A stretch of DNA of 40,563 nt from a virus. Made by a program: the position numbers and the translations under genes. Positions 1-40,563 of this stretch are shown here, piece after piece; the stretch's first letter is position 1, and the number at the start of each line of letters is the position of its first letter. The notes beneath the pieces are model-generated. The model was not told the DNA's origin, did no database searches, and worked only from the letters and a program-made list of their open reading frames with translations. The stretch spans positions 1 to 40,563 of IMG/VR virus record IMGVR_UViG_3300025769_000280. The stretch is one strand, 5' to 3'.

Positions 1-732
1 TTCTTCAGCGGCACTTTGTACTGCTGCTTCTAGTTCTTTGATCTTTTGATTTTCATTTAAGTGACTTGCTGAAAACTCTGTAGCAAAAGTTTCGAATAGT
101 TTACGTCCGAAAGTATTTTCTTTTGCGATTTGAATATCTTCTTTAAGTTGAGTCATTTCACCTTTTAGATAGCTGGTTACTGCTTCATTAACAGCCTTGC
201 TTGTGTGCTTAACAAACTTCTCTTTAAGAGAAGCAAACTGCTCACGAGCTTCTTTAACTAGTCTAACTTTAGTTTCTACAACATCTTGACGATCTTTTTG
301 GAAGTCTGTGATCTCTTCAGAAAGTTGTGATGTAACAAACTCTTCGAGTTTGCCAATCAATTCTTGCTGTTGAATTCTTTCAGACTTTAGTTCCTTAATT
401 TCTTCACTAAGTGTTTTAACTAAAAACTGGTCAAAAGTGCCTGCAGATTCTTGCATTTTTGCAACAAACTTAGCACGGTCTTCAGAGATTTGCTTACGCT
501 CTTCAGCGATTTGCTCTAGCTCTGTAGTAAGACCTTCTGTAACCATACGATCTAAGGCTTCAACCATAGTAGATTTATCATGCTCATAGCGTTTTGCAAA
601 CTCCTCGCGAAGTTCTGCAGTAACCTGTGTACGAGTTTCGTTCATCTTTGCTTCCCATTGTTCAGCAATAGCAGAGCGAGTTTCCTCATTTACAAGGTCG
701 CTATCCAAAAGTGGTTTGATAGCATCTAGCAT
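1..732 (-). CDS. 22: Prohead core scaffolding protein gp22-like (partial, 3' end outside window)
   Basis: The first 244 codons are visible, starting at an ATG (730-732) and running off the left edge with no stop. The protein is highly charged, rich in Glu, Lys and Gln, with long heptad-like stretches such as LEQIAEERKQISEDRAKF and VRLVKEAREQFASLKEKF, predicting an almost wholly helical coiled coil. In T4, gp22 is the main internal scaffold of the prohead and is degraded by gp21 during maturation. The gene lies 9 bases downstream of the gp21 protease gene on the same strand, as in T4 (20-67-68-21-22-23), which is the main support. The major capsid gene 23 would be expected just outside the window. 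Sequence similarity alone is weak because coiled-coil scaffolds diverge fast. Confidence 0.82.
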   Translation of the reverse strand, partial: MLDAIKPLLDSDLVNEETRSAIAEQWEAKMNETRTQVTAELREEFAKRYEHDKSTMVEALDRMVTEGLTTELEQIAEERKQISEDRAKFVAKMQESAGTFDQFLVKTLSEEIKELKSERIQQQELIGKLEEFVTSQLSEEITDFQKDRQDVVETKVRLVKEAREQFASLKEKFVKHTSKAVNEAVTSYLKGEMTQLKEDIQIAKENTFGRKLFETFATEFSASHLNENQKIKELEAAVQSAAEE

Positions 733-741
733 TTTGATCTC

Positions 742-1374
742 CTAGATCTTTAGATCCCTGATAAGACGAATCATTTCCTCTTTCAGGTATTTTTGTACTT
801 TAGCATCGCCGCTTGCTTCGCGAGCCATGTCAAGCACTTTATGCCCCCCACGCATATTAAGTAGTCCTTCGTAAATCGCTACTGGATATGCATTTGGTGC
901 ACTGGGTTGTGCCACAACGTCAACTGTGACAATTTCAAAATCAGCAACTTGACCACTGGATTCATTTACGTTTCCACTGCCTCTGCTACTAACTCCTAAT
1001 TTTACTCCACCTTGAATCATTGTTTTCACAAGTTGACCCATAGGTGTTTCAAGAATCTTCAATTTACCATATCCGTTAGGTCCATCCATCCACATACTTT
1101 CAATCATATGTGATACTCGATCGAGGTTAATTTTTAGATCATCTGGATGGTCAACTTCGCCAAGAACGCTGTTGCCTTCTTTAATTTGCTCGTTGATGGT
1201 TGTTACAGCATTGGTAATCTCAGAGACAGGGTAAACACGCTTGTTTGCGTTTTCTACCCCGCCCTGGATACAAATGCCTTTCATGTAGAGATCCTTGCCG
1301 CCATTAGAATTCTCTGTTGCTTCATAAACAACATTTGCATCTTTAAACGTTAGGTTTTCTCTCAAGTATAACAT
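742..1374 (-). CDS. 21: Prohead core protease gp21
   Basis: The 210-aa protein fits the T4 gp21 prohead serine protease, which cleaves the scaffold and capsid proteins inside the prohead before DNA packaging. Visible family features are the N-terminal KGICIQ and NANKRVYP stretch, a GEVDHPDD block with the likely catalytic His76, a GVSSRGSG block (127-134) with the candidate nucleophile Ser at 129/130, and a downstream FEIVTVDVV strand with Asp152. The His-Ser-Asp order matches the herpesvirus-like assembly protease fold known for gp21. No good Shine-Dalgarno site precedes the ATG, but the N-terminal residues align with the family, so the start is kept. It lies 5 bases after the acidic core protein gene and directly before the gp22 scaffold gene, which would be its substrate. 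Confidence 0.93.
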   Translation of the reverse strand: MLYLRENLTFKDANVVYEATENSNGGKDLYMKGICIQGGVENANKRVYPVSEITNAVTTINEQIKEGNSVLGEVDHPDDLKINLDRVSHMIESMWMDGPNGYGKLKILETPMGQLVKTMIQGGVKLGVSSRGSGNVNESSGQVADFEIVTVDVVAQPSAPNAYPVAIYEGLLNMRGGHKVLDMAREASGDAKVQKYLKEEMIRLIRDLKI

Positions 1375-1379
1375 AGAAA

Positions 1380-2072
1380 TTATGCTTTACTCATTGTTGC
1401 GCCACGTGTGTCGTGTGCGTCAGTTTGTACTGTTGATTTTGGTGTAGCACCGCCTTTTTCTTCGCCGGTTGGATCGACTGCTTTGCCGCCCATGTCGTTT
1501 TTGCCAGCTACTGGACCTGATGATCCATCACCTTCTTCGCTAGTTACTGGTGCAGGAGCTTTCTCAGTGTATTCACGAACAAAAGACTCATCTGCCTCTT
1601 CTTCTTCACCTTCGTCTTCATCACCTTCTTCGTCGCCCATGTCCATGTCCATTTCTGGCTCCATGTCCATTGCGTCGTCGTCAGCAGCATCGTCTGCACC
1701 CATTAGTGCTTCAAATTCTGCTTTCAATTCGTCAAGTGCGTCTTCTAGGTCAACAACGCGGTCTTCAATTTCTTCGTCCGCATCATCATCTTCCATTGAA
1801 AGACCTTCTTCGTCTGCTTCGATGTCGTCGATCATATCGTCTGCTGCATCGCCACCTAGCTCTGCTTCATCAAAGTCTGACTCTTCAATTTCTTCTGCTT
1901 CTTCAACTGCATCTTCATCTACTTCTGCAGTTTCTTCAACTTGATCCTCATCTGTGAGACTCTCATAGATGTCACGTGATTTTTCAACCACGATCTCATG
2001 GAACAAATCTTTTGCGCCCTGCTCATCTTCTGCGATAAACAGTTCAATCAATTGCTCAAATTTGTTTGTCAT
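1380..2072 (-). CDS. Acidic prohead core protein (gp68/gp67-like)
   Basis: A 230-aa protein dominated by Asp and Glu from about residue 45 to 165. Its first 40 residues (MTNKFEQLIELFIAEDEQGA then KDLFHEIVVEKSRDIYESL) match the pattern of small T4-type prohead core proteins, where a helix with LIE/LxxAI is followed by AKxLFxExxxEK. The C-terminal part is Gly/Thr/Pro rich and looks disordered. The ORF is open 7 codons further upstream, but the ATG at 2070-2072 is chosen because AGGAGT sits 6 bases before it, whereas the upstream ATG lies before that ribosome site. Position between portal and protease matches T4 genes 67/68. It is probably packed in the prohead core and cut by gp21. The serine-rich ORF on the opposite strand is a shadow of this composition. 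Confidence 0.72.
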   Translation of the reverse strand: MTNKFEQLIELFIAEDEQGAKDLFHEIVVEKSRDIYESLTDEDQVEETAEVDEDAVEEAEEIEESDFDEAELGGDAADDMIDDIEADEEGLSMEDDDADEEIEDRVVDLEDALDELKAEFEALMGADDAADDDAMDMEPEMDMDMGDEEGDEDEGEEEEADESFVREYTEKAPAPVTSEEGDGSSGPVAGKNDMGGKAVDPTGEEKGGATPKSTVQTDAHDTRGATMSKA

Positions 2073-2145
2073 TTGTATAACTCCTATATTCATAAGGCAT
2101 TTGTAGTTTTATTTAGTAATAAGGAGTTTTAAAGGATAAAATGCG

Positions 2146-2166
2146 TACTTTTTGAACCAAAAAGTA
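2146..2166 (-). other. Perfect 9-bp hairpin between two core genes
   Basis: TACTTTTTG and CAAAAAGTA form a perfect 9-bp inverted repeat around a 3-base centre. It lies 22 bases after the stop of the 69-aa gene and about 75 bases before the start of the acidic core gene, in the only sizeable spacer of the head block. It is AU-rich and has no U-run directly after it on the minus strand, so it is more likely a processing, stability or attenuation element than a strong terminator. Its role is inferred only from position. Confidence 0.45.
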
Positions 2167-2187
2167 GACTATAGGATTTTTTTAGGA

Positions 2188-2397
2188 TTATGCTGCTGGT
2201 GCAGGTGCAAATTGCTTGCGAATCTCTTTGATAGACTCTTGATACTCTGCTGCTTTAAGATCACTAAGTTTACGCAGTTTACTCAACTGTTCTAGTGTCA
2301 AACGAGTTTTGCGGGTATCAGTTTTCATAGCAGCACTGCTATCCTGATACTGCTTATCTTCTTCTTGCTTTTTTGCGTCTAGTTCAAATAATAACAT
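2188..2397 (-). CDS. Small prohead core-type protein (gp67 position)
   Basis: A 69-aa charged protein, MLLFELDAKK..., with a central helix-forming segment (LTLEQLSKLRKLSDLKAAEY) and an Ala/Pro-rich end. It begins 8 bases after the portal gene stop and has no clear ribosome binding site, suggesting translational coupling to gp20. In T4 the gene after 20 is 67, a small prohead core protein, and position is the main basis for the call. I see no catalytic or metal-binding motif. It could equally be a lineage-specific head protein. Confidence 0.6.
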   Translation of the reverse strand: MLLFELDAKKQEEDKQYQDSSAAMKTDTRKTRLTLEQLSKLRKLSDLKAAEYQESIKEIRKQFAPAPAA

Positions 2398-2405
2398 GAT
2401 AATAT

Positions 2406-4139
2406 TTATGCTTCTGGCGTTGCTGCTGGACCTGCTTGTGTAAGTGGACTTTCATTGCCAGTTGCACCTGCTTCGCCTGCACCGCCTTCTTCACCGCCGC
2501 CTGGCGCTTCTGCTGCTGGTTCTTCGCTAGGCACTTCAAACGCATCCATGTCTGCTTGGATGCCGCCTGTAGTAACACCAACACTGCGCATGCTAGGTAG
2601 TTCACTTTCAACACTAATATCAGCATTTTCTTCACGCCATAGTTTGTTGTTCTCAGCCATTTCTTCTTCTGTCATGCCCAAGTAACGCTGCATAAGGAAA
2701 CGCTTGCTCATATATGGATAACCTTCAAGTGCTTGGAATGTGTTAATTCTTGCACTGTCCATTTCAGTTTCGCGGTAACTAGCAAAGTTTTGCGGCTCAT
2801 TAAAGCGTAGTTCAAATGTACTGTTGTCAATCTCAACACCGCGCCACTTCAAGAACATTTTAAATTCTCTGTCAAATGTAGCAGCAATAAGACGCTGTAG
2901 TCTCATGCAGTATTCGTTAAAACGCTTTTCTTGAATCATTGCTGTACCAACACGACCGTCATTGTATGCTGCTGGACTGTCTTCAAATCCAGTTGGCAAA
3001 TAACTGCTAGGTATACGCAAGCCACGGAACAGTTTGTTAGTAAAGAATTTCAAGTCATCAATCTCACCAAGGTTTGTGCCACCTGGTAGTGTATCAACTT
3101 TACTGCCTCTGCCTTCCGCTGTTTGTGGGAAGAAGTAGTCTTCGTTGGTTGATAGTGGATTGTATGTTGTATCCATAATGTTAGTGCCGCCGCCAGTTTT
3201 ACTTGGAATACGACGCTGATGAATTTCGTTTTTCACACGCTCAACAAAGCTCATAGCCATATGACTTGGCATGTTTCCTACATCAATATAGAATACTCTG
3301 CGCTCAGGAGCACGTTGAATACGGTAGATAATAATAGCATCTTCAAGCAGTTCTTTTTGCTTGTATACTTTAAACACTTGTTCTAGGATACTATTACCAA
3401 AGGGCCAGTTAGGATCAAGTCCCTCTGTCAAACTAGCATGTACAACATGCTCTGCTTCAATTGCTTTTTCGTTTAGCGCACGATCAAAACGACCTTGCGC
3501 ACTGCTTCCGCCACTGCCATCATATAAGTTACTAGGCTGAATATATCCTCTGTTCTTGTAGAGATCACCTTGATTGCCATGGTCACTGAATGTGCTTGCT
3601 GTGACTGTAAGATTTTCAAAGTTGGGATTGATGTCTTTGATAACATACTGTTCAGGCTTCTTACCTTCACTTTCGTTTACAATGATCTTGGTAACTTTGT
3701 TCATTTCACTCCAATATAGCTGGAATGTTTCTGGATCTCTGACGAATACTTGATCGCCATACTTTAGTGTATTGCGGAAAATCTTAAACAATCGCTTGTC
3801 AAAGTCGTTGAGGTTGTTCCAGTTGACAAGCTGTTTTTTAATAATGTCAATTTCACTCTCAGTTGGCGTTTCGTGAAAGTGAATGTCAAAGCCTGTGCCG
3901 TTTTCTGTGTTTGTTTGTGTACAAAACTCAGCAAGGATATCCAGCGCAGCATTGATCTCACTGTCAATATCCATGGTCTCATACTGACTATAACGTTCAG
4001 TACGATTAGGATGACCACTATAAACTTCTGGCAAGTGACTAGCATAGTGACTGTACTTGGTGCCGTCGGTGCCGCCCTTGTTTGCGTTTGTAAAAGGACT
4101 AGTGTCCTTTACTAATGTGAAGTGTTTTTTCCAGCTCAT
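2406..4139 (-). CDS. 20: Portal vertex protein gp20
   Basis: The 577-aa protein is the T4-type portal, which forms the 12-subunit ring at one head vertex through which DNA is packaged and to which the neck and tail join. Family hallmarks include the early YSGHPNRTERYSQYETMD segment, MDIDSEINAALDILAEFCTQ, VFVRDPETFQLYW, the RIQRAPERRVFYIDVGNMP block in the middle and LRIPSSYLPTGFEDS further on. T4 gp20 is about 520 residues. The extra length is a C-terminal Gly/Ala/Glu-rich tail (about residues 520-577) that looks disordered. The gene heads the minus-strand head block in the T4 order 20-67-68-21-22. Only a weak AAGG precedes the ATG. Confidence 0.96.
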   Translation of the reverse strand: MSWKKHFTLVKDTSPFTNANKGGTDGTKYSHYASHLPEVYSGHPNRTERYSQYETMDIDSEINAALDILAEFCTQTNTENGTGFDIHFHETPTESEIDIIKKQLVNWNNLNDFDKRLFKIFRNTLKYGDQVFVRDPETFQLYWSEMNKVTKIIVNESEGKKPEQYVIKDINPNFENLTVTASTFSDHGNQGDLYKNRGYIQPSNLYDGSGGSSAQGRFDRALNEKAIEAEHVVHASLTEGLDPNWPFGNSILEQVFKVYKQKELLEDAIIIYRIQRAPERRVFYIDVGNMPSHMAMSFVERVKNEIHQRRIPSKTGGGTNIMDTTYNPLSTNEDYFFPQTAEGRGSKVDTLPGGTNLGEIDDLKFFTNKLFRGLRIPSSYLPTGFEDSPAAYNDGRVGTAMIQEKRFNEYCMRLQRLIAATFDREFKMFLKWRGVEIDNSTFELRFNEPQNFASYRETEMDSARINTFQALEGYPYMSKRFLMQRYLGMTEEEMAENNKLWREENADISVESELPSMRSVGVTTGGIQADMDAFEVPSEEPAAEAPGGGEEGGAGEAGATGNESPLTQAGPAATPEA

Positions 4140-4179
4140 AACTTATTATACTACCTTATTGTGTATTTACCTAATAGAT

Positions 4180-6105
4180 TTACTGCACTGCAATGTTTTG
4201 TAATTGTTTTGTTGCTTCTTTTTGCTGCTTTAGCATATCTGAAAGTATACTGTTAGTTGCTGTCATGTCTACTGGCAATCCAGCACCAGGAGCACCACTG
4301 CTTTGTGTTGTTGCGGCACTTGTATTAGTAGGAGTTTCAAATCCGCTACCATCTTCACTGTCCATTGCACTAGGCCCAACTGTAGCCGCAGTAGATGTAC
4401 TAGGTGCACTTGTATTACCATTTCTGGTTTGTCCTGGCGGTCTTGTATTTGTGCCCGCACCAATATTTTGGTTAACTTGGTCAACTAAGAATGTTGCACC
4501 TTTGGTCAGTGTTGTGACACTAGATATTAATCCATCACTTTCTGCTAACAATTTAGTAGTTGTTTCACTGAGTGCCATTCCAAGCTCGCGCTGTGCTTTT
4601 TGCTGTTCAATAAGTGCTTTGGTTGCAGCATCGCCTCCGGCTGCAATACTCTGCATGTCTGTTACTACTTTGCTAACTGTGTCATTTATTGCTTTTGCCA
4701 TCATTTCCTGTTGAGGAACAATCATTGCTTCAGCACTTTTAACAAACGCATTACTTGTAAATCTACCCAGTGTAGCAACTGTGTCTGCTGCATTTAAGTA
4801 TTCTTCGCGAATTGCTGCACTGTTTTCTGCTTGTTTTGTAAACGCATCAATAGCAATTCCACTGCCATCTTTAATACCATCAACAGCACCTTGCACACTT
4901 GCAACTGCATTTGGAAACTGACTCATCTGCATCATTGCTTCTTTACTAACAGCACCGCCAAATGTAACTTGATCAAGAATAGCATCTTTAAGATGCGGAA
5001 AAGCACTTATAAGTTGTTCTGTTTGTTTGCGCTGCTCTGGACCCATTCTTGCAAGACTTGCTTGTACCTGTGCATCTTTACGCTGTGCTTTTTCTGCTTG
5101 TTTTTGTGCCTCAATACTTCTGCCTGTTATTGCACTTAGAATTTTTTGCTGTCTTGCTTGTTCAAACGATGCTTTTGCAACTTCACCAGTTCTAACTGCG
5201 AGTTGATCAAAACTTATACCACTAAGTGCAAATTGTTCCATCATGTCTGCAGTAGTGCCGCCCATGTCTTCAAAGCTAAAACCCATTTGTTTTAGTTGTC
5301 TGCCCATGTCACCGCCAGCAAGAGCTCTGTTTGCTTTGCTGAACTCTCTTGCACCCACTGCAGTCTGTCCACCAAAACTTGCCATTGCTTCGCCATTGTT
5401 CTTCATAACATTTGTAAACTCGCCCATGGTCAAGTATCCATTGTGTGCTGCAGTTCTAAATTCTATCAAACTTCCGCCCAGCGTTGCGCCACCTGCTTGT
5501 ACTGCATCAAATGCTGCACTGGTTGCATTAAGTTTATCAAACAAAAATCCTGCTACTGCAGCGGTGCCACCAACAACCAATCCAGGTGCAACTGCACCTA
5601 AAACGCCGCCGGCTAATGTTCCCATGCCCTCACTTAGGCCTGTTAGGCTACTAGAGAAGTTGCCCACTGCAGCACCAAGAGCCCCGCCTGCCATTAGTTT
5701 TCCAAACCCTCCGGCGTCTTCGACCATTTTAGCTGCAGCTTCGGTTAATCCTTTTGCCATAGCAAAGGGTGCAGTACTGGCTGTTTCAAAACTACGGAAT
5801 AGATTAGAACTTGCTCTGCCTATGTTATCACTAAACGTTCTACCGGATCTACCAGCAAGTGTTAATCCTTGATACGCACTATTGCCGCCTTCGTTAACAT
5901 TGTCGCCAGCACTTTTTGCTTGGCTGCCCAAACTAGCAATAACTCTACCGGCTGCACTGCTTTGACTTTTAAGCACAGTAGTCGGGTCACTGCCACCGCC
6001 GGACTGTTGCTGAGACATTACCTGCAACAATGACTGAAGTGTAGATTCTTGCGCAAATCCGTCCGCAAATACGGTACCAATACCTGGAATATCAACTGAA
6101 GGCAA
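4180..6105 (-). CDS. Putative tail tape measure protein (gp29-like role)
   Basis: A 641-aa protein rich in Ala, Gly, Ser and Gln. It has a short N-terminal motif (VDIPGIGTVFADGFAQESTL), a long hydrophobic Gly/Ala region at about residues 130-190, helical middle segments and a Thr/Ser/Pro-rich linker before a final helix. This make-up is typical of tape measure proteins, which set tail length and sit in the tail tube; T4 gp29, with that role, has 590 residues. The start is TTG at 6103-6105: CTCCT at 6115-6119 reads AGGAG on this strand, 9 bases upstream, and no ATG fits. It is divergent from the gp26-like gene, with a late promoter for each. Direct homology to gp29 cannot be shown by eye; a large internal virion protein is the alternative. 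Confidence 0.68.
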   Translation of the reverse strand: MPSVDIPGIGTVFADGFAQESTLQSLLQVMSQQQSGGGSDPTTVLKSQSSAAGRVIASLGSQAKSAGDNVNEGGNSAYQGLTLAGRSGRTFSDNIGRASSNLFRSFETASTAPFAMAKGLTEAAAKMVEDAGGFGKLMAGGALGAAVGNFSSSLTGLSEGMGTLAGGVLGAVAPGLVVGGTAAVAGFLFDKLNATSAAFDAVQAGGATLGGSLIEFRTAAHNGYLTMGEFTNVMKNNGEAMASFGGQTAVGAREFSKANRALAGGDMGRQLKQMGFSFEDMGGTTADMMEQFALSGISFDQLAVRTGEVAKASFEQARQQKILSAITGRSIEAQKQAEKAQRKDAQVQASLARMGPEQRKQTEQLISAFPHLKDAILDQVTFGGAVSKEAMMQMSQFPNAVASVQGAVDGIKDGSGIAIDAFTKQAENSAAIREEYLNAADTVATLGRFTSNAFVKSAEAMIVPQQEMMAKAINDTVSKVVTDMQSIAAGGDAATKALIEQQKAQRELGMALSETTTKLLAESDGLISSVTTLTKGATFLVDQVNQNIGAGTNTRPPGQTRNGNTSAPSTSTAATVGPSAMDSEDGSGFETPTNTSAATTQSSGAPGAGLPVDMTATNSILSDMLKQQKEATKQLQNIAVQ

Positions 6106-6115
6106 AGAAAATTTC

Positions 6116-6134
6116 TCCTATTATATGCGTATAT
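6116..6134 (-). repeat. Shared 19-bp leader motif, copy 1
   Basis: On the minus strand this reads ATATACGCATATAATAGGA and runs into the ribosome binding site of the tape measure gene. It matches the element at 15539-15557 in 18 of 19 positions, where it leads into the ribosome site of the gp55 gene. The core, TATATGCGTATA on the plus strand, is nearly palindromic, so it could be an operator or a shared 5' leader. Confidence 0.55.
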
Positions 6135-6139
6135 AAATA
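6132..6139 (+). promoter_or_regulatory. T4-type late promoter for the gp26-like gene
   Basis: An exact TATAAATA, the T4 late promoter -10 element recognised by gp55. It lies 43 bases upstream of the gp26-like start, giving a normal leader that contains GGAG at 6173-6176. Confidence 0.75.
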
Positions 6140-6152
6140 TATAATACAACCA

Positions 6153-6160
6153 TATTTATA
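6153..6160 (-). promoter_or_regulatory. T4-type late promoter for the tape measure gene
   Basis: TATTTATA on the plus strand is an exact TATAAATA on the minus strand. It lies 47 bases upstream of the TTG start of the tape measure gene, and 13 bases separate it from the divergent late promoter at 6132-6139. The two transcripts would start across each other, so they overlap at their 5' ends. Confidence 0.7.
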
Positions 6161-6182
6161 TTGTATTTACCTGGAGAAAAAC

Positions 6183-7091
6183 ATGGCAGATGCGCCTGAG
6201 AACTTTTCAATGACGCCTGAGCAAATTGCACAGATGCAAAATCAACAACAAATAGTAAATCCACTGTCAAAATACATGAGACAAGCAAGTATTCATGTTA
6301 AACTACCCAGCAATGGTGTTTTTTGGGCACAAGGATGCTTGGAAATGCCAGTTACTGGTGAACTTCCGGTGTTGCCCATGAGTACACAGGATGAAATCAC
6401 CTTAAACACACCCGATGCACTGATGAATGGTGCTGGTGTTGTAAGCATGGTATCCAGTTGTATTCCTAACATTAAAAATCCATGGATGATTCCTATTACT
6501 GACTTAGACACTATTCTCATAGGTATCAGAATTGCAAGTTATGGTGAAACCATGGACTACAGTAGTAAATGCCCAAGTTGTGAAAACACCGACGATTATG
6601 AAATTGATCTAAGACAGTTTTTGGACATGCCTGTTAACATGGCTATATATGATGCTCCGTTCGAATACAAGGGTATGACTGTGTATATACAACCTCTAAA
6701 CTTTGAACACATTAACCAACAAAACCTAGAAACGTTTGAACAGCAACGATTAGTAATGATGGTTAACAATTCTGAACTAAGCACCGAGGACAAGCAGGCA
6801 AGATTCCATGAAATATTTTCTAAGATGACCGAATACACCATCAAGGGTGTGAGTGGTAGTATTAGAAAAATAATCACACCAGACGGCATCGAAGTCACTG
6901 ATCCTAGTCATCATTATGAATTTGTAAAAGGCGCAGAACGTCAGTTTTACGATGCACTGCGCAAGCATGTAGAAACTGTACAGAAAGCAATACCTGAAAA
7001 AACAGTTAGCACTAACTGCAGCGAATGCAATCACAGTTACGATACTCCATTCACATTTGACCAAGCAAATTTTTTCGCATTCGCCTCTTAG
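6183..7091 (+). CDS. 26: gp26-like baseplate hub / tail assembly protein, zero-frame product
   Basis: A 302-aa protein of the T4 baseplate hub gp26 type (the T4_baseplate family in Pfam). The family core is IHVKLPSNGVFW, PVLPMSTQDEITLNTPDALMNG, and SCIPNIKNPWMIPITDLDTILIGIRIASYG. Two Cys pairs, C130-P-S-C133 and C279-S-E-C282, probably bind zinc together. T4 gp26 (208 aa) is needed to assemble the central baseplate hub but is not seen in the mature baseplate, so a chaperone role is likely. GGAG lies 6 bases before the ATG. The ORF ends at TAG 7089-7091, just after a slippery sequence, and a second ORF continues in the -1 frame. This protein is probably made both alone and as a 374-aa extended form. 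Confidence 0.85.
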   Translation: MADAPENFSMTPEQIAQMQNQQQIVNPLSKYMRQASIHVKLPSNGVFWAQGCLEMPVTGELPVLPMSTQDEITLNTPDALMNGAGVVSMVSSCIPNIKNPWMIPITDLDTILIGIRIASYGETMDYSSKCPSCENTDDYEIDLRQFLDMPVNMAIYDAPFEYKGMTVYIQPLNFEHINQQNLETFEQQRLVMMVNNSELSTEDKQARFHEIFSKMTEYTIKGVSGSIRKIITPDGIEVTDPSHHYEFVKGAERQFYDALRKHVETVQKAIPEKTVSTNCSECNHSYDTPFTFDQANFFAFAS

Positions 7092-7306
7092 CATTAAGCA
7101 ATTCCGAGATTGAGGGGCTACTAAAGGATTACGACAATAACGTTCGTTCGATAAAACAGAACGTTGCTCGTATTGCTTGGTATATGAGAGGCGGAGTAAC
7201 CATGAGTGAACTATACGCCATGGCACAAAGTGACTTTGTTTACTTTAATGAAGTTATCGAAGACAATTTCGAACTCAGTAAGAAAGCTAAACAGATAATA
7301 CTTTAG
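7061..7306 (+). CDS. -1 frame extension of the gp26-like gene (gp51 position)
   Basis: This reading frame opens right after TGA 7058-7060 and ends at TAG 7304-7306. It has no ATG before 7184, yet the residues before that ATG look like real protein (SNSEIEGLLKDYDNN, then VRSIKQNVARIAWYMRGG) and run on into VTMSELYAMAQSDFVYFNEV. A -1 shift in the run A AAT TTT TTC (7067-7076) joins it to the gp26-like frame, giving ...QANFFRIRLLALSNSE... and a 374-aa fusion. In T4 gene 51, a hub assembly factor, directly follows gene 26, so this part may stand in for gp51. The zero-frame plus frameshifted pair beside a tape measure gene mirrors lambda G and GT. A separate short protein from ATG 7184 or 7202 is the alternative. 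Confidence 0.7.
   Translation, partial: PSKFFRIRLLALSNSEIEGLLKDYDNNVRSIKQNVARIAWYMRGGVTMSELYAMAQSDFVYFNEVIEDNFELSKKAKQIIL
7067..7076 (+). other. Candidate -1 programmed frameshift site
   Basis: Zero-frame codons GCA AAT TTT TTC contain two overlapping X_XXY_YYZ heptamers, A_AAT_TTT (7067-7073) and T_TTT_TTC (7070-7076). A slip at either gives the same amino acid sequence. The site lies inside the only window in which both frames are open (7061-7088). No strong downstream stem is obvious; a weak pairing of CCTC 7084-7087 with GAGG 7116-7119 is possible. Confidence 0.65.
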
Positions 7307-7334
7307 GAATGAGCTGAAGCTCATTCGTTCTTTT
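7307..7334 (+). terminator. Rho-independent terminator after gp26-like/extension
   Basis: GAATGAGC-TGAA-GCTCATTC (7307-7326) is a perfect 8-bp stem with a UGAA tetraloop, followed by GTTCTTTT. It begins at the base after the TAG of the -1 frame ORF. That placement shows the extension ORF belongs to the transcribed unit. Confidence 0.8.
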
Positions 7335-7392
7335 CACTTCGTTCAATCACTTTTTTCTTTATTAGAACATATAATTTAATGAACGAAGTGAA
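7333..7392. repeat. 13-bp inverted repeat
   Basis: TTCACTTCGTTCA (7333-7345) and TGAACGAAGTGAA (7380-7392) are exact inverted copies separated by 34 AT-rich bases. They lie between the gp26 terminator and the structured intergenic region. They could form a second terminator stem or be a protein or nuclease target. No evidence decides between these. Confidence 0.6.
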
Positions 7393-7714
7393 GTGCTATC
7401 ATCTCGAAGTTGAACTCATACTTCACCCGTTGCCGGGCGAAGCCATGAAAAAAGACGCCATCATCTGCGTGTCTCGCTCATCTGTTATAAGAAGATTGTA
7501 TTACTACACGGAGGCGGAAACCCGCTAACCCCCTACTTCAGCCTTCACTGAATAGTCTCGGAACCTAGTACACACCATAACAGCAATGTGTGTTCAGTTG
7601 CGGTTGCTTTTTCTCAGAGCCGCTATCTTTTGTGCCTAAAGTTGGTTTTACTTGTGTCGACGACGGTTTAATGCGCAGACCGTAAACGCTGAATTATTTC
7701 TATTGTGACACTAT
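7393..7714. other. Gene-free convergent region with several hairpins
   Basis: About 320 bases without a supported gene lie between the gp26-like unit and the convergent GIY-YIG gene. GC looks higher than in the neighbours and several short stems are visible: GCGG/CCGC at 7514-7517 and 7522-7525, ACACAC/GTGTGT at 7570-7575 and 7588-7593, GCGG/CCGC at 7600-7603 and 7620-7623, and ACGGT/ACCGT at 7663-7667 and 7679-7683. A structured noncoding RNA of unknown type is possible. I could not fit it to tRNA, tmRNA, RNase P RNA or a group I intron core. Confidence 0.4.
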
Positions 7715-8140
7715 CTAGCCATTTAATTGTTTGTTGTTGAGAATACCTTTTTGATGTACTCTCACTCTAATGTGCCCGTTGTACCATTCGTCGGATTCTA
7801 ATACTTTGTGTGTGAATTGTTCTCTCGCTTCAACGTAATTTAGTTCACTTTTGCTAGTGCAATAGAACAGTATTTCACGTTTGAAACTTTGTGGGCCTAG
7901 TTCAGCAACGTCTGCTGATAGTTCGTCGGATGAGCCATAATAGTCGCGCCAGTCACTTTCTACAGTGCTACGCCTTTTATTTTTTCTGCCTTTGAGGGGT
8001 GGTTTAGTTCTTTTGAATTGTGCCAGTTTTTTGCCAATATATTTTCGATTGTTAGTTAGATTTGTAATCAAATATACGAAGCCCACGGTACCTTCTGGTA
8101 GTTCTTCAACAATTTTGTCATTATAATACCAAGGTTCCAT
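7715..8140 (-). CDS. GIY-YIG family endonuclease
   Basis: A 141-aa protein with the GIY-YIG nuclease fold. GFVYLITNLTNNRKYIGKK (20-38) supplies the two strands, with V22-Y23 and Y34-I35-G36. Basic residues follow at 43-57, then DWRDYYGSS (63-71) and NYVEAREQF (101-109), where Glu104 is the likely metal-binding residue. Small single-domain members are common in T4-like phages as free-standing, homing-like nucleases or repair enzymes. It is the last gene of the long minus-strand operon and borders the structured gene-free region, a typical setting for a mobile nuclease. No intron or split gene is seen beside it. Confidence 0.85.
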   Translation of the reverse strand: MEPWYYNDKIVEELPEGTVGFVYLITNLTNNRKYIGKKLAQFKRTKPPLKGRKNKRRSTVESDWRDYYGSSDELSADVAELGPQSFKREILFYCTSKSELNYVEAREQFTHKVLESDEWYNGHIRVRVHQKGILNNKQLNG

Positions 8141-8161
8141 GTGCTTTGTATATATGCAGAA

Positions 8162-8335
8162 TTACATGCTGTTCTTCTTTTCCTGAATCTCAGCGCGGCG
8201 TGCTTTGGTAAGTTTACCTAGTTCGCCCAGTGCTTTACGAGCGCGAGTTGCTGCGGCTTTTACACCTTTAGTTTCAAATGCTGCATGCTCTTTTAAGTAC
8301 GCTTCATATTGTTCTACAATTTGTTCGTGTGACAT
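8162..8335 (-). CDS. Small Hc1-like (histone H1-like) basic protein
   Basis: A 57-aa Ala/Lys/Arg-rich protein. The central block KAAATRARKALGELGKLTKA followed by RRAEIQEKKN closely follows the pattern of the chlamydial Hc1 / bacterial H1-like family (AAxTRARKALxEIxxLxKxxRxEIQExK). Such proteins bind DNA or, in phages, may act as small nucleic-acid binding factors. A clear AGGAG lies about 8 bases before the ATG at 8333-8335. It sits in the operon between the radical SAM gene (11 bases upstream) and the GIY-YIG gene. The role in this phage is not known; the family match is by pattern only. Confidence 0.75.
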   Translation of the reverse strand: MSHEQIVEQYEAYLKEHAAFETKGVKAAATRARKALGELGKLTKARRAEIQEKKNSM

Positions 8336-8346
8336 TTTATGTCTCC

Positions 8347-9438
8347 TTAGTTTGTTTCATACCCAACAGCATAGTCTTCATCTACAATGCTTGATCTGCA
8401 TTTAAGACTACATTCTACCCAGGTATTTGTGTTCATACTGGAAAAAAACTTTTCCCATAGATTGTGATTTAACACTTGTTCTATAGTTAGTCCATTTTTT
8501 ACATTCAATATGTTTCTATATTTTTGGAAAAAACTATCTTCATATTTAATAGTCTTATCTTCAAAATTCATTGTATCATACGGAAAACTAGTCCAACTGC
8601 AAGGATGTACTGTGCCTTCTGCATTTACAAACATTCCCCTATTACCAACTAAACATAGCGGAGTAAGGGTATTGGTTTTTTTAGCATTGAGATACTTTTG
8701 TAAGTTTGTGCGCATATACTGATCAATATTTTGAATACGATTAGTTAACCGCTGCACATGTCTTTCGTATCTATCTGTTTTGCTTATATATTCACTGCTT
8801 GGTTCTAGTGTATCTTTTTCTCCCCAAGCACCTGGGTACTTAAAATTGAATTTTGTACTCTTAGTCCATTGTATAGCATCGCATCCATTTTGTCTAGCTA
8901 AATCTTCAATTTTTTGTAAATTATTTTGATTAAAACTAAAATAGATAGCAGCCCAATTTACAAATGCTGTGCTTTGGTGTCCCATGATGTGCATGCCCAA
9001 CATTATACTTTCAAAGTTATTGTTAACTCTGTATAAATTATTTGATTCTTGATCATAACCATCGACACTAAAGTTTATGGTATCATATTCATTGCTAATT
9101 CTAGCAAACTCTTGCCACCAGCTTTGTGTTTTATAACTTCCATTTGTTATTGTATAAACATGACAGGTAGGCTTTATATCTTTGATATACTCAATAATTT
9201 TTAGGTAATCTTTGCAGTAAATAGGATCTCCTACGTCTCCACACATCGTAAAACGCTGCACATGCTCTGCGATAAAATCACTAGGAAACGCTGCTTTAAA
9301 TTGTTCAATACTAATTTCTTTTTGTAGCCATGGAGTATCCGGCATTTCTGTACGGGGACACCTAGGACAACGCAAACTGCATTTACTACTAGGCTCTAGA
9401 TGCCAATGGTATAGTTGCCATCCATATGTGTTTTTCAT
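8347..9438 (-). CDS. Radical SAM protein with SPASM/twitch-like C-terminal domain
   Basis: A 363-aa radical SAM enzyme. C20-SLR-C24-PR-C27 is the CxxxCxxC motif that binds the [4Fe-4S] cluster cleaving S-adenosylmethionine. CGDVGDPIYC (66-75) and FSVDGYDQ (123-130) fit the SAM-binding TIM barrel. The C-terminal part has C262-LVGNRGMFVNAEGTVHP-C280 and C343-SLK-C347, the pattern of a SPASM or twitch domain holding an extra Fe-S cluster. Many such enzymes modify peptides or carbohydrates; the substrate here is unknown. Its ATG overlaps the SDR stop by 4 bases (9435-9438), implying coupled translation; AGGAT lies upstream. No RiPP-like precursor is obvious apart from the adjacent 57-aa basic protein. 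Confidence 0.88.
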   Translation of the reverse strand: MKNTYGWQLYHWHLEPSSKCSLRCPRCPRTEMPDTPWLQKEISIEQFKAAFPSDFIAEHVQRFTMCGDVGDPIYCKDYLKIIEYIKDIKPTCHVYTITNGSYKTQSWWQEFARISNEYDTINFSVDGYDQESNNLYRVNNNFESIMLGMHIMGHQSTAFVNWAAIYFSFNQNNLQKIEDLARQNGCDAIQWTKSTKFNFKYPGAWGEKDTLEPSSEYISKTDRYERHVQRLTNRIQNIDQYMRTNLQKYLNAKKTNTLTPLCLVGNRGMFVNAEGTVHPCSWTSFPYDTMNFEDKTIKYEDSFFQKYRNILNVKNGLTIEQVLNHNLWEKFFSSMNTNTWVECSLKCRSSIVDEDYAVGYETN

Positions 9439-10031
9439 GGCGTTATCCTAGTAAAAGTTTCATGACTGTTTATAAAATCGACAATTTTACTTGCAACCAA
9501 AACAGGGTCCAAACAAGGCATTGAATAAAGATCATCAACCGGCTTGTGATTTTCTTTGTACCTATTGTTATTAAATTCTGTTTTAGTAAGCCCAAGTCTT
9601 ACTTCTTTTATTACTACATCAGGGTGATCTATTTTAAGCATTTTTCCAAAGTGTTCTAGAGCAACTTTGCTCAAACTATACACAAGATCGTTGCCCCAAT
9701 ACTTGTCATTATTTGTACTTGTAATATTAACAACTATCAGGTTAGGGTTTTTTTGTAATGCCAGTTGTGTAATGCGCATTGCACTCACTAAATTGGTGTT
9801 TAAAATGCGTTGCCATTGATCAAATTTATGATTTACAAAGAGTACTTTGCCGCCGAGATCATGCCCTGCATTATTAATAATAATATCCACATGTGGAATC
9901 TGTGCATCTGTAATATTTTGAGGGTAATCTAAATCTACAGTTTTTCTTGTCAAATCTATAATACTCCAATCTGCAAATTTGTGGATATTGGCTCCAACGC
10001 CACTTGATGTCCCTGTTATTAATGCTTTCAT
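9435..10031 (-). CDS. Short-chain dehydrogenase/reductase (SDR)
   Basis: A 198-aa Rossmann-fold oxidoreductase with the classical SDR motifs in order: TGTSSGVG (6-13, NAD(P)-binding), NNAG (53-56), a Ser near 105 in NITSTNN, and Y118-SLS-K122 as the catalytic Tyr-Lys pair, followed by a VRLGLTKTEF segment. The protein is somewhat shorter than the usual 230-250 residues, so the substrate loop region is reduced. All catalytic positions remain, so activity is expected. The substrate is unknown. It overlaps gp46 by 4 bases upstream and the radical SAM gene by 4 bases downstream, so the three are made together. It may act on the same metabolite, nucleotide or sugar as the radical SAM enzyme. Confidence 0.9.
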   Translation of the reverse strand: MKALITGTSSGVGANIHKFADWSIIDLTRKTVDLDYPQNITDAQIPHVDIIINNAGHDLGGKVLFVNHKFDQWQRILNTNLVSAMRITQLALQKNPNLIVVNITSTNNDKYWGNDLVYSLSKVALEHFGKMLKIDHPDVVIKEVRLGLTKTEFNNNRYKENHKPVDDLYSMPCLDPVLVASKIVDFINSHETFTRITP

Positions 10032-11791
10032 ATTATTTCCACATCAGTATCATAACTAGTAAAGCCGTTTTCTTTGATGACTTTCAGCACATTGTTTACA
10101 CGCCCTATAAGTTCATCTTTATGGCTTACCAACCATACACTTTTGTTACGCTCTCTGCTCATGCGCTTTAGTACGCCCATGGCATTTTCTACACCTGCTG
10201 AATCCATGCCGCTATCTACTAGTTCGTCGATAAACAACAAGTTAATAGGCTGATATAGACTTTCCCAAACATCACGGAAAGCCCAACTTAGACTTAGTAT
10301 AAGTCTGTTGCGTTCACCTCTGCTCAAGTTGTCAAAGTCTAAATCTCTACCTAGTTCTTGTATTTCTACTGTGAGATCGTTCTGGAATATCACGGTGTGT
10401 GGTAGTCCAACTGCGCCCAAGTATCCTTCTAGTCTTGTGTTTAGGTATGCGAGGTTCTGATCAATAATTCGCTTGCGAATGAAACTGTCTTTGTTAGTAA
10501 GCAGTTTAAGTAAAAACTCCTGATGATTCTGTACACGGGTAAATTCGTTGATTGCGTCCCAGGTTACTTCCTGCACTGCAGTAGTTTCCATGTCTGCTAT
10601 TTGATCGGTGTAAGGGTCACTTTCATCTTGCTTACTTTGTAGTTGTGACTCCAATGTGGATAGGCTTGAACGATGGTTGTGTGCATCAGTGGCGCTATCA
10701 TAGAAAGTTCGTGGTTTGCTTGGCACTGTTTCTTCTTGAGTTCTGAGCTCTGCAATTGCTGCTTGTAATTCTCCAAGGAAATTATTTGCTTCGTCATATT
10801 CTTTCTCCGCTTTTTCAATCTCTTTTTTATGGCTGTCCAAGTGTTCGATGCTTTGATTGCAACTATGACACACTCCGTCTTGCCAGCCTTCTAATGCTCT
10901 CTTTGCTTTAGCAACATCGCGCTCTGCTCTGCCCTCTTGTGCTTGCAGTGCAGCAATATCTTTTTGTAGTTGAACTTGTGCATTGTTCAGTGTGTTCCAG
11001 TCTGCAAGTTCAGTGTGTGCTCTAAGTTCTTCGTCGATGTCAACATGGCTAAGATCATTGATTGCTGTTTTAAAGTTTGCAATGTCCTGATCTTTTTTCT
11101 CTTGCCACATACGCTGTCTACGCTTTAATGCCTCAACTTGTTCTACAATCTTACCGTTTGCATCTTCAACCGCTTTGATACGAAACTCTTCTTCTTGTAT
11201 TTTATTCTTAGTTACACGCACCATCTCTTTGAGATTCTCTGCCTTTTCGCTGAGAATAGTAATACCCAACAACTGCTCAATGATAGCACGTTGATCGTTG
11301 GTGCGCATGCTTAGAAACGGTTCGCTGTATGTGTTCAGCGCAAGCACATGCTTGAACATGTCGTGCGACATGCCTAACAGTTCTTCAATAGCTTTTTGTG
11401 TTTCTCTGCTATCGCCTTGTGCGTTGTCGTCTGTTTCTTGTTCACTGTTGTTGATGTAAAACTTTAGCACATTGGGCTTGCGCCCACGTTCAATACGATA
11501 TGCTAGTCCATCTTTTTCGAACTCCACTGTAGTAAGCATGTTCTTACCATTGGTTTTGTTAATCAAGTTGTCCTTGCGAATATTTGTAAGTGCATTGCCG
11601 TAAAGTGCGTAACTTAGCGCATTGATGATAGTAGTCTTACCAGTACCATTTCTACTGCCAGCATCACCTCCACCTGTATCCAAGTTCTCACCTAGCACAA
11701 GTGTAAGGTCATTGCGATTAAAATCAATAGCTTGTGTGGTGTTACCCACACTCATAAAGTTTTTTACTGTAAGTGTATCTATTTTAAACAT
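10028..11791 (-). CDS. 46: Recombination nuclease subunit gp46 (Rad50/SbcC-like)
   Basis: A 587-aa SMC-like ATPase that pairs with gp47 to process DNA ends for recombination-dependent replication. The P-loop is RNGTGKTT (47-54). Long coiled-coil arms flank a zinc hook C308-HS-C311. The ABC signature LSRGERNRL is at 489-497 and Walker B LLFIDEL at 518-524. Length is close to T4 gp46 (560). The preceding gene ends 10 bases upstream, no Shine-Dalgarno site is visible, and a promoter-like sequence at 11798-11826 would place the transcript start at the ATG itself. Unlike in T4, three other genes separate it from gp47. Confidence 0.96.
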   Translation of the reverse strand: MFKIDTLTVKNFMSVGNTTQAIDFNRNDLTLVLGENLDTGGGDAGSRNGTGKTTIINALSYALYGNALTNIRKDNLINKTNGKNMLTTVEFEKDGLAYRIERGRKPNVLKFYINNSEQETDDNAQGDSRETQKAIEELLGMSHDMFKHVLALNTYSEPFLSMRTNDQRAIIEQLLGITILSEKAENLKEMVRVTKNKIQEEEFRIKAVEDANGKIVEQVEALKRRQRMWQEKKDQDIANFKTAINDLSHVDIDEELRAHTELADWNTLNNAQVQLQKDIAALQAQEGRAERDVAKAKRALEGWQDGVCHSCNQSIEHLDSHKKEIEKAEKEYDEANNFLGELQAAIAELRTQEETVPSKPRTFYDSATDAHNHRSSLSTLESQLQSKQDESDPYTDQIADMETTAVQEVTWDAINEFTRVQNHQEFLLKLLTNKDSFIRKRIIDQNLAYLNTRLEGYLGAVGLPHTVIFQNDLTVEIQELGRDLDFDNLSRGERNRLILSLSWAFRDVWESLYQPINLLFIDELVDSGMDSAGVENAMGVLKRMSRERNKSVWLVSHKDELIGRVNNVLKVIKENGFTSYDTDVEII

Positions 11792-11797
11792 ATGTAT

Positions 11798-11826
11798 ATT
11801 TTACAGGGTTAGTTGTGATAATTCAA
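11798..11826 (-). promoter_or_regulatory. Possible sigma70-type promoter for leaderless gp46
   Basis: TTGAAT (11821-11826), a 17-base spacer and TAAAAT (11798-11803) lie just before gp46 on the minus strand. Six bases separate the -10 from the ATG, so transcription would start at about the A of the start codon. The -35 is only a 4/6 match in AT-rich DNA. Confidence 0.4.
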
Positions 11827-12316
11827 TATCTTCTAGTGAGAGATATGTCTTAAAGTTATGTTCTAGAACGTCAGAAATACTAGCAACGTCTACTCTAATT
11901 TTTTCTATAGGCTGTGTTACAAATTTTTTTATACTTGCTGTAACACTATCAAATCTATCACTGGGATCAACGATTGAGTCGTACGACTCATCAATTATTG
12001 TGTTAAAAGTTCTAAAACCTTTAGTCTTAAGGAGATCTAATATATTAGGTGCACCAACAATTATAAAAGGTCTTTTACTAGTAATCGGTCTCATAGTTTT
12101 TTCAGTGACAAAAGGATACGGATAATCAAACACTGTTTCAGTAACAATGTCTAATCCAAAATATTTGTAGAAATCTGCTTGATATCTACTACTATCATTT
12201 GGCGATCCGGGTATAGCATCACTGGTAACGTTATGACGGATAGGACTAGTGTCGCCATTTTTAAGAAATATTTTATCATTTACTCTTGTGAGTGGGTCTG
12301 TATAAAATATAGTCAT
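11801..12316 (-). CDS. C-terminal half of a split phage family (GT10-like TEKxxxPI motif)
   Basis: A 171-aa protein containing IVTETVF, FVTEKTMRPITSKRPFIIVG and LKTKGFRTFNTIIDESYD. This series recurs at the C-terminus of a widespread uncharacterised family in large phages and resembles the acceptor part of GT10-type fucosyltransferases. It lacks the N-terminal part, which is encoded by the preceding gene. The start ATG overlaps the stop of that gene (ATGA at 12313-12316), and an AGAGG lies about 9 bases before it, so it should be made by reinitiation. Glycosyl transfer is a guess; no catalytic residues can be assigned with confidence. Confidence 0.6.
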   Translation of the reverse strand: MTIFYTDPLTRVNDKIFLKNGDTSPIRHNVTSDAIPGSPNDSSRYQADFYKYFGLDIVTETVFDYPYPFVTEKTMRPITSKRPFIIVGAPNILDLLKTKGFRTFNTIIDESYDSIVDPSDRFDSVTASIKKFVTQPIEKIRVDVASISDVLEHNFKTYLSLEDIELSQLTL

Positions 12317-12867
12317 CCCTTATATCCTCTAATAGACACTTCAACACAATCTAATAGATTGTTTGTGTTTAGATAGTTATATAGAGCATATCTGTGAGAT
12401 CTACTTGCTCCCATCATTGATAATCCGGCATATTTTATTTCTTGAGTATTAACAGGCAAATCTTCTACCAAATCGGAATTGTAATGCGTAGTTGTAATAA
12501 AAGTTTCTATAATTTTAGGTCTGTCTTCTCGTGGATGATCTTTTAGTATTTGGTCTATTTCTTGTTGTAATCCAAAGTTGTTTGTAGCAAACACTATTAC
12601 AAAGTAAGGTATATCCAGTTCTGCTATTAAAGTCATTACATTATATAAATTTAAGCCAAAGCTCAGTATTTTGTCGTCATAGTAATCTGTATCAAAGTGC
12701 TGTATTATTATCCTATCATTTACATTATATTGTTCACGTTTAATTTGAATGAGCCTATCCTTTAACACATCAAAATTATAGTCAAATTCTTTAAAGTCTA
12801 TTGTATCCAAAATGTTGTAAACACTGGATAACTTGTCATAATATTTTTCAGTAAGAAGAACGAGCAT
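12313..12867 (-). CDS. N-terminal half of the same split phage family
   Basis: A 184-aa protein. The N-terminal two-thirds (RIIIQHFDTDYYDD and AELDIPYFVIVFATNNFGLQ) look like an alpha/beta Rossmann-type domain. The end, GLSMMGASRSHRYALYNYLN followed by NLLDCVEVSIRGYKG, matches the mid-protein RxHRxxLxxxLxxxxLL motif that precedes the TEKxxxPI domain in full-length family members. Together with the next gene it would make about 355 residues, a normal full length. The stop TGA lies inside the ATGA start of the next gene. Function is unknown. Confidence 0.58.
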   Translation of the reverse strand: MLVLLTEKYYDKLSSVYNILDTIDFKEFDYNFDVLKDRLIQIKREQYNVNDRIIIQHFDTDYYDDKILSFGLNLYNVMTLIAELDIPYFVIVFATNNFGLQQEIDQILKDHPREDRPKIIETFITTTHYNSDLVEDLPVNTQEIKYAGLSMMGASRSHRYALYNYLNTNNLLDCVEVSIRGYKG

Positions 12868-12868
12868 G

Positions 12869-13675
12869 TTAGATTTGCCTATCTAACCAAATATTGTGCA
12901 TTTTACTGACTAAACTTTTATTAAATGTTCCTAGGTTAAACTCTTGAAATACCACAGACATTTTATCAATAAACTTTTGTCTGTCCAGTAAATAGTTCAA
13001 ATCAAAAAATATATTATGGTATTTTTTGTTATCAAAATTTTCTTTATTTGCATACTGTAGCTTAGTTGTGTTGTTTTTAACCATTTGTTTAAAGATACTT
13101 TCTTTTTCTGCCAACGGGAATTTATACTGTGGTTTATATTCTAAAAGTTTAGGAACAGCCTCTAAACTACAATGGTCCAGGCTACTTGGCGTATATATAA
13201 TACTATCTTCTGATTCTATAAAATGTTTACTGTACAGAGTTTTGTCTAACCAAGATTTCTCATGTTCACTAGTTACTAACACAGTTAAGACCTTTGCGCC
13301 ATTGCAAAATTTAGGCAGTGTACTTTTATTAAAAATTAAGTTTGCTATTAGTTTCTTTTTCACACAACTTATTAGTCTGCTATCCTGTTGTGACCAATAT
13401 TGATCTGCAGTAACATTGTTGCCTCTGTTAAAGGTTGTACTATAAAGATCAGTGGAATAAGGCACCATTGGTTCATTTATAATATGTCTATGATGATCCA
13501 CTGGAAAACTTCTATCGCAATATATTAAAGTTGTTTCTTCTACAAACTTTTGTAATTCCTTTTGTGTTTGTATTAGATTGCTCCAATGGTCCACCTTCAT
13601 ACTAGTTTGTAGAACTGTGCTAATAAATTTGCCGCCACCGCCGTGAGGAAATCTTGTTACTAATAAGTCGTTCAT
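12869..13675 (-). CDS. Uncharacterised protein with a Gly-rich P-loop-like motif
   Basis: I do not recognise this 268-aa protein. Near the N-terminus it has TRFPHGGGGKFISTVL (7-22), which resembles the phosphate-binding loop of sulfotransferase-like or other P-loop proteins but is not a strict GxxxxGK[ST]. The rest is mixed alpha/beta, Lys and Asn rich toward the C-terminus, with VLTVLVTSEHEKSWLDKTL as a possible strand-helix unit. It has no signal peptide or membrane segment. Its ATG overlaps the gp47 stop by 4 bases, so it is coupled to gp47, and it ends one base before the next gene. It forms a three-gene cassette between gp47 and gp46 together with the split pair. Confidence 0.6.
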   Translation of the reverse strand: MNDLLVTRFPHGGGGKFISTVLQTSMKVDHWSNLIQTQKELQKFVEETTLIYCDRSFPVDHHRHIINEPMVPYSTDLYSTTFNRGNNVTADQYWSQQDSRLISCVKKKLIANLIFNKSTLPKFCNGAKVLTVLVTSEHEKSWLDKTLYSKHFIESEDSIIYTPSSLDHCSLEAVPKLLEYKPQYKFPLAEKESIFKQMVKNNTTKLQYANKENFDNKKYHNIFFDLNYLLDRQKFIDKMSVVFQEFNLGTFNKSLVSKMHNIWLDRQI

Positions 13676-14682
13676 AAATTTCTGTAAATGTCTAACATTA
13701 GGTTAGTGTCATATTGTTGGCTATCAATCTGTTGCAGTTGACTGGTAACAATAGTGTCCACACTTTCAAAGTTAATCTCACCTGAGATTTGCATGTCCAT
13801 GTCCTCAACTTTCACAGGGATCAAACTCATTTCACGCAGTTGATACTCATCCATAAAAGTTTCTTTAATAAAGTTTGCTTCTTCGTAACTGATGTCTACA
13901 TCTAAAGTAACACGAGCATAAGTCTTAGGGCCTAGATACTTTTCAGGACCTTCTAGTAGTTGACTAATTCTTAGTGTGCGATACTTTGGTTGATCGGGCC
14001 AAGCAATAAACTCTCTTGTTCCGTCCCAATCCAATATCATTAGTCCTCGATCATCATCTCCAGCATCGCTATAGTTGTGTGGAAATGCATTGCCTGTATA
14101 TACAACGTTGCCTCGTTCTTGACGCTTGTGAAAATGTCCTGTAAACACTGTGCCACACCGACCAAAGTCATCTGCATTAAGTTCACCGTGATCAGGCATC
14201 TGTACCATAGCGTTCATATAAAAGTGAGGAAGTTCAAAGTGACCAATTACATAGTCAGCCTTTACTTTGCGCATCTGTTTGTGTTCATCACCAACCAGCC
14301 AAGGAATAAATGCAACACCGTCTACAGTAGTAATATCATTGTAGAACTGTATGTTTTCAAACTTTTTAATAAAAGCAATGCTGTTGTAGTCGCGTTTGTC
14401 TCTGTAGTATTCATCATGGTTGCCAGGGATAAAGTGGATTGTATCAAATGAATCATTGAGCAAATCCAATGCAGCAATACTGTAGTTCAGCGTAGCAACA
14501 TTGATACTTGCTCGTTGATGGTGCCAATCGCCCATAAAGATGCAAGTGTCAGCACCTTGTGCTTTGGCTTCTTTACAAAACCAAGTTACAAAGTCAAGAC
14601 AATCCTTGTTGAAAGTCTGGCTATTGCTTTTGTTACCAAAGTGAATATCCGTGAATACGGCGGCCCGTTTGAACAAACTCAT
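13672..14682 (-). CDS. 47: Recombination nuclease subunit gp47 (Mre11/SbcD-like)
   Basis: A 336-aa calcineurin-type phosphoesterase, the nuclease partner of gp46. Metal-binding motifs appear in order: FTDIHFG (D12, H14), GDWHH (51-55), GNHDE (87-91), GHFE (147-150) and GHFHKRQ (182-188). Length matches T4 gp47 (339). The first motif begins at residue 11, so the start cannot lie much further downstream. There is no usable ribosome binding site (AAGG is 15 bases away). A near-consensus promoter with an extended -10 places the transcript start at the ATG, suggesting a leaderless message as well as read-through from gp55. Confidence 0.96.
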   Translation of the reverse strand: MSLFKRAAVFTDIHFGNKSNSQTFNKDCLDFVTWFCKEAKAQGADTCIFMGDWHHQRASINVATLNYSIAALDLLNDSFDTIHFIPGNHDEYYRDKRDYNSIAFIKKFENIQFYNDITTVDGVAFIPWLVGDEHKQMRKVKADYVIGHFELPHFYMNAMVQMPDHGELNADDFGRCGTVFTGHFHKRQERGNVVYTGNAFPHNYSDAGDDDRGLMILDWDGTREFIAWPDQPKYRTLRISQLLEGPEKYLGPKTYARVTLDVDISYEEANFIKETFMDEYQLREMSLIPVKVEDMDMQISGEINFESVDTIVTSQLQQIDSQQYDTNLMLDIYRNL

Positions 14683-14688
14683 GTGTTA

Positions 14689-14716
14689 AGTATAGCACCT
14701 TATGTATTATTGTCAA
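14689..14716 (-). promoter_or_regulatory. Strong sigma70-type promoter before gp47, predicted leaderless
   Basis: On the minus strand: TTGACA (14711-14716, perfect), a 16-base spacer and TATACT (14689-14694), with TG one base before it (extended -10). The -35 overlaps the gp55 stop codon. The -10 is 6 bases from the gp47 ATG, so initiation about 7 bases downstream falls on the A of ATG. Confidence 0.7.
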
Positions 14717-15528
14717 GTAATAGGATCTGAACTCTTTGCTAGTTCGTTTTCAGTTTGTCTGGTGTAACTTGGGTTTAGTCCAGCACTTTCGAGAATATCA
14801 TCTCTAATGCTTTGATTTTTCTTTTCCAAGTTTAGCACTCTTGTAAAACTATTTGTGATTGCTGCAGTGTAGTAAGCAAATGGATTTTCACTTTTGCTTT
14901 CATCAAACTGTAGACCAATCTGTGTAAGTTGTAGCAGTGCTTGACTGCGCATTTCATCATTATAAGTATATCCGCGCCAGTTACTACGAGTACCATAGCG
15001 TTCACATAGTTTCATATACATGCGGGCAAGTTTGTTGGTAGTGCGTCCATGTGCTTTACTAAAGTTACCATTTTCTAGTCCACCTTCCCAGTGACTTTTA
15101 CCAACACAAACTGCAACATCATTGTCGTCCAGTCTGAAGTGTTGAAAAGGAGGGAAGTTACACTGGATGTGATGATCAGCAACAGTTTTAGGATTCTTTT
15201 TACGTCCAGGATGCAAGGGAACGTGATCATGTGTCATAACACGGAATACAACATCTTGCTTGTCAATTTTCTTCCAGTCCACAGCAAAATCTGCTTGCTT
15301 GACTTTTTGTCCTTCAGCACGAGCAGCCTCATATGCTTGTTTTTGCAAACGATCTGCTTGGTTGCGCTTTGCCTGTGCAATAGTGCGAATGTTAATTTTT
15401 TCTACATTTGGCAGTATAATGTCATAAACATCATCGCCTTCTGCAACAAAACTACTGTAAGTGTTCTTAGATAAATGAATTTCTTTCAACAAATCGCGAT
15501 TGTTGAGATAATTTTTCCTTTTGATCAT
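14713..15528 (-). CDS. 55: Late transcription sigma factor, gp55-like
   Basis: A 271-aa protein with T4 gp55 features in two parts. Residues 5-18 (KNYLNNRDLLKEIH) match the gp55 N-terminus (NYVNNKELL), and residues 163-245 (LARMYMKLCERYG, NWRGYTYNDEMRSQAL, FDESKSENPFAYYTAAITNS, LEKKNQSIRDDIL) match the core that binds RNA polymerase and the late -10 element. Between them lies an insertion of about 125 residues with His/Cys-rich patches, absent from T4 gp55 (185 aa). The C-terminus lacks the hydrophobic DFLYE-like tail by which T4 gp55 binds the gp45 clamp. It would direct transcription from the TATAAATA sites in this window. AAGGA precedes the ATG in a leader from the promoter at 15556-15584. 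Confidence 0.87.
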   Translation of the reverse strand: MIKRKNYLNNRDLLKEIHLSKNTYSSFVAEGDDVYDIILPNVEKINIRTIAQAKRNQADRLQKQAYEAARAEGQKVKQADFAVDWKKIDKQDVVFRVMTHDHVPLHPGRKKNPKTVADHHIQCNFPPFQHFRLDDNDVAVCVGKSHWEGGLENGNFSKAHGRTTNKLARMYMKLCERYGTRSNWRGYTYNDEMRSQALLQLTQIGLQFDESKSENPFAYYTAAITNSFTRVLNLEKKNQSIRDDILESAGLNPSYTRQTENELAKSSDPIT

Positions 15529-15538
15529 GTAATGTGAT

Positions 15539-15557
15539 TCCTTTTATATGCGTATAT
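15539..15557 (-). repeat. Shared 19-bp leader motif, copy 2
   Basis: On the minus strand this reads ATATACGCATATAAAAGGA and forms most of the predicted gp55 5' leader, ending in its ribosome binding site. It differs by one base from the element at 6116-6134, before the tape measure gene. Confidence 0.55.
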
Positions 15558-15584
15558 TATACAGCCTATAAATATACTTATCAA
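15556..15584 (-). promoter_or_regulatory. Consensus-like sigma70 promoter of the gp55-gp47-gp46 operon
   Basis: On the minus strand: TTGATA (15579-15584, 5/6), exactly 17 bases, then TATAAT (15556-15561, 6/6). The start would be near 15549, giving a leader of about 20 bases with AAGGA before the gp55 ATG. A plus-strand late promoter (15567-15574) lies inside its spacer. Confidence 0.82.
15567..15574 (+). promoter_or_regulatory. T4-type late promoter of the baseplate operon
   Basis: An exact TATAAATA 33 bases before the ATG at 15608. It is embedded in the spacer of the opposite-strand early promoter, so gp55-polymerase and host sigma70-polymerase cannot occupy the site together. It probably drives the run of plus-strand baseplate genes that follows. 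Confidence 0.78.
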
Positions 15585-15607
15585 GTAAAAAATTAAGGAT
15601 TTGATAA

Positions 15608-16426
15608 ATGGCATCACTATTTGATATGGGAGCAAAATTTGCTAAGAACCCACAGAACTTTGTACAAAATGCAGGTTCTCAGGTGCAAAGCATTGCGGCT
15701 AAAGCAATTCCAGCTGGATTGGATGCGAGTGCTGGTAGACTGTTTCAGAGTGGATTAAACTTTGGCGGAGCAAATATTCCTAGTCTTGCTGGTGGATTTA
15801 CAGCACAGTTTGCGCAGCAGGACAAGCGAGTAAGACTTGCACTAAGTCCTGGCAGTGGGCCTATGCTATATAAAGATCCTAACAATAATGTGCTTTCGCC
15901 TTTGGTATCAACAGGCGGAATACTATTCCCTTATACACCAACAGTTAGTATAAGTCACAGTGCGCAATATTCAGGAACACATCCAACACATAGCAACTAT
16001 GTGCAGCACAGTTACAATGCAAGCAGTGTAGATAGCATCACAGTAGACGGTTATTTTACAGCAAACGATCCTGATGAAGCAAAGTATGTAATGGCAGTAA
16101 TACACTTTTTGCGCAGTGCATATAAAATGTTTTTTGGAAATGATAGACTAGCAGGCACACCACCTCCAGTGCTAAGACTGAGTGGTCATGGTAGTTTAAA
16201 TTACAACAGTGTTCCTGTTGTGCTACAAAACTTTGCAGAAATTATGCCAGCAGACAGAGACTATATTGAAGTACCAGGCACAGGCACACTAATACCTACA
16301 TATCTACCAATAACACTTAACCTAATGCCAATATACAGCAAGAATCAAATCGGCAACTTTAATTTGGATAGTTTTGCAAGAGGCGATATGATCGGTTCGC
16401 CAAATGGATCGGGAGGAATGTTATAA
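15608..16426 (+). CDS. Baseplate tail-tube initiator/cap-like protein (gp48/gp54-like)
   Basis: A 272-aa protein. After an Ala/Gly-rich N-terminal part, residues 105-215 carry LFPYTPTVSISHSAQY, THPTHSNYVQHSYN, VDSITVDGYF, AVIHFLRSAYKMFFG and GTPPPVLRLSGHG. This series is seen in baseplate proteins related to the tail tube (T4 gp48/gp54), which cap the hub and start tube polymerisation. T4 has two such genes; only this one is visible here. It heads the baseplate operon behind a late promoter, with AAGGA before the ATG, and its stop shares one base with the next start (TAATG). The exact T4 counterpart (48 or 54) cannot be fixed by eye. Confidence 0.68.
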   Translation: MASLFDMGAKFAKNPQNFVQNAGSQVQSIAAKAIPAGLDASAGRLFQSGLNFGGANIPSLAGGFTAQFAQQDKRVRLALSPGSGPMLYKDPNNNVLSPLVSTGGILFPYTPTVSISHSAQYSGTHPTHSNYVQHSYNASSVDSITVDGYFTANDPDEAKYVMAVIHFLRSAYKMFFGNDRLAGTPPPVLRLSGHGSLNYNSVPVVLQNFAEIMPADRDYIEVPGTGTLIPTYLPITLNLMPIYSKNQIGNFNLDSFARGDMIGSPNGSGGML

Positions 16427-16728
16427 TGGCAGTTACATACACAGCAGATAGTCCGTATGCTAATACACAACAACATAGTTATTATCTAGATATTCTGTCA
16501 CCACGCTTTATTCGTCCTTCAAAAGACGATGTGTTGCACACACTAACACTGGTGCATCAGTACAGACCTGATCTACTAGCGTTTGACTTGTATAAAAATT
16601 CAAACCTGTGGTGGGTATTCCAAGCCCGTAATCCAAATGCATTTGAAGATCCTGTTTGGGATTTCCGTGCTGGTGTAAGATTTTACATTCCTAAAAAGGA
16701 TAGAATAGAACAGACGTTGGGAATCTAA
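16426..16728 (+). CDS. 53: Baseplate wedge protein gp53-like
   Basis: A 100-aa protein with the gp53 core (YRPDLLAFDLYKNSNLWWVF, then PVWDFRAGVRFYIPKKDRI). This is a LysM-like fold in which the protein clamps the wedge (gp25, gp6, gp7) to neighbouring wedges in T4. T4 gp53 is 196 residues, so this is the short form common in distant T4-like phages. The start overlaps the previous stop by one base (TAATG), and the next gene starts one base after its stop, showing tight translational coupling in the baseplate operon. Confidence 0.88.
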   Translation: MAVTYTADSPYANTQQHSYYLDILSPRFIRPSKDDVLHTLTLVHQYRPDLLAFDLYKNSNLWWVFQARNPNAFEDPVWDFRAGVRFYIPKKDRIEQTLGI

Positions 16729-16729
16729 C

Positions 16730-19663
16730 ATGGCAAAAAAAATAGTCACCTTACCCAATGGTACTACTTACGAATATGATACAGACACAGGCACCGGCAC
16801 ACTTATTAAGCAAGGTGATCCACTTATTGGCGGCACCAATAATCCTGTACCAGACGATTTCAGTCTTTATGAACCGCCGGCTGCAAATCCTATTAACATA
16901 CCTGCAGGAACACCGGTAACTGATGCCGCCAAGATTGACTGGAGCGATGTTGTTGTTGATGACGGGTTAAATGATAATGCTGAAAACTTTGCAAATGTAG
17001 AACCTATAGGACAAACAAGTTATCCTTATAAAAAACCTAGCCCAGATGCACCTGAGGAAGTATTTGTTGACAACGACGAAGTGGAATCAGGAGTAAGCGG
17101 AAGAGTAGTTGGAGGAACAGACGGCAGTGACACAGGCGCACCTCCAGGATTAAACAAAGACTCTAGATCAATTACTAAGGTTAATAATGCTAAGGATGCA
17201 GCAGGTATTGACGGCGCTACGCCTACGTTTGATGCTGACTTATCTAAAATAGAAATAAATCCTAGACCAAATGAACTTAACAAGTTTGGCAGCGTTACAT
17301 ATAACATTGCACTGTATATGATTAATAGCAAGAGTTATGTTAATTTAATGACTGCACCAAGTACACCAGAAGCAGTTATACAAGACAGTATATTATTAAT
17401 GCGCAGCGGCGGCGTAGGCAGTGACAATCAAGATAATGCTATCGCTGCTAGTTTAGGAATTGATAATAGTTTTTTCATTGATGACCTTGAAGTCACAACC
17501 ATCAGTGCAGGCCCTAGCAAATTTAAGCAAAATACAAACGCAACGGACATTCGTTTTACAATAACAGAACCGCGCGGTGTGACACTTTTAGAAAAATTGC
17601 AAACTGCAGCCAAAATAACATTGGCTAGTACTAAGGAACAATACATTCATGCTCCTTACCTATTAGAAATTAAATTCAAAGGCTACGATGAACTAGGACA
17701 ACCAATGGCGGCTTCTAGTAGGCCTAAATATATACCTATCAAAATAAATGATATTAGTTTTGAAGTCACTGCAATGGGCACTGTATATTCAGTAACTGCA
17801 ATGCCATTTGCACATAAACTGTTTGGACAAATTAATAGTACAATACCAATGAATATAGAACTTACAGCAGGCACGATTGGTAATATATTCAGTGATCCTA
17901 TTCAAAACTTTACAACGGAAACTGTAGAAACTCGTGTGCCAGGCTCGGCACCGCCTAATCAACAACCAGAAACAATTAAAACTGAAAAAGTAAAATATGG
18001 TGACAGTTATAAGACACTTGCTGATGCACTTACAGATTATCAAAAGAAACGCACAAAAGAAACTGTAAAAGTTAGCAAAGAACGCCAAGGACCTCAAGGC
18101 CCTAGCGGCGGCTTTACTGAAGAAAAGATCCCGGCTGCAGCAAAAGGATATGACACTTATAGTTTTACACTGGCAACTGAAATTGCAAATGCAAAACTAA
18201 ATGTGGACGCTATCTTTGATGCGCTGGATAGCCCAACACCGACTGGTCAGAAAAAAGATGATGGCAAAGCCAACAAGAGTCAGTTTCAAGCATACGCCGA
18301 AGGCTTTAAAGGCAGTGTTAGCATAGACAAAGACAAGAAAACATTTAAAATTAATGCCGGTACTGATATTACCAAATTGTTAAATCTTGTTATTATGCAC
18401 AGTGATTACATGGATAAAAACATAATCGAAAATCCAGAACAAGCTGCAGCCAGCGGCGAGCCTATTAAATGGTTTAAAGTCAAGCCCATAATAAAAAGTG
18501 CTGAAGGCGATGGCAAGGGATATGATGACAAAGATGGAAGATACAAATATCATATTGAATATGTTGTAGAACCAAGTGTGATTTATTACCATGATTTTCC
18601 ATGGGCTAAGAAAAGCAAACCCTCGGGCAACGGTGTACACAAAGTTTATGACTATATTTTCAGTGGAAAAAATACTGAAGTTTTAAATTTTGATTTAAAA
18701 TTTAGAAGTGCGTTTATGCAAACCATGACTGCTGGCACTGGCAGTCCTTTTGCAAACAAAAATGCAGACAACCCTTTTATACCACAAGTAAAAGAACAAC
18801 CACAGAGTCTTGAAGGTAACACTACTAATGGTGCAGATAGTTTAAATCGAGCGAGAGCAAAAGACTTGTTCAGCACAGTTATGAGTGACGGTGTTGACAT
18901 GGTAGAATTAAGTTTAGGCATTGTAGGCGATCCAGCATACTTTACTACCAGTGATTTTTACTGGCAGGATCGTGTAAGACAAGGCAGGCAGTACACGGAA
19001 GCATTCATGCCAGATGGCACAATAAACTATGAACTTAGTCAACCATATGTTCAAATAAATTTAAAAACACCAGTAGACTATGATGATATAAGTGGACTTG
19101 CAAACCCTAATACAGCAATTAACAGTAGTTTTAGCGGAGTATACAAGGTTACAGAAGTTACAAATAATTTTAGCGCAGGCATATTTCAACAAACACTGCG
19201 AGGCATAAGAGCACCTTTACAACCAGACGAAGTAGGTGTTGCTCGCAGTAAAGCAGATAATAAAAACAAAGAACGTGCAGCTCTTATAAAAGATGAAGAA
19301 AAAGCAAAAAATACTATAGAAGGTACACCAAACAATCCTGATAATGAATTTAGCGGCATAACTAAACAGCAGGCAACAGTGGTCGAAGATGGCGATTTCG
19401 CTGCTGGAGGCAATTACTATGAAGATGACGATGACGGACCGTATACTAGTGCAACAGTTAACAATGCACGAACTGCAGAGATTGCAAGAGGGCCTGATCA
19501 GTCTGTACAAACTATACCAGATGTAAATGCAGATTTAAGTAGTAGTTGGAATCCTCCTGCTGATGCATTACAAAATGAACCACCAGCATTTACACCAACA
19601 CCGACACCAGTTAGAGTTACAACAGCAGACTCACTGGTTAATCAAGATGTAGAGACAATATAA
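16730..19663 (+). CDS. 27: Large baseplate hub protein (gp27-like)
   Basis: A 977-aa protein placed where the hub is expected, directly before the spike. It has a poorly conserved, acidic N-terminal region (1-180). Hub-like beta domains follow: FGSVTYNIALYMINSKSYVN near 187, then FFIDDLEVTT, APYLLEIKFKGYDELGQPM and FEVTAMGTVYSVTAMPFAHK, and near 740-825 YFTTSDFYWQDR, PYVQINLKTPVDYD and FSGVYKVTEVTNNFSAGIF. The last ~150 residues are charged and disordered. T4 gp27 has 391 residues, so this form is more than twice as long. A gp27/gpD-type trimeric hub carrying the spike is the best reading, based on strand motifs and gene order. It ends one base before the spike start. Confidence 0.7.
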   Translation: MAKKIVTLPNGTTYEYDTDTGTGTLIKQGDPLIGGTNNPVPDDFSLYEPPAANPINIPAGTPVTDAAKIDWSDVVVDDGLNDNAENFANVEPIGQTSYPYKKPSPDAPEEVFVDNDEVESGVSGRVVGGTDGSDTGAPPGLNKDSRSITKVNNAKDAAGIDGATPTFDADLSKIEINPRPNELNKFGSVTYNIALYMINSKSYVNLMTAPSTPEAVIQDSILLMRSGGVGSDNQDNAIAASLGIDNSFFIDDLEVTTISAGPSKFKQNTNATDIRFTITEPRGVTLLEKLQTAAKITLASTKEQYIHAPYLLEIKFKGYDELGQPMAASSRPKYIPIKINDISFEVTAMGTVYSVTAMPFAHKLFGQINSTIPMNIELTAGTIGNIFSDPIQNFTTETVETRVPGSAPPNQQPETIKTEKVKYGDSYKTLADALTDYQKKRTKETVKVSKERQGPQGPSGGFTEEKIPAAAKGYDTYSFTLATEIANAKLNVDAIFDALDSPTPTGQKKDDGKANKSQFQAYAEGFKGSVSIDKDKKTFKINAGTDITKLLNLVIMHSDYMDKNIIENPEQAAASGEPIKWFKVKPIIKSAEGDGKGYDDKDGRYKYHIEYVVEPSVIYYHDFPWAKKSKPSGNGVHKVYDYIFSGKNTEVLNFDLKFRSAFMQTMTAGTGSPFANKNADNPFIPQVKEQPQSLEGNTTNGADSLNRARAKDLFSTVMSDGVDMVELSLGIVGDPAYFTTSDFYWQDRVRQGRQYTEAFMPDGTINYELSQPYVQINLKTPVDYDDISGLANPNTAINSSFSGVYKVTEVTNNFSAGIFQQTLRGIRAPLQPDEVGVARSKADNKNKERAALIKDEEKAKNTIEGTPNNPDNEFSGITKQQATVVEDGDFAAGGNYYEDDDDGPYTSATVNNARTAEIARGPDQSVQTIPDVNADLSSSWNPPADALQNEPPAFTPTPTPVRVTTADSLVNQDVETI

Positions 19664-19664
19664 T

Positions 19665-22532
19665 ATGGCAGTGGATATTACAAGACAAGGCACCAAAGGT
19701 GGCGATAGCGGTTATGATACCAGTCAACTAAGAGGTATCAGAGAAGAACGCGGCATTATCACTGGTGTTGTTAAAGCAAACGTGCATCCAACACACATGG
19801 GCGTAATTAAAATTTGGAATTCAACATTTAGTACTGATGAGAATGACAAAACACAGTGGCGCACAGTGCGTTACTGTACTCCTTTTTACAGTCGCGTTGA
19901 TAACAGTGGAGTAAGCGATACATACTTTGGCACGAAAGTAACTGCAGGTATTACTACACCTCCGCCGGACATTGGCACAAAAGTATTGGCATTTTTCCCT
20001 GAAGGACGTAACAGTGAAGGCTATTACTTTGCGTGTGTACCTGATTTATATATGATGCAGACACTGCCCGAAGCAACTATTAGTAATGGTGTAGCAACCG
20101 GCGAGTTTAATGACAGTCCCGCAGGTTCACATCATACAGGTAAGATTACAAATTGGCGTTCCCAGACTAGACCAGAAGATTTCTTTACACAGGACGTACA
20201 GGTTAAACAAGGACTTAGTGATGATCGTGTAAGAGGACTTAACAATAGTAATTACATGCGTGAAAGTCCTGCAGAGATTATTGGTATTGCAACCAAAGGT
20301 CGCAGAATAACAACTCAAGGACAAGATTTTACACAAACGTATGCTGCACAAATTAGAAATCCAGACACTGCTGATAAAACAATTTTACAAGGACTATTAG
20401 GACCCACCGCAAGACGCAAAGGGCATAGCATTGCATTAGATGACGGCGATATTGATGGAAACAGTAATCAGATACGTTTGCGTACCAGCACAGGACATCA
20501 ACTGTTATTAAATGACAGCGAAGGTGTTATCTATGTTGGCAACAGTGACGGTAGTTGTTGGATTGAACTAAGCAATGAAGGCACAATGGATGTGTATGCA
20601 CAGGACAGTATTAACTTCCGCAGCGCAAACATTAACTTTCATGCAGATGAAAATATTAAAATGCATGCCAAAGGATTCGCACAGATTGTTGCAGATCAAC
20701 AGTTGCATTTGCAAGGCACACAGGAAACATCAATTGTTACTGACGGCGAAGCGGGTATAAAAGCAAAGAAAAACTTGCATTTGTATAGTGAAAGCGAACT
20801 GTTCTCTACAAGCACTGGCGCAAGTTATCTTAATGCTGGAGGCAACATCAGTGTTGCTGGTAGTATGGTATTGCTACAAGGTCCTAAGACACAAGCAAAG
20901 CAAGCAAAGAAAGTAAGCGAAACACAAAAAGAAGATACTACTTACTTCCCAGACTTGGATCAGTTTATTCTCGATGAAGAAGAAATGGTAACAACAACTG
21001 TGGACAGAATTGTAACACACGAGCCTTTCCCATATCACAGTGTAATGAATACTGCTACACCTTATACCGGCGGACTTGGCGGCGCAAATGGACAACCAAC
21101 CAGCAACTATGGAATTGTTCCTGCAACTGTTACACAACCTACTGCAGTAACTAGTCCTGCAGCGGTTACTGGATCAGCATCGCCTGCTGCTACGGCAACT
21201 GGCACAAGTGGAGCAACAAGTTTAACTAGCGGCAACACTGGATTTGCTCAAGTAGCAGCCGCAGCAGGCATCAGTGAAGCAGAACTACAATCTCAAATCG
21301 GTGCTGCACAAAGCCAACTACAAGGTGCAGATTTTGATAAACTTATTAAAGATAGCAGTGGAAAAATTACAGGTCTTGCAGATCAACTCAGTGCAAATGC
21401 TCCGCAACTCACAGCAGGCTTGCAAAGTGCAATACCTAATTTACAAGATCAACTTGGTAGTGTATTGCAAACACCAAACATAAACAAGTTTCCTGTTACT
21501 GATCTAGTAGCACAAGCAAACACAGGATTTAGCGTTGGCGCACTGGATAGTTTTGATGTGCAAGGACTTAATGCTGCAGTTGTTAAACAAGTGGGCAGTG
21601 GTAATAATCCTGCGTTTGTTGACAGTGTAACAAAAAGTGTTGGTAAGTTTGGCTTTAACGTGGATCAACTTAAAGCACAAGGCTTTGTTCGTCCTGAAGC
21701 AGTGTTTAACGATCAACTTGCAGATAGCAGTGTATGGACAGGTAAAGCAGGCGCAAGCAGTCTTAACAAATTACTAAGCAATGCGCCGCTACAAGAAAGT
21801 ATTCAGCAGGGTGTAGTTGCAGCAGACTATCAGAAACTAGTTAACCTCGGAGGTATTAAAGCAACTGACGGTAAAAAAGAAGTTATGAGTATGCTTACTG
21901 CAAGTAATATTTCAACACCAGAAATCACTGCACAAGTAAGACAAGGAACACAAAACATTGAAAGTGTGTTGCCTAACACTACAAACATTGCCGGTGGCGA
22001 AGATGTTGCTAGTAAAGTAAAACAAAGTATGCAAACTGGTGCTGCAGCGAGTGATCGTGTTGAAAAAATTAAAGCGCCAGCGCCAAGTGTTCCTGAAACT
22101 ATTGCGACAACAAAAGATGATAAAGGTCGTATTACAGAACGCACAGTAAAGACTACTGGTGTGGATGAAGATGGATTTGAGTTCACTGAAACAAAGAGAG
22201 TTAAAGTAGATCCGGAAACAGGCAATGACTTGCTAGATGCACCAACTTCAACCGAAAGTGAACAAGATTTACAAGCAGGGTTAGACGCAGACTATGATGC
22301 AAAGGTACAGCGTGATCTTGCAATTGCTGCAGGCAAAGCAAAGCGTAAAGCAGAGCGCGATGCTAAAAAACCTGGTATTGCTAAACGTAGAGAATTTCTG
22401 AAACAAGCAGCCGCGCTGCGCAAGCAGTGGTGGGACGGCAGAAAAACACTATCTAAAGCAGACAGAGCAGCATTAGAAGCACAGATCAAATCACTTAAAG
22501 CGCAAGCAGATGCAGCAATAAAAGGAAATTAA
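19665..22532 (+). CDS. 5: Baseplate central spike, gp5/VgrG-like, without lysozyme
   Basis: A 955-aa protein. Residues 29-130 form the OB-fold of gp5/VgrG spikes (GIITGVVKANVHPTHMGVIK to GTKVLAFFPEGRNSEGYYFA and CVPD). Residues about 250-404 are short beta-strand repeats (IRLRTSTGHQLLLND, VIYVGNSDGSCWIELSN, TMDVYAQDSINFRS, NIKMHAKGFAQIVADQQLHL) that fit the triple-stranded beta-helix needle. T4 gp5 has a lysozyme domain between these parts; none is present here. The C-terminal half is Ala/Gln-rich with low complexity, then a Lys-rich helical end (KRKAERDAKKPGIAKRR). That extension is unusual, since T4 gp5 ends at the needle. It would puncture the outer membrane. Confidence 0.86.
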   Translation: MAVDITRQGTKGGDSGYDTSQLRGIREERGIITGVVKANVHPTHMGVIKIWNSTFSTDENDKTQWRTVRYCTPFYSRVDNSGVSDTYFGTKVTAGITTPPPDIGTKVLAFFPEGRNSEGYYFACVPDLYMMQTLPEATISNGVATGEFNDSPAGSHHTGKITNWRSQTRPEDFFTQDVQVKQGLSDDRVRGLNNSNYMRESPAEIIGIATKGRRITTQGQDFTQTYAAQIRNPDTADKTILQGLLGPTARRKGHSIALDDGDIDGNSNQIRLRTSTGHQLLLNDSEGVIYVGNSDGSCWIELSNEGTMDVYAQDSINFRSANINFHADENIKMHAKGFAQIVADQQLHLQGTQETSIVTDGEAGIKAKKNLHLYSESELFSTSTGASYLNAGGNISVAGSMVLLQGPKTQAKQAKKVSETQKEDTTYFPDLDQFILDEEEMVTTTVDRIVTHEPFPYHSVMNTATPYTGGLGGANGQPTSNYGIVPATVTQPTAVTSPAAVTGSASPAATATGTSGATSLTSGNTGFAQVAAAAGISEAELQSQIGAAQSQLQGADFDKLIKDSSGKITGLADQLSANAPQLTAGLQSAIPNLQDQLGSVLQTPNINKFPVTDLVAQANTGFSVGALDSFDVQGLNAAVVKQVGSGNNPAFVDSVTKSVGKFGFNVDQLKAQGFVRPEAVFNDQLADSSVWTGKAGASSLNKLLSNAPLQESIQQGVVAADYQKLVNLGGIKATDGKKEVMSMLTASNISTPEITAQVRQGTQNIESVLPNTTNIAGGEDVASKVKQSMQTGAAASDRVEKIKAPAPSVPETIATTKDDKGRITERTVKTTGVDEDGFEFTETKRVKVDPETGNDLLDAPTSTESEQDLQAGLDADYDAKVQRDLAIAAGKAKRKAERDAKKPGIAKRREFLKQAAALRKQWWDGRKTLSKADRAALEAQIKSLKAQADAAIKGN

Positions 22533-22533
22533 A

Positions 22534-22911
22534 ATGGCAATAGCAACATACAAAGGATTTAGTACAATAAGCAACAACTTTGGAAGTTCAAAGTTAACTG
22601 ATACTGATCTAATTAAACGAGATTTACTTAATCATTTTGCTATTCGCAAAGGTGAAAAACTAATGCGCGGCAACTTTGGTACTAGTTTGCGTGATTTAAT
22701 CATGGATCCACTAACAGAAGAAACAAAACAACTTATTATCGAAGAAGTAAACGCTGTTATTAACAACGATCCTAGGGTACGTCCAGAAGAAGTTACACTG
22801 GATGAATATGAAAATGGACTGCAAGTGCAAATAGTATTGCGCTATGTGCTTGACAATCAAGTTGAAAATCTACTAGTACGTTTTGACAGGCCCGATAACG
22901 CAGCAATATAA
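22534..22911 (+). CDS. 25: Baseplate wedge protein gp25
   Basis: A 125-aa protein of the gp25/W-lysozyme-like family, the conserved core of contractile baseplates and of type VI secretion (TssE). Characteristic parts are DLIKRDLLNHFAIRKGEKLM, RGNFGTSLRDLIMDPL and VNAVINNDPRV, including the family's EKLMRGNFG turn. T4 gp25 has 132 residues, so it is full length. It contacts gp53 and gp6 and starts sheath polymerisation. It starts one base after the spike gene stop and is followed by 53 bases carrying a possible late promoter before gp6. Confidence 0.96.
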   Translation: MAIATYKGFSTISNNFGSSKLTDTDLIKRDLLNHFAIRKGEKLMRGNFGTSLRDLIMDPLTEETKQLIIEEVNAVINNDPRVRPEEVTLDEYENGLQVQIVLRYVLDNQVENLLVRFDRPDNAAI

Positions 22912-22931
22912 TATACATACTTTATTCCGCA

Positions 22932-22939
22932 AATAAATA
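22932..22939 (+). promoter_or_regulatory. Possible late promoter before gp6
   Basis: AATAAATA differs from TATAAATA at the first base only. It lies 25 bases before the gp6 ATG in the largest gap of the baseplate operon, and AGGAA follows as ribosome site. The match is weak evidence in AT-rich DNA. Confidence 0.4.
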
Positions 22940-22964
22940 CTGCATAAGATAGGAATATGTAAAC

Positions 22965-25900
22965 ATGGCTGCTAGTACAAGACAATCAAACTTATTTGCT
23001 GCTGAAGATTGGAAGAAAGTCTACGAGACCTTCCGTGAAGCAGACTTTCAGAGTTACGATTATGAAACCATTCGTAAGAGTATGGTTGACTATTTGCGTA
23101 ATTATTACCCAGAAGATTTCAACGACTTTATTGAATCAAGTGAATATATTGCACTGATTGATCTGATTGCATTTCTGGGGCAAAGCCTTAGTTTCCGTGC
23201 AGACTTGAACGCTCGTGAAAACTTCCTAGAAACAGCAGAACGCAGAGACAGCATCTTACGCTTGGCTCGCATGCTTAACTATTATCCAAAGCGTCAGCAG
23301 ATTGCCAGAGGCTTGCTTAAAGTTGCCAGTGTAGAAACAACAGAAGCAATTAGTGATGCAAATGGAAACAGCCTACGTGACACAGAAATTGTCTGGGGCG
23401 ATCCAACTAACAGTGACTTCCTGGAGCAATTTACTACTGTGCTTAATGCAAGTATGGTAAACACACAACAGTTTGGGAATCCAGGTTTAAAAACAACAGT
23501 TGGTGGTATTAATATTGAAGAATATCAGCTAAAACTAAATCCTGGCACTGTTCCGATCTATGATTTTAAAACCACAGTTGGCACACAAAATCTAGACTTT
23601 GAACTAGTCAAAGGCACTTACAGTGGCACAGACTATTTGTATGAAGTAGCACCACAACCTAGTAGTACAACAAACATTCTTTATCGCAATGATAACAGAG
23701 GCTTTGCTAGTGCTAACAACGGATTTTTCTTCTACTTCAAGCAAGGTAACTTGCAGAGTGCAGACTTTAGCATTGGCGAAAAACTACCTAACCGCACAGT
23801 GGAACTGGATGTCAACAATGTCGACAACAATGATGTTTGGTTGTATCAGTTAGATGATACCGGCAGAGAAACTACACGCTGGGATAAGGTGCCTGCTATT
23901 AGTGGCAACAACGTTATCTATAACAGTTTAAGTGCTAACAACAAAAACTTGTTTACAGTGCGCAGTCGTGCAAACGATCAGATCAGTTTAGTATTCGGTG
24001 ATGACGTTTTTTCAAACATTCCAACAGGCAACTTCCGTGTTTATTTCCGCACAGGCGCAGGTACTACATACAAGATTAGTCCAGATGAGATGCAGAACTT
24101 ACAACTTGTTATTCCGTATGTAAGTCACAGCAATCAGATTGAAAATCTAACTGTAGGATTAAGTTTACAAAGCACAGTAGCAAATGCTAGTGCTAGAGAG
24201 AACTTGCGTGACGTCAAACTAAAAGCACAGCAACAGTATTATACACAGGATCGTATGATCACAGGTGAGGATTATCAGATCCTTCCTTATACAAAGTTTA
24301 GTAATGTTATCAAGTCAAAAGCAATTAACAGAACTGCTAGTGGTATTAGCCGTTACTTGGATGTGCGCGATACAACAGGCAAGTATAGTAGCACAAACAT
24401 TGTTGCTGAGGATGGTATTATATATCGCACAGAAGATTTGCAACAATTCCAGTTTACTTTTATTACCGACAGTGACATTAGCAATACTATTAGTCAGCAG
24501 GTAGAAAAGAATATTCTTAAGAATGAAAGTTTACACTTTTATTTGAAAAACTATGGCGGTATTAGTGTTACAGGTTTAAATGCTAGTTGGAATTTAGCAA
24601 CGACTACCAGTGGATCAGTAACAGGTTACTTTAAAAATGATGTAAACAGTCCTCTTAAAATTGGTAGTTTTGCAACTAGTAATTTAAAATATGCCAAAGT
24701 TGGATCATTACTAAAGTTTACTGCACCTAGTGGCAAAGTATTTGATATTAATAATAACTTAATTGATGGTGTTAGTGGTACAATTAATACTCGTGATTAT
24801 ATTTGGGCAAGTATTAGTGCAGTAGTAACAGATGGAACTAACCAAGGTGTTGGTAATTTAGAAACAGGTGTAGGCCCAGTGACGCTTACTGAAGTAATTC
24901 CGCAAGATGCAGTTTTAGATCAAGTTATTGCTCCTTGGAATACCACTATTTCAAGCACAGTAAGAAACAGTATTATTCAAGCAATCGGTGATTTTAAAAC
25001 TTTTGGTTTGCGCTATGACAGAGATACACAAGCCTGGGCTATTATTGATGCACTAGATTTAAATCAAGCAACTACATTTAGTTTAGCATATGCTGGTAAT
25101 ACTAGTAATACAAACTTGGACAACAGTTGGTTCTTTAAGTTTACAAATGATGGTTCAACTTATACTGCGAACTTCCGCAGCACAAGTTATGTATTTGAAA
25201 GTAAACTAGAGACACGTTTTTACTTTGACAATGATTTAAAAATCTTTGATCCGCGCACTGGCAAAACTATTAAAGATAAGATTAACATTTTAAAAGTTAA
25301 TGCACTACCTGACAGTGTAAGCAGTTTAGCAGTTGACTATGCAATGCAGATTGATGATGTTATCACAGAAACAGATGGTTATACACTAACAAACAGAATT
25401 AAAGTTACATTCCCTGATATTGACAGTGACGGCGTTGTTGATAATCCAGAAGTGTTTGATATTGTTGTTGCACCCGATACAAATGCAGTAACCAAAGTTG
25501 TGTTTTATCAGACTAGCACAAGCACAGGCGGCTACCTAACATATACTCCTGTTGCAACTACCAGTATTGAACAACGCTATACTACACAAGCAGCAATCAA
25601 TGAGGTTATTGCACAGTTTGCAAGTGGACAAGTATTCTATGCAATCACAGATGATAAGTTTTTCATTCTAAGTGTAGATGGTGCTAATGTAAAAAGCATA
25701 GCACAAACCACTGATTATGTCAAGCGTACCGGACGCAGTGATTTACTATTCCAGTATACACACAACAGTCCAAACAACAGACGTATTGATCCAAGTCCAA
25801 GTAACATTGTAGACTTGTTCTTGCTAACAAGCCAGTATGACACAGATTATAGAAACTATGTAACAGATATCACAGGCAGCATTGCTAAACCAACCAAGCC

Positions 25901-26495
25901 AACTACAAATGATTTGCGTGATCAGTTTGGTAGTTTAGAACAATATAAAAGTGTAAGTGATACGATTATCTTTAACAGTATTAGTTACAGACCACTATTT
26001 GGCGACAAGGCAGACGAAGAATTGCAAGCAACATTTAAAGTAGTTAAAAATACAAGCACACTAGTAAGTGACAGTGAAATTAAAGAACGTGTAGTGGCAG
26101 CAATCAACAGTTATTTTGCTGTTGAAAACTGGGACTTTGGTGATAGTTTTTACTTCAGTGAAATTGCTGCTTATTTGTATAGTACGCTGAGTCCAGATGT
26201 GCTCAGTGTTGTTATTGTTCCTAAACTTGCAACCAGTAACTTTGGTAGTTTGTTCCAGATTCAAAGTCAGCGAGATGAAATATTAATTAGCGCAGCAACA
26301 GTTAATGACATTGAAGTTATTGATGTTATTACTGCAAACAGTTTGCAAGCAACAGGTAATGTTGTTAACACAACAACTACAAATCTTGCAGCAGAAAGTG
26401 CCAGTGCAAACAGTTCTAGCACCGCAGTAAATACAGCAACGAACACAGTTACAACTACAACTACAAGTAGTAGCAGCGGAGGATATAGTTACTAA
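22965..26495 (+). CDS. 6: Baseplate wedge protein gp6-like (enlarged)
   Basis: A 1176-aa protein. The N-terminal 120 residues (YDYETIRKSMVDYLRNYYPE, FIESSEYIALIDLIAFLGQSLSF, RADLNARENFLETAERRDSI, LNYYPKRQQIARG) are the typical start of gp6/gpJ wedge proteins. A C-terminal domain (about 980-1110), with SDSEIKERVVAAINSYF, YFSEIAAYLYSTLSPDV and SVVIVPKL, also matches gp6. T4 gp6 has 660 residues; the extra middle (about 430-930) holds beta-rich insertions. The last ~50 residues are a Ser/Thr/Asn-rich tail that looks disordered. gp6 forms the inner ring joining the wedges and triggers sheath contraction. Its stop shares one base with the next start (TAATG). Confidence 0.94.
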   Translation: MAASTRQSNLFAAEDWKKVYETFREADFQSYDYETIRKSMVDYLRNYYPEDFNDFIESSEYIALIDLIAFLGQSLSFRADLNARENFLETAERRDSILRLARMLNYYPKRQQIARGLLKVASVETTEAISDANGNSLRDTEIVWGDPTNSDFLEQFTTVLNASMVNTQQFGNPGLKTTVGGINIEEYQLKLNPGTVPIYDFKTTVGTQNLDFELVKGTYSGTDYLYEVAPQPSSTTNILYRNDNRGFASANNGFFFYFKQGNLQSADFSIGEKLPNRTVELDVNNVDNNDVWLYQLDDTGRETTRWDKVPAISGNNVIYNSLSANNKNLFTVRSRANDQISLVFGDDVFSNIPTGNFRVYFRTGAGTTYKISPDEMQNLQLVIPYVSHSNQIENLTVGLSLQSTVANASARENLRDVKLKAQQQYYTQDRMITGEDYQILPYTKFSNVIKSKAINRTASGISRYLDVRDTTGKYSSTNIVAEDGIIYRTEDLQQFQFTFITDSDISNTISQQVEKNILKNESLHFYLKNYGGISVTGLNASWNLATTTSGSVTGYFKNDVNSPLKIGSFATSNLKYAKVGSLLKFTAPSGKVFDINNNLIDGVSGTINTRDYIWASISAVVTDGTNQGVGNLETGVGPVTLTEVIPQDAVLDQVIAPWNTTISSTVRNSIIQAIGDFKTFGLRYDRDTQAWAIIDALDLNQATTFSLAYAGNTSNTNLDNSWFFKFTNDGSTYTANFRSTSYVFESKLETRFYFDNDLKIFDPRTGKTIKDKINILKVNALPDSVSSLAVDYAMQIDDVITETDGYTLTNRIKVTFPDIDSDGVVDNPEVFDIVVAPDTNAVTKVVFYQTSTSTGGYLTYTPVATTSIEQRYTTQAAINEVIAQFASGQVFYAITDDKFFILSVDGANVKSIAQTTDYVKRTGRSDLLFQYTHNSPNNRRIDPSPSNIVDLFLLTSQYDTDYRNYVTDITGSIAKPTKPTTNDLRDQFGSLEQYKSVSDTIIFNSISYRPLFGDKADEELQATFKVVKNTSTLVSDSEIKERVVAAINSYFAVENWDFGDSFYFSEIAAYLYSTLSPDVLSVVIVPKLATSNFGSLFQIQSQRDEILISAATVNDIEVIDVITANSLQATGNVVNTTTTNLAAESASANSSSTAVNTATNTVTTTTTSSSSGGYSY

Positions 26496-29400
26496 TGGCA
26501 CTTCGTAAAAGTCAAGTACTGTTACCTGATGTATTCCAAACGGTAAAAAATAACAAGTTCTTAAATGCTACTGTTGATCAGTTAATTAGTGAACCTAATT
26601 CTCAGCGTGTAAACAGTTTTATTGGACGTAAGTTTGCTCCTAACTTTACAGTGGGTGACAGTTATGTACAAGAAATTGACACAGACAGACAAAACTATCA
26701 GTTAGAGCCTGCAGTGGTATATCGCAGTCCTAATAAACAGATTGAAAGTTTAACCGGTTATATTGATTTTATTAATAGACTGAAATATAACAATGTTAAT
26801 GTTAATACACACAGCGACTTGTTCGATCAAGAATACTACAACTACAGTGGCTTTGTTGATTTAGATAAATTGGTTAATTATGGCGAATACTTCTGGTTGC
26901 CTGCAGGCCCTAACAGCGTACAAGTGTTCAACAGCACAGTTGATAATGAGCGAGATTTTACAATAACACGCCGCATTGTAGCAAGTGTAGATGAATATAG
27001 TATTGATGGAAGTGACAATGCTAACCCAACTATTACACTTGCAAGAGGCGGCAGTTATACATTTGCTGTGCAGCAAACAGGCGTACCTTTTTGGATCCAA
27101 ACTGAAATTGGTATTGGCGGTATTAGCAGTTATGGTTCAAACATTAGCACTCGTGAAATACTGGGCGTCACTAACAACGGTGACGACAACGGCACAATTA
27201 CATTTAACGTTCCAGAAACAGATGCGCAAAACGATAAGATTAATGCAACGCAAGCAGCAAATCCAGATTTTGCTACAACGCTGACCTACAAACAAATACA
27301 CAATGTTCCTTATAGTGCATTTATTGCAGAGCATGGCGGGATTGATGTACAAACAGAAATTGATGGCAAAAGTCTAGTATTTGTCAATTTAACAACAGAT
27401 TCAACAGCATGGGATGCAGGCCAGCCATATGATGGTTACGGATTTGACGATCCCGACAATCCATGGGATGAGACAACTACACTTCCTATTGAGACACGCT
27501 ATGATGTATATGACATTGCAGTTAACAATATTGGCGGCGTGGATACAATTCAACTTACTCGCAGTGCAGACTGGCCTGCAGAACAAAAAGTAAAAATTAA
27601 GCAAGGCGATGCATACGGTAACAGAGAGTTTTACAAAGATGCAAGTGGTTATCCTGAACTTATACAGCCATACACTGCTGGACTAGACACACTTTACTAC
27701 CAGGACGGTGTTAATGCAAATCAGTTTGGTAAAATTCAACTGGTTGATGTTGACGTAGTTCCAGCAATTGACGTTGAAAATGATATACTAGGCAAACAAA
27801 CTTTTACCAGTGCTAACGGTGTTAAGTTTACTAATGGACTTAAAGTAGAATTTAACAGCGACATTACACCAAGCACTTATGCAGGCAGAGAATATTTTGT
27901 TGAAGGTGTAGGGCAACCTCAGGGTATTACACTTACTCCTGTAGATGAAATGCTTACTCCGGAAACTTATACTAACAGTACCAGTGACGGATTTGATACT
28001 GTAGCATATGATGCAGGCGGCTGGGATGGCACATTGAATGCTCCAATAGATCAAGATTACATTGTTATCAATCGCAGTAGTCCAGACAAAAATGCTTGGA
28101 GTCGAGGCAACCGTTGGTTCCACAGAGAAGTTATCGAAGCAACTGCAACCTATAACAGCTTCACTGCAGATATTGATGATGCTGCAAGAGCAAAGCGTCC
28201 TATCGTTGAATTCCACAGTGGATTAGAACTGTTTAACATGGGCACAAGCAGTGTTACACCAGTAACAGTTGTTGACACAACTCAAACAGATGCACTAAGC
28301 AATGTTAATGGCACACTGGGATACTTTGCTGATGGTATTGAATTGCAGCAAGATAACACAATTATCTTTAGTGCAGACACAGATGCAGATGTTAGAAACA
28401 AGATTTATCGTGTAGACTTAATTGACCAAGACAGCGATGCAAATACAGATGAGATTATTAACCTAGTTGCTATAGGCACAGTTGTTGATGGTAACTGTGT
28501 ATTAAGCACACTGGGTGCAAATAACCAAGGCAAGCAATATTGGTTAAATGGCACTACTTGGACTGCAGCACAGCAAAAGACTGCGCTTAATCAAGACCCA
28601 TTGTTCGCAGTATATGATCCAGATCATGTAAGTTTTGCAGATGAAACAAAATATCCAAGTAGTAACTTTGTTGGCAGTAAGTTGTTTAGTTACAAGCGTA
28701 ACAACAATGCAAGCCCAGACACAGTTCTAAACTTTGGACTAACATACAAAAACTTTAACACACTAGGCGACATTGTTTTTGATAATAACTTTGACAGTGA
28801 CCGGTTCCAATATACAAAGAGCAGTGGTAACACCAGTGTAATTGTACGCAGCGGGCACACGCATCAGTTTGATCGCAGTGGTCTTAGAAGCCTATTAAAT
28901 GGCTGGACTAAAACTGTTGAATCTAGTACACAGTATCAGATTGTAAGTTATGATGTAAACAGCGAACTTTATAGTTTTGAAATTGGTGCAAGTGTTGACA
29001 CAACTAAAATTAGACAACCTCTGCAAGTATTTGTTAACGGCAAGTTTAAATATCCTAGTGAATATACACACCTCATCCAAAGTGACAGAGAGTATGTTGT
29101 ATTCACAACTGCTCTTGCTGTAAATGATGTTGTTACTATCAAGTTTGTTAGTAACACAAAAGCACTAAACAGTTTTTACGAAGTTCCAGACAACCTAGAG
29201 CGTAACGCAGGTAACGCAACGTTTGGCACACTAACACTGGGACAGATGCGTAATCACACTGTTGAAATTAGTCAGCAAATTAAAACATTTGCAGGTGTTG
29301 CTCCGGGCAAGAGTAATATCCGTGATGTAAACTACAGAGCATATCCAGGTAATATTCTACAGCATAGTGCAGGCATGATATTGCCTATATATACACTAAC

Positions 29401-32400
29401 TAACAAAACAGCAAATACAATTGACAGTATCAAGTATGTTAAAAATGAATATACTAAATTTAAAAACAAGTTTATTGACAACATTGATAAACTAGATTTA
29501 GATTTAACTAATCCTAGCAAGTGTGTGGATGATATTTTAACACACATGGCAGGAAAGAAAACCAGTGCGTTTCCTTTCTACTACAGTGACATGTTACCAT
29601 GGGGCACACAGAAATCACAACTAGTTTATACTATTGATGATGCTACAGAAACAGAATTTGAATTTAACACACAGTTTGATCTAACTGCTATTAGTAACCA
29701 AGGCGTACTAGTTTATCACACACCTGTTAGCACTGGTGTTGCCAACTTGCTAGTTGAAGGTAAGGATTATGCATTTGACACAGTAGAAGCAAAAGTAACA
29801 CTTACTGCAACTAATCTTGGTGTTGCAAGAATTGGATTGGCTGTTAATGATACAATTACTATTGTTGAATACACAGAAACAAACGGTAGTTTTGTTCCAC
29901 CAACTCCTACTAAGTTAGGATTGTGGTACAAGTTTATTCCTGCTATCTTTACAGATAATACCTATGCAACGCCTAAGACTGTTGTTGAAGGACATGATGG
30001 TAGTATTTGGGTTGGCTGGGGTGATATCAGAGACAACGTTTTACTAGAACTAGAAAAACGTATCTACAACAATATTAAGACACAGTACAACAAAGACCTG
30101 TTTGACTATGCAGAAGTTGTTCCTGGTTACTTCCGCAGCACACTGGATGATTTAAGTGAAGCAAATAATATTACTCGCAGTTACTATGGTGAGTGGGCAC
30201 TGCGCAACAAAGTTAAAACAGCACCTAACACAACAGTAGATCCTAACAATGGCTTTACCTGGAACTATCGCAACAGTGTTGAAAAAATAAATGGCACAAG
30301 AATCCCTGGTTACTGGCGTAGTATCTATCGTTGGTTTTATGATACAGATACACCACACACAACACCGTGGGAAATGCTAGGACTTAGTACAAAGCCAAAT
30401 TGGTGGGATCAGCGTTACGGTGTAGCACCTTATACACAAGGTAACACTGTGCTTTGGGAAGATTTGCGTGATGGTAAACTGTACAGTGATGCAACAAGTA
30501 CTGCATATACAACTGACACAAAACGCCAACGTCCAAACTTACTAAGTATTATTCCAGTTGATGCACAAGGCAACTTGAAGCCACCTAGAGACTTCCTAGT
30601 ACAAGACGCAAATCAAACAAATGTTGACGGCGACTGGGTATACAGTGATGGTAGTCCTGCAGAGACAGCATGGAGACGTAGCAGTGAATATCCTTTTGTG
30701 CTACAGATTCTCGCTGCAACAATTAAACCTGCAAAGTATGGCACACTGATGTTTGATACTAATATGTATGAAAACAATGCACAGTACGATCAAATATTGC
30801 AAAAGAATAAGAGTTACAGACCAGGAATTGCTGACTATCAGATGCATGGACAGAGTGATGGCAACAATGGTATAGTTAGAGTTGAAGGTTATAACCAATT
30901 TATCAGTGAGTATACTAGATTTGGTGGATATAGTGTTGACGATGCTATTACAAAAATCAACAACCTAGAACTAAACCTTTGCTATGGAATGGCTGGCTTT
31001 ACAGATAAGAAGTTTCTTAAAGTTGTTGCAGAGAGTGTAACACCTAGCAGCCAAAGTGAAAACATCTTTATCCCTGATGAAGATTTAAGCATCTTTACTA
31101 AAAAGAGTTTGCCACTGGAGCGTGTAGTATATAGTGGTGTGCAGATTATTCAACGCAGCGGTGGATATGAAATACAGGGCTACGACATCGAGAATCCATT
31201 CTTTAAGATTGTTCCTAGTGTTAGTGCAAATCAGCCCAAAGAGATTCGCGTAGGTGAGACTGTACTGTTTGAATATACAGACTTTGAAAACAAGATTATT
31301 AATATACCATATGGCACAGTTATTCAAAGCAAGCAGCAGGTATTTGACTTCTTGGTTGCTTACCAAAGATATCTACTGAGTCGCGGCTTTGTGTTTGATG
31401 GCACAACTGGTGTTGGTGAAAAGAATGACTTTGTAACTGCTGGCGCAGAGTTTGCTTTCTGGACAGAACAAAAGTGGAGTGAAGGCAGCGTTGTTGTACT
31501 GAGTCCATATTATGATACATTGGTCGTTAACAGAACATTTGCTACAGTGGATGATCTTACCAAAACTGGTGCGCTAAAAGATGCAAACAACGCTATACTA
31601 AATCCCAAGTATTATGATATAAGCAGAACTGACAATAGTGTTGAAATACGCATTGACACAGAAAATACAAACTTGTATGCAGCACAGTTGGATCCTGTAC
31701 AGCATGAGCATGTGCTTGTGTTTAACAACACCACCATTTTTAACGACATTATATATCAGCCTGCGCTTGGTAACAGACACAGCAGACTTAAACTAATTGG
31801 TACTAAAAGTGGCGACTGGAATGGCACACTACACGCACCTGGATTCTTTATTAATGATGATGTTATTGCTATTTGGCAACAATATGATGATTACAAAAAA
31901 GGCGACATTGTAAGTTTCAAAAACAAAACCTATGTTGCAAAATACAACATTGATGGAAGCAGTGTATTCAAGTTTGATGACTGGACACTGGCAGACAACA
32001 TTCAAACAGGACTTGTTAAAAACCTTGCTAATAAAGCAGGACAGTTTAAAAACTTCTTTGAGCTTGACAATTTGAATCTTGAAGATGGCGTTGACAAACT
32101 AGGCAAAGGTATTATCGGATTTAATGAAAAAAGTTATCTTGCAGGCCTAGGACTGGATGACGTTAGTCAAGTTAAGTTCTACCAGGGTATGCTAAAGCAA
32201 AAAGGTACTGGTGCAGCAATCAACAAACTTATTGATGCAGAACTTACTAACTTGGATCAAAGCATTGACTACTTTGAAGAGTGGGCATTCCGTGTTGGCG
32301 AGTATGGCAGTATTGACAGTAACCAAGTTATTGAAACAATTATTCCAGAACAGGAAGCAACTAACAACCCATTTGTATTGCATTTCCATGCAGATGGTGA

Positions 32401-35400
32401 ACTGCCTGGTGGCACCGACGTTGGACACTATCATGTACAAAGTAAAGATTTATACAAAACTCCTAACAACTATACAGGCAATGTATTTGCAGCAAGAGAT
32501 GCAAACAGCCTAACATTAAATGATTTAGACAGTGCAGGGTATGCAAGACTGGATGATGTTGACTTTACAGTGTTTAGCGGTGATGAACTAGAAGCACTAA
32601 GTTCACGTATTAGCGAACTTGGCAAAGGCAAAAAGATTTGGGTTGCTACAGATAACACAAACACCTGGGGCATGCGCCGTATCGACGAAACACTGAGCAC
32701 AATTATCAGTGTTGAGAGCGCAACCAATGGTTACTTGATTTACACAACAGATGTTAATCACGGACTTGTAGAAGATGACTATGTAATTGTTCGTGCAGCA
32801 CAGCCAATTGGCAAAGTTGCAAAGATTGCAGGAGTTCCTAGTCCAAATAAATTTGTAGTTGTAGACGCTACTACCGAAGCAGACATACAAGATGTGCGTA
32901 TTCCTATGTACAAACTTAGCAGTGTGCGTTTTGCACAGCCAAGCGATTTAAGCACATACACACCTGTAAGTGGCTGGGACAACAAAGAGCTTGTGTGGAT
33001 TGACGCAGACAATGATGGCGATTGGAAAGTATTACAAAATGCTCGTCCGTGGACAACAACTGGTGTTAAAGAAGCAAGCCCGATTAATGCAGATGATTTA
33101 TATGGTAGCAGCATTGCTATTAATAGTAGTAGTACCATAGCACTTGTAGGTGCTCCTGCTAATGGTAGCGGCACAGTTGTTCCTTATGTTCGCAGCGAAG
33201 GCGGCACACTTGTTGAAGCAAACAACATTAGTAGTGCAACCATTGGCGACAGTTTGGATAGTTTTGGTGCTAGTCTAGCAGTTGCTACAGACTATGCTAT
33301 CATTGGCGCACCAGATACACAAAGCGGTGTTGGTGCAGCGTTCCTTTACTACATTGATAGCGCCGGCACATTTAATCGCAGACCTGCTATTCGTCCAAGC
33401 ACACTTAGTAGCAGTCACTTGTTTGCTACTAGTATGGCAATGAGTGGCGATGGTAGATATTTGTTTATTGGTGCACCAGGCGATAATAGATTTTATGTTT
33501 ACACACTTATTGAATTAGACACAGCAAGCGAGAGAGCATTTACTATTACAACCACTGGTGGAGCAACCTATACACTGGACTTTACACCCATTGATCTTAA
33601 TGCACTTAATGTTGTAGATGAAAATGGCAAAGTATATTTGCCAACAAAAGACTTTACACTAAGTGGTGCTGACATAACATTTACAAGCACACCTGCAAGC
33701 AGTTTGCAGATTGTTGTAAGACAGCAGGATTACTTTAAAGAGATTGGTAGTTATACAGCAGGCAGCGGTGACTTTGGACACAGTATTGATTGTGATCACT
33801 TGGGCAAGCGAGTTATTGTTGGTGCACCTAATGCAACTATCGACAGCAAAGCAAACAGCGGTGAAGCATATCTTTATGCACAGTATGCTGAAAAGTTCAT
33901 TGCAGATGGCACAACAAAAGCGTATACAACAACTAACACACTGCAAACAAAAATATATGTTGAAGTAAATGGTGTACTACAAATTGAAACAGATAACCCA
34001 GATGTCCCAACAGACAATGATGGATCAACTGACGGATATTACACACGTTCAAGTAATACTATTACTTTCAAATATACACCTACTGCTGGTGACATAATCC
34101 AGGTATACACAGGCACATTTACACAGATGCAACAGATTGATCAGTTGGATCTAGATGATGAAACAACTGGCGAAGAGCAGTTTGGTATTAGCGTTAGCAT
34201 TGATACTAAAGGTAGCATAATTGCTATTGGATCACCTGGTGAAGATGAAACAAATCCTAACACAGGCAGTGTGTTCATTCTACAGGACGCAGGCAAAAAC
34301 TATGCTAGTGTTACTAGTAAAGAAGGTAGCAGTTACAGTGTCACCTCAGGACACACACTGTTTATTGATGACCGTGAAGTAACCGTTAGTTCAACAAGCA
34401 GTGACGCAGCAGATTTAGCACAGGACATTGTTGATGCAGCTATCCCTGGCGTAACTGCAAGCAAGAACAGTAGTGATCAACTTGTTATTACAACAACTAA
34501 CACAGAACTTTACAATAAACTAAGTGTAATGCCAGGCACAGGAAATAGTTTCCAGACTGGTGCAATTGTTGATCCGTTTAAACTTACACAAAAGATCAGT
34601 CATCCACAAGCATTTGAAAATGAAAACTTTGGACAAACTGTAGCATTTGACAAGCATGTGCATGTTGGCACAAGTCAATACAGTGACACACGCAACCTTG
34701 TAATTGCAAGTGATAGAGCAAGCACACTGCTACCAACAGGTTTTGACATTGAGACAAACACTAACAGTGAAGATTATTTGAGTGCAACAACAACATTTGA
34801 TGAAAGTGGCACAACATTCACAGACAGGCGCACACAAAGTGGTGCAGTATATGTGTATGAACTGTTAAACTCAAATACACCAACACTTGCTAATCCAAGT
34901 AAGATGGTGTTTGGACAGCAACTCAAGAGCACAAACATACTTGAACTGGATCAGTTTGGTAGTGCAGTTGCATACAGTGACAACAGAATATATGTTGGTG
35001 CTCCTAATGATGTCACAAGTACAACTCCTGATATCAATTGGACTAACATTGCTACTGATATACTTGCTATTGCAGTTGGATTAACTAGGAATCTTAGTCC
35101 GGTTGCTAATGCCGTAAGCAATGGATTTGCTAACGCAGACTTTGACGAAGATGGCAGTATTGGTGCAGATGATGCACTTGATGCAACTAAATTTGGAGCT
35201 GGCGTTTTAGCAGCAGGTACTGAACTAAATCGTATTAACAATTATTTTATACCGGCACTAAAAGCTGCATACCTTTTAAATCCCTCCACTTACAGTCAAT
35301 ACTTTGATGCTATTGAGTATAACGGCAGTGTATATGAGTTTAACAACAATGCAAGAGCGGGTAGTTGGAACGTATTGCGCAGTGAAGGCACAAGAGTTGA

Positions 35401-38400
35401 CGTAAGTCAAATAAATCGTGTTGCACTTTACAATAAAAAGCAAGGCGAAGTTAGTGTATTCCTTGATTATATTGATCCAGCAAAAGGTAAGATTGCAGGT
35501 GTGGCTCAAGCAGAACTTAGTTATGTAAGTCATAGTGATCCAGCAATGTACGACAATCTTTGGAACTACAAATACAAAAATAGACTATGGTGGGACACAA
35601 GCACTGTGCATTACCTAAATGCAGAGCAGGGCAATATTGATTTCCGTACAAACTATTGGGCGCAAGCATTTCCTGGTTCAAGCATTGACATTTATGAGTG
35701 GATTGAAAGTTCAGCACCGCCAAGTCAGTACACAGGTGAAGGCACAGTAAAAGATATTACACAATTTAACGTAGCAAATGTATATGACAGCAGAACAGAT
35801 AGCACACAGCCTCGTTATTACTTCTGGGTAAAAGATATCACAAGTGTTCCTTCAGAAGCAGAATTTAGAACTATTAGTGCAGACAGCGTAAGAAGTCTTA
35901 TACAAGACCCTAAAGCAGCAGGCTTGCCACATATTGCATTCTTGGACACAGACACAGTTGCACTGTATAACTGTAAACAGTATTTTGCAGACAGAGACAC
36001 AGTATTAAGCATTAACTATGATGTAGTTAAGAACGAAGGCATACTGCACAGTGAATTTGAACTGTATGGCAGAGGCAACACAGACCAAGCAATTCCAACA
36101 AGAATGTATACAAAACTTGTTGACAGTTTAGCAGGTAGCGACAGTGTTGGCAACTTGGTTCCAGATCCGTTCTTGAGTGAAGTTGAAAAGTACGGAGTGC
36201 TCACACAACCACGTCAAGGTATGTTTGTTAACCGTGCTGCGGCACTTAAGGTTCTAACACAGTACGCTAACAGTGTTCTTGTAAAAGCACCGTTTGCTAG
36301 AAACAGTAGTCTAACAAAACTATTAAGCAGTGAGAATATTCCAACAGTTAACAGTGGCGAGTATAACACCAGTGTCGACTCAGTACAAGAGAGAGACTTT
36401 TTGAACACTGCTATTCTAAGCACAGGCTACAAAGTACTTGTGCTTGAAGATGAAAATCGCAGTAATTACTGGACTATATACACACTACAAGCAGACAAGA
36501 CTTGGCAGCTAACAAACATTCAGGCTTACAATACCTCAGATTACTGGGACTATGCAACTTATTATGCAACAGGCTATGATGCTACGACTGTTCCAAAGTA
36601 TCAGGTAACACTGGAAGCAGACCTGCTAACACTCACTGATGCAGTAACAGGCGACATTGCTAAAGTAACCAGCAATGATGAAGGCAACTTTAGTATGTTT
36701 GCTAAGACTGACACAGGCTGGGATGAAGTTATCATCGAGCGTGGCACACTGCAGTTTAATGCAAGTTTGTATAGTTTTGCTACTACCAACAGTAACTTTG
36801 AAGCAACAGGTTTTGACAATGACGGCTTTGACTTTGCTGCATTTGATAAAGTGCCTGCACAAGAGATTAGACAGATTGTAGATGCTCTCAAGACAGATGT
36901 ATTCATTGGTGACTATGAAATAAACATGAACGAACTGTTTTTCCGTTTAATGGAGTATGCACTTAATGAAAATAACTTCAGTCAAGACTGGTTGTTTAAG
37001 ACATCGTTTATCACAGTTGCACACAAGATTCGCAGTTTAGATCAGTACAATACGTTTAAGTTTGACAACACAAACTTTATTGAAGACTTTATTAACGAGG
37101 TAAAGCCTTATAAAACTAAGATCCGTGAGTATGTCAGCAAGTATGACAAGATAGATACCTTTGCCGGCGATACGACTGACTTTGATGTACATGCATACTA
37201 TGACGAAGGACTAAGATACTTCCGCAAGCCAAGCGGCGAACGCAGCGGTGATGAAATACTATGGGCACAAGGACTAAACAAGCCTTGGAGTGAAAACTAT
37301 GGTTATAGACTGGACAGTATCCAAATTGTAAATGCTGGCACAGGTTATATCACAGACCCAACAGTAGCTATTAGCGCACCGCAACTAGCAGGCGGAGTAC
37401 AAGCAGTTGCAGTTGCTAAGACAAATGGTAGTGCTATCATTAGCATTACAATGACAAACAAAGGCAGTGGATATACTCAAGAGCCAACTATTACAATTAC
37501 TGGCAGTGGCACAGGTATACTAGTAAGTCCAAGACTTGTAAACAATACTGTAAGAAGTTTTGATACAACTATTAAGTTTGACCGTATTACATACACAAGT
37601 AGCGTTAAAGATTGGACAGCAAGCACTGCTTATACAGCAGGCGATGTAATTGCTTACCAAAATACTGTAACTGGTACACAGGAAGTATATGATTGTGTTG
37701 TATCATTTACAAGTGGTGCAACATTCAGTGTAGAAAACGCTAGTGGCACTACTGTACTAACTGTTAAAGCTGATGCAGATTTTACAAATACTGCAGACAG
37801 AATTGCTGCTTACTATTATCCAACTAGTGGAATGATTGGCGATGATCTAGAGCTACTACAACGAGGCACAGGGTATATGGGCACTAAAGTTGATGGTCCT
37901 AACTTTGATCAAGATCCAGGCTTTGATAGTGGCAACTTTGATGTTGTTGCGTTTGATAACTTTGAGATTGACAGTGATGGTCTGGCAGTTCTTGCAGGAC
38001 TTGATACTGTCTTTAGAGGTATTGACTTTGGTAATCAAAGCTACCAAGGTGATGAATTTATTGAGCCTGGATATGTAGAATCAGGATATTTTGCAGAATT
38101 TGATCTAGGCATTGACCCCGTTAGTATTCAAATTGATGGAGCAGGATTTGTTGACACTTATAATAGTCATGCTCCGGAAGAGTTAATTCCTGGCAGAGTG
38201 TATGACACACTTGACATGGAAGTTTATACTCATGCAAGCAATGATTATGAAGGTGACGGTAATGCAATGGAAATCCGCTACACCAGCTTCACTGATACAA
38301 CTGGTCTAGTAACCGACTTCCAATACGGAGATCCGACAAAAAGCAAAGATGATTTTGAAACACTGATCGTATATAAAAATGCTGATCGCCAGTATAGTTT

Positions 38401-40060
38401 CACTACTAACTTTGCAACTAAAACTATTACATTACCAAGCACACTTGCTGCAACAGACATACTTCATGTTTATGCATATGGACAAACTGGTGAAAAGATG
38501 GTAGGCGAGTTCACTTTTGATGGTGACGGCACAACAGAGATATTCATCCTAGCCAATGATCCAGAAACAGTTGGTCAAACACTTTGCTTTGTAGACGGAG
38601 TGGAATTTTTCCCAACGTTTGGAAGCCAAGACAACAGAAGTACTATGACATTTACTAGTGCACCAGCAGATGGTGCGCACATTCATGTGTTTACGTTTAA
38701 TCAAGCAACATCTAGACTTGCTCCGACCAAGTACAAACTGCAAACAACTACAATGACTGCAGGCACTTACACATATGTACTTGACAATACTGTACAATAT
38801 GCACAGCCGTTCAGTGCAAACACAATTGTTGAAATTGATGGTGTTAGGTTGCGTCCTGTAAACAGTAAATATCACGCAGGCGATGGCTCAACTGTACAGT
38901 TTAATATTGCAACAACAGCAGGCGAAACAGTGATTGTTAACCCAGGTGACATTGGTGTTGCAGTTATACAAAAAAGCGACAACCTAACATTAAATGCTGT
39001 TCGTAACGTAGATTATACTGCAACTGCGGGTGATGCATTTATTACTATGCTAACTGCACCTGCAGATGGCGACACAGTTATTGTATACAACAGAGCTGCA
39101 GCAGAATATAGTATTAGTGGCGATGGCACAGAGATTACTATTGATAGCGGAGTAAGTTTCACAAGTTCAAGCACAATGCGTATCAACACATTTGCTAACC
39201 ATGATCCACTGCGCATCCAAACAAAAGTACATGTTGGACAGGGCACAGGATCAACCACAGTTATTGATGAATTTGATGAAGTTGGATTTGATAGTGCTGG
39301 ATTTGATCGCAGTAGTGTTGTTGGTACAGTTGGATCATATGATCTAGATAGAACAGTTACTAACGTAAACAACTTCTGGGTAACAGTTGATGGCGTTAGA
39401 CTACACCCAGGTGATTACATTACTAATGGTACTAAAATAGAAATGAGTCTTGCTACACAAGCAACTATTACTGGTACTAGTGTTGTTGTAATAACACATA
39501 TCAGTGAAAATCAAATTCAGCCAAGCATTGGATTTAGAATTTTCAAAGACTTGAACGACAACGTTGAATATTTGAGAATGTGTAAAGATGCTACTACTAG
39601 TATTACTCAGCAAGCAGCGGTTACAGATACAAAACTTTACGTTGAAGATGCCAGTGTGCTGCCGCAAGTGACAGGAGCCAGTGAATATCCAGGCGTTGTG
39701 TTTATCGGCGGCGAACGCATTACATACTGGGAAATTAACACAACAGATAATTATATCAGCAGTTTACGCAGAGGGACAGCAGGCACTGCAGTAGTACAGC
39801 GTATTACTCCAGGCTACTTGGTAGTTGACGGCGGCAAAGATCAATACTTGCCATCAGCAGATACACATACAAAAACATGGTATGATCTAGGAACAGGCAC
39901 AGCCGCAGATGGACTTGGAATACAGCAAAGTTCAACAACAAATGCTAACTTCCTAAAAGCATGCGAAGCACAAGTACCGAACTACAAAGCAGAACTTAAT
40001 AGTAAGTTGTTTATACAATCTGATTATGTAGAAGAAGATTACATTGAGGTACTAGCATAA
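26495..40060 (+). CDS. Giant 4521-aa baseplate/tail structural protein with FG-GAP propeller
   Basis: One uninterrupted ORF of 13.6 kb directly after gp6, where T4 has gene 7 (1032 aa). A gp7-like wedge role is inferred from position and coupling (TAATG; GGAGG upstream). The N-terminus (VLLPDVFQTVKNNKFLNATV, FVDLDKLVNYGEYFWLPAGP) is virion-protein-like. Residues about 2203-2840 contain seven repeats ending in GAP-like loops (ALVGAP, AIIGAP, LFIGAP, VIVGAP, IAIGSP, HVGTSQ, IYVGAP), fitting an FG-GAP beta-propeller. An EF-hand loop DFDEDGSIGADD is at 2882-2893. GxGYxxxPxxxI repeats follow near 3610-3670, and Phe-Asp clusters and beta-sandwich repeats up to the end. It may combine wedge and receptor-binding roles. 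Glycan or protein binding is a guess. Confidence 0.85.
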   Translation: MALRKSQVLLPDVFQTVKNNKFLNATVDQLISEPNSQRVNSFIGRKFAPNFTVGDSYVQEIDTDRQNYQLEPAVVYRSPNKQIESLTGYIDFINRLKYNNVNVNTHSDLFDQEYYNYSGFVDLDKLVNYGEYFWLPAGPNSVQVFNSTVDNERDFTITRRIVASVDEYSIDGSDNANPTITLARGGSYTFAVQQTGVPFWIQTEIGIGGISSYGSNISTREILGVTNNGDDNGTITFNVPETDAQNDKINATQAANPDFATTLTYKQIHNVPYSAFIAEHGGIDVQTEIDGKSLVFVNLTTDSTAWDAGQPYDGYGFDDPDNPWDETTTLPIETRYDVYDIAVNNIGGVDTIQLTRSADWPAEQKVKIKQGDAYGNREFYKDASGYPELIQPYTAGLDTLYYQDGVNANQFGKIQLVDVDVVPAIDVENDILGKQTFTSANGVKFTNGLKVEFNSDITPSTYAGREYFVEGVGQPQGITLTPVDEMLTPETYTNSTSDGFDTVAYDAGGWDGTLNAPIDQDYIVINRSSPDKNAWSRGNRWFHREVIEATATYNSFTADIDDAARAKRPIVEFHSGLELFNMGTSSVTPVTVVDTTQTDALSNVNGTLGYFADGIELQQDNTIIFSADTDADVRNKIYRVDLIDQDSDANTDEIINLVAIGTVVDGNCVLSTLGANNQGKQYWLNGTTWTAAQQKTALNQDPLFAVYDPDHVSFADETKYPSSNFVGSKLFSYKRNNNASPDTVLNFGLTYKNFNTLGDIVFDNNFDSDRFQYTKSSGNTSVIVRSGHTHQFDRSGLRSLLNGWTKTVESSTQYQIVSYDVNSELYSFEIGASVDTTKIRQPLQVFVNGKFKYPSEYTHLIQSDREYVVFTTALAVNDVVTIKFVSNTKALNSFYEVPDNLERNAGNATFGTLTLGQMRNHTVEISQQIKTFAGVAPGKSNIRDVNYRAYPGNILQHSAGMILPIYTLTNKTANTIDSIKYVKNEYTKFKNKFIDNIDKLDLDLTNPSKCVDDILTHMAGKKTSAFPFYYSDMLPWGTQKSQLVYTIDDATETEFEFNTQFDLTAISNQGVLVYHTPVSTGVANLLVEGKDYAFDTVEAKVTLTATNLGVARIGLAVNDTITIVEYTETNGSFVPPTPTKLGLWYKFIPAIFTDNTYATPKTVVEGHDGSIWVGWGDIRDNVLLELEKRIYNNIKTQYNKDLFDYAEVVPGYFRSTLDDLSEANNITRSYYGEWALRNKVKTAPNTTVDPNNGFTWNYRNSVEKINGTRIPGYWRSIYRWFYDTDTPHTTPWEMLGLSTKPNWWDQRYGVAPYTQGNTVLWEDLRDGKLYSDATSTAYTTDTKRQRPNLLSIIPVDAQGNLKPPRDFLVQDANQTNVDGDWVYSDGSPAETAWRRSSEYPFVLQILAATIKPAKYGTLMFDTNMYENNAQYDQILQKNKSYRPGIADYQMHGQSDGNNGIVRVEGYNQFISEYTRFGGYSVDDAITKINNLELNLCYGMAGFTDKKFLKVVAESVTPSSQSENIFIPDEDLSIFTKKSLPLERVVYSGVQIIQRSGGYEIQGYDIENPFFKIVPSVSANQPKEIRVGETVLFEYTDFENKIINIPYGTVIQSKQQVFDFLVAYQRYLLSRGFVFDGTTGVGEKNDFVTAGAEFAFWTEQKWSEGSVVVLSPYYDTLVVNRTFATVDDLTKTGALKDANNAILNPKYYDISRTDNSVEIRIDTENTNLYAAQLDPVQHEHVLVFNNTTIFNDIIYQPALGNRHSRLKLIGTKSGDWNGTLHAPGFFINDDVIAIWQQYDDYKKGDIVSFKNKTYVAKYNIDGSSVFKFDDWTLADNIQTGLVKNLANKAGQFKNFFELDNLNLEDGVDKLGKGIIGFNEKSYLAGLGLDDVSQVKFYQGMLKQKGTGAAINKLIDAELTNLDQSIDYFEEWAFRVGEYGSIDSNQVIETIIPEQEATNNPFVLHFHADGELPGGTDVGHYHVQSKDLYKTPNNYTGNVFAARDANSLTLNDLDSAGYARLDDVDFTVFSGDELEALSSRISELGKGKKIWVATDNTNTWGMRRIDETLSTIISVESATNGYLIYTTDVNHGLVEDDYVIVRAAQPIGKVAKIAGVPSPNKFVVVDATTEADIQDVRIPMYKLSSVRFAQPSDLSTYTPVSGWDNKELVWIDADNDGDWKVLQNARPWTTTGVKEASPINADDLYGSSIAINSSSTIALVGAPANGSGTVVPYVRSEGGTLVEANNISSATIGDSLDSFGASLAVATDYAIIGAPDTQSGVGAAFLYYIDSAGTFNRRPAIRPSTLSSSHLFATSMAMSGDGRYLFIGAPGDNRFYVYTLIELDTASERAFTITTTGGATYTLDFTPIDLNALNVVDENGKVYLPTKDFTLSGADITFTSTPASSLQIVVRQQDYFKEIGSYTAGSGDFGHSIDCDHLGKRVIVGAPNATIDSKANSGEAYLYAQYAEKFIADGTTKAYTTTNTLQTKIYVEVNGVLQIETDNPDVPTDNDGSTDGYYTRSSNTITFKYTPTAGDIIQVYTGTFTQMQQIDQLDLDDETTGEEQFGISVSIDTKGSIIAIGSPGEDETNPNTGSVFILQDAGKNYASVTSKEGSSYSVTSGHTLFIDDREVTVSSTSSDAADLAQDIVDAAIPGVTASKNSSDQLVITTTNTELYNKLSVMPGTGNSFQTGAIVDPFKLTQKISHPQAFENENFGQTVAFDKHVHVGTSQYSDTRNLVIASDRASTLLPTGFDIETNTNSEDYLSATTTFDESGTTFTDRRTQSGAVYVYELLNSNTPTLANPSKMVFGQQLKSTNILELDQFGSAVAYSDNRIYVGAPNDVTSTTPDINWTNIATDILAIAVGLTRNLSPVANAVSNGFANADFDEDGSIGADDALDATKFGAGVLAAGTELNRINNYFIPALKAAYLLNPSTYSQYFDAIEYNGSVYEFNNNARAGSWNVLRSEGTRVDVSQINRVALYNKKQGEVSVFLDYIDPAKGKIAGVAQAELSYVSHSDPAMYDNLWNYKYKNRLWWDTSTVHYLNAEQGNIDFRTNYWAQAFPGSSIDIYEWIESSAPPSQYTGEGTVKDITQFNVANVYDSRTDSTQPRYYFWVKDITSVPSEAEFRTISADSVRSLIQDPKAAGLPHIAFLDTDTVALYNCKQYFADRDTVLSINYDVVKNEGILHSEFELYGRGNTDQAIPTRMYTKLVDSLAGSDSVGNLVPDPFLSEVEKYGVLTQPRQGMFVNRAAALKVLTQYANSVLVKAPFARNSSLTKLLSSENIPTVNSGEYNTSVDSVQERDFLNTAILSTGYKVLVLEDENRSNYWTIYTLQADKTWQLTNIQAYNTSDYWDYATYYATGYDATTVPKYQVTLEADLLTLTDAVTGDIAKVTSNDEGNFSMFAKTDTGWDEVIIERGTLQFNASLYSFATTNSNFEATGFDNDGFDFAAFDKVPAQEIRQIVDALKTDVFIGDYEINMNELFFRLMEYALNENNFSQDWLFKTSFITVAHKIRSLDQYNTFKFDNTNFIEDFINEVKPYKTKIREYVSKYDKIDTFAGDTTDFDVHAYYDEGLRYFRKPSGERSGDEILWAQGLNKPWSENYGYRLDSIQIVNAGTGYITDPTVAISAPQLAGGVQAVAVAKTNGSAIISITMTNKGSGYTQEPTITITGSGTGILVSPRLVNNTVRSFDTTIKFDRITYTSSVKDWTASTAYTAGDVIAYQNTVTGTQEVYDCVVSFTSGATFSVENASGTTVLTVKADADFTNTADRIAAYYYPTSGMIGDDLELLQRGTGYMGTKVDGPNFDQDPGFDSGNFDVVAFDNFEIDSDGLAVLAGLDTVFRGIDFGNQSYQGDEFIEPGYVESGYFAEFDLGIDPVSIQIDGAGFVDTYNSHAPEELIPGRVYDTLDMEVYTHASNDYEGDGNAMEIRYTSFTDTTGLVTDFQYGDPTKSKDDFETLIVYKNADRQYSFTTNFATKTITLPSTLAATDILHVYAYGQTGEKMVGEFTFDGDGTTEIFILANDPETVGQTLCFVDGVEFFPTFGSQDNRSTMTFTSAPADGAHIHVFTFNQATSRLAPTKYKLQTTTMTAGTYTYVLDNTVQYAQPFSANTIVEIDGVRLRPVNSKYHAGDGSTVQFNIATTAGETVIVNPGDIGVAVIQKSDNLTLNAVRNVDYTATAGDAFITMLTAPADGDTVIVYNRAAAEYSISGDGTEITIDSGVSFTSSSTMRINTFANHDPLRIQTKVHVGQGTGSTTVIDEFDEVGFDSAGFDRSSVVGTVGSYDLDRTVTNVNNFWVTVDGVRLHPGDYITNGTKIEMSLATQATITGTSVVVITHISENQIQPSIGFRIFKDLNDNVEYLRMCKDATTSITQQAAVTDTKLYVEDASVLPQVTGASEYPGVVFIGGERITYWEINTTDNYISSLRRGTAGTAVVQRITPGYLVVDGGKDQYLPSADTHTKTWYDLGTGTAADGLGIQQSSTTNANFLKACEAQVPNYKAELNSKLFIQSDYVEEDYIEVLA

Positions 40061-40065
40061 TGGTT

Positions 40066-40073
40066 GATAAATA
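40066..40073 (+). promoter_or_regulatory. Possible late promoter before the fibre gene
   Basis: GATAAATA differs from TATAAATA by its first base. It lies 42 bases before the ATG at 40116 in the spacer after the giant gene, a fitting place for a separate fibre promoter. Confidence 0.42.
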
Positions 40074-40115
40074 TTGTACAATGTTTACATTAACTGCACT
40101 TGAGGATGAGAAAAA

Positions 40116-40563
40116 ATGACTATTACACTAAGATCAAGCAAAAGTACGGCACTTACATTTAATGAAATGGATGGTAACTTTACTGACTTGGATGGACGTA
40201 CTACTACAATAGAGGGTGCATACGTTGCAACTGTTAACGGTGTAAGTCCAACAAGCAACGCACTGACTATTACGTCAGCAAATATTACTGAAAATACAAA
40301 TTTGTATTATACGGATACCAGAGCAAGAGCTGCTTTTTCAGCAGGTTCAGGAATTACCATTAATGGATCCGGCGTGATTAGCGCAAGTGGTGCTGCATCA
40401 TCTATCAGTGTTACTGACACAGGCGGTGACGGTAGTTTGACATATAATAGTGGCACTGGTGTTCTTACATACACAGGACCTTCTGCCTCAGAGGTAAGAG
40501 CTCATGTTTCTGCTACCGATGCTGGCGGAGATGGATCATTTAGTTATAATAGTGGAACTGGTG
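40116..40563 (+). CDS. Tail fibre/adhesin-like repeat protein (partial)
   Basis: The first 149 codons are visible before the window ends. ATG 40116-40118 follows GAGG (40102-40105). The N-terminus, SSKSTALTFNEMDGNFTDLD, is of a kind frequent in phage fibre proteins. It is followed by NLYYTDTRARAAFSAGSGI and by tandem units of 34 residues, TDTGGDGSLTYNSGTG... and TDAGGDGSFSYNSGTG..., exactly 102 bases apart (40413 and 40515). Such YTDxRARAA and GDGSxxYNSGTG repeats are common in long fibre or adhesin proteins of marine T4-like phages. It probably contacts the host or decorates the tail. Length, C-terminal domain and chaperone lie outside the window. Confidence 0.75.
   Translation, partial: MTITLRSSKSTALTFNEMDGNFTDLDGRTTTIEGAYVATVNGVSPTSNALTITSANITENTNLYYTDTRARAAFSAGSGITINGSGVISASGAASSISVTDTGGDGSLTYNSGTGVLTYTGPSASEVRAHVSATDAGGDGSFSYNSGTG

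Follow-up and report, generated by a model that had tools for sequence, protein, structure and literature searches.

An open reading frame for a 4521-aa protein, located among the baseplate genes of a marine T4-like jumbo phage, contains repeats of the kind found in integrin alpha chains, raising the question of what structure these repeats form, how they are accommodated in a giant virion protein and what they may do there. We have addressed this question in the window, by which we mean the whole 40.6-kb IMG/VR virus fragment analysed, and in an alignment of the window with 23 relatives. An earlier note on this DNA had described seven FG-GAP units forming a closed, eukaryote-like propeller in a wedge-type protein and had suggested either host-surface binding or a calcium-dependent joint.

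Results

Genomic context of the giant protein

Homologues of the portal and head protease precede the + strand baseplate genes in the window, which encode, in order, a phrog_7145 wedge protein, a hub lysozyme, gp25-like and gp6-like proteins and the giant protein (Table 1). The giant frame stays open across the entire propeller region, and its product matches phrog_10938 with 1069.8 bits, backbone homology and location after gp6 placing it in this family. Residues 1-2096 and about 2945-3575 are homologous by blastp to giant proteins of Paride, Phosso, Atu_ph07, Munch, SCTP-2 and a Vibrio phage, and gene order around the giant gene is similar in most annotated jumbo-phage relatives. Alignment with a single T4 gp7 sequence (hhalign) paired N-terminus with N-terminus without reaching significance (P=0.49), and the gene position agrees with gp7; comparison with T4 gp8 and gp10 likewise gave no significant homology. 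The wedge-type designation is based on synteny and the PHROG labels, from which we infer that the giant protein is located in the baseplate wedge.

Additional features were observed in the window. Positions 31874-31939 (residues 1794-1815), in the conserved backbone of the giant protein, match CBM_5_12 weakly (chitin-binding type 3-like, E=0.0037), and the homologue in phage PAC2 is annotated as chitin-binding. On the - strand, a SegE-like GIY-YIG homing endonuclease gene is present at 7715-8140 (PF19835, E=1.3e-37), and a radical-SAM gene (8347-9438) overlaps a FabG-like reductase gene (9435-10031), an unusual auxiliary pair which adjoins recombination and structural genes.

Table 1. Coordinates of features in the window and of cassette copies in other contigs
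Feature	Position	Strand	Basis
gp25-like baseplate wedge protein	22534..22911	+	phrog_261 / phrog_43
gp6-like baseplate wedge protein, directly upstream of giant gene	22965..26495	+	phrog_10646 / phrog_219
Giant virion protein, 4521 aa, T4 gene-7 position, propeller host	26495..40060	+	ORF; phrog_10938 virion structural protein
W-D-x-D hairpin ELVWIDADNDGDWKVLQN just before propeller	32972..33049	+	alignment with Paride
Blade 1 (YGSSIAINSSSTIALVGAP...)	33101..33262	+	relatives' alignment, motif scan, AF2 model
Blade 2 (FGASLAVATDYAIIGAP...)	33263..33421	+	relatives' alignment, motif scan, AF2 model
Blade 3 (FATSMAMSGDGRYLFIGAP...), predicted small beta-domain in C-D hairpin	33422..33772	+	alignment, motif scan, AF2 model
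Blade-3 small domain, about residues 2346-2406	33530..33712	+	alignment, AF2 model; expanded in 316-kb contig ortholog
Blade 4 (FGHSIDCDHLGKRVIVGAP...), predicted small domain in C-D hairpin	33773..34180	+	alignment, motif scan, AF2 model
Blade-4 small domain, about residues 2463-2534	33881..34096	+	alignment, AF2 model
Blade 5 (FGISVSIDTKGSIIAIGSP...), predicted small domain in C-D hairpin	34181..34627	+	best single Pfam match, alignment, motif scan, AF2 model
Blade-5 small domain, about residues 2599-2692	34289..34570	+	Pfam scan of relatives, rate comparison
Blade 6 (FGQTVAFD...NLVIASDRA...SGAVYVYEL), degenerate GAP loop	34628..34954	+	alignment, 316-kb contig ortholog
Blade 7 (FGSAVAYSDNRIYVGAPND...GSVYEFNNNARAGSWNVLRSEG), split by window-specific insert	34955..35389	+	alignment, motif scan
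91-aa cassette, EF-hand/dockerin-like loop (DFDEDGSIGADD), in blade-7 B-C loop	35033..35305	+	alignment, copies in other phages
Cassette copies	L050:389-661; L055:606-878; L056:2486-2758; L057:2954-3226; L054:5001-5273		

Seven FG-GAP units in sequence and predicted structure

Seven FG-GAP_2 units are found at about residues 2203-2965 of the giant protein, in accordance with the number originally described. Pfam FG-GAP_2 (PF14312) matches the giant protein in five stretches with E=9e-20 and 71.1 bits and the 861-aa region by itself with E=8.9e-24 and 83.9 bits, well above the gathering score of 23 bits, and the region thus belongs to this family. The same family is matched in all 24 aligned sequences (best 1.1e-34), each of which keeps all seven units, and the propeller is also retained in a distant ortholog encoded by a 316-kb contig. 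Five strict F-G-x-S-[VIL]...G-A-P units are present in the giant protein, all inside the region, compared with an average of 0.006 and a maximum of one when the region is shuffled; units 6 and 7 are looser than this motif, yet conserved across relatives. Searched against PDB by sequence, the family profile reaches integrin alpha-IIb (E=7e-5) and alpha-4 (E=1.5e-4), a profile being needed for this as direct phmmer of the region returned chance chitinase-type matches only. Eukaryote-like, the term used in the earlier note, is an imprecise description, as FG-GAP repeats of this family also occur in bacteria (Synechococcus elongatus gave the control match), other jumbo phages and giant viruses.

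The blades follow a layout of an A-strand with [FY]-G-x-S, a B-strand ending in GAP, a C-strand with G-x-[AV]-[YF] and a D-strand, and several details of the earlier note are corrected here. Small domains assigned to the junctions of blades 3-4, 4-5 and 5-6 would instead lie inside the C-D hairpins of blades 3, 4 and 5, by our own reading of strand order in the alignment and AF2 model. HVGTSQ had been taken as the blade-6 GAP loop, the equivalent of which is NLVIASDRA, aligned with TLAVGAPDA of the 316-kb contig ortholog. The propeller does not end at 35020 but reaches about 35389, because the C and D strands of blade 7 (GSVYEF...SWNVLRSEG, 35324-35389) lie past an insert specific to the window. 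The blade-5 small domain shows a weak Flagellin_IN match in 5 of the 24 sequences and, in relatives L011-L013, the lowest amino-acid identity among the parts compared. A motif scan detected the DxDxDG calcium loop in none of the blades.

AF2 modelling of the window region, insert included, gave a pTM of 0.73 with integrin alpha chains as top Foldseek matches, while relative L027, which is 97% identical and lacks the blade-7 insert, gave a pTM of 0.82. Of the two models, that of the window is the poorer, and low pLDDT affects part of blade 6 as well as residues close to the domain ends. Over the range 35-715, the L027 model aligns with integrin alpha heads (VIA-align) at Z about 29 and 2.8-2.9 A, the integrin matches together spanning ~345-370 residues and 2.7-3.2 A. 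Seven-bladed WD40 propellers tie with integrin alpha at Z about 29 among the matches listed for this model and, therefore, the fold follows from the structure and the family from the sequence profile. Among viral models, the nearest are those of FG-GAP proteins from uncultured phages and giant viruses and of an Atu_ph07 'hemagglutinin'. The region is predicted to form a closed ring of seven four-stranded blades with the integrin-alpha-type fold, as had been proposed.

An insertion slot in the giant protein

The propeller region has a tblastn match in none of 50,697 phage records whereas both of its flanks do match, and no match of the window to known phages is detected at the DNA level. The flanks match the PA5oct/Rak2/Atu_ph07 jumbo phages, which lack the propeller and carry other sequence in the slot, with sizes of ~80 aa in Munch, 160 in the Vibrio phage, 320 in Paride, 400 in SCTP-2 and ~1500 in Atu_ph07 and Phosso. 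In Paride, the left motif NVRF...KVWID..NDWAV runs uninterrupted into the right motif RSRQNLVDS..ENAYFYDKDT (..NLVDSKLFENAYFYDKDT), while ~780 residues separate the left motif from the corresponding right motif in the window. The W-D-x-D hairpin marks the insertion point, because its Paride counterpart adjoins the downstream backbone directly. Sequence comparison thus indicates that the propeller is a ~780-residue accessory insert in one loop of the giant protein. FG-GAP_2 is present elsewhere in the Phosso and Atu_ph07 genomes and was not found in SCTP-2, Paride, Munch, the Vibrio phage, K64-1 or T4.

Two other phages provided observations of their own. Sinorhizobium phage Phosso (PV764938) contains 55 FG-GAP_2 matches at about 48.4-68.9 kb and 92.4-94.0 kb, most of them in two frames of 3182 and 3702 aa and the rest in shorter ones; this rhizobial jumbo phage is therefore a heavy user of these repeats. 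The ~400-aa slot of SCTP-2 gp140 (L018, residues about 1968-2366) appears LamG-like by eye (EYWTFDNKEDSTFIGHI...), an identity which is not claimed as no Pfam family matched.

Rate of change

Relative to L011-L013, pN/pS values are 0.38-0.41 for blades and 0.27-0.63 for small domains, compared with 0.18-0.26 for backbone segments. By this measure the propeller evolves more rapidly than the backbone when more distant relatives are compared; among the closest relatives, L005-L010, the difference is small or absent. Variability of the C-terminal 950 residues (pN/pS 0.28-0.39) is similar to that of the propeller, and the quicker change of the propeller is also compatible with relaxed constraint.

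A putative portable cassette in blade 7

In the window, an insert of about 100 residues separates VGAPND from GSVYEF in blade 7; it is missing from the other 23 aligned sequences, one of which is 97% identical. Copies of the 91-aa core of this insert (35033-35305), here called the cassette, were detected in unrelated genes of other contigs, the evidence comprising seven metagenome-assembled contigs, the window included, from several separate metagenomes as judged by identifiers. Identity is about 60-63% between the window copy and the others and 74-92% among the other aligned copies. The cassette lies in-frame and in the same sense at four sites: the FG-GAP blade, the start of a first SU10-type adaptor gene (L055, L056), the middle of a second SU10-type adaptor gene (L050, L057) and close to the C-terminal end of a lipase-containing giant protein encoded by the 316-kb contig. 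For three of the four, both filled and empty versions of the site are available, the empty adaptor sites being those of the first gene in L057 and the second in L055. Cassettes of L050 and L055, although in different adaptor genes, differ by a dS of only 0.10, compared with 0.48-1.30 for orthologous neighbouring genes, and the cassette therefore appears to move between genes. dN/dS is about 0.2-0.5 between distant copies and 0.5-1.0, from few changes, in close pairs; the former values suggest that the cassette is probably translated and has been constrained over long times.

The nearest family is dockerin I (PF00404), which two copies match with 12.8 and 13.2 bits, below the cut-off of 22.9, and with one loop instead of two calcium loops the cassette is not assigned to dockerin type I. 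An RNA element is not indicated either, with no Rfam match in L050, L053 or L054 and fold z-scores of -0.9 and -1.3, and by inspection the cassette is too short for an intein and lacks intein ends. No inverted repeats bound it, and searches of bacterial genomes, plasmids and cultured phages yielded no copy. In L055, a short frame at 543-600 (MAVSGSTDFELSLKRKK), upstream of the cassette, resembles a cut-off beginning of the same adaptor gene, and a 13-nt near-repeat (CTGATTTTGAGCT/CTGACTTTGAGCT) flanks this copy on its far side; no target rule was found. As judged from these sequences, the chances are even that this is an undescribed portable cassette, a mobile domain spreading through virion proteins of different phages.

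Discussion

Propellers are already known in other phages; placement of one as an optional insert in a giant protein encoded beside the baseplate genes appears undescribed, as does a small travelling cassette within a blade, and no paper joining FG-GAP with jumbo-phage baseplates was found in the open-access literature. Like the region described here, the integrin alpha head (alpha-IIb, alpha-4, alpha-V, alpha-5) has seven profile-detectable FG-GAP blades. However, identity is about 16%, the DxDxDG loops that characterize the later blades of alpha subunits are lacking in the phage blades, and the flanks of the phage propeller, which sits in a virion-type protein, match phage virion proteins instead of the thigh/calf domains, membrane anchor and beta-subunit partner of an alpha subunit. 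The integrin I domain is placed between blades 2 and 3, unlike the extra domains in the C-D hairpins here.

Among jumbo phages, the Atu_ph07 'hemagglutinin' (409-aa frame) shares FG-GAP_2 repeats, and structural similarity to human integrin 3VI3 is reported for AP-J-162 gp213 (PMC11242549). These 'hemagglutinins' are separate small genes, in contrast to an insert in a giant protein, and the slot of the Atu_ph07 giant protein is filled by other sequence. The propeller of phiKZ gp131C (PDB 4GBF), likewise seven-bladed and from a jumbo myophage, lies at the baseplate periphery and was proposed to be a receptor binder or enzyme (PMC4901313), but it is the C-terminal domain of another protein; 4GBF is absent among the 50 fold matches listed for the L027 model and fold kinship is not established. 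The baseplate propeller of phi11 Gp45, proposed to bind a host receptor sugar (PMC4901313), differs in having five blades, in forming a separate trimeric RBP and in being nearest to glutamine cyclotransferase rather than FG-GAP. Both proteins, together with PRD1 P2, are precedents for receptor-binding propellers in phages (PMC4901313).

A role in adhesion is favoured by the optional occurrence of the propeller, its faster change, its kinship to adhesion-type proteins and these precedents. A complete seven-bladed FG-GAP_2 propeller with three small beta-domains, inserted into a loop of the post-gp6 giant protein, would point outward from the baseplate wedge, and its face and satellite domains would form a platform for adhesion to a ligand on the host surface, as proposed for receptor-binding propellers of phages. 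Taken as a whole, from accessory insert to outward platform, this explanation, drawn from sequence and modelling, may equally be right or wrong. Our best guess is that a peripheral adhesion platform is the likeliest role, docking of virion proteins being nearly as likely. In the latter case, the propeller would hold other baseplate or fibre proteins, the small domains acting as contacts, and would not touch the host. This is consistent with a propeller which is intact in the 24 aligned sequences and the distant ortholog and is under purifying selection, and with small domains that resemble by eye the common phage DYTVSG..ITFTTAP fold, Foldseek also listing an N-terminal portion of the CBA120 tailspike TSP4; occurrence in every clade member found could fit a structural role equally. 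However, sister jumbo phages manage without the propeller, and blades and small domains outpace the backbone in more distant relatives, and we hold a purely structural docking platform only tentatively, as a real possibility that is more probably wrong than right.

A calcium-dependent joint or an integrin-like metal-dependent adhesion module, the former suggested in the earlier note, is very improbable. Among solved structures, integrin alpha is the nearest relative, and blade 1 is immediately preceded by a DADNDG turn in the window and in several relatives, but this turn degrades to DRNTSG in L011, no blade carries the DxDxDG loop, and the sole other such loop in the giant protein sits in the window-specific cassette; the calcium joint is rejected on these grounds. 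The absence of calcium loops from the blades suggests that binding by an adhesion platform is probably not integrin-like metal-dependent ligation, and none of the known ligand-binding residues could be placed on the propeller. Degradation of a surface polymer by the propeller would be in keeping with the frequent use of propellers as enzyme scaffolds and with the enzymatic role also considered for phiKZ gp131C (PMC4901313); at the family level, however, matches of the region were to FG-GAP repeats, with integrin alpha chains reached by profile, and no hydrolase family matched it, making an enzyme just as improbable as the calcium joint.

If it is indeed mobile, the travelling cassette would be a traceable case of in-frame domain movement between unrelated virion genes. 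More broadly, an internal loop of a jumbo-phage protein encoded among the baseplate genes takes up large lineage-specific domains, one of them a whole integrin-type propeller, and this slot is a testable candidate for where these jumbo phages may alter what they touch.
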